Of a stretch of DNA of 49,810 nucleotides, positions 1 through 49,810 are shown one piece after another (position 1 is the stretch's first letter; each line of letters opens with the position of its first letter). The notes beneath the pieces are model-generated. The model made no database searches, had not been told where the DNA came from, and was given only the letters and a program-made list of their open reading frames with translations. This DNA comes from Thermofilum sp. NZ13 (lineage in GTDB: Archaea; Thermoproteota; Thermoprotei; Thermofilales; Thermofilaceae): NCBI GenBank assembly GCA_002855745.1, contig NDWX01000012.1, forward strand, positions 1-49,810, read 5' to 3'. Both the position numbers and the translations under genes were made by a program.

Positions 1-1
1 C

Positions 2-2998
2 GTGCCGGTGGAGCGGGACTCCGACGCGCGGCACAGCGAGGTGACCGTGATCGAGGCGATGTTCGAGACCCCGATGCAGGGGTGGAGGGTCATCCCCGCC
101 AGGGAGCCGGTCGGCTCCAGGAGCTTCGCGTGGGAGTACCTGGGCATGGCGCTCTCGGTCTACCACCACCTGAACAAGACGGATCCCTGGGGGTCGCAAC
201 CGGAGTCGTACGTCGGCTCGACGACGATCGTCCGCGTCACCGCCAACTTCACGATCGACTACGCCGTCGGGCCAGACGGGCTGGCCGTCGCGAACGTGAC
301 GGTCTCCGGGTTCAGCCCCGTGGTGAACTACTCGGTTCTCGAGCAGGGCTACAGCTACTACGGCGCCCAGCGCAACGACTTCCTCCAAGCGGGCAGGGCC
401 CTCCCGGTCTCAAACTGCACGTTCGTGGTGCCGTCCGACCCGGACAACAGGTCGTACTTCGTGGTCAGGCTCAACCCCAGGCTGGTGTCGAACGGGCGCC
501 TCAGGAACACGCTCTGGGACGGCTTCGACTACCGCGAGTTCCTGGTGGCCGAGGTTTGGTGGGTGAACGGCTCCAAGGTGTACGGGCCGATCCGCCACTA
601 CGCCAAGTTCTCGTTCACCTACGGCACGTTCGCTCGCGGCGCTCCGGCCAGGCTCACCCTGCTGGAGCAGGCCGCCCTGCGCGCCGCGCTGGGCCGCGAC
701 CCGGGCGTCACCGTGGTGGACTTCGACAGCCTGGGGTGGAAGAGGATGAAGCTCGCCAACGGCACGGAGGTCTACGCGGAGCTGAAGATGTACCCCAACG
801 GGCACCCCAACGCGACGATGATCCTCGTGTACTTCAGGCGCGGGAGGATAGGTCCGAACCAGTTGCCGACGCCGTTCTCCGAGGATCTTGAGGGCGACGA
901 GTGGATAGACGTTGCGTGGCTGGAGCTCCGCGCCCCGGAGCACGACCCCGTGGCCAGGCCAGCGGTCTTCGGCTTCACGGGAACCGTCGTCTTCAGCCGT
1001 GGGAGGTTCGCCGGGGTCGTTCTGACCAGCGATATGGACGGCGGCGACTTCATCCACATCGCGAAGATGCCGTGGAGGGCCACAGTCCTCGGGGCCGACC
1101 CCGACGGGGGGTACCGGGTCAGGCTCAGCCGTAACGCCACCCTCGGCTCGGCGCCCTGCTACGTCAGGGAGGCGAACATCGCCGTGGTGGCCCCAGACGG
1201 CTGGGAGCCCGTGCTACACGCCGTGAACTACTCCAGCTTCGACTACTACATCATGGCGCCCATCGGGCGCGTCGGCAACGTCTACCTGTACCGCGTCCCC
1301 AGCGGCCTCACACTAATGGTGGCCCTGGAGTCGAAGCTCAACTCTACGGTGATATCCAAGGCCAGGTACTCGGCGGTGAAGGTCTGCCCGGTCGAGCTGG
1401 CGACCGCCCTGGCGCTGGGAGGGGGCGAGGAGACCGCCCGCTACCTGCGGGCCGCGAACGTCGGGAGGGAGACCGCTTCCGGGGCTTGCAACGGCACCTT
1501 CGTCACGGTGGCGTTCGCCGAGCCGGTTCCGGAGTGGGAGAACACCACGACCACAGACGTCTTCGGACGCGTGAGGCGCTACGAGCGCGTCTTCAGGAGC
1601 TGGAGGGCCGAGGTCGAGGTCACGTCCACCGACGGCTCGAGGGTTCCCCCGCTCGGGTGGTGGTGGGTTGTGGCGCCCTCGCCAGCGATCAGCCTGGTGG
1701 ACGTCCAGAAGCCGGAGACGTGGATCGGCCTGCCGGGCGACAGGGTCTGCGGCTCGCTCGCCTGGGCCAGGTACCCGCCGGCCTGGCCGGGGGAATCGGC
1801 GCCGATACCGGAGTTCCTGGGGTCGCTGGGCTACGGCCCGCTGGAGGATGACGTGCCCAGGCAGTTCATCAACACGACCGCCGGGGCGTACTTGCAGGTG
1901 TACGGGCTGAGCGAGTCCACCCCGTCGTACGAGGTCGCGGCGGTCTTCAACGCCCCCCTGCTGGCCCGCGGGGCCGGGGGCAGGATCCTGTCCGTCCTCA
2001 GGTCGCTGGGCGCCAAGATGGTCAGCGTGAACGTCACGCGTGGCGACTGGATGAAGACGGTCGCCGCCCCGGTGGCGACGCTCCTCGTCAGGGTGCCGAA
2101 GCGCGATCTGAGGGACGTGGCCGTGATATACGTGCCCGGGAGCGCAACCCAGCTGAGGGCCGAGGCGCCGACCGTGAACGGGACGATATTCCTCGCGGGC
2201 CCGGACAACCCGCACGTGACCGTGTACTACTCCGCGAACCCGAGCCAGTTCATCGTCTTGCACGGCACGGGGCCGGATCCGAGGTACGGCGCGCTGATCT
2301 GGTACTGGGACTCCTTCCTAGACCCGCTGGGGCTGAAGCCCGAGCGCCTGGCCGGGGCGGCGAACCTCACCGCCGGGCACCCGGAGGGGTTCTCGCTACT
2401 CGCGTTCAGCTGGAGCCGCGCCGCGGGCTACTCGCTTACGCCCCTGGCCGGCCCGGCGAACAACAGCGTGGCCGCGCTGTCCGCGATCGAGGCGCTGGCG
2501 ACGAGCTGGGGCGGGGTGGTCGTGCCTCTACACTCACCGACCGAGGTGGTGTCGGAGGACAACGAGACCGTGACGCTCAGGGTCGCGCTCTGGACCGGGG
2601 GGTTCGCGGGCGGCAAGGTGGTCGTCGGCAAGGTGCTGAACGCCTCCGGCCTGGCGCTCGTGGGCTGGGTGCGCGAGAGAGACCCATCCGGCCTGTACGT
2701 GGACGGCGCTGTGGTCGCCTTCTACCCGGAGCGCGTAGCGGTGGAGGTCTACTCAACGGCCCCGGTGGTGGCGGGCGAGGTGGACGCGACTAGGCCGGAG
2801 GGCGGCGTGGAGGTCGTCAGCCTGGGAGACCTGTCCTACGAGGTGGTCAAGCCCCCACCACCCCCGAGCGAGCCCGAGCCCACCCACGCCCACATGATGC
2901 TGGGGATAATGCTCGGGGTGCTCGCGGCGCTCGCGGCCAGCGTGGTGGCCTTCATCAAGCTGGCCTCCTGGCTCTACGGGAGGCTGAGGGGCAAGTAG
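2..2998 (+). CDS. Large surface/secreted glycoprotein with C-terminal membrane anchor (5' end cut by window)
   Basis: The reading frame is open from the window edge, so the real start is probably outside and the first ~998 residues seen are the C-terminal part. The protein is rich in Thr, Ser, Val, Tyr and Trp and has many N-x-S/T sequons, typical of archaeal extracellular glycoproteins. Near the C-terminus a proline-rich linker (PPPPPSEPEP) precedes one membrane helix at about residues 964-990 and ends in basic residues (YGRLRGK). This means the bulk is outside the cell and the tail is cytoplasmic. No catalytic motif or known domain was recognised; an S-layer-associated or binding role is inference. 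The gene is strongly GC-rich and ends just before a short AT-rich spacer with a new promoter. Confidence 0.75.
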   Translation: MPVERDSDARHSEVTVIEAMFETPMQGWRVIPAREPVGSRSFAWEYLGMALSVYHHLNKTDPWGSQPESYVGSTTIVRVTANFTIDYAVGPDGLAVANVTVSGFSPVVNYSVLEQGYSYYGAQRNDFLQAGRALPVSNCTFVVPSDPDNRSYFVVRLNPRLVSNGRLRNTLWDGFDYREFLVAEVWWVNGSKVYGPIRHYAKFSFTYGTFARGAPARLTLLEQAALRAALGRDPGVTVVDFDSLGWKRMKLANGTEVYAELKMYPNGHPNATMILVYFRRGRIGPNQLPTPFSEDLEGDEWIDVAWLELRAPEHDPVARPAVFGFTGTVVFSRGRFAGVVLTSDMDGGDFIHIAKMPWRATVLGADPDGGYRVRLSRNATLGSAPCYVREANIAVVAPDGWEPVLHAVNYSSFDYYIMAPIGRVGNVYLYRVPSGLTLMVALESKLNSTVISKARYSAVKVCPVELATALALGGGEETARYLRAANVGRETASGACNGTFVTVAFAEPVPEWENTTTTDVFGRVRRYERVFRSWRAEVEVTSTDGSRVPPLGWWWVVAPSPAISLVDVQKPETWIGLPGDRVCGSLAWARYPPAWPGESAPIPEFLGSLGYGPLEDDVPRQFINTTAGAYLQVYGLSESTPSYEVAAVFNAPLLARGAGGRILSVLRSLGAKMVSVNVTRGDWMKTVAAPVATLLVRVPKRDLRDVAVIYVPGSATQLRAEAPTVNGTIFLAGPDNPHVTVYYSANPSQFIVLHGTGPDPRYGALIWYWDSFLDPLGLKPERLAGAANLTAGHPEGFSLLAFSWSRAAGYSLTPLAGPANNSVAALSAIEALATSWGGVVVPLHSPTEVVSEDNETVTLRVALWTGGFAGGKVVVGKVLNASGLALVGWVRERDPSGLYVDGAVVAFYPERVAVEVYSTAPVVAGEVDATRPEGGVEVVSLGDLSYEVVKPPPPPSEPEPTHAHMMLGIMLGVLAALAASVVAFIKLASWLYGRLRGK

Positions 2999-3069
2999 CT
3001 TTTTCCCCTTTTCTCCCGGTAAATCCGGCGAAAAGTGTGCACTTTTTCCCGTTCAAAACCGGGGTCATA

Positions 3070-3076
3070 TTTATAC
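3070..3076 (+). promoter_or_regulatory. TATA-like promoter for the small membrane protein gene
   Basis: A TTTATAC element sits about 28 bp before the ATG at 3102, the usual spacing for a leaderless archaeal transcript. Confidence 0.5.
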
Positions 3077-3101
3077 CCCCCGTTGCCCGCAGACCCGGTC
3101 G

Positions 3102-3305
3102 ATGAGAGGCAAAAGCGTAAAAGGCGCAACGGCAACGCTGTTAGCGATACTGGAGGTCGTCTCGCTCGTCCTCGGCATCCTCTCCGCGGCGGGCGTCCTC
3201 AGGGCGGCGCCCAGCGGCGCGCAGGCCGTGGCGGCTCTCGTATCGCCCTACGCCAAGCCCATCGACGGTTGCCCCAGGTTCCCGAGGAAGACGAGAAACA
3301 ATTGA
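3102..3305 (+). CDS. Small membrane or secreted protein, unknown
   Basis: A 67-residue protein. A basic start (MRGKSVKG) is followed by a hydrophobic helix at about residues 10-33, like an uncleaved signal anchor, and then a short tail with one Cys. The ATG is supported by a TATA element ~28 bp upstream. A second short open frame continues after the stop to about 3394, so a 3' frameshift relative to a longer ancestor is possible. Function not recognised. Confidence 0.4.
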   Translation: MRGKSVKGATATLLAILEVVSLVLGILSAAGVLRAAPSGAQAVAALVSPYAKPIDGCPRFPRKTRNN

Positions 3306-3411
3306 GATAGTGATGGCAATATTAACCCTGCATGCGGTTAACCATACGCGTGGGGGAGTCAAGAGGCAATTGAAAGACGAAAAGCGGAGATAGTGGGGTG
3401 GTTGCGCGAGT

Positions 3412-3774
3412 ATGGGAAAGCTGACGCATTTGCTGGTACGTTTGCTGGTAGATGCGGTTCAGGCCTATGCTTTGGCGTTGTTTCTTCTAACCTCCATCTT
3501 GGGAGTGATAGAATTAACTTTAGGATTTCTCGCTGGGAATATTGGTGCTGCACTTGGGATTGTCTTGAAGTATGTGCTTTGCATGGCGCATTACGCGCCC
3601 CTGCCTAGCGTTATGCTCTTCATTATGTATGTGCTTAACGAGGATTTTATAAAGCTATCAGCGAGCACGAAGCGCACAATTATAGATATTCTGATGATAT
3701 TGTTTCTAATAGTACTGGGGTTAACATGGTATATAGGTAGTTATATGTGCTTCAGAGTGACCCCCGGCCCATGA
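3412..3774 (+). CDS. Three-helix integral membrane protein, unknown
   Basis: A 120-aa, almost entirely hydrophobic protein with helices at about residues 17-45, 47-78 and 87-112, separated by short polar turns (NEDFIKLSASTKR). Base composition is clearly more AT-rich than the surface-protein gene upstream, which suggests separate acquisition. No family recognised. The start is the first ATG of the frame; a Met-rich, Leu/Ile-rich composition supports real coding. Confidence 0.5.
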   Translation: MGKLTHLLVRLLVDAVQAYALALFLLTSILGVIELTLGFLAGNIGAALGIVLKYVLCMAHYAPLPSVMLFIMYVLNEDFIKLSASTKRTIIDILMILFLIVLGLTWYIGSYMCFRVTPGP

Positions 3775-4030
3775 ATAAGGCGGGAGACTATTGAAAGGGC
3801 TTGCCTTTCCGCGCGTCCATGGCCGAGGTGAGGAGCGGTGAAGAAGCTAAGTTGTAGTTGTAAGGTGTGCTGTAAGGGCGATTGAAGGCCGCGGGGCGCG
3901 CCTCGGGGACTTCAGGGGGTTTTCACCGGCCCCCTCCTGGGCTACCCGTGCTCGCGGGGGATTCCTCGATCGGCCTCTCCTCGGGCCCCGTCTTCGCCGA
4001 GGCGCATGCTTAGAGCCCTCGAGCCTTGCC
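3775..4030. other. GC-rich gene-poor spacer
   Basis: No convincing gene. It contains C/G runs able to form local hairpins around 3920-3990. It ends at a TATA-like TTTTAAAT (4034-4041) that serves the Cys-rich gene at 4068. Confidence 0.3.
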
Positions 4031-4067
4031 GCCTTTTAAATCACTCAAATAATTACTACGAGAGTGC

Positions 4068-4493
4068 ATGCTCGAGGAGATGGGGAGGCTGTGCAGGGAT
4101 GTGTGCGTGGGGAGGGTGGACTGCTGGGGCTGCTACAGCACCTGCCTGGAGTGCTGGGAGCGCTGCGGCGGCAGGGCTTGGTGCGTGGAGAGGTGCGTCA
4201 GCAGGCTAGCGCCCCGCAGGAGGGCTGAGAGGCGCGGCGGCCTGGCGGCGGGGGAGATCCTGGCGGTCTGCGGCTCCCTCCTGTCGGGCTTCGTTTCCCA
4301 GAGGGCCTCGCTGAGCCTGAGGGTGATCGCGAGGCGCCTGGGCGCGAGGACGCTGCTCGTGGGCCTCCTGCTGGCCCAGCTGCCCGAGAGAACGGTGGTC
4401 AGGGACGCGCTCGGAAGGAGGTGGGTCTACCTGGGAAGACGGAATGGCAGGACCCTCTGGGCGAGGCTGGAGGCGAGCAGAGTTGAGGCCTGA
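4068..4493 (+). CDS. Cys-rich hypothetical protein
   Basis: 141 aa. Residues 8-45 hold nine cysteines (for example CWGCYSTCLECWERC), arranged as paired CxxC/CxxxC and suggestive of metal binding or disulfides. The rest is a basic helical region ending in a small strand-turn (RRWVYLGRRNGRTLW), which may be a winged-helix wing. The ATG lies ~28 bp after TTTTAAAT, fitting a leaderless start. The next gene starts inside its last codons, so the two probably form a translationally coupled pair. Family not recognised. Confidence 0.5.
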   Translation: MLEEMGRLCRDVCVGRVDCWGCYSTCLECWERCGGRAWCVERCVSRLAPRRRAERRGGLAAGEILAVCGSLLSGFVSQRASLSLRVIARRLGARTLLVGLLLAQLPERTVVRDALGRRWVYLGRRNGRTLWARLEASRVEA

Positions 4494-4770
4494 GCGCAGG
4501 CTACGCCTCGCCGAATTCCTGGACGCTTTGCCAGAGGTGCTGTCGGGGCATAGGGGCGGCGTGGCGACGCTGAGGGCTCGGAGCTTGGCGAGGAGGCTGG
4601 GCCTGAAGGGCCAGACAATCGGCCACTTCTCGATGCTCCTGCCGCCGGGCTACGCGGTCGTCGATGAGAGGGGCAGGGTGTGGGTGCTTGAAGCGAAGTC
4701 GAAGGGGCTGAGGTTCCAGCTATGGGGGCGCTTGCTACAGGCGCGGGGTGAAGCCACACTCTCGACATAG
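4483..4770 (+). CDS. Small wHTH-like hypothetical protein coupled to the Cys-rich gene
   Basis: Starting at the TTG at 4483, which overlaps the stop of the preceding gene, this gives 95 aa. An upstream ATG at 4444 would need a 50-bp overlap. Residues about 20-75 have the helix-helix-turn-helix then beta-turn pattern of a winged helix (ARSLARRLGLKGQ, then YAVVDERGRVWVLEAK). Its partner ends in a similar strand-turn, so both may be wHTH proteins acting together. That is inference. Confidence 0.4.
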   Translation: MRPERRLRLAEFLDALPEVLSGHRGGVATLRARSLARRLGLKGQTIGHFSMLLPPGYAVVDERGRVWVLEAKSKGLRFQLWGRLLQARGEATLST

Positions 4771-4906
4771 GAAACGCCTATAAAGGTATGCCACCACCCC
4801 ATGTATAGATGCAGGCGATGCACATGGGGCCCCTCGCGACGGCTCGGAAACACATCATGGCTGCGCGGCGCGAAGGTAGAAAATTGGAGCGTGGTGGTGC
4901 GGTGCT

Positions 4907-5767
4907 ATGCCTATGTTGATTGTCGGAAAGCTTGTGGATCTCTTGACTTCAGACGGACTCTTCGCTGTAGTTGAGCTACCTAAGGAACTCTACTCGAGGT
5001 ACCCGTTGCTGGACGAGTGGCTGTACGGGTGCCCCAAGCTCATGGCCAGGGTGTACGTCGACGGGTTCTATAACGAGAGCGGTAAACTCGTAAGAGAGTA
5101 CAGGCGGCGATGCACGCCCGAGGTTGTGGTAGCCGCTGACAAGGATGAGGAGTACTACGGGTACATAGACCTCACGGATTTCAACGTGAAGGACGGGATA
5201 CCTATAGGCTACTTCGCCCAGCTCATCCTCACGCACATCGAGTGCCGCGAGCTTTCGCCCTCCCCTCCGGGCCCTCAGATCAAAGAGAAAGTTCAGAGGA
5301 TTACCGTCTACCCCAACGAGCTTGCATTCGCGACAGACGATGTGCCTGACGCCGTGAAGAGTCTCATTAGCGCCAGGCTGGAGGCGTTGGCTCAGCTCAG
5401 CAGGAACTTGGAGGTCATGGATGCTCTGGAGGGGGCGGGGCTCGGCGCCGTGGCGTCAGACCTCGCGGAGGGGCTACGTCGCTTTCACGCCGAGGACTAC
5501 GAGGGGGCGGTCAAGTTCTTCAGGAAGGCTGTGGAGGGGCTCAGGGGGTACGTGGAGTCGAGCAGGGTTGAGGGGATGGGGGAGAGCAGGCAGAAGCTCC
5601 TCCGCGACTTCCTATCAAAGGCGTTCCAGCTGATCAGCAACTTCGGGGAGCACAGCGGCACCTCCGGCAACCTCCCGGAGGCCGAGCTCAGCAGGAACAT
5701 AGCCCTCGCCGCCTCCAAGTACCTAGCAACATACCTAGCGAGGCAACCCAGCGAGGCCAAGGCCTAG
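4907..5767 (+). CDS. Hypothetical protein with C-terminal HEPN/Abi-C-like helical domain
   Basis: 286 aa. Residues 1-115 form a mixed alpha/beta region with no recognised motif. Residues about 135-286 are helical. The end of this region (FGEHSG, followed by an Ala/Leu helix) resembles the conserved end of abortive-infection C-terminal and HEPN domains, where a polar-His-Gly turn precedes the last helix. A canonical RNase RxxxxH motif is not obvious, so nuclease activity is not claimed. It is flanked by a wHTH pair and by the SWIM/STAND genes in an accessory region, which fits a defence or stress role. ATG 4907 follows an AT-rich box ~30 bp upstream. Confidence 0.5.
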   Translation: MPMLIVGKLVDLLTSDGLFAVVELPKELYSRYPLLDEWLYGCPKLMARVYVDGFYNESGKLVREYRRRCTPEVVVAADKDEEYYGYIDLTDFNVKDGIPIGYFAQLILTHIECRELSPSPPGPQIKEKVQRITVYPNELAFATDDVPDAVKSLISARLEALAQLSRNLEVMDALEGAGLGAVASDLAEGLRRFHAEDYEGAVKFFRKAVEGLRGYVESSRVEGMGESRQKLLRDFLSKAFQLISNFGEHSGTSGNLPEAELSRNIALAASKYLATYLARQPSEAKA

Positions 5768-5881
5768 GAGGAGAGCAAGCCCCCTCAAGAGACACCCACC
5801 GGGAAACCTGAGGAGGAGCAGGGCTAGACGCGCTCAAGCAGGGCGGGCGCGGTGCTTTACGGCGCTAACGCTTAAGAAAAA

Positions 5882-5889
5882 GTTATAAC
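5882..5889 (+). promoter_or_regulatory. TATA box of the wHTH/SWIM operon
   Basis: TTATAA-type element 5882-5889. The expected leaderless start site ~26 bp downstream falls on the ATG at 5912. Confidence 0.6.
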
Positions 5890-5890
5890 T

Positions 5891-5907
5891 ACTGTTTTGA
5901 AAACAGT
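5891..5907. promoter_or_regulatory. Perfect 17-bp palindrome, probable operator
   Basis: ACTGTTTTGAAAACAGT is a perfect inverted repeat. It lies exactly between the TATA box (5882-5889) and the ATG at 5912, over the expected transcription start. Imperfect dyad symmetry extends a few bases each way. A protein bound here would block polymerase loading. The obvious candidate is the wHTH-ended gene product directly downstream (autoregulation), which is inference. Confidence 0.65.
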
Positions 5908-5911
5908 TATT

Positions 5912-6787
5912 ATGCTTAGAGTGACCAACACTTTACCCAGCTCCGAGGAGTTCGACCATGCTCTGTTGCAGTCTCCCATTGCAAACCTCGACCCCCTATA
6001 CGTGAGGCTTAAGGGTGTGGGCGCGGCGCAACTGGCTAGGGCTCTGAGGGCTACTGGAGTAGTAGGGGCGGAGGAGGCCTGGCTACTCGAGGGCTTTTTA
6101 GTGGAGAGGGGGGAGGCGACGATGCCTTTGGCCGCTGCGCTGGCGCCGAGGTCGTGGAGGGAGCTCCTCTACATAGCGGGCTACTGCCAGGAGGCTGGGC
6201 CGGGGAGGGTGATGTTCCTGCCGCACCCAGCCTTGGCGCTGGCGGCGGTTGCCTCGCTTGAGCCCGGGAGGAAAGTATTGGTGGAGGCCGAGGGAGCTGA
6301 GCCCTCGCTTTTCCACCCCCTGGCGCAACTCTACGACTTGACGCTCGCGTATAGGAGCCCGCCTCCCTTCTCTTTCGACTCCTACCGGCTCGACAGGCGG
6401 AGGGCCCTCATATCGCTGCCGAGGGGGTGGGATGGGGTGCCGGCGATGCAGCGCTACTTCGACTACGACCAGGCCGTGGTGGAGGTGGAGGCCCCATTCG
6501 CGCCCAGCGGGAGGCCTGGGCTGGTGGTGTGGAGGGCTAGGCGCGAGGAACTGCTGAGGCTCGCGTTCCCCACGAAGCACGCCCTTGTGAAGGGCTTCCT
6601 GAGGGAGTTTCAGACCGGTGCGGCTGAGGAGCGCTCCGTGCTGGAGTGGCTTAGGGCGGCGGAGCTCAGCGTCTCAGACTACCTGAGGCTGGTGGACTAC
6701 GGCTTCCTGAGGAGGAGCCCGCACCCCGCCGGTGTGACGGTCTCCCTCACGGAGAAGGCGCTGTGGGTGCTCTCGCTTGAGGGCTAG
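5912..6787 (+). CDS. Family C protein: unknown protein with C-terminal winged helix, partner of the SWIM protein
   Basis: 291 aa from the ATG at 5912. A TTG at 5897 is also in frame but lies inside the operator palindrome. The N-terminal two-thirds looks like an alpha/beta fold with Val/Leu strands (RKVLVEAEG, RRALISLPRG) but has no Walker or other catalytic motif that I recognise. The last ~70 residues have a winged-helix pattern (LVDYGFLRR, then a wing and helix ALWVLSLEG). Its stop overlaps the start of the SWIM gene. This is the only full-length copy in the window: C-terminal stubs persist at 25478-25615 and 34222-34350, always next to a SWIM gene, so C and B are an ancestral pair. Confidence 0.6.
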   Translation: MLRVTNTLPSSEEFDHALLQSPIANLDPLYVRLKGVGAAQLARALRATGVVGAEEAWLLEGFLVERGEATMPLAAALAPRSWRELLYIAGYCQEAGPGRVMFLPHPALALAAVASLEPGRKVLVEAEGAEPSLFHPLAQLYDLTLAYRSPPPFSFDSYRLDRRRALISLPRGWDGVPAMQRYFDYDQAVVEVEAPFAPSGRPGLVVWRARREELLRLAFPTKHALVKGFLREFQTGAAEERSVLEWLRAAELSVSDYLRLVDYGFLRRSPHPAGVTVSLTEKALWVLSLEG

Positions 6788-7175
6788 GAGGGAGGAGAGC
6801 AGGCTCGCCTGGGCTTTAGTGAGGTGTGCTGTCTTCGGCTACTGTGACGAAAAGCTGACCGAGGAGCACGGGGACCTCCTCGACGCCCTAGGCGAGCTAC
6901 AGGCGTCTTTCCCCGACAAGCCAGCTGAGTGGTTCTACAGGGCCACGTACCGCCTCCTGGCGGGGAAGGTCGAAAGAGTGGGAAACGAGCACTGGCTCGT
7001 GAAGGGGCTGGCGGAGCTGGGGGACACCTACCCCTGGTACAACGTGTGGATAAGCGAGGGGAAGTACCGCTGCGACTGCTTCTTCAGGGCCTACGGCTAC
7101 GTGAGGAAGGCGAAAATATGCAGCCACATAGCGACGGTCATGCTCTACAGGAGGCAGATGAGGCTCGGGGCCTAG
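6777..7175 (+). CDS. Family B protein: small SWIM zinc-finger protein (intact copy)
   Basis: Up to 132 aa. The start is TTG 6777 overlapping the upstream stop; GTG 6819 is an alternative. The C-terminus carries a SWIM signature, C-D-C then 13 residues then C-S-H, within YRCDCFFRAYGYVRKAKICS, and the preceding WYNVWISEGKY is the usual strand before it. SWIM domains chelate zinc and mediate DNA or protein contacts; they occur in MuDR-type transposases and in Shu/SWS1 recombination proteins. The middle (FPDKPAEWFYRATYRLLAGK) is conserved in the broken copies at 25.1-25.5 and 33.8-34.2 kb. Co-translation with family C suggests a complex. The exact role is unknown. Confidence 0.7.
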   Translation: MRARREESRLAWALVRCAVFGYCDEKLTEEHGDLLDALGELQASFPDKPAEWFYRATYRLLAGKVERVGNEHWLVKGLAELGDTYPWYNVWISEGKYRCDCFFRAYGYVRKAKICSHIATVMLYRRQMRLGA

Positions 7176-7190
7176 CTTACAAAGACAAAT

Positions 7191-7198
7191 TCATATAG
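7191..7198 (+). promoter_or_regulatory. TATA box for the STAND-like gene
   Basis: TCATATAG at 7191-7198 is ~30 bp before the TTG at 7228, supporting that start and a transcript independent of the SWIM operon. Confidence 0.45.
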
Positions 7199-7227
7199 CA
7201 TTTGAGGCACTATTCATTGGAGCGCTC

Positions 7228-10200
7228 TTGAGCAGCGAGCCCAGCTATGAGGAGCTGGTGGGGCGCGCTGCCAACCGGGTTGGAGAGCTATTCAAGGAGA
7301 AAGGTGTAAGCGTCGCGGTTCTCGCTGGTCCCGGCTCCTCCCGACTAGAAGTAGCGAGAAGGATTCCGGGGTCGGTAGTCGTGAGCTACAAGCTCTCAGA
7401 GCCCCTGAAGGAGCTACAGGAGGAGGATCGCGCCGAGCTTTTGAGGTTTGAGGGCGCGGAGCCTTTCGCGGACGGCATGACCCTGGCCGGGTATGTGAGG
7501 AAGAAAAGCCCCGCGAGGGTGATCGTGGTCCCGGAGAGCACCATCGAGGCGATCAGGGTTTACCGCTCGCTAAGCGAGAGGCTCGGAAAGGGTAGCGTCG
7601 CCTTAGTCTTCACGCCCGGGGTCCACAAGGAGGAGTTTGAGAGGAGGGGCGCCGAGCAGCCCGGGGAGGCGGAGGTAAACTACACCCCAGCGTTCAATGC
7701 CTTCAAAGTGATGCCCGAGGGCGGAAAAAGCGGGGTCTCGCTCAAGCTCCTCCAGCACCACGGGACAGGGGAGTGGGAGGAGCTGAGGAGGGGCGCCGAG
7801 GCCCTGAGAAGGCTGAGCCCCGGCAGCCTAGGCCTGCGTGGCGCGCTGGTAAATGCGGGCAGGAGGGCGCTTTCCTCGCTGGGCGAGAGGCTGGCCGAGG
7901 AGCTGTACGCCGCGGTGGGCGGTGCTGTGGTCGCTTCCGCGCTCGAAGCGCTAGCTTCGCCGCAGAGCTCGCTCGCGGTCGTGGCCAAAGTGATTGGTTA
8001 CAGCTTCCCCCCGGGGCTCCTCCTCGAGATCGCTAGGGGGCTGATCGGTGTAGTCAGGGGTGAGCCCGAGAAGGAGCACGTCAAGCAGTTGGCGGAGCTC
8101 GTCCAGGCAGCCATCATCGCGGCGGAGTTCGTGAGCGACGAGAGGCTCGAGGGGGTGGCGGACGAGGTTGCCAGCCAGTGGGGCCTAAGCCTCCGGGAGT
8201 TCCGCAAGCTCGTCGAGAACCTCCGCAAGCTGGCCACGCAGGAGGTAGCAACGGAGGACGAGCTCAGAAAGCTCAGGGAGGAGGTTGGAGGAGACCTCAA
8301 GGCACTCGAGCAGAGGCTCAAAGAGCTCTTCGAGCAAAGGATCGACCAGCTCGAGAAGGGGCTCGAGGACAGGCTGGGACAGCTCGAAGAGAGGGTCGAG
8401 GAGCTCGAGAAGAGGGTCGGCAGGATCGAGGATCAGCTCAGGCCTCTCCGAGCCCTAACGGGGGTGTATCAGGAGCCCGGGGACTTGGGCTTCGACCTCG
8501 AGCGGGGGAAATTCTGGGTCGGGAAAGAGTACGACCTCGTCACCTCCGGCCGGTTCATGGAGCACGCAGGCAAGCTGCTCGAAGCCCTTGAGCGCGGGGA
8601 GCTCGTGGTGGTCACGGGGCCTAGGGGCGTGGGCAAGTCGGTGCTGACCAGGTACGCGCTCGCGAGGCTCCTCCAGAGCGGCCACTGGAGAGTATACAGG
8701 GCGAAGACGCTCGACGAGGAGAGTGCGGCTGAGATGGCCGATAGCCTGGCCAGAGTCGCGGACAACTCGCCCTGGAGGCTGGCCGTGCTCTACGACCCCT
8801 CGGCGCCGCTCTTCTACGAGCCGGGCTACGAGCTCCCGCCGCCGCCCGGTGTGGGCCCCACGGTCTGGGCGCTGGCGAGGCTCCACAGAGTACAGGGTGG
8901 CAGGGTGCCCGTGGTGGTCGTGCTACCCGACGACCTCTACGAGCAGGTGAAGGATAGGCTCAAGGGGGCCTACGTGCTCAGGGTCGACCTCAGGCAGGAG
9001 GACTTCCTAACCGACATAGTACGCGCCTACAGCGGGGAGGTTTGTAGCGAGGAGGTGTACGAGAGAATCGCCAGGGAGGTCACGAGGTATGAGGGCGACT
9101 ACACGCTCGTGGCTAGGTACGCCGGCGAGTGGCTATCCGAGGCAGGGGAGTGCAACGAGAAAGCTGTGCGGGAAGCGCTCGAGGCAGGGGTTTGGAGCGC
9201 TGAAGCCTTCATAGCCCTCTTCATCTACAAGGCCGTGTTCAGGGGCAAACTCGCCATCTTCCAGAAGATGGCTGTGCCCTTCATAGCCCGCGCGAAGCTG
9301 GGCCCGTTGCCGCTGAAGTGGCTGGAGCGCTTTCCCGTTCTGAAAAGAGGGGCTTACGGGGGCTACGTGGTCAAGTGCCTATTAGACCCGCTCGAGCACT
9401 TGACGGACGGGAAGAAGGAGTTCATCAAGGAGTGGCTCTCCCAGCCGAAGGAGGACGTCGTCGAGGGCGTGATCAGGGGCATAGCCAAGGGCACGCTATC
9501 CAGGAGGCTCCAGAGGCTGGCGGAGAAGGGGCTGGTTAGCCCAAGCGCCGTAGAGGTTGCGAGGGGGATGGAGGAGAGAGTGAGGCTGGTTTTGGAGAGG
9601 CTGAGGAGCGCGAGATTCGACGGCGAGTGCAGAGGGGAACAACCCGTCGAAGTGTTCTTCAAGGCACTGGCTAGCGATCCGGAGCTCAGAGAGCTCGCGG
9701 AGGAAAACAGCTACCACTTCGCAGCCCTAGTGGGCCTAGCTCACACAGTATACTCGGCGGAGTCCCTCCTAGGTGAGGCCGGCTTCCCTGAGGGTCTAAA
9801 GGGGTGGCTCACCGTCGGGGACGAGATGCCACGATCGGCCAGGTGGTTCCTGGTCGAGACCGCCCCCGCTTTCAGGCTCGCCGTTAACCCCTGCCAAGTC
9901 TTGAAGAGCGTTCACCAGCGAGCCGAGGAGGAAAAGGGGGACAATTTCATCTCACTGTTGGCGGCTCTCGGCGCGCTGGCAGCCTCGGGAGGGGAGCTTG
10001 AGGGGTGCTTGGACGAGGCGGCCACCGTGGCGAGGCTTGTACTCGACAAGATATCGCTGTGGTTGGAGAGACCTGTCTTGACTCGCCTGTCGGAAGCCCT
10101 CAAGAAGCTTGTGGGGAAGCTTATGGAGGAGGGTCGTTTGCTCGAGGCAGTAGACATAGCGTACAAAGCGTCGAAGCGTGAGCCTAGGCTGGCCTCCGAT

Positions 10201-11559
10201 CTCCTGCAGACCGTGGAGCAGAGGGCTGGGGGCTTGGACAGGCTCAACCCGCTCGCGCGCACGCTCTACGAGAACACAGACTACCTCGCTCGAAAGACAC
10301 GAGGTGAGTGGCTCGTGGAGTGGGCTAGGAGGGTTGAAGCCTTCCTGAAGGGGCTGGAGGAGGACGTGGTGGGCCTTTACGCGAGGGCCCTTCTGGGAGC
10401 AAGGCTGGCGAGTGCCTTCACTAGGATAAGCTCCGCCGGGAAGGCCCGCGAGTGGGCTGGGGAAGCACGCAGAGCCCTCGAGCAGCTGGAGCGGCTCGAC
10501 AGGAGCGAGCTTGCAAAGGGTTTGGAGCGGCTCCTGAGGGTTTGGTATCCCCTCATAGAGCCGGGGGAGGCCGCCGAGAGGTTGCTGGAGAATTTGAAGC
10601 TTGCTGTGCTTAGCGAGGGGGCTCTCATCGAGCTGTTGGTCGACGCTGAGGAGGCGCTGAGGCTCGCGGATGAGCTTCACGTAATCGCCGAGAAGCTAGG
10701 GCTTCTAAGGCTTGTGGAGTCGCACTCGTTCCGCGCCAGGGCGATGCTACTTGCCGGCCGAAAGAGGGAGGACGTCATTGGGGAGATCAGGGAGAGCTGG
10801 GAGCTCGCGCACAGTTGGGGCTTCATCGGCCTCTCCGAGGATATTGTTGAAGCGATCACAGCGGAGTACGTGGCGTCTTTCCTCCTGGAGGGCAAGCCCC
10901 GGGAGGCGCTCGAACAGTACCGGGAGTACGGCTTCCTCATCCGGAATCCTAGGGTCCGCGCCGCGCTTTTAGCCCTCATGCTGGCCTGCGGCGCCGAGGA
11001 GATGAGAGAAGACATGGGAAAAGTGAGGAGGAGGTTCGAGGAGTACAGGAGCAGAGCCCTAGCGTATAGCGCCCTCAGACCCCTGGCTGTTGCCTACCTA
11101 GCCAAACCCCTGGCTGTTCTCTACGAAGAAATTGAGGAGGAAGAGGCTTGGGACAGTCTAGGGCCTTTAGAGTGGGTACCCTTCGCGGACATCTTGGGGA
11201 TAGCTAGGGAAGGCAACGTGGGTCAGTTGCTATGGCTGCTCGAGGAGCCACTTGGACTTGGCGAGCTGGTTCGCAAGCTTGAGCCCCACCTAGAGGGGCT
11301 TTCGGCGCTAGACGTCCTCGAGGTGGTATCCGCTCTGGTAAGTAGCAGAGTAACCTTCGTCGAGGTGGTGCACCAGGCGTGCGTGGAGGGGAGAGCTGGC
11401 CTAGCTAAGGTGCTCGCCAAGCTCTGGCAGGAGGAGTTGGAAGGGAGGGGCCTCACCCTTGCTGCGAGGCTTTGGGGCGAGCTCGCTGAGTCGCTGGAAG
11501 GCGGCTGCGGCGAGGAGTTCAGGGAAGCGCTGGTCAGGCTGTTCTACCTCTACGTGTAG
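7228..11559 (+). CDS. Giant STAND-like P-loop ATPase with coiled coil and helical repeats
   Basis: 1443 aa. Residues ~1-130 are an alpha/beta domain with a Walker-A-like loop lacking Lys (LAGPGSSRLE). Residues ~150-340 are helical. A long heptad coiled coil follows at ~342-410 (ERVEELEKRVGRIEDQ). Next is a P-loop NTPase with Walker A GPRGVGKS at 464-471 and a hydrophobic strand ending VVVVLPDD as probable Walker B. The last ~800 residues are helical, TPR-like pairs. This order (sensor repeats after a NOD-type ATPase after an effector or oligomerisation domain) is that of STAND signalling proteins, several of which act in antiviral defence. No nuclease, TIR or protease motif was seen at the N-terminus, so the effector is unknown. 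Confidence 0.65.
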   Translation: MSSEPSYEELVGRAANRVGELFKEKGVSVAVLAGPGSSRLEVARRIPGSVVVSYKLSEPLKELQEEDRAELLRFEGAEPFADGMTLAGYVRKKSPARVIVVPESTIEAIRVYRSLSERLGKGSVALVFTPGVHKEEFERRGAEQPGEAEVNYTPAFNAFKVMPEGGKSGVSLKLLQHHGTGEWEELRRGAEALRRLSPGSLGLRGALVNAGRRALSSLGERLAEELYAAVGGAVVASALEALASPQSSLAVVAKVIGYSFPPGLLLEIARGLIGVVRGEPEKEHVKQLAELVQAAIIAAEFVSDERLEGVADEVASQWGLSLREFRKLVENLRKLATQEVATEDELRKLREEVGGDLKALEQRLKELFEQRIDQLEKGLEDRLGQLEERVEELEKRVGRIEDQLRPLRALTGVYQEPGDLGFDLERGKFWVGKEYDLVTSGRFMEHAGKLLEALERGELVVVTGPRGVGKSVLTRYALARLLQSGHWRVYRAKTLDEESAAEMADSLARVADNSPWRLAVLYDPSAPLFYEPGYELPPPPGVGPTVWALARLHRVQGGRVPVVVVLPDDLYEQVKDRLKGAYVLRVDLRQEDFLTDIVRAYSGEVCSEEVYERIAREVTRYEGDYTLVARYAGEWLSEAGECNEKAVREALEAGVWSAEAFIALFIYKAVFRGKLAIFQKMAVPFIARAKLGPLPLKWLERFPVLKRGAYGGYVVKCLLDPLEHLTDGKKEFIKEWLSQPKEDVVEGVIRGIAKGTLSRRLQRLAEKGLVSPSAVEVARGMEERVRLVLERLRSARFDGECRGEQPVEVFFKALASDPELRELAEENSYHFAALVGLAHTVYSAESLLGEAGFPEGLKGWLTVGDEMPRSARWFLVETAPAFRLAVNPCQVLKSVHQRAEEEKGDNFISLLAALGALAASGGELEGCLDEAATVARLVLDKISLWLERPVLTRLSEALKKLVGKLMEEGRLLEAVDIAYKASKREPRLASDLLQTVEQRAGGLDRLNPLARTLYENTDYLARKTRGEWLVEWARRVEAFLKGLEEDVVGLYARALLGARLASAFTRISSAGKAREWAGEARRALEQLERLDRSELAKGLERLLRVWYPLIEPGEAAERLLENLKLAVLSEGALIELLVDAEEALRLADELHVIAEKLGLLRLVESHSFRARAMLLAGRKREDVIGEIRESWELAHSWGFIGLSEDIVEAITAEYVASFLLEGKPREALEQYREYGFLIRNPRVRAALLALMLACGAEEMREDMGKVRRRFEEYRSRALAYSALRPLAVAYLAKPLAVLYEEIEEEEAWDSLGPLEWVPFADILGIAREGNVGQLLWLLEEPLGLGELVRKLEPHLEGLSALDVLEVVSALVSSRVTFVEVVHQACVEGRAGLAKVLAKLWQEELEGRGLTLAARLWGELAESLEGGCGEEFREALVRLFYLYV

Positions 11560-11719
11560 CGGCTCATTAATACCTGCGCTCTACAGGAGTTCATGGAAGT
11601 CGACTGACCACGCGGGCCGGACTGCTTAGGTTGTATTACTCGAATCCGGAAGCATAGCTCGAGCCCATGGGTGGGGTGCGACGGTCAGGTTTAATTGGTG
11701 GAGTCGCGCTATTCCCCTT
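11560..11719. other. Short intergenic spacer
   Basis: Nothing coding. An AT-rich GTTTAATT at ~11689-11696 is the likely promoter of the gene starting at 11720. Confidence 0.3.
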
Positions 11720-12046
11720 GTGCCTGGCCGCGCTTTCCTCTACGTGGGCGACGTGTTCAAGCCGCTACAGCTCAGCCTTGATGAGTTCCTGGAGGCCTGG
11801 GAGGGGGACAAGATGGCTCTCTTCGAGCTGGTGAGGGGTGAGGTTGAAAGGGAGCTCGGGGAGGTGAGGGGTGTGAGGCTGCTGGGCGCGTTCCTCGAGC
11901 CCTCGTCGATGACGGCGGTGGTGGAGTACCTGGTGGAGCTCGCCCGGGGCGGGGAGGCCAGCGTGAAGCTCGTGCACGCCGAAGACCCGGGGAGAGCGCT
12001 GATGGAGTACTACAGGGCCGAGAGGGAGGGCAGGCTCGCAAGGTAA
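11720..12046 (+). CDS. Hypothetical small protein
   Basis: 108 aa, acidic and mostly helical, with short strands at the start (AFLYVGDVFKPLQ) and near residue 80 (ASVKLVHAEDPG). No family recognised. The GTG start is ~28 bp after an AT-rich promoter-like box. It is convergent with the 489-aa gene at 12163. Confidence 0.5.
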   Translation: MPGRAFLYVGDVFKPLQLSLDEFLEAWEGDKMALFELVRGEVERELGEVRGVRLLGAFLEPSSMTAVVEYLVELARGGEASVKLVHAEDPGRALMEYYRAEREGRLAR

Positions 12047-12162
12047 ACGAGCAGCGGTTCACGCTACCGGCTCTCCGCGGCTCAACGGCCCAGCTTTCGG
12101 AGCAGAGCCGCCAGCGAGGTGCCTTCTGCTACGCGCTACTGGCTGACCCCCCTTATCCTTGG

Positions 12163-13632
12163 CTAGCTCGGCGACATAGTACTCCTCGATGGGGCCTCCT
12201 TGCCCCCAAAGAGGCTACGGATCTCCTCGAGGCGCTCGGTAACTGCTCTGATGCAGTTTTGTGACGCGGACCAGAAGCACTTATCGTAAACATCCCGGAG
12301 CATCCCACCCTCGTCTAGGGCGTGCCTTTCTGTCAGCAGGTCACGTAAAGCATACCCTAGTGCCCCGGCCATCAGGACGTTGGATACACTTAGCTCGTCG
12401 TCCTTCATCGAGATCTCGGACGCTGTGGCATGATGCGAGTCGAGCCGTCTGAGGACAGCTTCCAGACCGGCGCGGATCTCACGGTGCTCGTCGGGCAACG
12501 GTATCGTCGCTTTAACTGAGATGACACTCGGCAAAACATACTCGTCTGTCATGCCGATCACTTCCTTGAAGACCATGAAGCACCCATAAAGGAGACCGGC
12601 CAGCGCCGCCAGCTCGGGGTGCTCCTCTACGTGCTCAAACTCTTTGGCTAGGGCCTCCATAACGCTATGCTTCAGGGACTGTCCGGCGTCCGAGATGACC
12701 TTAAATACAATCTCTGACAAATTTTTCCCGTTCAGCGACAAGGCACCGTCCCGCACGTCGGCCTCTATCTGCAACAGAACGGCGAACACACGAGTGCTCA
12801 TGAAGGCCACGTGGCCGGGCATGTGTGTTGCCAGAGTCTCTACATCGGACTCTACCCTCTTGAAGTCCGGCTTATGGCTGCTGAAGGCCGCCCTCACCGC
12901 TGCCTCCTTGAAGACCTCGTCAAACTCGACGACCTCCAGCGTTTTTTCGGCGAAGTTCCGCGGGATCATGCTACGGTCGTTTATGAACACCAGTACCGGG
13001 ACGTGCTTGCTGCTCGCGAAGGCGTCGAGGGCGCGCAGCAGGCTGCGCACGACCACGCTCTCGTCGCCGGCGCCAGCCGTTGTAACGAAGATCACGATGG
13101 GCTTCTTCGCGCTCTTTCCGAACTTACTGGAGAGCTTTTCTTGGATCAGCACCTCTAAGCGTGACTCGTCAGGGCCCACTGCCTCCTTCCTTCGAGAGCC
13201 CCCGACCCCGACGCTGAGGCCGCTGGGGGTCCCGACGTTCAGCCCGACGCTTGTCTGCGAGTTGAAGAAAACCTGGATCAGATCAGCGTGAAACGTAACC
13301 TCGGCGGATCTCACTACCTTGACGAAGTCGCCAAGATCGTGCGTATGGGCGAGGCTCGCTAGGAAGCGGAGATCCGGGTTGTAGATCAGCTGAGGGGGTG
13401 TGGGGTTGAGTCCAGCAGATGTGAGCATGACCGCTCTCCGCCCTAGTTCGACATGGAAGTCGTAACTCTCAACCCATCGCATATTTATCTCATCGGACAG
13501 CAACTCCTTTAGGTACGCGAGCGCGTCGCGGAAGATATCGAACGTGCCTGGTTGCATGTAGAAAATATGCAAGCCGGGTTTATCCGCTAATATCGCAAAC
13601 AGGTTCGCGTTGAGCTTCACTACTTGAAACAC
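12163..13632 (-). CDS. Unrecognised 489-aa protein, degenerate P-loop-like core
   Basis: The frame is complete from ATG 13632, with an AT-rich promoter region upstream (ATATACATT and TATTAATATG). Residues ~175-260 show strand-loop-helix then strand (PIVIFVTTAGAGDES, then VPVLVFIND). This resembles a P-loop ATPase core whose Walker A Lys is lost. The middle is helical. The final ~14 codons are suspicious. The DNA at 12164-12204 is nearly identical to the 3' end of the gene at 14231-14524 but is read in another frame here, so the original C-terminus may have been replaced by recombination. A fragment of a second copy of its 5' end lies at 13680-13720. Function unknown. Confidence 0.5.
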   Translation of the reverse strand: MFQVVKLNANLFAILADKPGLHIFYMQPGTFDIFRDALAYLKELLSDEINMRWVESYDFHVELGRRAVMLTSAGLNPTPPQLIYNPDLRFLASLAHTHDLGDFVKVVRSAEVTFHADLIQVFFNSQTSVGLNVGTPSGLSVGVGGSRRKEAVGPDESRLEVLIQEKLSSKFGKSAKKPIVIFVTTAGAGDESVVVRSLLRALDAFASSKHVPVLVFINDRSMIPRNFAEKTLEVVEFDEVFKEAAVRAAFSSHKPDFKRVESDVETLATHMPGHVAFMSTRVFAVLLQIEADVRDGALSLNGKNLSEIVFKVISDAGQSLKHSVMEALAKEFEHVEEHPELAALAGLLYGCFMVFKEVIGMTDEYVLPSVISVKATIPLPDEHREIRAGLEAVLRRLDSHHATASEISMKDDELSVSNVLMAGALGYALRDLLTERHALDEGGMLRDVYDKCFWSASQNCIRAVTERLEEIRSLFGGKEAPSRSTMSPS

Positions 13633-14230
13633 GAAATATACATTCCACTACAGTATTAATATGTATCTCCGCTGTCAAATGCGCGCGATTGCATGCAGAA
13701 AATGCGCAAGCCGGGCACAGTGGGCTCTATTGCCCATTGTAGAGCTACCTTGACCTCGTACGGGACGGGACGTTCTCATCTACTCCCTCCACACCACGTA
13801 CACCTTCACCGGCATAACCCGGTCTCCATCAGCGCGACAAGATCGGTGAGCCTCCTGGTAGCCTGCCCGACGTAGCTCAAGCCGCGTTCTTATACCTCAA
13901 CAGGCCCGATGCCATGCCGAGCTCTAAGACGGCACCTCAGAGAACCTCCTAAGACTGGTGACCGAGCAACAGGCCGGCTCAAGGACGCGGACTTGCCAGA
14001 TTCTAGCCTTATTATCTTGACCTCCCGTCAGTTGCACAGCAACCGAGCAGACGCATGCCCCTCGAACGCATCGTAGATGACCCTCATAAGGCTTGTCTTG
14101 GGAGCCGCTGGGATCCTAGGAGGTCGCGCCACGGTTACGCGCCTTATCAGCCTGTACCCTACCACTTCGGTCGTCGCCACCGCCAAGTGGATCGTTAGAC
14201 TACTTAAAAATGAACGCGTATCACTCTGCG
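13633..14230. other. 600-bp decayed intergenic region
   Basis: No intact gene. 13680-13720 repeats the coding DNA at 13545-13580 (the N-terminal PGLHIFYMQ region of the 489-aa gene) and is a remnant of a second copy. A leftward fragment around 13800-13900 reads SYVGQATRRLTDLVALMETG before a stop. A short rightward frame at 14077-14283 has no supporting promoter. It looks like a graveyard of a partial segmental duplication. Confidence 0.45.
13680..13720 (-). pseudogene. Remnant of a second copy of the 489-aa gene's 5' end
   Basis: Read leftward it encodes PGLRIFCMQ, matching PGLHIFYMQ of the intact gene (13545-13580). The flanks are non-coding. Confidence 0.6.
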
Positions 14231-14524
14231 CTAGCGGCCGGCACCTTCCTCGATTAGCTCGGCGACGTAGTACTCCTCGATGAGGCCTCCGTGCTCCCAG
14301 ATGGCAGCGGCTAGGAGCAGCCTGCCACGGTGCCTCACCACCTTCACCACGAGGCCCTCGTAGGGGTCTGGCTCCGGTAGCACTATTGCGTCTCCGGTCT
14401 CCTCGTACTCGCCCAGCCCACTCAGCCTCCCGGGGTCGAGCACGCGGACCTGCCTCTCAACAGCCCTCCTCACCTCCCCGCCCAGCCTCACGCCGGGGTC
14501 GGGGAACCACCTCACCCTCAGCAT
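14231..14524 (-). CDS. Small hypothetical protein
   Basis: 97 aa from the ATG at 14524. The frame is open further upstream, but a TATA element (CTTATAAG, ~14555-14562 on this strand) predicts transcription starting near 14530, so the upstream part is non-coding. The protein alternates strands and turns (VLPEPDPYEGLVVKVV, GRLLLAAAIW) and ends in an acidic stretch (GGLIEEYYVAELIEEG). The DNA for that acidic end is duplicated at 12164-12204. A small beta-rich domain is all that can be said. Confidence 0.5.
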   Translation of the reverse strand: MLRVRWFPDPGVRLGGEVRRAVERQVRVLDPGRLSGLGEYEETGDAIVLPEPDPYEGLVVKVVRHRGRLLLAAAIWEHGGLIEEYYVAELIEEGAGR

Positions 14525-14752
14525 CTCAAGCCCACCACACACATCCAGCCGCAGCCTTATAAGGTTGCTACAGGGGCTCAGGGGGTCACAGCTTCCGCAG
14601 GGGGCCACGCGTATGCCGTGGACTCCTCCGCGGAAAAACGGCTTTAGCGATGCACTTTGCTCCGCACAGCACGAAGGAGTATAGTGGGGGTATTGTGCCC
14701 GAGCACCGCGGCTACCCTTTTCCGTTACTGCTCGATTTGGAAGCCCCGCGCT

Positions 14753-17700
14753 CTAGAGCCACTTGTCTAATGGCATGTCTGCAGAGCCACCTGAGGGTGA
14801 CCTCCGCCTGTCTCCCCGTTGCCTCCCGATGTCGAGCGAGACCTCAGCGCCCGGCCTCGCAGGCCCCCTAGCGCCCTTGACCCTCCTCTCCATCATCTCC
14901 CAGGCGTAGTCCCAGAGCTGTTCGGCGTCGACGCCGAGGCCCAGAATGCCAGCTACCAGCCTGTCGATCTCCTGGAAGTGGGGCTTGAGCATTGCGACGG
15001 CCTCGAGCGCGCTTTTCCTCTTCCCCTTACTCCGGCACGGATCTCCCTCCTCTTCCTCCTCGGCTTGGGCGCCGACGAGGGCTGTCCTGGCGGCCTCTTC
15101 GAGAGAGTCGAACGCTTTGGCCAAGGCCTCGACATCCGCGCGGTCGAGGCCCTTGACGTTGAGCACGGGCATGCGCCTCAAGACGTTCACCTCGAGGCCC
15201 AGCGGCCCCTTCGGCACGTACCTGGCATTCTGCTCGAGCCAGAGCCACACGAACGTCGAGTTGAGGTAAGCGAGGAGAGCCTTCAGCTCCGTCTCGCCGA
15301 GCTCGACGTCTCTGGGCGCGATAGCACTGGACAGGTAAGGCCTCTCCTTGATGAAGTCGCTGGGGTCGACAGTTAGGTAGCCCGCCTTAACCTTGACCTT
15401 CGGGATGAGCGCGATGATGGCATCATAAGTCACCACGGGGAAGTCGACGTAGAAGAAGCGCGGGTGGTACCTAGGCTGGCGCACTGCCATCAGAGGCGTG
15501 GGCAGGTAGCCTCCCAGGTCGTACCAGCCCTTGAAGACCTTCGGGTTTCCCGCCCTAGCCCTGCACGCCTCGGCCTCGCTGCAGACCTCGCCGCCGCCCC
15601 GCGTGCCTCTGATCTTCGTCCTGCACTCTGTCTCGCCCCACCTGATGTACTCCCGAACTTGTGGCGGCAGTTTGCCCACGGCCTCGTGGCAGACGAAGAT
15701 GTACGCGTCCGATCCGCAGTCCCTCAGCGACTCCCAGTCCGCCCTTGTGAACGTGAACGTGGGAACGTTCTGAGACCTGGTGATCGCAGGCGCAAGATAG
15801 GGCTCTGCAGCTGCGTTGAAGCCAGGAGCCCTGCTTTCCCACTCATCTATCTTCTCAGTGCTAAAGTAGAAGAACTCCTTAGCGCCGAGGTTCCTGACAC
15901 CCCTTACTATACCCCAGCTTGCCAAACACAAGTAGAGCGCATTTCCGTAACTTGGCTCAAACCACTCTCCGAGAGCAGTCACGAGCTGGTGCTTCTCGAG
16001 CTTGCTGAGTAACTCTTCCACGCCTGTGAAGAAGAGGCTTATCCACTTCTTATCCTTTGGCACATCGCCCTGCCTGATCTGGGTGAACTGCACGCCGTAC
16101 TCTTCTGCGCAACGAGTCAGGGCGCGCGCATCGAGAGAGCCGTCGCTCCCGATGGCGTCCTCGACACACCGCAACACCTCGTCTAGGAGCTTCCCGGCCT
16201 TGAGGGGGTCCAGCTCCTCGCCGCCCTTCAGTCTGGGCGGTATCCTCACAAAGGTGATAACGTTGTTGTCACGCGCCTCGCCGTCGGGCTCCTTCTCGGC
16301 GAGCAGTATGACCGTCGAGATCGTCGCCTCGAAGAGCCTGAAGGACAGGTCGATCAGCGCCCTCACCCTGAAGTTGTCCAGGAGGAATCTGCCGAAGCCC
16401 ACGCCGTAGTCTGTCTGTAGCCACGCGTTGGATATTATCAAGCCCAGTCGCCCGCCCCTCGTTAGGAGGTTCTTGCAGGCGTGCATCACCCAGTATACGT
16501 ATATCCCTGGCTCTCTTCCCCGTGCGGTGTCGGCCCTCAGGTCGTACGCGTCGAGCTCGTCCCCTAGCTCCCTGAGTATCAAGTCCTGCGTCGTGCCGGG
16601 TATCTCCACCCACCGCGTGTAGGGGGGGTTGCCCACGACGGCTTCGAAGTGGTCTGGAAGCCTGAGCTCGCCGAGGGAGCTACGCTTCAGTGAGAAGAAG
16701 TCCCTCGTCTCCAGGTTCAGCCTAGATATGGGGCAGCGGGGCTCCATGAGCATCAGGTGCACGCCGGTCAGCTGGGTTGCGAATGCGTTAACGTCGACGC
16801 CGTAGAGCTGATCCAGCACGCCCTGGTGCTCGTTGAAACGCTCCGTGCAGGAGGGGTACTGGCCAGCGGAGTAGTCCTTGCCGTACTTCAGGAGCAGGAG
16901 CCTCTTGTAGGCCTCGATGAGGAAAGTGCCTGAGCCGCAGCCGGCGTCCAGAACCTTGTCCTCCCCAGACCGGATGGCCCACCGCGCGATGAGCCTCGCG
17001 ACGGCCGGCGGGGTGTAGAACTCGCCCAGCTGGTGCCTCTCCCCGGGGGGCAAGAGCCCCTCGAAGACGTAGCCTATCACGCCCGGGAGGTGCCTCAGCT
17101 CCGGTTTGAGGCCATCGACCAGCTCAATAATCTTGTTTACTTTCTCGACGGCTTCCAGACCCCCTAGGACAACCTCGTCGAAGGGTCCGGCGTTGAACAG
17201 GGGTGAGAAGTCCTTCATGCCGAGCTTCTCCTCGAGCTCTGATGAAGCCTGCTTGAATGTGGAGTTCAGAAGCTCTACGAGGTCGTCCGGCTTTTCCACG
17301 GTGTGCTCCTTGCCCCCAATCGTGACGCTCGCTCCGATGCCCACAGGCCTTAACGGGGGGATGACGTCGCCGTAGTGGAGCTCGAGAACCTTGTAGGCGA
17401 GCACCTTGTTCGCCAGGGCGTAGGCCATCATCCTGGCGAGGTTCTCGAAGGAGAGGATACCCCTCACACGCGTCGCCTTCAGCAACTCGACGGTCTGCAT
17501 GCCCAGCCTTCTGGCTTGCTCGACCCTACCAGCTTCCTCGTACAGCTCGAGCAGGGTCATCCCCGAGACGGCGCGGAGGGCCCTGAAGGCGTCCCCGTCC
17601 TCCGCTAGGCGCCTCCTCAAAGCGCCCTCGAGAATCTCCCTTATGGCTTCGCGCTGCCTCTCTCTTAGGGAGGGCGGGAGCACCAGCGACAGGATGCCCC

Positions 17701-18430
17701 GGCTGAGCAGGCCCTGCGCGTACCCCATCTCCTGGAGCCCGGCGTGCAGGCGCTTGAAGAACTCCGCGTCGTCGAGCAACCTGGCCTTCAGAGCCCCGCT
17801 GATGGACCTGCTCAAGTCCTCCACGTACTTTCTCATAGCCGAGACGAAGACCTCGTAAAAGGCCTCAGCTGGGAGCACGCGCCCCACTAGCTGGCTTTCG
17901 AGGGCGTCGCACAGCTTCTTTATGCCCGCGTCGCTGAGGGGGTCCTCAACGTGCGCGATTATGTGCCCGTTCAGGAGTGTGCTGAGGGCACCGGGTCTGA
18001 GGGCCTTGGCCCAGTCGTCGGGCGTCCTCTTGGTCTCCAGGCAGGCGTCCACGTCCAGCACCTTCTCGAGGTCGGAGCGCTCAATGCCCTTGAAGAGGAC
18101 TAGGAAGTCCCTGTTCGCCGTTGCGAAGAGCGGGGTCCTCTCCAGTTTGTACTCGAGCATCGCCAAGGCGGCGTAGCACGCGGCCTGAGCTATGGGCGCG
18201 GGGCCGAGGGGGTTGAGGCTTTCGCCGAGCGGCTCCTCGGCCTTCCTCTTCGTCTCTATGATGAGGACCGGGACGCCTCGCTCCTCAACGACGATGTCGG
18301 GTACTTTGCCCTGCAGCCTGCCGTCTGGCCTCGCCTGTAGCCTGCGCCCAGCGAGCGTGTACTTCTCGAAGTAGCCCCTCAGCTTCTCAAGGAGCTCGAA
18401 CGTAAATTCTACCTCCGCCTCCTTCGGCAT
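14753..18430 (-). CDS. Type IIG restriction-modification enzyme (fused nuclease and N6-adenine methyltransferase)
   Basis: 1225 aa. The N-terminal nuclease is of the PD-(D/E)xK type (PD with Asp45, then ETK at 59-61). A long helical linker leads to a gamma-class methyltransferase: SAM motif DAGCGSGTF at 495-503 and catalytic NPPY at 601-604. The C-terminal ~450 residues have the layout of a target-recognition domain (AYLNSTFVWLWLEQN is a typical conserved stretch). Both activities on one chain are diagnostic of type IIG/IIL enzymes, which cut and methylate without a separate R subunit. The recognition sequence cannot be read from sequence alone. All key residues are present, so it is likely active. 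A divergent EVE-domain gene follows its promoter side. Confidence 0.88.
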   Translation of the reverse strand: MPKEAEVEFTFELLEKLRGYFEKYTLAGRRLQARPDGRLQGKVPDIVVEERGVPVLIIETKRKAEEPLGESLNPLGPAPIAQAACYAALAMLEYKLERTPLFATANRDFLVLFKGIERSDLEKVLDVDACLETKRTPDDWAKALRPGALSTLLNGHIIAHVEDPLSDAGIKKLCDALESQLVGRVLPAEAFYEVFVSAMRKYVEDLSRSISGALKARLLDDAEFFKRLHAGLQEMGYAQGLLSRGILSLVLPPSLRERQREAIREILEGALRRRLAEDGDAFRALRAVSGMTLLELYEEAGRVEQARRLGMQTVELLKATRVRGILSFENLARMMAYALANKVLAYKVLELHYGDVIPPLRPVGIGASVTIGGKEHTVEKPDDLVELLNSTFKQASSELEEKLGMKDFSPLFNAGPFDEVVLGGLEAVEKVNKIIELVDGLKPELRHLPGVIGYVFEGLLPPGERHQLGEFYTPPAVARLIARWAIRSGEDKVLDAGCGSGTFLIEAYKRLLLLKYGKDYSAGQYPSCTERFNEHQGVLDQLYGVDVNAFATQLTGVHLMLMEPRCPISRLNLETRDFFSLKRSSLGELRLPDHFEAVVGNPPYTRWVEIPGTTQDLILRELGDELDAYDLRADTARGREPGIYVYWVMHACKNLLTRGGRLGLIISNAWLQTDYGVGFGRFLLDNFRVRALIDLSFRLFEATISTVILLAEKEPDGEARDNNVITFVRIPPRLKGGEELDPLKAGKLLDEVLRCVEDAIGSDGSLDARALTRCAEEYGVQFTQIRQGDVPKDKKWISLFFTGVEELLSKLEKHQLVTALGEWFEPSYGNALYLCLASWGIVRGVRNLGAKEFFYFSTEKIDEWESRAPGFNAAAEPYLAPAITRSQNVPTFTFTRADWESLRDCGSDAYIFVCHEAVGKLPPQVREYIRWGETECRTKIRGTRGGGEVCSEAEACRARAGNPKVFKGWYDLGGYLPTPLMAVRQPRYHPRFFYVDFPVVTYDAIIALIPKVKVKAGYLTVDPSDFIKERPYLSSAIAPRDVELGETELKALLAYLNSTFVWLWLEQNARYVPKGPLGLEVNVLRRMPVLNVKGLDRADVEALAKAFDSLEEAARTALVGAQAEEEEEGDPCRSKGKRKSALEAVAMLKPHFQEIDRLVAGILGLGVDAEQLWDYAWEMMERRVKGARGPARPGAEVSLDIGRQRGDRRRSPSGGSADMPLDKWL

Positions 18431-18637
18431 ACGAGCACGACCTCACACCTCTACCGAGGAGGAGTTATTTTAACCTAACTGATATTTACCCCCCTTGTTT
18501 CCAAATTCCATAACCCTGCAGGCACCGAGGCTCGGAGCTAAGGGGGATTGGGAGCCCCCACGCCGCTCGGCGACGGGGTGCGGGAAGCACCACGAGTAGT
18601 TTCCCCGTAATGTCCTCCATTTAAACCACGTAAAGGA

Positions 18638-18645
18638 CATATACT
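18638..18645 (+). promoter_or_regulatory. TATA box for the EVE gene
   Basis: CATATACTTT element around 18636-18645, ~26 bp before the GTG/TTG starts at 18662-18668. Confidence 0.5.
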
Positions 18646-18667
18646 TTGGAGATTAGGGATATTGAGT

Positions 18668-19027
18668 GTGGCTTACTGGGTTCTTTCGGGTAGCTATGAG
18701 AACTGGCAGCTGGGCTTGAGGCTGGGGGTGTGGGGCGTCAGGGAAAGGGCGAGGCCCCTCTGGGAGAAGGTCCAGCCCGGCGACACTGCAGTGTTCTACG
18801 CGGTGGGGAGGGGCGTGCTGGGCTACGGCACGGTCAGGGAGAAGTTCGAGAGCGCCGAGCCCCTCTGGCCCGAGGAGCTCAAGGCCGGTGCCGTCATTTG
18901 GCCGCTGAGGCTCAGGATCCAGGTCGCGGAGACCTTCCAGCCGCCCAAGCCTAGGCCAAAGGGCATGCTAGTAGCCTTCCCCATAAACAAGCTGAGCGAG
19001 GGGGTGTTCAGGGAGCTCGCGCGGTGA
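18668..19027 (+). CDS. EVE-domain protein (PUA-like, modified-base reader)
   Basis: 119 aa from GTG 18668 (TTG 18662 possible). Starts with the hallmark strand YWVLSGSYENW. Then come the LWEKVQPGDTAVFYAVG loop, a GYGTV strand and a late WPLRLRIQV strand. EVE domains are PUA-like folds that bind modified nucleotides in DNA or RNA and are often linked to restriction (McrB-EVE) or RNA modification. Here it stands alone, divergent from a type IIG restriction-modification gene. It may sense methylated or hypermodified bases as part of the same defence region (inference). Length and fold are complete. Confidence 0.8.
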   Translation: MAYWVLSGSYENWQLGLRLGVWGVRERARPLWEKVQPGDTAVFYAVGRGVLGYGTVREKFESAEPLWPEELKAGAVIWPLRLRIQVAETFQPPKPRPKGMLVAFPINKLSEGVFRELAR

Positions 19028-19037
19028 CACATGGAGC

Positions 19038-19128
19038 GGCGTGGAGGCTAGGCTCAAGACCCCCTGCAGGCGAGCTTGGGCTGAAGCGGGAGAAGCTCAG
19101 CCCAGGGTAGCGCGAGGCTGCCCGAGAG
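19038..19128 (+). repeat. Fragment of a duplicated segment (copy 1)
   Basis: About 90 bp nearly identical to 20631-20735, there part of an open frame. This copy has an extra C in a C run (frameshift) and is fused directly to the winged-helix remnant at 19126-19212. Confidence 0.7.
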
Positions 19129-19212
19129 TCTCCAAAGCGTCGCCGTCAAGCCGGTCAGCTCGAGCCACCTGGCGACGCAACCCCAGACCTCGGCGCCAAC
19201 CTTGACAATCAC
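19126..19212 (-). pseudogene. Family A winged-helix gene, 5' fragment (A1)
   Basis: From GTG 19212 it reads as a family A start (VKVGAEVWGCVARWLELTGL), with the family's TATA element at 19230-19240. Homology stops after ~28 codons where unrelated DNA (the 19038-19128 repeat) begins. Compare intact family members at 23400-23726 and 33539-33874. Confidence 0.7.
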
Positions 19213-19362
19213 AGCTAAACGCGAGAGGGGGGCTATAAGCGTTCACACAGGCTGTACTCGCGTTACAAGCGCTACAGAGTATCAAGTAACCCTCCTTCCT
19301 TCTCCTCCTCCTCTTTTGCGGCTGATTCAAGGAGGGGGTGTTAAACTCTATAAAAAATTCCG

Positions 19363-19402
19363 TATGTAGCAATGCTACTTTTTAGCTTTTCCCTAGTTTC
19401 TT
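19363..19402 (+). repeat. E element, truncated (E1)
   Basis: Begins with the palindrome GTAGCAATGCTAC, then TTTTTAGCTTTTCCCT and TTCTTCCCGT. This matches the heads of the E elements at 23835-23901 and 33156-33252. It points away from the A1 remnant, so this locus has been rearranged. Confidence 0.6.
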
Positions 19403-19467
19403 CCCGTACCCGCCCCGTGCCTTCCGCTAACACCCCGCGGGCGCTGATGCATAGAGGAAGTATTGTG

Positions 19468-20100
19468 CTATGTGTTTTCCCAAAGCTTGCCGAGTCTACT
19501 TCCTATGATTAAACTTACACCTACTATAATCAATAGTATCCCAGGAATCGCTAGGAATCCCAATGAGCGTGGCGTCATTTCAGGTTCGTATGTAGTTGTA
19601 TTAGTTGGGACAAGCGTGTATGTTGGATATTCTGCCGTAATCTTCGTATAGACTGTTTTGGATGTGATCGTGGAGAATGTGTTATCATAGACAAAGCAGA
19701 TCCTTTGATTAGCCGGCGGTGTCCATGCAATTGAAGTATCGACAACTCTGTTTCTCGAAGGAACCGTGTAGTAGTGGTACGACTCACCCAGCTTAAAGTG
19801 GTCCCACTCATCTTCATCCATAGCCCAGAAATTTATATCTCTATTACCACCTGAAACGACCTTTATTGTTATCGTCAACGTTGTTCCACTGGGAAAGCTC
19901 CCGCAATAAGCTGCAGCGCGACCGGGAGACACTGTGAAAGTCTCCTCAAGCCAAACCTTGCTAACAATTGTATATTTAGGTTCATAAACGGTTTTCGTCT
20001 TAGGATTATAGCTAACAACGGGTACGGGTACAAACGATGCTGTAAATACACCTATACCTAAAACAAGGAGTACAAGACCTATAACGCTCAACTTCGCCAT
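19468..20100 (-). CDS. Membrane-anchored protein with GOLD/emp24-like beta domain
   Basis: 210 aa. An N-terminal hydrophobic helix (LSVIGLVLLVLGIGVFTASF) and a C-terminal helix (~180-203, FLAIPGILLIIVGVSLIIGS) bracket an extracellular beta domain. The domain contains INFWAMDEDEW and, near its end, FVYDNTFSTITSKTVY. That last strand closely follows the GOLD-domain consensus (F-D-N-x-[FY]-S-x-x-x-[SR]-K-x-[LV]-x-[YF]), known from p24/emp24 and SEC14-like proteins. The gene is AT-rich relative to its neighbours. Its partner downstream of its promoter side is the 67-aa membrane protein. Role unknown; binding of a hydrophobic or protein ligand at the cell surface is inference. Confidence 0.6.
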   Translation of the reverse strand: MAKLSVIGLVLLVLGIGVFTASFVPVPVVSYNPKTKTVYEPKYTIVSKVWLEETFTVSPGRAAAYCGSFPSGTTLTITIKVVSGGNRDINFWAMDEDEWDHFKLGESYHYYTVPSRNRVVDTSIAWTPPANQRICFVYDNTFSTITSKTVYTKITAEYPTYTLVPTNTTTYEPEMTPRSLGFLAIPGILLIIVGVSLIIGSRLGKLWENT

Positions 20101-20157
20101 CTCTGTACCTAGATTTAACTTCCTGAATAATATTAAAATTTTAGGCTATAAGTTTGC

Positions 20158-20361
20158 TCAGTGGCGCTCCTCCTTTGCCAGTAACTTCTTTATCAACAAG
20201 AATACAACGAGAATTAATATAAGAACAATGAGAAAATAAGGAATGAGGAGTAAAAGCTCGGTGGGCCCGATGTTAAACTGCAACGGTACAATTCTCTCGC
20301 CAGTCGCTACTCCAAGTAACAGTGCTGGTAAAAGCCAAATTACCATAATCTTGTGTTCCAA
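20158..20361 (-). CDS. Small two-helix membrane protein
   Basis: 67 aa with an N-terminal signal-like helix (IMVIWLLPALLLGVA) and a second helix at ~32-58 (LLLLIPYFLIVLILILVVFL) ending in a basic-acidic tail (KKLLAKEERH). Same strand and AT-rich composition as the GOLD-like gene just downstream, so probably one operon. No family recognised. Confidence 0.5.
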   Translation of the reverse strand: MEHKIMVIWLLPALLLGVATGERIVPLQFNIGPTELLLLIPYFLIVLILILVVFLLIKKLLAKEERH

Positions 20362-20387
20362 CCTTCACTTTATAAATCTTCCTACAA

Positions 20388-20816
20388 TATTCTTTCGTAG
20401 CTAGGCACGCGGCGGAGCTCAAGGGGTCACCCGAGGCGCTGGACGTGCTCGTCGCAACCCTACAGGCCTTCGCCAACGTGTCTAACCCGAAGATCGCGCA
20501 GGCTATGCTGCTCCTCCTCTGGAGCTACCTGCATAACCCAGACTCCGACTTTAAGTGGGAGCAGTTCCTCGAAGTGCCGGGCACCGTCTCGCTCACCATC
20601 GGCTCGGGGAAGCGGGTGGCTACGGAGGTGTGGGGCAGCGTGGAGGCTAGGCTCAAGACCCCTGCAGGCGAGCTTGGGCTGAAGCGGGAAAGGGTCAGCC
20701 CGGGGGTAGCGCGAGGCTGCCCGGGAGCCTCCATGCCGGCCACGGGCGGCCCGAAAGGCCCGCAGAGAAGAGGTGTGGCTGTAGGAGCACTGGAGGCATG
20801 CATCCACGCGCGCTGA
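20388..20816 (+). pseudogene. Truncated gene fragment carrying the 19038-19128 duplicate
   Basis: The frame is open from ~20388 but its beginning abuts the promoter region of the 67-aa gene without a start of its own. The translated part (for example EALDVLVATLQAFANVSN and LLLLWSYLHN) is a plausible helical protein, GC-rich unlike its AT-rich flanks. From 20631 it matches 19038-19128, then runs into Gly/Pro/Arg-rich non-protein-like sequence. Parent family not recognised; likely the 3' part of a lost gene. Confidence 0.5.
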
Positions 20817-20879
20817 GCCGGCTACGAGAGGCGCCGGGGGGCCTAGGCGCCGGGCTGGGGTGCAGGCCGGGTGAGCCTC

Positions 20880-21142
20880 CTAACGGGAGCAGGTGGTCCA
20901 GTTACCCCTCTCACTTCCTCCAGGGGTAGATTTCACTCCATCTGGGGCTCCATTGGGATATTTCATAGTCAGCATCTTTTTCAACTCCACCTATGCAGGA
21001 CATCAACCCCTACTCCATTGCCGTGTCCTATCGCTATTCTCCCCAGCTCTTATTGATACAGCAATCTATCTATTACATCTCGCGGCATAAGGTCATGCGA
21101 GCTATCAATGCTGCAATAGAGACTATGGAGGTAGTGGAATAG
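20880..21142 (+). pseudogene. Frameshifted gene fragment, unknown family
   Basis: An open stretch (GAPLGYFIVSIFFNSTYAGH) continues in another frame from ~21010 (NPYSIAVSYRYSPQ... ending AINAAIETMEVVE). Joining the two gives a protein-like C-terminus, so one frameshift near 21010 is likely. No start is visible. Parent unknown. Confidence 0.4.
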
Positions 21143-21202
21143 GAGATGTGTTTCCGCTGGCACTGTATATTCTTCTGCTGCGCCTATCTATCTTTGCGTG
21201 GG

Positions 21203-22324
21203 TTAACTTTTGTAGTATACATATACGGTTAAATCTGGTAAATATATATCACAGGAAGGGACTTTATCTTTAATCACTGCTGGTTTTCTAGTTGAAAGGA
21301 AGTTTAACGTGTATGTTTTATCGTTTAGCAGAAGCTCGTCTGGAGACCTTTGGTAAAGGAGGGAAATATCTGAAGGTAGAATGATAAAAGAAGGCTCGCC
21401 ATGAACCCAATATGCTCTATCTGTATTTAAAGGATAGGCTGTATCTGAAATAAATTGGGGTAAACCTACGGAATAGGCATTTAAAATTGATTGATCGTTT
21501 CTCTGCTCGTCTGGCTTTGGCCTTTCATAAACTGGACCAAGTACACGATCTGACAAAGATTTTCCATATATGTAAAGATTTATCTTCGCTATATTGCTTC
21601 CCTTATCAAGCAAAAGATTTATATCTTCCTCCGCTTCTGCTTGAGTATTGGGAAAATAGTCCCATAGAAGTATATGAACATAATTTCTTATCCACTCTTT
21701 AGCAGACCACCCGTAAGCTAAGGGCTTATCAGGATTTTTTATTACATCTACAACACTATTATGTCCTTGGTCAAAATAGTCTAGGTTATCCGTTGCAATT
21801 TTCAAAGCTATTTCTGGTCTATAGACTTTAAAAGTTGGGGAGGAGGGCCCGTTGGTATGAGGCATAAAATCTGGATATTTCTCCCATCCAAGCACAGACT
21901 CTTGCCAAACATTGTAAAATAGGCTTTGAGGTAAAACTTTTTGCCTCATCCAATTGTCAGCTATCACATATTTATTTGGATGGTCGCTTGGTATTAAAGC
22001 TAATAATTCTTCTGGCTTTAATCCTAAAACCATTTTTCCACTTCTTGTGTAGTTTGCCAAAGTTGAAAAATCTTTATTTACTATCTCCCTCAACCTATAT
22101 TTTGTCCCGTTAACAGTTAGGTATTGACTATAATCTATTCCTAACCATTTTGCTATTGCTGAAGCCTGCTTAGTTAAAGCCCAAGCAGCATAAGGAAACT
22201 CTTTTGAATCATTCAAGTTATCATTAACAACGTAGACGAGGATTGGTGTTTCCCCGTAAACTATAGGCTGTTGTTTGCTCAAGCCGGTAACTACTATTGG
22301 ATTGCCCTCTGTAAGGTTTAACAC
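21203..22324 (-). CDS. Secreted-type protein, AT-rich; downstream half of a gene split by an in-frame stop
   Basis: 373 aa counted from the GTG at 22324. The frame is the same as that of the 319-aa protein upstream and is separated from it only by a TAA (22352-22354) and nine sense codons. It has no signal peptide or membrane helix of its own, although its composition (Asn, Tyr, sequons such as NGTKY and NYTRS) is that of an extracellular protein. Hence it is best read as the C-terminal part of a ~700-aa surface protein. Either it is a pseudogene half or it re-initiates at GTG 22324. No domain recognised. Confidence 0.55.
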   Translation of the reverse strand: MLNLTEGNPIVVTGLSKQQPIVYGETPILVYVVNDNLNDSKEFPYAAWALTKQASAIAKWLGIDYSQYLTVNGTKYRLREIVNKDFSTLANYTRSGKMVLGLKPEELLALIPSDHPNKYVIADNWMRQKVLPQSLFYNVWQESVLGWEKYPDFMPHTNGPSSPTFKVYRPEIALKIATDNLDYFDQGHNSVVDVIKNPDKPLAYGWSAKEWIRNYVHILLWDYFPNTQAEAEEDINLLLDKGSNIAKINLYIYGKSLSDRVLGPVYERPKPDEQRNDQSILNAYSVGLPQFISDTAYPLNTDRAYWVHGEPSFIILPSDISLLYQRSPDELLLNDKTYTLNFLSTRKPAVIKDKVPSCDIYLPDLTVYVYYKS

Positions 22325-22351
22325 GTTCCAAAGAGCCGGACGGCCAAAAGC

Positions 22352-23311
22352 TTATACAGGGTTTCCTTCAACGACTGTTAAGTCTTTTAAATAGTTTAAG
22401 CTTGTGTCAGTTAAGCTTTTTTCATTCAAATCATACAAAACTTTAGAAAGCTGCAGTAAAGTTATAACTTTATCCGCTACACTAGGATCGCTGTAAACTT
22501 TCTGCTTTGCTGCATCTAGCAAGGTAGCATTTCCGACGTATAAGTGAAGCATCGCCAGTACGCCGAGCTTGTTAACAGGATAGGATTTCTCTATCAGATC
22601 CTTATACTGGTTGAAAAACTGCCTCGTTTGGGAGGAAGAAAAACCGTTTTCTAAACCATAGAAGGTAAAAGCATCCTCTAAAGACCAGTTTACGGCGATG
22701 CTTGCCGAGGCCGTGTTCCCGAAGGGGTCTGTGACGTAGACCCTTGCCTGCAGGGTCTCCGGGCTGTCCCCCAGGCTCAGGTTGTAGGCGAGGAAGCCGC
22801 TCGGCAGCCTGGCCATGGAGTGGTTGTTGGCGTGAAGCTCGATCAGGGCTATAGCAATTCCCGAGGAGTCGCTCGCGTTCACAGTGACGGTTGCCAGGCC
22901 CAGCTCAGCCCTCTCCTCGACGCTCACCGAGTATATCACGGGCCTGTCGCGGAGCTCGAGGATTTTTGCCAGCAACGTGCTGCCAGTCTCGGGGTCTAGG
23001 ACGCTCACCCTGTAAGCCCCCTCCCCCCTAAGCCCAAGCCTCGCAGCCCAGCATCCGCCGGCGTACACAGCCCTCAGAGCCTGGGCGCCGCCCGCAGGCG
23101 CCTCGACGACGAGGGGGATGCAGGGTGTCGGGGTTGCGTTACGAGCGTACACCCTGAAGACGACGACACCGCTCCCCAGCTCGGCGTCGACGCCGAGAAC
23201 CTCGAGCCCCCTTCTTGGCCCCGGGAGGCGTGGTTGGGTGAGGCGGAGCGCGAGAAGCGCTAGGGCGGCGAGGAGTAGGGCTAGGGCGGGTATGAGGGCT
23301 GCGCGGCGCAA
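22352..23311 (-). CDS. Signal-anchored extracellular protein, mosaic gene (upstream half)
   Basis: 319 aa. A basic N-terminus and a long Ala/Leu helix (residues 5-25) form a signal anchor. Residues ~35-215 look like two Ig-like beta domains (VYARNATPTPCIPLVVEAP, ATVTVNASDSSGIAIA). From about residue 210 the DNA switches abruptly from GC-rich to AT-rich and the protein becomes helical (FFNQYKDLIEKSYP...). It ends at a TAA, with the frame continuing as the next entry. The composition break inside one frame indicates a recombined gene: a native GC-rich exported head on a foreign AT-rich tail. Confidence 0.6.
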   Translation of the reverse strand: MRRAALIPALALLLAALALLALRLTQPRLPGPRRGLEVLGVDAELGSGVVVFRVYARNATPTPCIPLVVEAPAGGAQALRAVYAGGCWAARLGLRGEGAYRVSVLDPETGSTLLAKILELRDRPVIYSVSVEERAELGLATVTVNASDSSGIAIALIELHANNHSMARLPSGFLAYNLSLGDSPETLQARVYVTDPFGNTASASIAVNWSLEDAFTFYGLENGFSSSQTRQFFNQYKDLIEKSYPVNKLGVLAMLHLYVGNATLLDAAKQKVYSDPSVADKVITLLQLSKVLYDLNEKSLTDTSLNYLKDLTVVEGNPV

Positions 23312-23399
23312 CCAGGAACCCGGTTAAGCCAGCGGCAAGAAGTGCTTTAAGCCTTACGCCGCCCAGCCCGCTCAGGGGCTCTGCTACGGTAGAGGGGGG

Positions 23400-23726
23400 C
23401 TAAGCCGACACGCCACCACGCCTCAGGAGCCCCGAGGCCGACTCGCCGCACGCCGCTTCCTCGACGCTGTAGCCGAGCAGCACAAGCAGTCCGCAGGCCC
23501 GCTCCGTCAGGTAGATGTACCTCACGTTGCCTACCACTGCCTCCTTCACGAAGCCAGCTGAGCGGAGCTTCTCCAGGGCGCTGGCTATATACCTCGTGTT
23601 CCTTGTGCCGAAGGCCCTGCTGAGCGGCCTCGTCTGCCTGAGCCTCCAGAGCGTTTTAGTGAGGCCGGTCAGCTCGAGCCACCTGGCTACGCTCGCCCAC
23701 ACCTCGGCGCTAACCTCGACCGTCAC
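23400..23726 (-). CDS. Family A winged-helix protein (A2)
   Basis: 108 aa from GTG 23726, which has the family TATA box (CTTATAAA at 23746-23755) ~25 bp upstream. The frame is also open upstream into a HerA-like gene, but that join is a fusion scar. Pattern: N-terminal helix (VWASVARWLELTGL), helix-turn-helix (SRAFGTRNTRYIASALEKLR), a two-strand wing (FVKEAVVGNVRYIYLTE) and a last helix (ACGLLVLLGYSVEE). This is a classic winged-helix DNA-binding fold. This copy has no frame errors. Its C-terminal Cys-Gly-Glu-Ser tail is shared by other copies. Confidence 0.6.
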   Translation of the reverse strand: MTVEVSAEVWASVARWLELTGLTKTLWRLRQTRPLSRAFGTRNTRYIASALEKLRSAGFVKEAVVGNVRYIYLTERACGLLVLLGYSVEEAACGESASGLLRRGGVSA

Positions 23727-23834
23727 AGCCAAGCGCGTGTGGGAGTTTATAAGCGTTCGCAGGTGCTGTGACCGCAGTGAGCTAAGAGCCTCAAGGGGTT
23801 GCTCGAACACCCTCCCACACCCTCCCTCCAGCCC

Positions 23835-23901
23835 GATGGAAGCGAGGGAAGACGCGGGTCGAACACGGAAGAAACAGGGAAAAGCTAAAAAGTAGCATTG
23901 C
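23835..23901 (-). repeat. E element (E2)
   Basis: Read leftward: GCAATGCTAC, TTTTTAGCTTTTTCCCT, TTCTTCC, GTGTTCGACCCGCG. About 50 bp later come GGTGTTCGAGCAAC and the A2 promoter. This is the standard head of the repeat unit. Its outer edge (~23901) is exactly where homology to HerA stops. Confidence 0.65.
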
Positions 23902-24209
23902 TGCTCTGAGAGCTGAAATACCTGCGAGAATAGATCCACAACGAACTCAGGATCATGCTTAAGAGTCTCACCTCTTTCCAGGATATTCATCGAGAAGTTC
24001 TCGCCCGGAACATAGCGTTTAAGCCCTTTGTACTCTCCGTGCCAATCCAGTATCAGCACTTTTACACCTTTTTTAAAGTACTCCTCAACCAGAACTTTCG
24101 CGGTGTTTGTCTTGCCGCTGCCCGTAGGCCCCACGATAAGAATGTGGCTCTCGGGTATCCTGAGCACAGAGGGCAAATACTTTGACAGGTTCACTTTGAG
24201 GGATTTCAC
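23901..24209 (-). pseudogene. HerA-like (DUF87) ATPase, truncated after Walker A region by a repeat
   Basis: Only ~103 N-terminal residues remain. Walker A is GPTGSGKT, followed by VLILDWHGEYKG and VVDLFSQVFQLSE, all typical of HerA/VirB4-type ATPases that pump or resect DNA. The Walker B, arginine finger and C-terminal half are absent. Homology ends at ~23901, where the E2 element begins. The open frame continues artificially through E2 into the winged-helix gene. Divergent from the RPA-like pair at 24247. A HerA-like protein without these parts cannot hydrolyse ATP normally. Confidence 0.75.
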
Positions 24210-24246
24210 GTTGAATTAAAGCTGTGAAAAATAAAAGCCGAAAAGA

Positions 24247-24684
24247 GTGCATATCGATGTGTTGCTAAACGGGTACGTCAGGGTGCTTCCTAAGGAAGTT
24301 AGCCCTGAGAACGTCGTTCGGGAAGGTCCTGTAGCTTTTTTAAAGCTGTCTCTCGGAGAGGTGGAGGTTAAGACGAGGAAGCTCTGCACAATAGGTTTTG
24401 TGACCAGTATACAGCGTGGTAGCACCTACACGGACATTACCCTCGCACTGGAGAGCGGCCAGGTAACCGTAAGGGTTTGGGACACTCAGGGGGTGGGAGA
24501 CCTCCTCGAGGGCCTTAAGAAGGACTCCAAGGTTCTCGTTTTCGGAGTTCTCAGGGAGTACAGGGAGCAGATATACATCTCGGCTGTCCTGCTAAGAGCT
24601 GTAACAGAGGAGGAAATCTCGAAGTTTAAGAGGAAGCTACTCGCGGACAGGAAAATCCTACTGAACATAGCCAAAAAACAATAA
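24247..24684 (+). CDS. OB-fold ssDNA-binding protein, RPA32-like
   Basis: 145 aa from GTG 24247. Residues ~45-115 show the five-strand OB pattern (CTIGFVTSIQRGSTYTDIT, QVTVRVWDTQG, SKVLVFGVLRE, EQIYISAVLLRAV), followed by a basic helix. The IGFVTSI...VTVRVWD arrangement is the one seen in RPA2/RPA32-type and archaeal RPA-associated proteins. The next gene encodes a separate winged helix, the domain that follows the OB fold in RPA32. The two together thus look like a split RPA32. It lies divergent from the herA-like remnant, a DNA-repair context. Members of this order often lack canonical SSB, which makes it noteworthy. Confidence 0.6.
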   Translation: MHIDVLLNGYVRVLPKEVSPENVVREGPVAFLKLSLGEVEVKTRKLCTIGFVTSIQRGSTYTDITLALESGQVTVRVWDTQGVGDLLEGLKKDSKVLVFGVLREYREQIYISAVLLRAVTEEEISKFKRKLLADRKILLNIAKKQ

Positions 24685-24721
24685 TAGCAAGTTCTCGTGA
24701 AGAGATTCAGGGTGTATCTCC

Positions 24722-25060
24722 ATGCCGGAGAAGAGGAAAAAAGAGGAAAAACAGCCTCAAGGAGTCGATTTGATGAAGTTTTTCTCGAGCCAGGAGGAAC
24801 AACCCCAAGCTGCCGCGGGTTCTCGCCCTGCATCTCGAGAAGAAGCTCTCCTTACAGAAGAAGTGGAAAAACTCCTGCTTCAACGCATTAAGCAAGAACC
24901 CTCTGGTCTGACAAGAAGCCAGCTCTATGAGTGGAGCAAGAAAAGGGGAGTCAACCCCGCCTCATTTTACAGAGCGTTAACATCCCTAATAGAGAAGGGG
25001 CTAGTTCAACGCAAATTCGACACAACCCGTGAAGAATACGTGTTTATAGCCGTACATTAA
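24722..25060 (+). CDS. Winged-helix protein, RPA32 C-terminal-like
   Basis: 112 aa. The N-terminal ~45 residues are charged and disordered. Residues ~48-110 form a wHTH (LLLQRIKQEPSGLTRSQL, NPASFYRALTSLIEKGLV, then the wing QRKFDTTREEYVFIA). It is 37 bp downstream of the OB-fold gene on the same strand, so one operon. The domain pair OB plus wHTH is that of RPA32, here on two chains. The wHTH of RPA32 recruits repair proteins, and this one may do likewise (inference). It ends 20 bp before a degenerate repeat unit. Confidence 0.6.
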   Translation: MPEKRKKEEKQPQGVDLMKFFSSQEEQPQAAAGSRPASREEALLTEEVEKLLLQRIKQEPSGLTRSQLYEWSKKRGVNPASFYRALTSLIEKGLVQRKFDTTREEYVFIAVH

Positions 25061-25074
25061 TGAAATGATCCCGG

Positions 25075-25088
25075 TAGCCGATTGAGGC
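25075..25088 (+). repeat. Residual 3' tail of family A
   Basis: CCGATTGAGGCTTATTCG corresponds to the last codons of family A genes (CGGCCTTGAGGCTCATTCG at 49250-49270). Only this tail survives beside B2, showing that an A gene once converged on it. Confidence 0.5.
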
Positions 25089-25487
25089 TTATTCGACGCG
25101 TAGCCGGAGCTGCCTCCGGTGCAGCATGACCGTGGCGATATGGCTGCATATTTTTGCCTTCCTCACGTAGCCGTAAGCCCTGAAGAAGCAGTCGCAGCGG
25201 TACTTTCCCCCGCTTATCCAGACGTTGTACCAGGGGTAGGTGTCGCCGAGCTCCGCTAGCCCCTTCACCAGCCAGTGCTCTGCGCCAACTCTCTCCACTT
25301 TCCTGGCGAGGAGCCTGTACGCAACCCTGTAAAACCACTCAGCGGGCTTGTCGGGGAATGAGGAGGGCAACTCCCCCGAGGCGTCGAGCAGACCCCATGC
25401 TCCCCGGTCAGCTTACCGTCACAGTAGCCGTAGAGGTCGTGCCTTACCAAAGCCCATGCTAGCCTGCTCTCCCCCTCCTAGCCCTCG
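25089..25487 (-). pseudogene. Family B SWIM gene, frameshifted (B2)
   Basis: The C-terminal 93 codons are intact, including the SWIM motif C-D-C...C-S-H and FPDKPAEWFYRVAYRLLA. The N-terminal part (AWALVRHDLYGYCDGKLTGEHG) is in another frame because a base is missing in the run at ~25385-25395 relative to the intact gene at 6777. Without correction no full-length protein is made; a short form starting inside is possible. Confidence 0.75.
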
Positions 25488-25615
25488 CCAAGCCCCAGCA
25501 CCCAGAGAGCCTTCTCCTTGAGCGGGATGGTGAAGCCTACCGGGTGCGGAGCGGAGCACTCCTCAGGGAGCATTATTCGATCAGCCTCTGCTAGCTCTCC
25601 AGCTTCATTTTCACT
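25478..25615 (-). pseudogene. Family C 3' stub (C2')
   Basis: The last ~40 codons of family C (HPVGFTIPLKEKALWVLG, compare HPAGVTVSLTEKALWVLS at the end of the 5912-6787 gene), ending in TAG just before B2. Homology starts at the same internal point as in the copy at 34222-34350, so the truncation predates spread of the unit. Confidence 0.7.
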
Positions 25616-25660
25616 TTCAGTCTTCAAAGCGAAAAGGAGATGAGCACTTTAACCATCTGA

Positions 25661-25873
25661 AGTAGCGGAAAGTCACCAGTTCCCGGCACGGCGACACAGC
25701 AATGGGCCGCTTGCCGGGCGCCGTGCGCGGCTCGATGAGGCGAAGAGGCGCCGAGGCGAGACCCCGCCGCACAGCCCCAAGCGGATTGGCGGGGCGGGCC
25801 GAAGGCGCGGAGCCCATGAAAACCCTTAAAGGGAGCCCGGATCAGTGAAGGGGCAGATGAGCCAGGCGCGGCC
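25661..25873. ncRNA. R element copy 1: candidate structured RNA
   Basis: 213 bp, very GC-rich. The ends are shared with the copy at 34396-34591: AGTAGnGGnAAGTC at the left, CAGTGAAGGGG and CAGATGAG then CCAGGCGCGGCC at the right. The interior differs, but helices persist. Here CCCGGCA pairs with TGCCGGG around a CGGC...GCCG core; the other copy has CCCGCC with GGCGGG around the same core. Compensating changes argue for RNA rather than protein. A short leftward frame (ending ISFSL in both copies) is a weaker alternative. Strand and promoter are not settled. Confidence 0.45.
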
Positions 25874-25899
25874 AACTCAGGCCTATCCCCACACGAACC

Positions 25900-26229
25900 C
25901 TAGACTTTTGTGAAGCGCTTCTTCAGCTCCTTGTACTCCTCCTGCGGTACCTTCGACGCCTCCCTCTTACCGTCTTCAGTTAAATTGACCTCGTAACCGG
26001 TCATCGTGATGTAGCCCTTATCCCTCAAACCACGTATGGCTTCCGCGAAGCCCCCCACAACGCGCGCAAAGTTCGGGTTCTTCCTAGGCAAAAACTCCTC
26101 CGTAATGAACTCAGCTAGGTATTCCTCAGGTGCGCTGCTCCCAGATTGATAATATATCTTGCCGCCGTACTCATAATAGATGTACGCTAGCAAGAACCTT
26201 TCAACGCCGGTTAGACTCAACTCCCCCAC
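25900..26229 (-). CDS. Winged-helix-like hypothetical protein
   Basis: 109 aa from GTG 26229. The frame is open further upstream through the antisense of tRNA-Gly, but a TATA element (AAATATAGG, ~26250-26258) lies 25 bp before GTG 26229 and fixes a leaderless start. Helices (SLTGVERFLLAYIYYEYG, NFARVVGGFAEAIRGLRDKG) are followed by a wing (YITMTGYEVNLTEDGK) and a basic tail, a wHTH layout. Divergent from tRNA-Gly. No named family. Confidence 0.55.
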   Translation of the reverse strand: MGELSLTGVERFLLAYIYYEYGGKIYYQSGSSAPEEYLAEFITEEFLPRKNPNFARVVGGFAEAIRGLRDKGYITMTGYEVNLTEDGKREASKVPQEEYKELKKRFTKV

Positions 26230-26391
26230 CCGACGTTTTTTCCGAAGCCTCCTATATTTACTTTTGCATCTATTCCTCTTCAAAAAAGGAAGATAGCCCT
26301 CAACGAGAGGCTCTCGGATTGCCTCAATACAGGAAACTAAAGAACAAAAATAAATAGAGGTTCCGTAAATATAGAGGGAGTGAGAGAGGTA

Positions 26392-26465
26392 GCGGCCGTA
26401 GTCTAGTCTGGTAGGATGGCGGCCTCCCAAGCCGCAGAACCCGGGTTCAAATCCCGGCGGCCGCA
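26392..26465 (+). tRNA. tRNA-Gly (CCC)
   Basis: Complete cloverleaf of 74 nt. Acceptor GCGGCCG/CGGCCGC with discriminator A, anticodon arm GCGGC-CTCCCAA-GCCGC (anticodon CCC), T arm CCGGG-TTCAAAT-CCCGG. No intron, and CCA is not encoded. TATA-like GTAAATATAG ~25 bp upstream. Confidence 0.95.
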
Positions 26466-26519
26466 CCTGGCTCCCATCTTCTCCTCGTTTTCCGACCCTT
26501 GAGCTACCGGATCTATGAG

Positions 26520-26720
26520 CACCTCCGTGTAGTCCACAACAAATCGTGGCCAGGTTGCTCGAGCTAACCGAGCTGACGGGGGATGCTTTAGCACCTGAGG
26601 CAACCCCAGGCCCATCACCAGAGCCTTCGGCACCCGCAACCGGGGTACATCACCGTTGAGCTGGAGAGGCTCCGCTCAGCGGGCTTCGTGAAGGAGGCTG
26701 TCGTCGGCAACGCAACACTG
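26520..26720 (+). pseudogene. Family A winged-helix remnant (A3)
   Basis: Nucleotide-level matches to family A (GTTGCTCGAGCTAACCGAGC, then TGGAGAGGCTCCGCTCAGCG and TTCGTGAAGGAGGCTGT) in order, but frame-shifted and lacking both ends. No promoter or B partner remains. Confidence 0.65.
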
Positions 26721-26912
26721 AAGCCGAGCAAGGATGACGAAGAGCCTAAGGGGACCAGTGGGGGCAGAAAAGGAGGAGCAGTAAGGTGAATGCTTTTTAT
26801 GTGCACCGCGAAGACTCGCGCCAGGTAGTTTCGCGGAGAACGGGGGACCATGGAGTTTACGCTAATGTCATTCTCGCATGCCAAGCTGTTGAAGAAAAAA
26901 CAGTACAGATAG
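26721..26912. other. Non-coding spacer before tRNA-Met
   Basis: No gene supported. AT-rich around 26880-26910, downstream of the leftward tRNA-Met, where it could act as a terminator region. Confidence 0.3.
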
Positions 26913-27017
26913 TGCCGGGGCCGGGATTCGAACCCGGGAAACTCCCGCATACCCCTAGGCAGGGGTATGTACCGGATTATGAGTCCGGCGCCCTAGACCA
27001 GGCTAGGCGACCCCGGC
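26913..27017 (-). tRNA. tRNA-Met (CAT, elongator type) with variable-loop intron
   Basis: Acceptor GCCGGGG/CCCCGGC with discriminator A; anticodon arm CCGGA-CTCATAA-TCCGG; T arm CCGGG-TTCGAAT-CCCGG. The seven-base anticodon loop is intact. Between the anticodon and T arms are 34 nt instead of ~5, containing the hairpin CATACCCC-TGCCTA-GGGGTATG. This implies a ~29-nt intron at a non-canonical variable-loop site, a known habit of Thermoproteales tRNAs. The initiator GGG/CCC anticodon stem is absent, so it is the elongator (an Ile-CAU reading cannot be excluded). Confidence 0.88.
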
Positions 27018-27059
27018 TCTGTGTTTCAAGACAACTCTGGGGAAAATATAATTCTTGCG

Positions 27060-27968
27060 CTAGAAGGTTACCCTGGAGGCGTAGATCTTCTGCTGTAGCT
27101 CATCGACAAACGTTTCAACACCTTTCACCTGCGGTAATCGCGTCATGATGTCTCGCTCAGTCAATATCCCAACCGGTTTCTTCTCAGCGGAGACAACAAC
27201 AACCGCTCCGATCCCGCGCTCCTTCATCCTCTTCACCGCCACACCCACATCGTCCTCAGGGCTCACCGTTACCACAAGCCTACTGGCGATGTAGGCTAAA
27301 GGTGTTTCATAGACCCTCTGGGCATCACCGGCCCGAAGGGCTTTTAGCACATCATCCGAGGCGAGGAAGCCTAGAATATCTTTGACCGTGACTATACCCT
27401 GTAGCTCGCTTCCGGCTATAAGCGGTATGCGCCTGACTCTCCTCTCGCTCATAAGCTGAAGACCCGTCCTGATGTTATCGCTGGGCGTAAGGCTGGCGAA
27501 AGGCTTAGTCATTATCTCCTTCACCTTAACATGGGACTCCACGTCGGCGAAAAGAGAAATTATGTGCCGCTCCGAGATGATGCCCACCAACACGCCGTCC
27601 CTGTTCACCACGGCCAAAGCGCCGACGCCGCGGTAAAGCATAGTTTCAACAATATCCTTGAGGTCAGCGTCCATGTAGACGAATGGAGGCTTGTAGCTTA
27701 GCGATAAGGCATCAGTCTCTTCTAAGGCTTTGTACATGTCGCCGCTGTAAGTCCCGACAACAATGTCTTTAAACCTCCTACCTCCCAAGAAGTCCACAAG
27801 ATCGCGGACAGATACCATACCAACAAGCTTACCATCATTGTCCACCAGCGGGCAGTGCCTGACACGCTTCGATGCCATTCCAATAAGTACCTCGAGAAGC
27901 TTTGAATCAGGCTTCAGGAAAAGGGCGGGGGGGTAGCGACCCACACCGATTTCAAACAGCTTCATCAA
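27060..27968 (-). CDS. Quadruple CBS-domain protein
   Basis: 302 aa made of four CBS modules at about 10-70, 85-145, 150-205 and 230-290. Recurring signatures include HCPLVDNDGKLVGMVSVRDL, ALAVVNRDGVLVGIISERHI, RIPLIAGSELQGIVTVKDIL and AVVVVSAEKKPVGILTERDI. Tandem CBS pairs (Bateman modules) bind adenine nucleotides and regulate partner enzymes or transporters. No catalytic or DNA-binding domain is attached, so it is probably a free energy-sensing regulator. It sits between tRNA-Met and the rRNA operon on the same strand, with its own 5' AT-rich region. The partner cannot be named from context. Confidence 0.88.
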   Translation of the reverse strand: MMKLFEIGVGRYPPALFLKPDSKLLEVLIGMASKRVRHCPLVDNDGKLVGMVSVRDLVDFLGGRRFKDIVVGTYSGDMYKALEETDALSLSYKPPFVYMDADLKDIVETMLYRGVGALAVVNRDGVLVGIISERHIISLFADVESHVKVKEIMTKPFASLTPSDNIRTGLQLMSERRVRRIPLIAGSELQGIVTVKDILGFLASDDVLKALRAGDAQRVYETPLAYIASRLVVTVSPEDDVGVAVKRMKERGIGAVVVVSAEKKPVGILTERDIMTRLPQVKGVETFVDELQQKIYASRVTF

Positions 27969-28100
27969 ACATTACCTAACCCCTGGGGTTAAAATCTGTT
28001 ATCTGCATAAGAGATGTTCAACAATAAACGAAGACATCAATGCAAGTGAGATGACAAGCTCGAAGAAGACAAATGAAAATAAAAATATCGGAAGAATATC

Positions 28101-28132
28101 GCGCCGCGTAGGAGTTTTATGCTCAGGCTCAC

Positions 28133-28140
<8 letters not shown>
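28101..28140 (-). other. 3' strand of the 23S processing stem with bulge-helix-bulge
   Basis: Complementary to 31217-31260. Outer helix GCGCCGCGTAGGAG, a three-base bulge (AAA on the transcript), a short helix, a second three-base bulge (AGA) on the other strand, then helix TCAGGCTC/GAGCCTGA. This is the canonical substrate of the tRNA splicing endonuclease used by archaea to excise pre-23S. Confidence 0.85.
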
Positions 28141-31227
<3,087 letters not shown>

Positions 31228-31375
31228 TGAGCCTGATCTGCACACTCCTACGCGGCGCTCATTATCCCCATGCGCTCGCATGGGGCTCACGCCCTTCACC
31301 CAGGAGGCTGAGCCTCCTGGGTTGCATCCCAGATTAGCGTGAGGCGCGGTGCGCAGGCTTTTCGACCGGATCAAT

Positions 31376-32877
<1,502 letters not shown>

Positions 32878-32907
32878 CTGGCCGCGGGCGGGTGGAGCAC
32901 CTAGATT

Positions 32908-32928
32908 AGCCTGCGCACCGCGCCTCAC
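32908..32928 (-). other. 5' strand of the 16S processing stem
   Basis: Perfectly complementary over 21 bp to 31339-31359. Both strands are bordered by the same AGATTAGC sequence (31331-31338 and 32903-32910 on the + strand). Confidence 0.85.
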
Positions 32929-32934
32929 TTTCTT

Positions 32935-32989
32935 TTCCCCGAGAGTGCAGGCGCCCCCTCAGCGGCCGGCGCCAGTTTTCTCGGGGAAG
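32935..32989 (-). repeat. 16S leader hairpin, duplicated at 49541-49604
   Basis: On the transcript, TTCCCCGAGA pairs with TCTCGGGGAA and TGGCGCC with GGCGCC, separated by an internal loop (AAAC/TGCAC). An almost identical hairpin plus ~10 following bases lies on the + strand at 49541-49613. A second leader hairpin (GCCGTGGAC/GTCCACGGC, 32998-33079) precedes it. Confidence 0.75.
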
Positions 32990-33100
32990 CACTGTGTAGC
33001 CGTGGACGGAGGCCGCCTTTTCATTGGGAGAGGGATCCTCTCCCGCTAATCCAGGCGAGCCGCCGGTGTCCACGGCCGCAGTTTTAGTGGTTAATGGGGG

Positions 33101-33112
33101 TCTATTTAAACA
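33101..33112 (-). promoter_or_regulatory. rRNA operon promoter
   Basis: GTTTAAATAG on the - strand is a strong archaeal TATA box. Transcription should start near 33080, just before the leader hairpins. Nothing else in the region can drive the rRNA genes. Confidence 0.75.
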
Positions 33113-33155
33113 TTACTCGCGGGAAGCTTCCTCTGCATCCCATCATCCGAAACAA

Positions 33156-33252
33156 TGGTATTTTTAGCTCTTCCCTGGATTCTTCCCGTGTTCGACCCGC
33201 GCTTCCCCCGCCTCCCGAGGGTATGGTGAGGGGTTGCTGGTTGGTGTTCGAG
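33156..33252 (+). repeat. E element (E3), adjacent to the rRNA promoter
   Basis: TTTTTAGCTCTTCCCT, TTCTTCCCGTGTTCGACCCG, then GGGTTGCTGG and GGTGTTCGAGC, in the same order as E2 and E4. It begins ~45 bp upstream of the rRNA TATA box. In this copy ~280 bp of extra DNA separate it from the A gene. Confidence 0.65.
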
Positions 33253-33379
33253 CGCGGGCTCGGGCTTGCAGCCACGGTGGCTGTGAAGAACTCCAGTGGC
33301 CTTACCGCGGAGCGGGGGCACTCATAGAGTAGAAGCCAAAAAAGAAAGAGGGGGAGAGAAAAAGGCTTTGTTGCTTTCA

Positions 33380-33494
33380 GCCTAGGAGCCTGAGCGCAGG
33401 TACTCCGAGAGGCCCAGCCCCTCTCCCCTGCCTCCCTCCTCAGCCTCTCTTTCTCAGCCGGCGCGGCGTGGTAGTCCGTGGCTCCGACGAGCAC
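33380..33494 (-). pseudogene. Decayed small ribbon-helix-helix-like gene
   Basis: From GTG 33494 it reads LVGATDYHAAPAEKERLRRE, then frame-shifts. Dropping one base near 33420 gives GLGLSEYLRSGS and a stop. EKERLRREA...LGLSEYLR is the pattern of the two helices of CopG/antitoxin-type ribbon-helix-helix proteins. It is divergent from family A gene A4 across a short promoter region. Small size and the frame error make this tentative. Confidence 0.4.
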
Positions 33495-33508
33495 AACTTG
33501 CGTGAGCG

Positions 33509-33516
33509 CTTATAAC
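33509..33516 (+). promoter_or_regulatory. TATA box of family A gene A4
   Basis: CTTATAAC at 33509-33516, 28 bp before ATG 33539. The same box precedes every family A copy whose 5' end survives (19230-19240, 23746-23755; TTTTATAC at 48952-48959). Confidence 0.6.
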
Positions 33517-33538
33517 TCTCCTCTTGCATTTAGCCTTG

Positions 33539-33874
33539 ATGGTCGAGGTAGACAGGGAGGTCTGGAACTGCGTTGCGAGGTGGCTCGAGCTGACGGGTCT
33601 CACAAGAACGCTGTGGCGCCTGAGGCAGCCCAGGCCTCTCAGCAACTCGTTCAGCACAAGGAACTCGAGGTACATCGCCGTTGCGCTGGAGAGGCTCCGC
33701 TCAGCCGGCCTCATAAAAGAAGCCGTCGTTGGCAAACGCCCGCTACGTCTACCTCACCGAGGGGCCTGCGGACTGCTTGTGCTGCTCGGCTACAGTAGCG
33801 AGGAGCTAATGTGCGGCAAGGCTACCTTGAGGTTTATTCGGCGCAGAGCCTCAGCTGCCTCCTGTGGAGCATGA
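33539..33874 (+). CDS. Family A winged-helix protein (A4), with paired compensating frameshifts
   Basis: 111 aa. The same winged-helix layout as A2 (VWNCVARWLELTGL, RNSRYIAVALERLRSAGLI). Relative to A2 an extra A at ~33735 and a lost base at ~33762 put about ten codons (the wing) in another frame, after which CGLLVLLGYSSEE resumes. The frame stays open, but the wing is nonsense (KRPLRLPHRG instead of a strand-turn-strand). It may be non-functional or carry two sequencing errors. Its 3' end converges on, and overlaps, SWIM gene B3. Confidence 0.55.
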   Translation: MVEVDREVWNCVARWLELTGLTRTLWRLRQPRPLSNSFSTRNSRYIAVALERLRSAGLIKEAVVGKRPLRLPHRGACGLLVLLGYSSEELMCGKATLRFIRRRASAASCGA

Positions 33875-34225
33875 CGGTGGCGATGTGCGAGCATATCCTG
33901 GCCTTGCGCACGTAGCCGCATGCCGGAGAGGCAGCCGCACCTGTACCCCCCTCGCTCACCCGGACATTGCACCAGGGGTACGTGTCGCCCAACTCGGGTA
34001 GCCCCCTGACGAGCCTGTTCTCCCCGCCAACCCTCTACACTTTGCCCGCTAGAAGCCTGTACACAGCACGGTAGAACCACTCCGCGGGCTTATCGGGAAA
34101 AGACGATTACGGCTCACCTAAGGCGTCGAGCAGGTCCCCGCGCTCCTCGACTATCTTATCGCGGCAGTAGCCGAATACGGCGCACATCACTAGCGCCCAG
34201 GCCACTTTGCTCTCACTGCTCCTAG
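33834..34225 (-). pseudogene. Family B SWIM gene, multiply frameshifted (B3)
   Basis: Pieces of the family are readable in different frames (CAVFGYC near 34170, PAEWFYRAVYRLLA near 34080, ARICSHIATVMLHRRQLRL near 33870). At least two frameshifts lie between 33900 and 34110, and the first Cys pair is disturbed. Stop TAA 33834-33836 lies inside the tail of A4. Confidence 0.7.
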
Positions 34226-34350
34226 CCCTCAAGCGAGAGCACTCACGGAGCCTTCTCTGTAACGGAAACGGTTACTCCGGCGAGGTGCGGGCCCTCCTCA
34301 GGTAGCCGTGGTCGATCAGCCTCAGTTAGCTCCCCCAGCTTCGTTTTCAC
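34222..34350 (-). pseudogene. Family C 3' stub (C3')
   Basis: Matches the last ~40 codons of family C (LAGVTVSVTEKAP, then an in-frame TGA, then VLSLEG). Truncated at the same 5' point as the stub at 25478-25615. Confidence 0.65.
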
Positions 34351-34395
34351 TTTCACCTTTCACAGCGAAAAAGAGATAAGACCAAAACCAGGTGT

Positions 34396-34591
34396 AGTAG
34401 TGGCAAGTCCAGTTCCCGCCCCGGCGAATAGCCGTCTGGCGGGTGCCGCGCGCGGCGCGAGGAGGGTATGTGCCCGCGGCGACGCGGGCTGAAGGCCGCT
34501 AGGACGCGGCCCGCCGCGAAAAGGGGCGACCCATGGCCCCGCTAGGGGGCCCTCGGAGCAGTGAAGGGGGCAGATGAGGCCAGGCGCGGCC
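34396..34591. ncRNA. R element copy 2: candidate structured RNA
   Basis: 196 bp sharing both ends with 25661-25873 but diverged inside. Helix CCCGCC/GGCGGG encloses CGGC-GAATA-GCCG. A further helix CGCGGCG/CGCCGCG encloses GGCCGC/GCGGCC, and GGCCCC pairs with GGGGCC near the end. It abuts the secE promoter. Strand unresolved. Confidence 0.45.
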
Positions 34592-34597
34592 AAAAAG

Positions 34598-34607
34598 GTT
34601 TTTATGG
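34598..34607 (+). promoter_or_regulatory. TATA box of the secE-spt5-ubiD operon
   Basis: GTTTTTATGG directly after the R element. A start ~26 bp later precedes GTG 34642. Confidence 0.5.
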
Positions 34608-34641
34608 CATGCGCGCGTATGGGAGGAGAGGGTGGCTCTAC

Positions 34642-34914
34642 GTGAAAGTGCTCGACGTTTTAGGCGACTGGGTGAGGGTCCTAAAGCTCGCCACTAAGCC
34701 ATCGAGAGAGGAGTACAAGCTGACCTTAAGAGTAGTCCTCCTCGGTCTCGGGATACTGGGCACGATGGGCTTCTTCTTCCAGCTGGCAGGATCCATGCTC
34801 GAGTTCGCCAGTATACAGGCTATACCGCGCGAGTACGCGCTTTTGGGGGGTCTAGTCGTCGGAGCTGTTATCTTCTTCATCGCGCTCTACCTGAGATCTC
34901 GAAGCGAGCTATAG
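34642..34914 (+). CDS. secE: Protein translocase SecE/Sec61-gamma, with an extra C-terminal membrane helix
   Basis: 90 aa from GTG 34642 (ATG 34609 is too close to the TATA box). The amphipathic segment LKLATKPSREEYKLTLRV followed by the helix LLGLGILGTMGFFFQLAG is the SecE signature: the clamp helix and the tilted helix that hold SecY together. Most archaeal SecE proteins end there at ~60 aa. This one continues ~35 residues to a second helix (ALLGGLVVGAVIFFIALYL). spt5 begins immediately after its stop, the usual archaeal pairing. Membrane protein. Confidence 0.85.
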   Translation: MKVLDVLGDWVRVLKLATKPSREEYKLTLRVVLLGLGILGTMGFFFQLAGSMLEFASIQAIPREYALLGGLVVGAVIFFIALYLRSRSEL

Positions 34915-35397
34915 GTGAGCTACGTGGAGCAAGCTTCCGCCACGAAAGCGACGCGCTTCTACGCGTTCCGCGTCACGGCAGGGCAGGAGTACAACGTTGC
35001 GCACCTCCTGTACAACAGAGCTAGCAAGGGACAATACAACGTAGACTCCATAGTTGTTGTGCCGGGCGTGAAGGGGCTTCTCTTCATAGAGTGCAGAGCC
35101 CTCTACGAGGCCCAGCGGCTCGTGGCCGGGATGAAGCACGTAAGGGGGGCTGTAAGGGGAGCCATTAGCTTCAGCGAAATGGAGTCGTTCATAAAGCCCA
35201 AACCCGTGGTCGAGGCCGTCAGAGTGGGTGACCTTGTCGAGATAATTAGAGGCCCCTTCGCCGGAATGAGGGGAAAAATCATCAGCGTGGACCCGGCAAG
35301 AAACGAAGTTAAAGTGGAGCTCGCAGAGGCCGTGTACGTGTTACCCGTAACGATCAGCGCGGATGACATTAAGGTGGTGAAGCGAGCGGAAGGATAA
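34915..35397 (+). CDS. spt5: Transcription elongation factor Spt5 (NusG family)
   Basis: 160 aa. The NGN domain spans ~12-95 (FYAFRVTAGQEYNVAHLL, VVPGVKGLLFIEC). The KOW domain spans ~103-155 (VGDLVEIIRGPFAGMRGKI). With Spt4 it clamps RNA polymerase for processive elongation and couples to the ribosome. Start GTG 34915 abuts the secE stop. Its own stop overlaps the ubiD ATG by one base, indicating a tightly coupled operon. Confidence 0.95.
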   Translation: MSYVEQASATKATRFYAFRVTAGQEYNVAHLLYNRASKGQYNVDSIVVVPGVKGLLFIECRALYEAQRLVAGMKHVRGAVRGAISFSEMESFIKPKPVVEAVRVGDLVEIIRGPFAGMRGKIISVDPARNEVKVELAEAVYVLPVTISADDIKVVKRAEG

Positions 35398-36713
35398 TGC
35401 GGGAAGCATCGCCTCCTGCACAGAACGCCGCGCTAGACCTGCGCGCCTTGTTACAGTTCTACCGCTCTCAGAGCGAGATAATAGAGTCTCAGCGTAAGCT
35501 CAAGCTAGAGTTCGAGGTTGCTAGATTCATAAGAGACAGCCAGCCAACCCCGATAGTGGCCGACACCGAGCGTGGACCTGTTGTGTCTAACCTCTTCGCC
35601 GGCCGTAAAGCCTTGTTCGAGGTCCTCGGAGTCCGCGATGACGCCGAGGCTTACTCGAAGATGGCCAGAGCCATGTCCTCCCCGCTTCAGATAAGCAACC
35701 TAACGACCCCCTCGTTAGTGTCGCTCGGCGACGACCTCCTCAGGCTACCGGTACCCAAGTTCTTCGAGAAAGATGGGGGTTACTACATAACGGCAGGGGT
35801 ATTCATCGCCAAGGAGGTTGGCGGCAGGGCCGTCAACGCGAGCATACACAGGGCTATGATCCTAGACGAGAACCACCTAGCGGTAAGGCTCGTTCCACGC
35901 CACCTCTATTACATGTTCACCCAGGCCGAGAAGAGGGGCATCGCGCTTCCTGCAGCGATCCTGGTTGGAGCACCACCTGCAGTTTACGTGGCTGCTGCGT
36001 GCAGTCCACCCTACGGAATTTACGAGGTAGAGGTCGCCAACACCTTAGCCGGTGGAGGTCTAGCTGGCACCTTAGACCTCCTCGAGGGTGTAGTGCTGCC
36101 GGTCCCGTCTGAAGTAGTTATACTCGGCGAGTTCTTGCCCGGTAAGCGCTCGAAGGAGGGTCCTTTCGTGGACATTCTCGGCACCTACGATGAGGTGCGC
36201 GAGGAGCCTGTTTTCCTGGTTCACGAGATTCTCACGAGGCAAACTCCATACTTTTACTCCATACTCTCCTCGGGTTACGAGCACACCCTCCTCATGGGTT
36301 TCCCGAGGGAAGTCGCGATATGGGACAGCGTGAGCAAGGTTGTCCCCAAGGTTCACAAAGTTAGGCTACCTCCTTCCGGCGGCGGATGGCTCTACGCTGT
36401 AGTCAGCATAGACAAGAGCACCGAAGGTGACGCAAAAAACGCTATACTGGCCGCATTTGCGGCGCACCCCTCCCTAAAGATAGCCATCGTCGTTGATGGC
36501 GACGTCGATCCAGACAACCCGGAAGACGTCGAGTGGGCTATTGCGACCAGGATGCAGCCAGACGAGGATTTAGTAGTCATTAGAGGGGCCCGGGGCAGCA
36601 GCCTCGACCCGTCGGCTGACCAAAAATCCCTCATAACCTCTAAGCTCGGCATAGACGCCACAAGGCCGCTAAGCAAGCCGGGTTGGATGTTTGAAAAAGC
36701 AAGAATACCCTGA
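35397..36713 (+). CDS. ubiD: UbiD-family decarboxylase (probable anhydromevalonate phosphate decarboxylase)
   Basis: 438 aa, the normal length. UbiD motifs are present: PTPIVADTERGPVVSNLFAG near the N-terminus, then INASIHRAMILDENHLAVRL-like and HLYYMF, and GPFVDILGTYD, the conserved prFMN- and metal-site region. These enzymes use prenylated FMN for reversible decarboxylation. In archaea one member decarboxylates trans-anhydromevalonate 5-phosphate in the modified mevalonate route to isoprenoid lipids. That assignment here is by family and lineage, not by unique residues. ATG overlaps the spt5 stop, so it is co-transcribed with secE and spt5 where many archaea carry ribosomal protein genes. 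Confidence 0.85.
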   Translation: MREASPPAQNAALDLRALLQFYRSQSEIIESQRKLKLEFEVARFIRDSQPTPIVADTERGPVVSNLFAGRKALFEVLGVRDDAEAYSKMARAMSSPLQISNLTTPSLVSLGDDLLRLPVPKFFEKDGGYYITAGVFIAKEVGGRAVNASIHRAMILDENHLAVRLVPRHLYYMFTQAEKRGIALPAAILVGAPPAVYVAAACSPPYGIYEVEVANTLAGGGLAGTLDLLEGVVLPVPSEVVILGEFLPGKRSKEGPFVDILGTYDEVREEPVFLVHEILTRQTPYFYSILSSGYEHTLLMGFPREVAIWDSVSKVVPKVHKVRLPPSGGGWLYAVVSIDKSTEGDAKNAILAAFAAHPSLKIAIVVDGDVDPDNPEDVEWAIATRMQPDEDLVVIRGARGSSLDPSADQKSLITSKLGIDATRPLSKPGWMFEKARIP

Positions 36714-36765
36714 GCCGTTCGGAACCCTGTGAGAGCTCGAAAGAGATGCTCAGTCGAAGGCAACT

Positions 36766-37146
36766 TCAGAACCTGTGAGTGATGCTTGCCTCGACGTTAG
36801 GATTTTCACTTTTAATGATCTCCAGTATCCAGAACCCAAAGACGTCCGCGCTTATCCGCCCAACGCCTTTCTTCCTGGAAAACGCGACTTGAAGTGCGGA
36901 GCCGTCTTCTTCGGCACAAACCTCGAACGTCTCCCCCCACAGCCAACCGCCCTGGTGGGTGAGAGATAGCTTAAGTTCCCAGCAGTTCGAGCTCTTCACG
37001 ACGCTTCTTACCTTAAGTTGCACGCTTACTACACCGTTCACAGTCTCTATGGGCACTACGTTGCTAAAGCCTAATGCTCGCTTTAGCGCGGCTTCCAGCT
37101 CTGCCTTAGTGCACCCTGTGACGCTGAAGACTGCTTTTTTAACCAA
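36766..37146 (-). CDS. Hypothetical protein
   Basis: 126 aa, mixed alpha/beta. It has an N-terminal strand and helix (AVFSVTGCTKAELEAALKRAL) and several alternating strands (VVSVQLKVRSVV, CWELKLSLTHQ, ALQVAFSRK), then a helix (FGFWILEIIK). It may be a single alpha+beta ligand-binding domain. The start is 12 bp from that of the divergent gene at 37159, so they share a control region. Family not recognised. Confidence 0.6.
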   Translation of the reverse strand: MVKKAVFSVTGCTKAELEAALKRALGFSNVVPIETVNGVVSVQLKVRSVVKSSNCWELKLSLTHQGGWLWGETFEVCAEEDGSALQVAFSRKKGVGRISADVFGFWILEIIKSENPNVEASITHRF

Positions 37147-37158
37147 CGAGCTCGCCCT

Positions 37159-37764
37159 ATGATCGTGGGCTCTTACACCACCCTGAAGAAAAGGTTTACG
37201 CGATCCCTCCGGGCTTTCAACCCCAGGCCAGATGATACCCTGGTTCTCGTGACGCTCGAGAACCTCCAGTCGCTTCTCCTTTTGGAGTTAGCCATAAGCG
37301 TGGAGCAAGAGTACAGCGTTGTGATGCATCACCTCCACCTAGGTGGAAGCCCGGGCGCATTCCGTGAGTTGGCGCTCCGCTCAAATCAGGTAGCTTCTAG
37401 CAGAAGCATCAATGGGGGCTTCACCACATACACGGATGTGAAGCTCACCGTGGCTTCTCTTAGTGAGGATTACCCTCAAGCCCTTTTCCTGCTACCATTC
37501 ACCGCTGACGACCTCGCTTGCTATTTTCTCAGGGAAGTACTCAGAGGCAACCTAGCTGGACTCACCCTCGAGGCGTCAGCCCGCGTTGCCTACCCCCTCT
37601 ACTCTACGTCGCTTCAGGAAATAGAGGAGGTCTACAGCAGTAGCCATTTAAAGGCAACTCTCATGACTGAGTGCAAACTCCTGAGGGAGCTTCAAGGCAG
37701 AGTATCCGCTCACGCTTTCGGAAGATTCTACGTGGACACTTTCGTTAAGGCTAGAGGCTTCTAG
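37159..37764 (+). CDS. Degenerate PP-loop (TtuA/TtcA/Ncs-like) protein lacking the ATP-binding loop
   Basis: 201 aa. The order of elements follows tRNA-thiolation PP-loop enzymes. The first strand-helix is TLVLVTLENLQSLLLLELA, where SGGKDS should follow the strand but is replaced by TLENLQS. Next come YSVVMHHLHLGG, then LLPFTADDLACYFLREVLRG, matching the TGHNxDDxAxxxLxNxLRG block with TGHN lost, and finally RVAYPLYSTSLQEIEEVYSS, matching the RxKPLxxxxExExxxYA block. No zinc-finger cysteines. It is therefore likely a non-catalytic paralog, analogous to eukaryotic Ncs2/CTU2 beside active Ncs6. That function is inference. Confidence 0.5.
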   Translation: MIVGSYTTLKKRFTRSLRAFNPRPDDTLVLVTLENLQSLLLLELAISVEQEYSVVMHHLHLGGSPGAFRELALRSNQVASSRSINGGFTTYTDVKLTVASLSEDYPQALFLLPFTADDLACYFLREVLRGNLAGLTLEASARVAYPLYSTSLQEIEEVYSSSHLKATLMTECKLLRELQGRVSAHAFGRFYVDTFVKARGF

Positions 37765-38689
37765 ACCAGTGCGGGTTGAGCAGGTGCAAGAGCACGGCCT
37801 TCGAGGTATGCAGCCTGTTCTCTGCCTGGTCAAAAACCACGCTGTTGCCGCCCTCGATGACATCGTCGGTTATTTCTTCACCGCGGTGCGCAGGCAGGCA
37901 GTGCATCACGATGTAATCATCCCTGCCCACTTTTTTCAAAAGGTCTGAGTTCACCTGATACCGTTGCAAGAAGGCCTTGAGCCTCTCCTCTCGCTCCTTC
38001 TCCTGACCCATGCTCACGAAGACGTCTGTGTAAACGACGTCCGCGTCCCTCACAGCCTCAGCGGGATCCTCGTAGATCTCTATCTTTGAGTAAACGTCGT
38101 CCCCGAGTATCTCGGGATCTGGCTCGTAGGCCTTCGGTGAGGCGACTCGGATCCTCGCGCCGAGCTTCACCCCCGCTATTGCAAGCGAGTTGAAGACGTT
38201 ATCCCTTCCATCACCGATGAAAGCTACCTTTACCCCGTCTACTCGCCCTTTCTTTTCCTTAATAGTCATGTAGTCAGCCAGGGCTTGCAAGGGGTGGTAG
38301 AGGTCGCTGAGCATATTTATCACAGGAACACGAGAGAACCTGGCCAGCTCTTCGAGGTCGGAGTGCCTGAAAACCCTAGCGGCAATGGCGTGGTGATACC
38401 TCGATAAAACCCTCGCAACATCCCTTACAGGCTCCCCGCGAGAAAGCTGAAGCTCCTGTGCAGAGTAGGTTATAGGTAGCCCCCCAAGCTCATACACAGC
38501 TACCGAGAAGGAGGCCCTTGTTCTCGTTGAGGGCTTCTCAAATATCAGAGCGACGTTGAACCCTGAGAGAAACGGAAGCACCGCCCTACCTTTCTGCCTC
38601 AGCCTCTTTAACAGGATGGCGTCATCGATCAGGAGCCTAATTTCTTCGGCAGTGTAATCCTTTAGGGTCAGAAAGTCTCTTTTAGACAC
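37751..38689 (-). CDS. argF: Ornithine carbamoyltransferase
   Basis: 312 aa. The carbamoyl-phosphate site STRTR is at 54-58. The HPLQALAD helix, VAFIGDGRDNVFNSL, the ornithine-binding SMG loop (DVFVSMGQ) and HCLPAHRGEEI are all present. It makes citrulline from ornithine and carbamoyl phosphate in the cytoplasm, for arginine synthesis or energy-linked catabolism. No other arginine gene is adjacent. Its 3' end overlaps that of the convergent PP-loop-like gene by 14 bp. Confidence 0.95.
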   Translation of the reverse strand: MSKRDFLTLKDYTAEEIRLLIDDAILLKRLRQKGRAVLPFLSGFNVALIFEKPSTRTRASFSVAVYELGGLPITYSAQELQLSRGEPVRDVARVLSRYHHAIAARVFRHSDLEELARFSRVPVINMLSDLYHPLQALADYMTIKEKKGRVDGVKVAFIGDGRDNVFNSLAIAGVKLGARIRVASPKAYEPDPEILGDDVYSKIEIYEDPAEAVRDADVVYTDVFVSMGQEKEREERLKAFLQRYQVNSDLLKKVGRDDYIVMHCLPAHRGEEITDDVIEGGNSVVFDQAENRLHTSKAVLLHLLNPHWSRSL

Positions 38690-38719
38690 AAACTCTCTCC
38701 TCGGCAGGAGTATAAAAAC

Positions 38720-39625
38720 CTAGTCGAGCAGGGAGTCAACGAAGTTCCTGAAGTCAAATGGATGCAGGTCTTCGAGCTTCTGACCGGCCCCGACGTACAG
38801 GATAGGCCTACCCGTAGTATACACGATTGATAACACCACTCCCCCCTTGGTGTCAGCATCGAACTTTGTAACTATACTGCCATCAAAACCCACTTCTTCA
38901 AAAAACGTCCTAGCCATCTCCACCGCATCGTTCCCGGTGAGCGCGTCTCCAACGAAAACCCTAAAGTCCGGCTCAACCACCCTGATTATCTTCCTCATCT
39001 CATCCATCAGATTTCTCCTGGTGTGCATCCGCCCAGCTGTGTCCACGAGCACAACGTCGAACCCTTGCTTCCTGGCCCTCTCGACAGCCTCATAGGCAAC
39101 CGCAGCCGGATCGGCGCCGTAACCTAGGCTTACAAGGAACGCCCCGGACATACTCGCGATCTGGGACACCTGCTCAATAGCCCCAGCTCTGAATGTATCG
39201 GCGGCTGCGATCACTACCCTGTAACCCCTTAACCTCAGACGGTAAGCAAGTTTTCCGATTGTGGTGGTTTTTCCGTGGCCGTTCGGTCCCAGGAAAACAA
39301 CCTTGTACGGCTCAGCTCCGCCTTTCCTGACCGAAACCTCACGCTCGAGGTTGAAAACCCCAGCTCTTTCAAAAACATCCAGCAAAACGGCTTTAAGCTC
39401 TTCCCGGATGAACTCCGCAACGCTACTCCCACGTTTAACACTTCGCCCCACCACCCTTTCCCGAAGCTGAGCAATAAGGCCCTCCGCGACCTCAAGGGCT
39501 ACGTTGTTCTCCACGAGCTCTAGCAGAAGCTTAGATGAAGCCTCGTCGAAGCTTTCAGGAGTTATTTCCTTGTACGCCAAGGATCTGACAAACTCCCTGA
39601 AAACCCGTGAAAGCCCTTGCTGCAT
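38720..39625 (-). CDS. ftsY: Signal recognition particle receptor FtsY
   Basis: 301 aa. The N-terminal helical N domain is at ~1-95. The GTPase (G) domain has P-loop GPNGHGKTT (113-121), AAADTFRAGAIEQ, VDTAGR, TKFDADTKGG and the closing GAGQKLEDLHPF. It docks the SRP-ribosome complex to the Sec translocon, with reciprocal GTP hydrolysis. No acidic A domain is present, as usual in archaea. Starts 6 bp after the prefoldin stop, same operon. Confidence 0.95.
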   Translation of the reverse strand: MQQGLSRVFREFVRSLAYKEITPESFDEASSKLLLELVENNVALEVAEGLIAQLRERVVGRSVKRGSSVAEFIREELKAVLLDVFERAGVFNLEREVSVRKGGAEPYKVVFLGPNGHGKTTTIGKLAYRLRLRGYRVVIAAADTFRAGAIEQVSQIASMSGAFLVSLGYGADPAAVAYEAVERARKQGFDVVLVDTAGRMHTRRNLMDEMRKIIRVVEPDFRVFVGDALTGNDAVEMARTFFEEVGFDGSIVTKFDADTKGGVVLSIVYTTGRPILYVGAGQKLEDLHPFDFRNFVDSLLD

Positions 39626-39631
39626 TGCGGG

Positions 39632-40027
39632 CTACCTTAACGCGGCCTGCAACTGTTGCAGTCTCTGGAGAATCTTGTTGAGCTCATCAACTCTTCTCTC
39701 GATGAGCTGCTGCAGCTCATCCCTTCTTTGCTTCAGAAACTCCAGCGTGTCGTTAAGGTCTTTCTCAACGAGGATGTTGGACCCGATGGATACGAGGAAC
39801 TTGTCCTGCCTGTTTATAATAGCCCTGGCATAGACGCCCGTCGATATAGGTATGAGGATCTCACGCGAGTCGCCAAGCGAGCTTATGTTCTTCAGAGTCG
39901 CAACTGTTGCGTCAACCTCCACGAGAAGATTCTGGGCAAGCGATATCTCCTTTTGAAGCTCCTCCGCTAGCTGAGTAAGCAAACCATACTCCTCAGCTAG
40001 ACTTGCTCTTTCCTGCTTAGAGCTCAT
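39632..40027 (-). CDS. pfdA: Prefoldin subunit alpha
   Basis: 131 aa from ATG 40027. An upstream in-frame GTG (40063) would add 12 atypical residues. Two long coiled-coil helices (EYGLLTQLAEELQKEISLAQ and the C-terminal LQQLIERRVDELNKILQRLQ) flank a beta-hairpin core with ILIPISTGVYARAI. It forms the hexameric chaperone that passes nascent proteins to the thermosome. A TATA-like TATATTAA at 40079-40087 lies upstream. Gene order LX - pfdA - ftsY is common in archaea. Confidence 0.9.
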   Translation of the reverse strand: MSSKQERASLAEEYGLLTQLAEELQKEISLAQNLLVEVDATVATLKNISSLGDSREILIPISTGVYARAIINRQDKFLVSIGSNILVEKDLNDTLEFLKQRRDELQQLIERRVDELNKILQRLQQLQAALR

Positions 40028-40063
40028 ATATGAACCCTCTCGTCGCTTGTGACGGCAGAGCAC

Positions 40064-40338
40064 TAATAAGGCTTTTCGTTAATATAGCCCATGCGTGGAA
40101 ACCCCCTTCACGTGTTCCAGACCCCATCGAGACTTTCTGTGGCGCCCAGCAAGTAGCTTAGTGAGCGTGGGAGGAACTGGGCAAAAATCCCCGCTTCTCC
40201 GCTCTACGTGCTAGCGCTCTCAGGTGATTACCAAGGCTCATAGCGCCCACGCGGGGCCTGTCAACTCAAGCAAACCCTACGAGAAGCCGAGGCAGAAACG
40301 TGGCAAAGCGCCCAGAAACGCGATCGCTGCCAAAAAGC
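40064..40338. other. Intergenic region between LX and prefoldin genes
   Basis: 275 bp without a convincing gene. It contains the pfdA promoter (40079-40087). The eIF6, L31e and L39e genes often found in this cluster are not here. Confidence 0.4.
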
Positions 40339-40644
40339 CTAGCGCGTGTAAACCACGACTTTGTCTGAGGAAGCCAAGCTCTTAATGTAGTTGTCCTCGA
40401 TCTCGTCTACACTAACCTCCTTCACGCTGTGTATTTTAATGTGGTTTCGTGTAACCTTGTGCCTGCTGCCTAAAACACTGTAAACCTTTTCCATGGCCTC
40501 ACTCTCCTTAACTGCACGGACGTAGATTCTGAAACCCTGCCGCGCTCCGAGCCGGAGTTTCATCTCGCCACGGATTTCGAATGTCCTAGCAATCATAGGT
40601 CTCTCGTTCTTCACCTCCAACTTCCTCAAAAACTTTTTGTCCAC
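40339..40644 (-). CDS. rpl18a: Ribosomal protein L18Ae/LX
   Basis: Up to 101 aa from GTG 40644, which is ~26 bp after a TATA element (TATACTATAACG, 40667-40678), or 85 aa from ATG 40596, where family homology begins. ARTFEIRGEMKL, then AMEKVYSVLGSRHKVTRNHI and IHSVKEVSVDEIED, is the LX pattern. It is a large-subunit surface protein. The promoter evidence favours the longer form with an unusual basic N-terminal extension. Confidence 0.85.
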   Translation of the reverse strand: MDKKFLRKLEVKNERPMIARTFEIRGEMKLRLGARQGFRIYVRAVKESEAMEKVYSVLGSRHKVTRNHIKIHSVKEVSVDEIEDNYIKSLASSDKVVVYTR

Positions 40645-40860
40645 AACGGCGCTGTAGGAGGAACACGTTATAGTATACTTCTTTCGTGTTCAACACCACT
40701 TTCTCCCATTCAACAAGGGTTTATTGAGGCCATGGAGGGTGCATTCGAGCACGACTTGGCTTGAGAAGTGTAACAACCAGTTTAAGGGGCAGGTGAGAGC
40801 GGGGAAAGAGGAGCGAGGAGCAGCAGGAGTAACTGGACAGCTCGGGTGTTTTGTGGCAAA
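40645..40860. other. Intergenic region upstream of tRNA-Ala
   Basis: No gene seen. Holds the LX promoter on the left. Confidence 0.3.
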
Positions 40861-40892
40861 CTTTTTAAGATAGCATTGCAAGCTCCCGTTGG

Positions 40893-40992
40893 GGGCCGGT
40901 CGTCTAGTGGGAGGATGCCGCCTTCGCAAGGGCGCGGATTCGAGGGGCTCCGGGAGCGGCGGTGGTCCCGGGTTCGAATCCCGGCCGGTCCA
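40893..40992 (+). tRNA. tRNA-Ala (CGC) with anticodon-loop intron
   Basis: Acceptor GGGCCGG/CCGGTCC plus A. Anticodon stem CCGCC/GGCGG, with loop TTCGCA interrupted after position 37 by a ~27-nt intron. T arm CCGGG-TTCGAAT-CCCGG. The canonical 37/38 site is used. TATA-like CTTTTTAAG at 40861-40869 is ~25 bp upstream. Confidence 0.88.
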
Positions 40993-41114
40993 CTTTTCGG
41001 AGGTTTTCACTTTCAGCTTATTCGGCAAGGGTTTTTGTTGCTCTACGGTTATATTTCAACTGTAGTGTGCGGATTTCGAATGGTTAACGTAAAGACTCGA
41101 CTGCGGGGTGTGAG

Positions 41115-41375
41115 GTGGTGATGGTTAGGGAGAATGGTAACATAGGTGTTCTCTTCGTTGATGGGAGTGAAGAGTCGAAGCGCCTGCTAGCAAAGCTGGC
41201 TGAAAACGGTCTTTCCGGCTTGATCGAGGTGGTTGACGTTTCGAAAAACAGCCTTAGGGGTTGGTTACTTCTTGAGTACGGGACCTCAGAGGTTCCACTA
41301 TTAGTCACGGAAAAAGGGGTGCTCTCGGGTTCGAAGAGCATCGAGGAGTATATCAATAAGCTCCTTAAAAGCTGA
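41115..41375 (+). CDS. Glutaredoxin/thioredoxin-fold protein without redox cysteines
   Basis: 86 aa (GTG 41115; ATG 41121 also possible). Strand GVLFVDG, then SEESKRLLAKL where glutaredoxins have CPYC at the helix start, a second strand LIEVVDVSKN, the cis-Pro segment TSEVPLLV and a final SGSKSIEEYINKLL. The fold is complete, but both active-site Cys are Ser (S-E-E-S), so it cannot be a disulfide reductase. A binding role is likely. It precedes carS by 31 bp on the same strand. Confidence 0.65.
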   Translation: MVMVRENGNIGVLFVDGSEESKRLLAKLAENGLSGLIEVVDVSKNSLRGWLLLEYGTSEVPLLVTEKGVLSGSKSIEEYINKLLKS

Positions 41376-41406
41376 AATTTTTTAATCATCTCGTAATTTT
41401 TGTGTC

Positions 41407-41916
41407 GTGCACGTAATAGTGGATGCTATCGTGTGGATTCTCCCAGCCTACTTTGCCAACGGGGCCCCAGTTCTAACCGTTCATGTTATCCGGCGGGCTG
41501 GTTACCGTCCGCACCCCCTTGACTTTGGGGCCACATTCACAGACGGAAGGAGGGTTTTAGGAGACAACAAATCTATTGAGGGTTTCCTAGGCGGGGTTGC
41601 CGCGGGGACTGCCGGTGGAGCCCTGTTGCAGCTTTTCGGGCTGCATGACCTCTTGTCCGCCTTCGTGATGTCCATCGGGGCACTAACAGGCGACCTGGTA
41701 GGCGCGTTCATCAAAAGGAGGCTGGGTCTAAGACCCGGAGATCCCGCTCCACTTTTAGACCAACTGGACTTTGTGGCGGGATCGGTGCTCGCCTACTGGC
41801 TTTACAAGCCACCACCGCTGGAATACGTTGTGGTGGTTGTTGTTCTAACGCCTCTTATTCATCTAGTCACCAATGCAGTGGCGTACGTTCTGGGGATAAA
41901 AGACAGGCCATGGTAG
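41407..41916 (+). CDS. carS: CDP-archaeol synthase
   Basis: 169 aa, four to five membrane helices. Signature blocks are PAYFANGAPVL near the N-terminus, DNKSIEGFLGG and GDLVGAFIKRRLGLRPGDPAP then LLDQLDF. It transfers CMP from CTP to unsaturated archaetidic acid in the membrane, giving CDP-archaeol for polar lipid synthesis. Length is standard. GTG start ~27 bp after an AT-rich TATA-like stretch (TTTTTTAATC). Confidence 0.93.
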   Translation: MHVIVDAIVWILPAYFANGAPVLTVHVIRRAGYRPHPLDFGATFTDGRRVLGDNKSIEGFLGGVAAGTAGGALLQLFGLHDLLSAFVMSIGALTGDLVGAFIKRRLGLRPGDPAPLLDQLDFVAGSVLAYWLYKPPPLEYVVVVVVLTPLIHLVTNAVAYVLGIKDRPW

Positions 41917-42013
41917 CCTAAAAGCGCGTGGGAGGCACATCGTAAGCATCGAATCCGCGGGGGTAGATCAGCGCGGCATTGCTGAAGAAGTTACAGGCTC
42001 CCGTTCCGGCCCC

Positions 42014-42970
42014 TCAAACGCCAACGTCTTCGCAACGGATCCGCTTTTTCCTTAATGCCTCTAGGTACGACTGCGGGGGTGGATCCGTCTCGTAGAGTAG
42101 CTTTCTGTAGGCCTCGAGAGGCGTGAAGCTCAGCCCGGCTATCTCACTGTAGAGATGGATATCCACTGCCGGTGAGATCTCGTCAATAACAGTTCGCCAG
42201 TTCGGGTCGCGAAGTATGTGATGCGACACGATGTTGATTCTCTTCACCCTTAAAGCCTTTGCTAGGTTCTCTAACCCCTTGCTTAACTTGTCCTTGCCCC
42301 TGTCTCCTAGGTAGGTTGGGGGACCACCGATTACGGCCACTTTGAAGCCCTCATTTAGCAAAACCATCAGCGCTGCATCGGAGACGGGTCCTTGGACGTC
42401 AGGCATGTAAGCCAGTATCGCCTCACCCCCGACGTACAACTTGAAGCAGGCAACCCAACCCAGTTTCTCATCCCCGTGAACTGCGAGAAAGCTTTCGAGA
42501 AGCGTGTCGCCTACCTGCAGTCTCCCCGTGTCCGCGAAGATCACCCTAGCACCGCTCTTCGATTCTTCGAGCGCTTTGAAAAACTGCTGGGCTCGACGCT
42601 TCTGGTTGAAGTTTATGCTAGAGGTTGGCGACTTCGCAAGCAGCGTTTTACCGGAGTAGACCTCTAGGAATGTCTCCTCATCGGTGCACTCGTAAAGCGA
42701 CTTATAGGGTGGTGTGTAGTGGTCCCGGTGGTAGTGCGACACCGTAACAACATCAGCCTTACCCGCGTACTCCACGATCTTCTCTCTGAGCCTTCTCAGA
42801 GACCTGAACTCCTCTGGGTGCGGCGGCAGACCGTAACGAAGCGGTCCGAGGCTTATCCCAGCGTCGAAGAGAATCCTCGCGTCTGGAGTTTCAACGTATA
42901 GACTCATCGAGCGCACTCCTAGGCTTTCGTCCGCGATCGGAGTTATAGTCACTCTACCCACTTTAAGCAT
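42014..42970 (-). CDS. UPF0282 metallo-beta-lactamase-fold hydrolase
   Basis: 318 aa. The metal-binding signature SHYHRDHYTP follows KADVVTV. Later HxxxD-type positions (VHGDEKLGW, IVSHHILRDPNW) complete a two-metal site. The N-terminal strands (ITPIADESLGVRSMS) and DAGISLGPLRYGLPPHPEE identify the archaeal UPF0282 family, whose substrate is not known. Its start overlaps the stop of the DNA ligase gene by 8 bp, so both are translated from one message. Confidence 0.88.
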   Translation of the reverse strand: MLKVGRVTITPIADESLGVRSMSLYVETPDARILFDAGISLGPLRYGLPPHPEEFRSLRRLREKIVEYAGKADVVTVSHYHRDHYTPPYKSLYECTDEETFLEVYSGKTLLAKSPTSSINFNQKRRAQQFFKALEESKSGARVIFADTGRLQVGDTLLESFLAVHGDEKLGWVACFKLYVGGEAILAYMPDVQGPVSDAALMVLLNEGFKVAVIGGPPTYLGDRGKDKLSKGLENLAKALRVKRINIVSHHILRDPNWRTVIDEISPAVDIHLYSEIAGLSFTPLEAYRKLLYETDPPPQSYLEALRKKRIRCEDVGV

Positions 42971-44555
42971 CGCCGATAACCCTCGCTCTCCTCTGCTCGT
43001 GGTACCTGCGCCAGAGCTCCTGCAGTGTCGTGACCTCTTCGGGGCTCTTGTCCGGCCTTATTCTCCTGATCCTCGCGAACCTCAAGGCAAGCCCCGAGCT
43101 ATACCTCGGACTTCTCTGTATCTCCGAATAGTCCACTTCGACCACGATCTGCGGCTTCACGTGGACAACCCACCCCTCTTCACGCGTCTTCAGCTCCAAC
43201 AGCTTCCTAGTTATTTCCTCAAACTCAGCGTCAGTTAATCCTTTGAAGGTCTTCCCGACGACGACGAAGCCTCCTGCGTTCTCATCTCTAACTGCCAAGT
43301 AGTAGTCGCTGAGCCACCCGGCACGCCTCCCGTGCCCCCACTCAGCGGCAACTATCACGCAGTCAACCGTGTCGGCTTTTTTCAGCTTCAACCACTTCTT
43401 TCCACGCACGCCCGGCTCGTAGTTCGACCCCGGCTGCTTGCACACAACGCCCTCGTGGCCCTCTCTAAGCGCCTCCTCGTAGAAGGTTTCCAGCTCCTCC
43501 ACACTCGAGACGAACCTCTGCCTTGCGAGAAGCTCTCGTCCCAGCGCGTCCTCCAGAAGTTTTCTACGAGTAGCATAAGGCTCGTCGATCAGCATTCTGC
43601 CGTTCAGGTAAAGTATGTCAAAGAAGTAGACCTGAAACGGGACGCTCCTGAGGAAGCTTCTCAGCTCGTTTTTCCTTCGAAACCTGCGGGCCAGCTCCTG
43701 GAAGGCTACAGGCCTGCCCGCAACCACCCCCACGGCTTCGCCGTCCACCACCGCCGACTCCGCTTTCACGTGCTCACGCACCTTGTCAACAACGTCTGGA
43801 AGAAACTCCGTTATCCTGTGCATTCGCCTCGAGAAGATCTCAACCCTACCGTTCTTGACGTGCACCTGCACCCGAACACCATCGTACTTGAACTCTGCTG
43901 AAGTGTAGCCCGAGTGCTCTCGTAAAACCTCTAGCGGACTGTACGCCATATCCGCGAGCATGGGCTTAACGGGCCTGAAAATCTCTAAACTCACACTCCT
44001 GATGTCTTCACGGGCGACGACCCTCCTAGCTAGCTCACCCAAATCCCCTAGTAACATGTACCCTCTTCTGATCTCCTCCCCTGTGTAGCCTCCCATCTTG
44101 GCCAAAGACTCCAGAATAACCCCGACGTTAGCGCCTATTCTAACCTCGCCAAAGAGCATCCTTAGGAGGTATTCCACCTCCTCCTCACTCATCCTCGAGA
44201 AGAGGCCGCGGAGAAGCATAAGCTTCCTCTCTCTGGCCCCCTCGCCGCTCGCCTTTGAGATCCTGTCCAAGGTAGAGTACACTTCCTGAAGGGTCGGAGG
44301 CTCTCCCATGAGCGGCGCGATCCTGCTGTTCCTCAATTGCCGAATAGCATTGATTACGGTAGCATAACCCACACCTAACTCACGCTCATCCCCTTCGGGG
44401 AAAACAAACCCCGTAAGAAACCTCGCTGCGAGAGCGGCCTCTTCCGGGGTCAGCCCTTGAAAGAAGCTGGCCAGCACCCTAACCTTCTCAAGCCTGCTTC
44501 TCTTATCCTCGACCTGCTTAGCCACCTTCACGAGGTCGCTGAACGTCAAAGCCAC
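42963..44555 (-). CDS. lig: ATP-dependent DNA ligase
   Basis: 530 aa. The N-terminal DNA-binding domain is at ~1-200. The adenylation domain has motif I KYDGVRV (nucleotidyl Lys at 223) and later GHEGVVCKQ and KWLKLKK (motifs IV/V). The OB domain at the C-terminus ends RIRRIRPDKSPEEV. It seals nicks in replication and repair, probably with PCNA and FEN-1; the FEN-1 gene lies 230 bp upstream on the same strand. Confidence 0.95.
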   Translation of the reverse strand: MALTFSDLVKVAKQVEDKRSRLEKVRVLASFFQGLTPEEAALAARFLTGFVFPEGDERELGVGYATVINAIRQLRNSRIAPLMGEPPTLQEVYSTLDRISKASGEGARERKLMLLRGLFSRMSEEEVEYLLRMLFGEVRIGANVGVILESLAKMGGYTGEEIRRGYMLLGDLGELARRVVAREDIRSVSLEIFRPVKPMLADMAYSPLEVLREHSGYTSAEFKYDGVRVQVHVKNGRVEIFSRRMHRITEFLPDVVDKVREHVKAESAVVDGEAVGVVAGRPVAFQELARRFRRKNELRSFLRSVPFQVYFFDILYLNGRMLIDEPYATRRKLLEDALGRELLARQRFVSSVEELETFYEEALREGHEGVVCKQPGSNYEPGVRGKKWLKLKKADTVDCVIVAAEWGHGRRAGWLSDYYLAVRDENAGGFVVVGKTFKGLTDAEFEEITRKLLELKTREEGWVVHVKPQIVVEVDYSEIQRSPRYSSGLALRFARIRRIRPDKSPEEVTTLQELWRRYHEQRRARVIGDA

Positions 44556-44785
44556 TGCGCACTAACCCGCTTTTCTAAACCTGCTCCACTATATTTTCTC
44601 AACGCCGCTCTCATAGCTCTTTTTGTCATCCTAGGGCTTTTCCAAGCTAATTCCAATGATCCGCCACGTTGGGGGTCAGAAGCTGCTTCTCGAAAGTAAA
44701 GTGGGAGCTACACACGTAGGGGGGTCACTAAAACCCTGCTTCCTCCATTTTACAGGAGCAGCGGGCAAGCTTATCTTTTCGCGTT
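44556..44785. other. Intergenic region between fen and lig
   Basis: 230 bp, moderately AT-rich. No gene or structured element recognised. It should hold the ligase promoter (ACTATATTTTCTC around 44587). Confidence 0.3.
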
Positions 44786-45808
44786 CTACGCGAAACCGTC
44801 GAGCGTCAGCTGGCTCCTCCTACCCCAAACCATCCTAAGCCGCTCGATTAAGGTTCTCACTCTACTCTCGGAGAACGAGTTCTCGTCCACTAGGAAACGC
44901 TCAAGTTCGTCGTAAGCCGGCTCCTGAAACTCTAGACTGTAGCTCTCCTTGACGGGCGGGTTGAGGAATATCTCGAGAACCTCCTCGTAGCCCGCTAGCT
45001 TCTCCCTGATGCTTCTAGGTAGCTGGTCAATGCTCCCGTACCTCTTTATCAATTGGAGGGCCTTTTTAGGGCCAACCCCCTTCACCCCTTCGTTGTAGTC
45101 AGTGCCCACCAGGATCGCTATTTCGACGAGCTGGCGCCTTGATATACCTAACCTCTGGAGCACGCCCTCAAGCTCCACGAGCTCGGGTTCGAGCCTCCTC
45201 GCCACCCCCTTGCTCGGCAACCACTCTGTACCCGTAAGGGTTAGGTAGCGGAGTAGGCGTGGGGAGCCGTAAAGCAGAGCGTCCCAGTCGAGAGTGGCTA
45301 CAGCCCACGCGTCGCCCTTAGATACCATGTAAGCGGCCTGAGCCTCTGCGTCGGCCGGAGCGTCCACTACAGGCCACCCCATAAGCTTGACGAGTTTCTT
45401 AGAGCTCTCTATCACCCACTCATCAACCTTCACGGCGACGACGGCCTTCGAGAACGCTTTCTCGTACTCGCCTCTGGCCAGCAATTCCCGCATCTCCTTC
45501 TCGGCTTTTTCCCGGAGGAGTCTTCTCTTTGCAAGCTCACGCTGCTTTAGAGGTAGCGGTGGACCGTCAAAGACGAAGATGAAGTCACAGTGGTAATCGA
45601 CAGCGAGCTTTGAGAAACGGGAGGCGAGGCCTACAAGGTGCGAAGTGACCTTTCTTTCCTTGTTCTCGAGAGGCTCGCCGTCGGGTCGGCGGATCAACGC
45701 GAGAAACTGGTAAATAGCGTTTAGAGCGTCCACGACCAGAGTCTTACCCCTAATCCCGCTTAGGCCTATTCTCAGGCGGGGGATTATGGGTGTAAGGTGC
45801 GTACCCAC
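44786..45808 (-). CDS. fen: Flap endonuclease FEN-1
   Basis: 340 aa from GTG 45808, giving MGTHLTP, the family's usual start; the TTG at 45823 is too near the TATA box. XPG N region with KTLVVDALNAIYQFL. Internal region with APADAEAQAAYM and ATLDWDALLYG (catalytic acidic residues). Helix-hairpin-helix VGTDYNEGVKGVGPKKAL. The C-terminus carries a PCNA-binding PIP box, QLTLDGF. It cleaves 5' flaps during Okazaki fragment maturation. The divergent TATA (ATATATAA, 45836-45843) is shared with the thioredoxin gene. Confidence 0.95.
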   Translation of the reverse strand: MGTHLTPIIPRLRIGLSGIRGKTLVVDALNAIYQFLALIRRPDGEPLENKERKVTSHLVGLASRFSKLAVDYHCDFIFVFDGPPLPLKQRELAKRRLLREKAEKEMRELLARGEYEKAFSKAVVAVKVDEWVIESSKKLVKLMGWPVVDAPADAEAQAAYMVSKGDAWAVATLDWDALLYGSPRLLRYLTLTGTEWLPSKGVARRLEPELVELEGVLQRLGISRRQLVEIAILVGTDYNEGVKGVGPKKALQLIKRYGSIDQLPRSIREKLAGYEEVLEIFLNPPVKESYSLEFQEPAYDELERFLVDENSFSESRVRTLIERLRMVWGRRSQLTLDGFA

Positions 45809-45835
45809 AGTTATTCTTTTCAAGGCGGCTCATCG

Positions 45836-45843
45836 TTATATAT
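45836..45843. promoter_or_regulatory. Bidirectional TATA element between fen and thioredoxin genes
   Basis: TTATATAT is near-palindromic and well placed for both GTG 45808 (leftward) and GTG 45873 (rightward). Confidence 0.5.
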
Positions 45844-45872
45844 TCTGGTGCTTGGAGGTGGGGCTGCTGGAT

Positions 45873-46187
45873 GTGAGCGTGGAGCAGGCCGAGAATTACC
45901 TCAGAAGCATGAGGGTGGTGGTTTTAGACTTCTATGCGGAGTGGTGTATCCCCTGCAAAGCCGTCGAGGAGGTGCTCGACCAGGTCTCTAAAGCGTTCCG
46001 GTCAAGTACAGATGTCGCGTTCCTGAGGATAGATGTCGACAGGGATAAGAGGGCGGTGGAGAGGTTTGAGGTCTACGGTCTACCAACGGTGATAGTTTTC
46101 CAAAAAGGGTTAGAGGTGAGGCGGTTCACAGGCGTACCTAGGAACTTTGCCATCGAGTTAGCCAGGCTCATCAAAAGCTTATCCTAG
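45873..46187 (+). CDS. trx: Thioredoxin
   Basis: 104 aa from GTG 45873, about 30 bp after the TATA box. VVLDFYAEWCIPCKAVEEV has the active-site CxxC (WCIPC). FLRIDVDRDKRAVERFEVYG and the cis-Pro segment GLPTVIVF are typical. Cytoplasmic dithiol-disulfide reductant. Its last bases overlap the 3' end of the convergent aIF1A gene by 9 bp. Confidence 0.92.
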   Translation: MSVEQAENYLRSMRVVVLDFYAEWCIPCKAVEEVLDQVSKAFRSSTDVAFLRIDVDRDKRAVERFEVYGLPTVIVFQKGLEVRRFTGVPRNFAIELARLIKSLS

Positions 46188-46508
46188 CAGTTCGTGGAGT
46201 TCTTTGAGCAGGCCCCTTCTCTCAAGCCTTTGAAGCTCCGTGGATGTGTATCGGTAGAGTATGTCTCCTCTATCAGGCTGAAAATCCCACGGCGCCACGA
46301 GAACAACATCCCCAACCCTCATCCACATCCTCTTTTTAAACTTACCGGGAATTCTGCAGAGCCTAACCTTGCCGTCGCTGCAGAAGACCCTAGCCCTGTC
46401 GAAGCCTAGCAGCTGCTGGATAACACATAAAAGCGTTGTCTGCCCGTCGGGTAGCGGGATTTCTGCTTCTTCTTCGCCGCGGGCATCGGCGTCTTTTTCT
46501 TTACTCAT
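46179..46508 (-). CDS. eif1A: Translation initiation factor aIF1A
   Basis: 109 aa. A charged flexible N-terminus, then an S1-like OB fold: CVIQQLLGFDRARVFCSDGK, RLCRIPGKFKKRMWMRVGDV, VLVAPWDFQPDRGDILYRYT. This RVxCxDGxxRxxRIPGKxxKRxW pattern is the eIF1A hallmark. It binds the small subunit A site during initiation. Next to S6e on the same strand. Confidence 0.95.
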   Translation of the reverse strand: MSKEKDADARGEEEAEIPLPDGQTTLLCVIQQLLGFDRARVFCSDGKVRLCRIPGKFKKRMWMRVGDVVLVAPWDFQPDRGDILYRYTSTELQRLERRGLLKELHELLG

Positions 46509-46542
46509 ATAAGGTGCTGACGTTTCCCAAGCTTATAAATAT

Positions 46543-46911
46543 TTAGTTCTTTTGAGTGGCCTCTTCACCTTGCAAGACAACGAGGTTTATCTGAACTATG
46601 TCGTCTGTTATGGTATTACCCCTAACGTATTTGCGCCTGCGCTCACCCTTCTCCCTCGGCCGGTAGCCCGGAGGCCCTGAGAGAAGAAAGTATCCCTTCC
46701 TCGCTCCCGGGATATCCGGCCTCATGGGCTCGCCCGCCCTTCCAGAGCCACCCCTTATCTGCAACTTAACGCCCGGCCTGCCGATGAGAGCTCCATCTAT
46801 TATATCTCCGATTTTAAGCCCTATGAGTCTGGCGGCCTGGTCCCCTTTCACTTCCACTTGCTCAGCCTTACCGCTTGCAGGGTCAGAGATTACCAGCTTG
46901 AACTCAGGCAT
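46543..46911 (-). CDS. rps6e: Ribosomal protein S6e
   Basis: 122 aa. FKLVISDPASGKAEQVEVKG, GLKIGDIIDGALIG, the GGSGRAGEPMRPDIPGARKG block and YRPREKGERRRKYVRGNTI. These are all core S6e motifs. Archaeal length without the eukaryotic phosphorylated tail. Small-subunit component. Confidence 0.96.
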   Translation of the reverse strand: MPEFKLVISDPASGKAEQVEVKGDQAARLIGLKIGDIIDGALIGRPGVKLQIRGGSGRAGEPMRPDIPGARKGYFLLSGPPGYRPREKGERRRKYVRGNTITDDIVQINLVVLQGEEATQKN

Positions 46912-47000
46912 ACCTAAACCTCGTTATCGCGTTGAGGTGAACTTAAAAAGTTTTTTGCAGAGTGTGAAGGCTTTATTACTACGGTTGTGCAGGCTATCTC

Positions 47001-47171
47001 GTGAGCAGATCACCTCACTCGAGAGATCTAGTAAAGGTAAACTTCCGGATCACTGAGAAGGAGTACAAAGAGATGCGGCGGCTTGTTGAACAAGGACTGT
47101 ACTCCTCGATCTCTGAGCTTGTTAGGCACGCGATCGAGCTGCTTCTCGATGAGTACCTTGGATCGGTATAA
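47001..47171 (+). CDS. Small ribbon-helix-helix DNA-binding protein
   Basis: 56 aa. The GTG start is ~28 bp after GCTTTATTAC, giving a leaderless transcript. The sequence VKVNFRITEKEYKEMRRLVE then YSSISELVRHAIELLLDEYL is the textbook ribbon-helix-helix: a beta strand, helix A, a turn with SISELVRHAI, and helix B. Such CopG/NikR-like dimers repress their own or nearby genes, or act as antitoxins. It stands alone beside ribosomal genes and overlaps the 3' end of the convergent nmd3 gene by 50 bp, so it may regulate locally. Partner unknown. Confidence 0.75.
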   Translation: MSRSPHSRDLVKVNFRITEKEYKEMRRLVEQGLYSSISELVRHAIELLLDEYLGSV

Positions 47172-48225
47172 TGTAAGCCTTCTCTCCCTCCCAGTATATC
47201 TTTAGCCTTTCTTGGCTGGTCAATAGCTCGGCGGCGTCTGGCGAGATTAAGCGCACTTCCAATGTTCTGTAGGACTCCAGCTCCATAATCTGAATGAAGT
47301 CGCCGTGGGTAGATACGGCGATAGCTTCCGGTAGCTCGTCAACGTGCGCTAGAACCTCCACTCTTGAGGTGAACTCGTGACTCAGGTAGAGGCGCGTGAC
47401 CGCGTAGCTATCAAGGTTCAGCAACTCTACGTGCCTAGCAGTCACACCAAGCACGTAGAAGACGCCACCGTTGAACCTCACCACATCACCTGCCTTGAAG
47501 CTCGGGAGCAGGAGCCTTATTGTTCTCTTGTACTTCTCTCGCCCGCTATCATCGATACCTATGAGCTTAGCTGTCTCTAGGACCTCGACGTACATCTTGC
47601 GCGACAGCAGTTCAGCAACCCGCCTGGCTGCACTGTAACTTGAGAAGTAGATGTCAAGCCCCTCCGGCTTCTCTTCAACCTCCACTGGAATAACGCTAGA
47701 GTCCCTTAAGGCGAGCTCCGAGATTCCCTCTTCAACCTGCTTAGCCAGCTCCCAGAGCTCTGACTGGGAAAATTTCCTGCCCTTAGCCCTCACCTGAACA
47801 AGAGCGGCCTTCTTCTTGGAGACCTGACCTAGACAAGCCTCGCAGATCGTTCTCACAACCGAGACGCCGACTACGTACTCCTCTACGTACTCGCCGGCGA
47901 GCTCCGGAAGAGCTTTACCCCTAACCTTGAGCGTCAGTAGCGAGAGGTCTTTAGACAGCTCGGCCTCGACCCCGCTGACATAGCCTCTAAACCTCAGAAG
48001 CCTCGAAGCCTCCCGAGCTATTTCGGCCTCCAGATCCCCGACGTTGGAGTGCCACTTACCTTTCCTGAATCTCAGCGCCCCACAGCTCCTGCAGACCTCC
48101 ACCTCCAAGCGCTTTACTTTAGGCTCGGCGAGCGGGTGCTCTCTACGGTAGCACTCTTCGCAAACACCTTCTACCAGCTTGTCGACACGCCTGCCGCAGA
48201 CAGGGCAAATCAGCATTCTTTGCAT
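47122..48225 (-). CDS. nmd3: NMD3-family ribosome export/assembly protein (archaeal)
   Basis: 367 aa from ATG 48225. The frame opens upstream, but a TATA-like CTAAAAAG at ~48256-48263 favours this start. The N-terminal zinc ribbon is CPVCGRR...CEECY, followed by CRSCGALRF and CEACLGQVSKKK. Then come alpha/beta and OB-like domains (FKAGDVVRFNGGVFYVLG). In archaea it is thought to act in late 60S/50S maturation, as the homolog of the eukaryotic export adaptor without export signals. Usually a neighbour of DUF424, as here. Confidence 0.9.
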   Translation of the reverse strand: MQRMLICPVCGRRVDKLVEGVCEECYRREHPLAEPKVKRLEVEVCRSCGALRFRKGKWHSNVGDLEAEIAREASRLLRFRGYVSGVEAELSKDLSLLTLKVRGKALPELAGEYVEEYVVGVSVVRTICEACLGQVSKKKAALVQVRAKGRKFSQSELWELAKQVEEGISELALRDSSVIPVEVEEKPEGLDIYFSSYSAARRVAELLSRKMYVEVLETAKLIGIDDSGREKYKRTIRLLLPSFKAGDVVRFNGGVFYVLGVTARHVELLNLDSYAVTRLYLSHEFTSRVEVLAHVDELPEAIAVSTHGDFIQIMELESYRTLEVRLISPDAAELLTSQERLKIYWEGEKAYIIPIQGTHREAARSRA

Positions 48226-48488
48226 GATTGTAGCAGTGATACTTTCCGGGTTAGTGCTTTTTAGCTTTGCCCTCACCTCCTCCATGCATTCAACCAAGCC
48301 TTGCTCTATTTCCCGTAGATCGAAGATGTGAAGCAGATATTTTCAGGTGAATGCCTACCCAGCTTCAGCGCTTATCAGTCACAACTTATGTGAATATCTA
48401 CATCCGCCCCTGGCAGTGTAGAGATGGTCTAAGTGAGCATGAGAGAGCGTCGCAGGAGAGCGGCTCTAGCTCGCCGGTCTTCGCCGGA
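48226..48488. other. Intergenic region between nmd3 and DUF424 genes
   Basis: About 260 bp with the nmd3 promoter on the left. No gene or RNA recognised. Confidence 0.3.
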
Positions 48489-48803
48489 CTATTCGAACGG
48501 CATTCTGAAAATCTGTATGTAAGGGATGCCGCCCACCTCGAGCACGGCTTCGGGCACTGTTGGAAAAATCTTGGCAAGGTACTCGATGCAGGTCTTACCG
48601 AAGGCCGTGATGCTGTCCGCACGCGCAAGCAAACTTTCAAGCTCAGGAGAGTTCGAGTCGACTAGAATCCCCCCGAAGAACTCCTCCGTAAACCTGATCT
48701 TCACTCTACCGTGGTTAACCTCGCTACCCAGCAGATCCTCGTCGCACATCGCTACGACGGTGTAGCCACCGCTACTGTGAACCTTGACCGATATCCGCTT
48801 CAC
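48489..48803 (-). CDS. DUF424 protein
   Basis: 104 aa from GTG 48803; the longer open frame upstream is inside repeat element E4. VVAMCDEDLLGSEV, FTEEFFGGILVDS and the final VLEVGGIPYIQIFRM match the DUF424 family (CDxELLG...FYGG...GVPHAQ), archaeal proteins often encoded by translation genes. Function unknown. Its promoter region has been replaced or interrupted by E4, which begins within a few bases of the start codon, so expression may have been altered. Confidence 0.8.
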   Translation of the reverse strand: MKRISVKVHSSGGYTVVAMCDEDLLGSEVNHGRVKIRFTEEFFGGILVDSNSPELESLLARADSITAFGKTCIEYLAKIFPTVPEAVLEVGGIPYIQIFRMPFE

Positions 48804-48804
48804 T

Positions 48805-48888
48805 GGTTTCCCCCCGTGTTCGACCCATTGATTCCCCTGCCCCCGTGAGCTTGGAGAGGGGGTTGCTGGTGGGTGTTCGAGCAACACC
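48805..48888 (+). repeat. E element (E4)
   Basis: TTTCCCCCCGTGTTCGACCC, then GGGGGTTGCTGG and the hairpin GGTGTT-CGAGC-AACACC, ~75 bp before the A5 start. The TTTTTAGC head is missing, so the element is truncated at its junction with the DUF424 gene. Confidence 0.65.
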
Positions 48889-48965
48889 TATACGCCCCCT
48901 CGGTTCTTATCAGCCACAGCGTGTGTGTAAGCTTACAATCATCATTTTCATTTTTATACTTAGCT

Positions 48966-49311
48966 GTGATAGTCGAGGTTGGCGCCGAGGTGTGGGAGAA
49001 CGCCGCGGGGTGGCTTGAGGTGACCGGCCTTGCAAGGACGCTGTGGCGCCTAGGGAGCTGAAGCCGCTCAGCAAGGCCTTTTGCCACGAGAAACTCGAGG
49101 TACATCGCCTCGGCACTGGAGAGGCTCCGATCAGCGGGCTTCGTCAGGGGAGGCAGTAGTGGGCAACACGCGCTACGTCTACCTGACGGAGCGTGCCTGC
49201 GGCCTCCTCTTACTGCTCGGCTACAGCATCGAGGAGGTGGGGTGCGGCGAGTCGGCCTTGAGGCTCATTCGGCGCGCAACCGGAGCTACCTCCTGCGGAG
49301 CATCACTGTAG
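48966..49311 (+). pseudogene. Family A winged-helix gene, frameshifted (A5)
   Basis: GTG 48966 after TTTTATAC. It reads VIVEVGAEVWENAAGWLEVT, LARTLWRLG and then a stop in the first frame. Homology continues in other frames through NTRYVYLTERACGLLLLLGY and CGESALRLIRRA to 49311. At least two frameshifts (~49056 and ~49145). Confidence 0.8.
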
Positions 49312-49375
49312 CGATGTGGTTGCAGATCCTGGCCTTCCTTACGTCGCAGTATGCTCGGGAGAAGCAACGGCTGCC
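49275..49375 (-). pseudogene. Family B SWIM gene, terminal remnant (B4)
   Basis: Only the last ~30 codons are recognisable at nucleotide level (TGCGGAGCATCACTGTAGCG and GGCCTTCCTTACGT on the + strand match the C-S-H end of B2 and B3). Beyond ~49375 the similarity ends. Confidence 0.6.
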
Positions 49376-49415
49376 TGCTGAAAAACCCTGAAGTAGCAAT
49401 AATTAGTGTAACGAT

Positions 49416-49810
49416 GTTATACTTTCAGGGTAATCATCGGAACAAATATTACCCCCCTTGTCCAAGGAGGGTATGGAGGCCCGCTGCCGCAGGCATTGGC
49501 CGGTGAGCTGTGACCCGGCCAGGGAGGCGCGGGCCAGGGTGCTTCCCCGAGAAAACTGGCGCCCGTAGCGGGGGAAGAGGGGGCGCCTGCACTCTCGGGG
49601 AAAAGATAGTGAGCGGGAGGGGGTAGCGTAAGGCAGGCCAGCGGGCCCCGGGCACCTAGGCTACGCCGACCCCCTATGTACTAGTGTTTAGGGGGGAGTG
49701 GCGGCCGGGGCCTGGGAGCCCGAGAGCAAGCCCCTTTAAAACACCCTTTTTTACCCGCCCAGCCCACCATTCCACGCTCCTCTGGGACGTGGTGGGACTG
49801 GGCTGGGTGG
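49416..49810 (+). ncRNA. Candidate structured RNA locus with a copy of the 16S leader hairpin (cut by window end)
   Basis: A TATA-like GTTATACTTTC (49416-49426) predicts a rightward transcript from ~49450. Nested helices follow: GGCCCGC/GCGGGCC with internal GGCCGG/CCGGCC (49478-49536); the 16S-leader-like hairpin (49541-49604); GGGGGT...GCGTA with TACGC...ACCCCC (49618-49675); CCCCCTA/TTAGGGGG (49671-49695). After a second AT-rich box (CTTTAAAACA, 49734-49743) there is a long hairpin CCCAGCCCACCA/TGGTGGGACTGGGCTGGG. No protein frame fits. Identity (for example a stable RNA precursor) is not established. Confidence 0.45.

Follow-up and report, generated by a model that had tools for sequence, protein, structure and literature searches.

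We describe here a structured DNA segment, denoted R, which is present in two copies in the window (the whole stretch of 49,810 nucleotides that was analysed) and which, in our assessment, has a probability of about 0.8 of serving an archaeal TnpB element in two ways, as its omegaRNA (reRNA) scaffold and as its fixed right end. The assignment to omegaRNA follows from the adjacency of R to tnpB genes, the fold of the TnpB protein and the association between the type of the RNA core and a helix of the protein. The preliminary description of R as the RNA partner or recognition element of a repeat unit is thus borne out inasmuch as R is likely to be a TnpB scaffold and a fixed end, but the supposed tie to the C stub, a gene remnant that R was said always to follow, is not: in many copies, R comes after tnpB or after a short leader alone. 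The C stub as the partner of R was discarded because R occurs without it and the stubs are passengers inside some of the inserted units. The relevant features of the window are as follows.

25091..25872, plus strand: inserted unit 1, 782 bp, left-truncated, without tnpB, absent from the same-species genome G013; follows CTTTC
25089..25370, minus strand: C stub, passenger of unit 1, a remnant of a SWIM-like zinc-finger gene
25606..25675 (approximate limits), plus strand: leader, found just before R in tnpB-less copies
25676..25873, plus strand: R copy 1 (core A, P1 class GGC), which forms the right end of the mobile unit and is predicted to act as an omegaRNA scaffold
25682..25718, plus strand: P1, the covarying 5' hairpin of copy 1
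25874..25893, plus strand: presumed guide flank of copy 1 (inferred, with an assumed length of 20 nt); CTTTC just before it in the empty allele
33153..34589, plus strand: inserted unit 2, 1437 bp, consisting of left end, N gene, C remnant, leader and R, without tnpB; absent from G013
33153..33200, plus strand: left end of unit 2, common to full-length copies
33524..33874, plus strand: N gene, coding for a small protein with weak winged-helix similarity below the cut-off
33840..34232, minus strand: C stub of unit 2, a SWIM-like gene remnant with two stops
34409..34591, plus strand: R copy 2 (core B, P1 class GCC), likewise the right end of its unit and a predicted omegaRNA scaffold
34415..34443, plus strand: P1 of copy 2
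34592..34611, plus strand: presumed guide flank of copy 2 (20 nt assumed); CATCC before it in the empty allele

The 1.88-Mb genome that contains the window (G000) harbors about 36 dispersed copies of R, the two window copies included (36 nhmmer matches, 32 of which, those longer than 100 nt, make up the R alignment). The copies comprise two subfamilies, with core A (copy 1, 25676-25873) and core B (copy 2, 34409-34591), respectively, that have in common the 5' hairpin region, the junction and approximately 50 nt at the 3' end; the GC content is high. Of the limits originally given for the first copy, 25661-25873, the start had to be moved because the shared part begins at 25676 and the first 15 nt belong to the leader. 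Among 17 genomes of the family, each R model detected homologs in G000 and G013 only, apart from three weak, partial matches to model R1 in G009. The proposed comparison with Rfam yielded no family above the curated threshold, only sub-threshold chance matches, and the identities considered, namely, HgcC, RNase P and C/D-box RNA, were dropped for lack of a match.

The architecture of R predicted by RNAalifold and single-sequence folding consists of the 5' hairpin P1, a long closing helix in which GCCGCGC pairs with the terminal GCGCGGC, a 3-bp helix (GGC/GCC in core A, GGG/CCC in core B) enclosing the core, which is one long hairpin in type A and three short ones in type B, and two 3' hairpins, the last of which has a conserved GUGAA in its loop. 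In the window, 49 of the 51 predicted pairs are formed in copy 1 and all 43 in copy 2. The original observation that two diverged copies preserve a helix through compensating changes is upheld: the stem arms initially singled out do pair (CCCGGC, 25682-25687, with GCCGGG, 25713-25718, in copy 1; CCCGCC, 34415-34420, with GGCGGG, 34438-34443, in copy 2), and P1 can be folded in all 29 complete copies, with 23 distinct hairpins that form six classes and with changes in both arms. Each class is found with both cores: GGC in nine core-A and three core-B copies, GCC in three and one, ACC in two and four, TCC in one and one, GCAG in one and one, and CCGG in one and two.

When all copies are considered, the excess of covariation that was to be expected of a selected RNA is present and confined to P1. 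With shuffles that ignore the relatedness of the copies as the reference, double-change cells number 19 versus 6.4 for the core-A structure (17 copies) and 10 versus 2.6 for the core-B structure (12 copies). Pairing is found in 95% of the cells for core A, compared to 38-47% in slid registers, and in 94-95% for the two cores taken together, compared to 38-51%. After the removal of P1, however, core A shows no excess (2 double-change cells versus 1.3 in the shuffles), which means that the remaining helices show conservation but not covariation. The notion of a selected RNA structure accordingly stands for the compensating changes in P1 and the strict conservation elsewhere, but not as covariation outside P1. 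The high GC content and the lack of covariation beyond P1 might be taken to indicate that R is simply a chance GC-rich, self-complementary repeat devoid of selected structure; such a view is hardly tenable given that P1 folds in 29 of 29 copies with both arms changed across six classes, and that the true register so greatly exceeds the slid ones in pairing. Conservation does not follow the codons of a leftward reading frame either: any single minus frame is open in at most 13 of the 29 copies and the lengths vary modulo 3, so that a protein-coding frame, not being kept across the copies, is ruled out. There is no clear loss of pairing in the tnpB-less copies of R relative to the tnpB-bearing ones; the fold is kept in the former, which may simply be young.

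The link to TnpB is apparent from gene order. Of the 27 complete G000 copies of R that are not in the window, 16 lie directly 3' of a TnpB ORF or overlap its end, and the same arrangement is seen in 9 of the 12 copies in G013; both window copies are without tnpB. All three TnpBs tested passed the Pfam model Cas12f1-like_TNB, which has 26 matches in the genome, other TnpBs among them. When the AlphaFold2 model of TnpB (7-sequence alignment; pLDDT 80.9, pTM 0.67) was compared to known structures with Foldseek, the top matches were Cas12f (8j12, E 1.5e-9) and ISDra2 TnpB (8h1j, 5.3e-9). In all 23 TnpBs that cover the position of the RuvC-II glutamate, it is replaced with alanine or valine, so the cleavage activity of these proteins is uncertain, and the R-linked TnpBs do not carry the full RuvC D-E-D triad; the replaced residue is followed by an invariant aspartate that might substitute for it. 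A glutamate displaced to the alternative place of the Fanzor type, as defined in an excerpt of PMC10711439, is absent from the TnpB alignment. Searches for TnpB in collections of genome, viral and plasmid contigs, from which near records may be missing, found none.

A comparison of 25 TnpBs, 11 associated with core A and 14 with core B, points to a match between protein and RNA; the permutation tests ignore relatedness, with the middle of the protein serving as an internal control. In residues 76-100, which correspond to the long helix 32-60 of the model (its numbering starts 43 residues later), likeness within a core type exceeds that between core types by 0.22 (0 of 500 permutations). Blocks 101-200 show weak differences between core types (+0.02 to +0.04, p 0.004-0.03), blocks 201-375 show no association, and a difference of +0.02 (p 0.026) at block 376-400 is followed by none in the remainder. 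Because this middle region is unassociated with the core type, the N-terminal association is not due to proximity. The last 90 residues track the P1 hairpin class (p 0.002-0.04), an association that can be explained by proximity on the DNA. The exceptions are L023 and L042, two of the 11 core-A TnpBs, in which core A is combined with a B-like helix.

The tracking of the TnpB helix by the core type, along with the position of R next to TnpB, bears on the possibility that R is an end signal at the DNA level, the hairpin being a single-strand or cruciform site of an unknown transposase and the RNA form incidental. Hairpins are usual at the ends of IS200/IS605 elements, and R is the invariant end of the insertions; P1, however, lies approximately 150-165 nt inside this end rather than at it, R is mostly conserved well beyond the needs of a hairpin site, and the Y1 transposase (PF01797), detected in 5 of 14 controls, has no match in G000. 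We consider this explanation distinctly unlikely and retain the omegaRNA scaffold as the preferred interpretation, under which we infer that R is transcribed and bound by TnpB, with cleavage and the use of guides in trans.

Comparison with G013 provides empty alleles for both window copies: 24200-25090 and 25873-27200, on the two sides of copy 1, are contiguous there, and so are 32500-33152 and 34590-35400, on the two sides of copy 2. Among 29 further right flanks, 28 were found in G013 (L024 is missing); R is absent at 22 of these sites and present at six (L026_2533, L026_5767, L036, L038, L025 and L039), that is, with the window pair included, it is missing in G013 at 24 of 30 sites. Conversely, 10 of 11 flanks from G013 were found in G000, where six sites are without R, three are occupied and one is uninformative. 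The homology between the strains resumes at the 3' end of R at each of the 29 sites compared (31 were tried; L015, with a variant end motif, and L146, occupied in both genomes, were dropped).

Both junctions could be mapped for 21 insertions, namely, L010, L014, L011, L017, L019, L016, L023, L034, L022, L009, L018, L026_4987, L012, the two window copies and six in G013. The inserted sequences are 258 to 3521 bp long, and the short, tnpB-less ones (258-1437 bp) retain the end and R. The left side is variable: 11 insertions start at a common left end (AGCAATGCTATTTTTAGC) or within approximately 65 nt of it. In the remainder, the truncation falls within the first part, within the N gene, at the N/C border or before tnpB, or the insertion begins at the leader. 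Left ends are not scattered but concentrated at module borders. Target duplications of 4-15 bp accompany seven insertions (11-12 bp in L010 and in L142, 9-11 bp in L147 and L144, 8-10 bp in L019, approximately 15 bp with mismatches in L012, and 4-6 bp in window copy 2), L014 and window copy 1 have junctions that are blunt to within 1 bp, and at the remaining 12, between 5 and 595 bp of the target were lost. Despite their left truncation, L010, L142 and L019 have a target duplication. In L019, the duplication also encloses about 203 nt of foreign sequence that matches the start of a gene located elsewhere in both genomes (93% identity in G013, 91% in G000), which we take from its ORF to be orotidine-phosphate decarboxylase. 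The insertions L009, L018 and L017 replaced 433-595 bp of apparent host coding sequence in G013 and may have damaged host genes.

Full-length copies, of approximately 2.4-3.5 kb, consist of the left end, the N gene, in several cases a SWIM remnant, tnpB and R; the N and SWIM-like proteins contain no recognised transposase domain. At 5897-7175 (plus strand) of the window, a 296-aa ORF is followed by a 132-aa SWIM-like ORF, without a Pfam match at 0.01; the pair seems to represent the C stub in its intact state. An ORF at 23400-24209 (minus strand) fuses the start of a HerA-like ATPase to a copy of the N gene, an arrangement suggestive of the insertion of an N unit into a herA-like gene. N or C units with another right end (..GGGG.CCAGTGGGGGCAG..) and without R are found at 26630-26800 and in L139 (G000 contig C3, approximately 1783-2630) and may represent a sister family; the L139 unit adjoins the gene whose start is carried by L019. 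Elsewhere in the window, 7228-11559 (plus strand) encodes a 1443-aa protein with weak matches to AAA/STAND NTPases, possibly a STAND-type defence protein, and 14753-18430 (minus strand) encodes a 1225-aa protein that matches models of N6 DNA methylase/Eco57I and type IIG restriction enzymes. The outer flank of the 16S rRNA gene recurs in inverted orientation (32924-32992 versus 49539-49613; 37 nt at 97% and 36 nt at 86%).

In the empty alleles, the flank is preceded by the motif CHYYC (29 sites, one of them re-registered by hand). Counting back from the flank, C occupies the first position at 23 of the 29 sites and the fifth at 18, pyrimidines are found at the second position in 25 and at the third in all, and G is absent from the fourth; YYC is present at 20 sites versus 1.6 expected. 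By contrast, the end of R itself is mostly C-G-G-C-C, with G at position -4 in 30 of 30 copies and at -3 in 29 of 30, so the element would be spared by a reader that accepts only pyrimidines at -3 and rejects G at -4, as is to be expected of a TAM. Judging from the sequences, CHYYC could be a TAM read by TnpB or, equally, a preference of the integrating enzyme. We apply here the logic set out in an excerpt of PMC11870625, whereby TnpB records the flank as the guide and the TAM equals the insertion site of TnpA. The presumed guide flank of copy 2 is just upstream of a gene start and would accordingly represent promoter-proximal DNA. The presumed guides do not match the other target sites (the longest shared stretch averages 7.2 nt, versus 7.0 nt when shuffled), so guide-directed spread is unsupported.

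Under the proposed mechanism, the R transcript would fold into the class-specific P1, the long closing helix, core A or B and the two 3' hairpins, with its 3' end abutting the genomic flank that would act as the guide, and TnpB would bind it in part via the N-terminal helix that fits the type of core. Insertion would join the 3' end of R to the target just after CHYYC, that is, at the place of the TAM for the guide so acquired, and the end of R itself, with GG at the place of the motif, would escape self-targeting. Joining at the left end would be loose, so that a copy may be complete or truncated on the left and be accompanied by a short duplication or by a deletion of the target, and copies without tnpB, such as those in the window, could still supply guides to TnpB made elsewhere.

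The fixed R end, the loose left end and the mixture of duplications and deletions fit either one-ended DNA transposition or target-primed reverse transcription; the former is modestly favoured because no reverse transcriptase was found and many copies share a left end. In the one-ended scenario, an unrecognised enzyme acting in trans would mobilize DNA anchored at R, and the far end would be resolved imprecisely by repair. We rate its chances at slightly below even: the combination of one fixed and one loose end, the foreign sequence at the left end of L019, the target deletions, the left end common to 11 of 21 copies and the lack of RVT_1 (PF00078; no matches in G000 or G013, present in 3 of 14 controls) all speak for it, but the families searched, PF01797 and PF00078, gave no candidate enzyme, and truncated copies with duplications of 8-12 bp are atypical of IS91-like one-ended events. 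LINE-like retroposition through an RNA, with priming at the target and recognition of R as the 3' structure, would account for the invariant 3' end, for the left-truncated L010, L019 and L142 with their 8-12 bp target duplications next to target deletions elsewhere, for the foreign 5' sequence of L019 and for the C or CC that the targets share with the terminal CC of R. It appears doubtful, nevertheless, given the absence of RVT_1 from both genomes (G000 is 98.9% complete, so an extrachromosomal reverse transcriptase is still conceivable), a full-length left end that keeps a TATA-like box which its own transcript would lose, and the clustering of left ends at module borders. Still more speculative, and in our view unlikely, is an elaboration in which the TnpB-omegaRNA element, in a cell devoid of any recognisable reverse transcriptase, spreads in the manner of a LINE, anchored at its 3' end and primed by RNA, the 3' end of the omegaRNA being the primer site for integration, the tnpB-less copies SINE-like riders that spread guides, and the modules reshuffled such that cognate TnpB/RNA pairs are kept.

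A predicted structured RNA that adjoins tnpB on the 3' side, R resembles the omegaRNAs (reRNAs) of the TnpBs of IS200/IS605 and IS607 elements (ISDra2), to which it is likened by position and partner gene. Like the omegaRNA of the ISDra2 type, R reaches the right end of the element, with the flank then as the presumed guide and a motif beside the target; unlike it, R has no Rfam match and, within a single genome, comes with two alternative cores and six classes of hairpin, the associated TnpB lacks the RuvC-II glutamate, and no TnpA was found. Members of the IS1341 group likewise have only tnpB of the usual pair and occur in many copies, but the R element is set apart from them by an extra N gene and SWIM remnants, by short duplications of the target and by copies truncated on the left; the autonomy of such TnpB-only elements is stated to be unclear in an excerpt of PMC9956272. 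Whereas IS200/IS605 elements use a Y1 TnpA and produce no target duplication, the R element duplicates 4-15 bp in a third of the mapped cases (7/21), and no Y1 match was found in G000. The fixed 3' end, the 5'-truncated copies, the variable target duplications and deletions, and the riders that keep only the 3' end are reminiscent of LINE/SINE retroposons, but no reverse transcriptase was found, there is no poly(A) or tail repeat, and the host is an archaeon. The short tnpB-less copies (258-1437 bp), which keep the end and R, are similar to MITE-like non-autonomous elements, from which they differ in keeping a complete predicted guide-RNA scaffold and in the absence of inverted terminal repeats at the unit ends compared. 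Our literature search found nothing on TnpB in Thermofilum and nothing relevant on retroposon-like elements in archaea.

Thus, many sites that vary between two genomes of a single species are occupied by a TnpB-only element, and the searches detected no Y1 transposase in G000 and no RVT_1 in G000 or G013. The 21 insertions mapped on both sides, with their motif, duplications and truncations, constitute a test set for the mechanism of movement, and the recombination of two cores and six hairpins with segments of TnpB amounts to a natural experiment in the recognition between TnpB and its RNA.

What the first reader, a model, noticed from the sequence alone, without database searches (positions are those of the whole stretch)
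33156..34591. A dispersed composite repeat: E head, winged-helix gene A, convergent SWIM gene B, C stub and R segment, without a transposase
The same ordered parts recur across the window. Here the full order is E3 - A4 - (convergent) B3 - C3' - R2. Elsewhere: E2-A2 (23400-23901), A-tail - B2 - C2' - R1 (25075-25873), E4-A5-B4 (48805-49375), A1/E1 (19126-19402) and A3 (26520-26720). C2' and C3' share the same truncation point, and an orphan A tail remains next to B2, so a single ancestral unit was copied and then decayed. No transposase, terminal inverted repeat or target duplication was seen, so copying may be in trans, by recombination, or by an unknown mechanism. SWIM domains occur in MuDR-type transposases, which makes B a possible mobility accessory.
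Basis: partly seen in the sequence, partly recalled or inferred. Interest (0 to 1): 0.78.

Follow-up and report, generated by a model that had tools for sequence, protein, structure and literature searches.

The report
Decayed RNA-guided jumping gene remnants
The repeated units are broken copies of a mobile element seen in full elsewhere in the same archaeal genome, where it carries a gene for a TnpB-family protein (TnpB proteins are known RNA-guided DNA cutters), a structured guide-RNA-like right end, and two unusual passenger genes, one of them captured from a host gene family.

Summary
The repeat is real and far larger than the window shows. The genome holds about 45 related places, and full copies (2.5-3.5 kb) carry the gene missing here, a TnpB-family protein. 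The full order is left end (E), winged-helix gene A, either SWIM gene B or its 3' tail plus spacer, tnpB, then R. About 25 left and 36 right ends stop at the same base with unrelated flanks. One insertion site is empty in same-genus genome G005. R begins near the tnpB stop codon, folds with compensatory changes and is followed by unique flank, as an omegaRNA scaffold and guide would be. In the finding itself (33149-34591) tnpB is deleted; five copies share that joint. No Y1 or serine transposase was found, so it resembles an IS1341-type element with extra genes. A occurs in no other genome searched. B derives from a SWIM gene family conserved in relatives. A, B and tnpB evolved under purifying selection. 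SWIM as a MuDR-like mobility factor is not supported. How it moves, and whether TnpB still cuts (the usual RuvC-II glutamate is replaced), remain open.

The parts
33149..33538 (+). Left end (E) and leader of the finding's element; left-end hairpin (here GAAACAATGGTATT, consensus GTAGCAATGCTACTTTTTAG)
   Evidence: 25 genomic left ends share this start base, flanks unrelated
33539..33820 (+). Gene A, small winged-helix-like protein; this copy has a short frame-shifted stretch
   Evidence: 48 tblastn matches in own genome, none in 60 relatives; alignment A2; dN/dS 0.26
33840..34106 (-). Gene B, SWIM zinc-finger protein, convergent to A; in-frame TAG here
   Evidence: Pfam SWIM E=0.013, below the curated cut-off; conserved family in relatives
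34107..34341 (.). C: 5' part of B and spacer, ending at the joint where tnpB was deleted
   Evidence: maps to nt ~790-925 of the full element, then jumps to nt 2498; same joint in five copies
34410..34591 (+). R: right end, omegaRNA-like structured segment; the base after 34591 starts the guide-like unique flank
   Evidence: about 36 right ends with one end base; covariation
25082..25873 (+). Second tnpB-deleted copy: A tail, B (open, 25092-25370 minus), C', R (25677-25873)
23416..23904 (-). Left end plus A only; truncates a HerA-type ATPase gene whose 5' part is 23907-24209 (-)
   Evidence: Pfam DUF87/HerA E=1.9e-18
48799..49810 (+). Left end, A, B tail and spacer Z of a full-form element cut off by the contig end
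   Evidence: 77% identical over 1036 columns to nt 24-1042 of the full element at C28
32921..33001 (-). Inverted remnant of spacer Z between the 16S rRNA gene and the finding
6679..7172 (-). B-bearing remnant; B open on plus strand (6777-7175)
19116..19425 (.). Small remnants: A head (19116-19260, minus) and left end (19366-19425, plus)
26545..26711 (+). Fragment of A

Best explanation
The units are copies, mostly truncated, of one TnpB transposon family. The complete element is: left-end hairpin, gene A (winged helix), an optional convergent gene B (SWIM, captured from a host gene family), tnpB, and a right end that is transcribed as an omegaRNA scaffold and reads into the flanking DNA as guide. 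The unit in the finding is a non-autonomous derivative in which a deletion removed tnpB but kept both ends, A, B and R; this derivative exists in at least five copies. Most likely mode of action: TnpB binds the R-derived RNA, uses the right-hand flank as guide, and recognises uninterrupted versions of the insertion site so that the element is restored or retained; tnpB-less copies would depend on TnpB in trans. The strand-transfer step was probably done by a transposase supplied in trans or since lost. Shown here: ends, copy number, tnpB, base-paired R, empty site, shared deletion joint, purifying selection. Inferred: RNA expression, guide use, DNA cleavage, trans-mobilisation, role of A.
For: About 45 related places in a 1.88 Mb genome. 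About 15 near full-length tnpB genes, 62-72% identical, Pfam PF07282 above cut-off, remote match to TnpB-like L79 in PDB. Common end bases at 25 left and about 36 right ends with unrelated flanks. Empty site in G005 at the rqcH/CBS junction, flanking genes adjacent also in G002-G004. R starts within about 90 nt upstream to 30 nt downstream of the tnpB stop; covariation 0/500 shuffles and 96% of cells paired versus 38-50% when slid. Related TnpB and a similar right-end sequence in sister genome G002. dN/dS: tnpB 0.27, A 0.26, intact B copies 0.10.
Against: No Y1 (PF01797) or serine (PF00239) transposase in the genome, so no known strand-transfer enzyme. No conserved target motif (TAM) beside the left ends, unlike IS200/IS605. 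The canonical RuvC-II glutamate is Ala/Val in all 12 aligned TnpBs. Copies are 20-30% diverged, so recent activity is not shown. One element has a perfect 10-bp flanking duplication, unexpected for an IS605-type insertion. No RNA data; R has no Rfam match at gathering score.
Confidence: 0.82

Rival explanations
1. The copies spread only by ordinary recombination and segmental duplication of a chromosomal region, with no transposition.
For: Some left-end+A copies (C4:23416, C33:11872, C1:121390) share flanking sequence from a paralogous neighbouring gene. Exact 174- and 219-bp blocks are shared at contig ends, which suggests recombination or gene conversion between copies.
Against: Common end bases at about 60 ends with unrelated flanks; insertion between rqcH and the CBS gene at a site empty in G005; gene interruptions.
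Confidence: 0.06
2. A different transposase (DDE type or unknown, possibly including A) moves the element with target duplication, and tnpB is only a passenger.
For: Perfect 10-bp flanking duplication at C1:122394/119474 and 6 bp near C1:139136/136322; no TAM; no Y1 or serine enzyme.
Against: The other 10 paired junctions show matches of only 3-4 bases; no inverted repeats; A has no recognised catalytic domain, only a low-confidence winged-helix-like model. DDE families were not searched in the whole genome.
Confidence: 0.15
3. The TnpB-R pairs have been domesticated as RNA-guided regulators (TldR-like), and R copies are kept as guide genes.
For: RuvC-II glutamate replaced in all copies, open frames and purifying selection, R loci without adjacent tnpB, TldR precedent in the literature (PMC13418256).
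Against: RuvC-I and RuvC-III aspartates are invariant and a nearby acidic residue could substitute; no guide matches above a shuffled control in the about 20% of the genome held; many copies are clearly decayed.
Confidence: 0.12

Closest known systems
IS1341-type TnpB-only elements (IS200/IS605 superfamily)
   Same: tnpB between defined ends with no tnpA; hairpin left end; GC-rich structured right end next to the tnpB stop
   Different: Carries two extra genes (winged-helix A; SWIM B in many copies), is 2.5-3.5 kb rather than 1.3-2.4 kb (PMC9956272), has no visible TAM
TnpB / OMEGA systems (ISDra2 TnpB with reRNA)
   Same: RuvC Asp-I and Asp-III, zinc ribbon, RNA-like right end followed by unique flank
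   Different: Canonical RuvC-II Glu replaced by Ala/Val; activity untested; many R copies without tnpB
Fanzor / Ealt TnpB (rearranged RuvC-II)
   Same: Canonical Glu missing; E or D seven residues before the first zinc-ribbon Cys
   Different: Published Ealt spacing is six residues (PMC10711439), and the sister-genome relatives lack the acidic residue at this place
Non-autonomous IS derivatives (MITE-like)
   Same: Internal deletion removes the enzyme gene, both ends kept, derivative multiplied
   Different: No terminal inverted repeats; still carries protein genes A and B

Membership tests
IS200/IS605 (Y1 TnpA) | Y1 HUH transposase | tested here: not met
   PF01797 none in own genome; control genomes positive
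IS200/IS605 (Y1 TnpA) | Conserved target motif 5' of the left end | tested here: not met
   No consensus in 25 left flanks
IS200/IS605 (Y1 TnpA) | No inverted repeats, no target duplication | tested here: inconclusive
   No inverted repeats; 10 of 12 pairs without duplication, one perfect 10 bp
IS607 | Serine recombinase | tested here: not met
   PF00239 none in own genome
IS1341-type | tnpB without tnpA between conserved ends | tested here: met
IS1341-type | tnpB as the only gene | tested here: not met
   A, and B in some copies
TnpB superfamily | Zinc-ribbon TNB domain | tested here: met
   PF07282 27.7-28.8 bits, cut-off 26.3
TnpB superfamily | RuvC D-E-D triad | tested here: inconclusive
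   D225 and D439 invariant; canonical E is A/V; E/D404 may substitute
omegaRNA | Structured RNA at the right end ending at the element boundary | tested here: met
   Sequence-level evidence only: base-pair covariation, position and end
omegaRNA | Expression and guide function | not testable with these tools
   needs RNA-seq and cleavage assays
MuDR / Mutator | MULE DDE transposase with SWIM finger | tested here: not met
   B is a short SWIM protein of a host family, no transposase domain
TldR | Inactivated RuvC with a guide matching host promoters | tested here: inconclusive
   Glu replaced but Asps kept; no guide matches in the DNA held

The most novel reading that the evidence does not exclude
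A TnpB lineage with an altered or inactive RuvC site, served in trans by about 20 dispersed, tnpB-less omegaRNA loci with different guides, and coupled to an element-borne winged-helix regulator (A) and a recruited SWIM protein (B): a multi-guide RNA-directed regulatory or homing network built from one transposon family.
Probability: 0.1. Interest if true: 0.85.

Novelty: new variant of a known kind. Interest (0 to 1): 0.55.

Why it matters
It shows a TnpB transposon family without any tnpA that has reached about 45 places in a 1.9 Mb archaeal genome, acquired an accessory DNA-binding gene found in no other genome searched, picked up a gene from a host family that then stayed under strong selection inside the element, and spawned tnpB-less derivatives that keep the guide-RNA end. 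That makes the open question of how IS1341-type elements move, and whether tnpB-less ends are served in trans, directly testable in one organism.

Tried and rejected
A in 84,980 species' genomes and IMG/VR, and TnpB in IMG/VR: nothing; these scans may leave out the source genome. Y1 and serine transposases: none. A target motif beside the left ends: none. Target duplications: not general. Guide matches elsewhere in the DNA held: 2 against 3 for shuffled guides. An early structure count had helix 3 shifted by one column and was redone. The structure of A (single sequence, pLDDT 60) gave only weak matches, ribosomal eS10 chains first and winged-helix regulators among them, none at E <= 0.001.

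Full report
OBSERVATION. The window is the whole contig C4 of a 1.88 Mb archaeal assembly of 33 contigs. A self-comparison of 58 fetched regions plus the window showed repeat tracts of up to about 3.5 kb, so the window copies are pieces of something longer.

WHAT THE FULL UNIT IS. In the long tracts, R is preceded by an open frame of about 470-515 codons. Its C-terminal part matches Pfam PF07282 (Cas12f1-like TNB domain) above the curated cut-off. A profile of 12 copies finds 'TnpB-like protein L79' among solved structures at E=2e-4. About 15 near full-length copies exist, mostly without internal stops, 62-72% identical to the query. None lies in the window. Full elements run left end (E) - A - [B, or only the 3' tail of B followed by a spacer containing Z] - tnpB - R, 2.5-3.5 kb.

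ENDS AND INSERTION. Aligning all copies gives a left end GTAGCAATGCTACTTTTTAG (25 copies, two weak) and a right end GATGAGCCAGGCGCGGYC (38 pattern matches, about 36 convincing), each with a common end base and unrelated flanking DNA. There are no terminal inverted repeats, and the 30 bases before the left ends show no consensus. Of 12 paired junctions, ten share only 3-4 bases, one has a 6-base match and one a perfect 10-base duplication. At C2:198750-200542 the element separates an NFACT (rqcH-type) gene from a CBS-domain gene; in same-genus genome G005 the two genes abut at this point without an insert, and they are also adjacent in G002, G003 and G004. Another copy truncates a HerA-type ATPase gene at window 23904.

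R IS AN RNA-LIKE RIGHT END. R begins between about 90 nt before and 30 nt after the tnpB stop and comes in two sequence types. The type II alignment (14 copies) folds with 46 pairs: 96% of cells pair, against 38-50% when one side is slid by 1-3 columns, and no shuffle of 500 reached the covariation score. Hairpin 1 carries G-C, A-U, U-A and C-G versions of the same pairs in both types. The last bases, GCGCGG, pair back into the scaffold in the predicted fold, so the unique flank starts where a guide would start. The known ISDra2 reRNA is likewise about 150 nt, overlaps the 3' end of tnpB and ends with about 16 nt of flanking DNA (PMC8612924). Rfam has no family above its gathering score here. 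Sister genome G002 has related TnpBs and right ends of the same style (GATGAGCACCGGCGCGG), but a different cargo gene without a Pfam match.

THE FINDING ITSELF. 33149-34591 maps to nt 1-925 and nt 2498-2683 of the B-type full element; tnpB is missing between these points. The copy at 25082-25873 has the same joint, as do C9, C1:291841 and C2:42713, so a tnpB-deleted derivative has itself been multiplied, or the joint was spread by conversion. 48799-49810 is the left third of a full-form element running off the contig; the 'B4' label is therefore only a B tail. Contig ends of this assembly repeatedly fall inside the repeat.

GENES A AND B. A: dN/dS about 0.26 between copies, like tnpB (0.27); found in none of 60 relatives, in no close or profile match among 84,980 species and not in IMG/VR. 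Its winged-helix character rests on sequence pattern and a low-confidence model. B: SWIM family present in 43 of 61 genomes, usually one copy. In this genome a diverged copy at C1:264771 (62% identical) that lies outside the repeat is the likely resident gene. Four intact element-borne copies have dN/dS about 0.10, so B was selected as a protein. The capture from a host gene is inferred from distribution and divergence; no tree was built.

MECHANISM. No Y1 or serine transposase is in the genome. By organisation the element is closest to IS1341-type elements (tnpB between ends, no tnpA), whose autonomy is itself unresolved in the literature (PMC9956272). TnpB catalytic residues: in the known enzyme these are D191, E278, D361 (PMC10097598). 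Here the two aspartates are invariant, the position of the canonical glutamate is Ala/Val, and an E/D seven residues before the first zinc-ribbon cysteine resembles, but is one residue off, the rearranged glutamate of Fanzor-like TnpBs (PMC10711439). The G002 relatives lack it. The second TnpB family in this genome also reads V-D at the canonical position. So nuclease activity is uncertain.

VERDICT. The repeat is a degenerate, high-copy TnpB transposon family with unusual accessory genes and a tnpB-less derivative: a new variant of a known kind. Confidence is high for the identity of the family, moderate for RNA-guided function, and low for the strand-transfer mechanism.

Noticed in passing
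G000 C12:12046, C14:1008, C19:7807, C22:3522, C1:317776 (L247, L248, L251-L253): A second TnpB-like family of about 385-440 aa with nearly identical RuvC-II motif (VDVPFDESLRNN, no canonical Glu); not tested for accessory genes or right-end RNA.
   Followed up: partly
L286:3255-3710, L288:3394-4170 (G002): In sister genome G002 the related TnpB elements carry a different upstream cargo gene (about 151 aa, no Pfam match), suggesting repeated cargo acquisition by this TnpB lineage.
   Followed up: partly
window:34592-34914 and L288:2632-5434: Both this genome and G002 have a TnpB-family element immediately upstream of the same secE-like/NusG-like gene pair, in opposite orientation; insertion preference or coincidence not tested.
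   Followed up: no
right-end flanks, e.g. window:34592-34605: AAGG occurs 5-12 bases beyond about 9 of 36 right ends, more than expected by a rough estimate; may reflect promoter-like or target preference.
   Followed up: no
C22:1-219, C23:1-219, C29:1-219; C3, C9, C13, C32 ends (174 bp): Exact 174- and 219-bp identical blocks at contig ends inside otherwise diverged copies, suggesting gene conversion or recombination between copies.
   Followed up: partly
window:28101-28145 and 31214-31258: Inverted 45-nt arms flank the 23S rRNA gene, as expected for an rRNA processing stem.
   Followed up: no
window:34342-34409 and solo R copies C1:258262, C2:44803, C7:6898: Several R copies without tnpB share a left boundary about 68 bp upstream of R, with an A-rich conserved stretch (GCGAAAAAGAGATAAG) that could be a promoter for a stand-alone RNA.
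   Followed up: no
window:19061-19107 and 20659-20705: A 47-nt direct repeat (91%) unrelated to the element.
   Followed up: no
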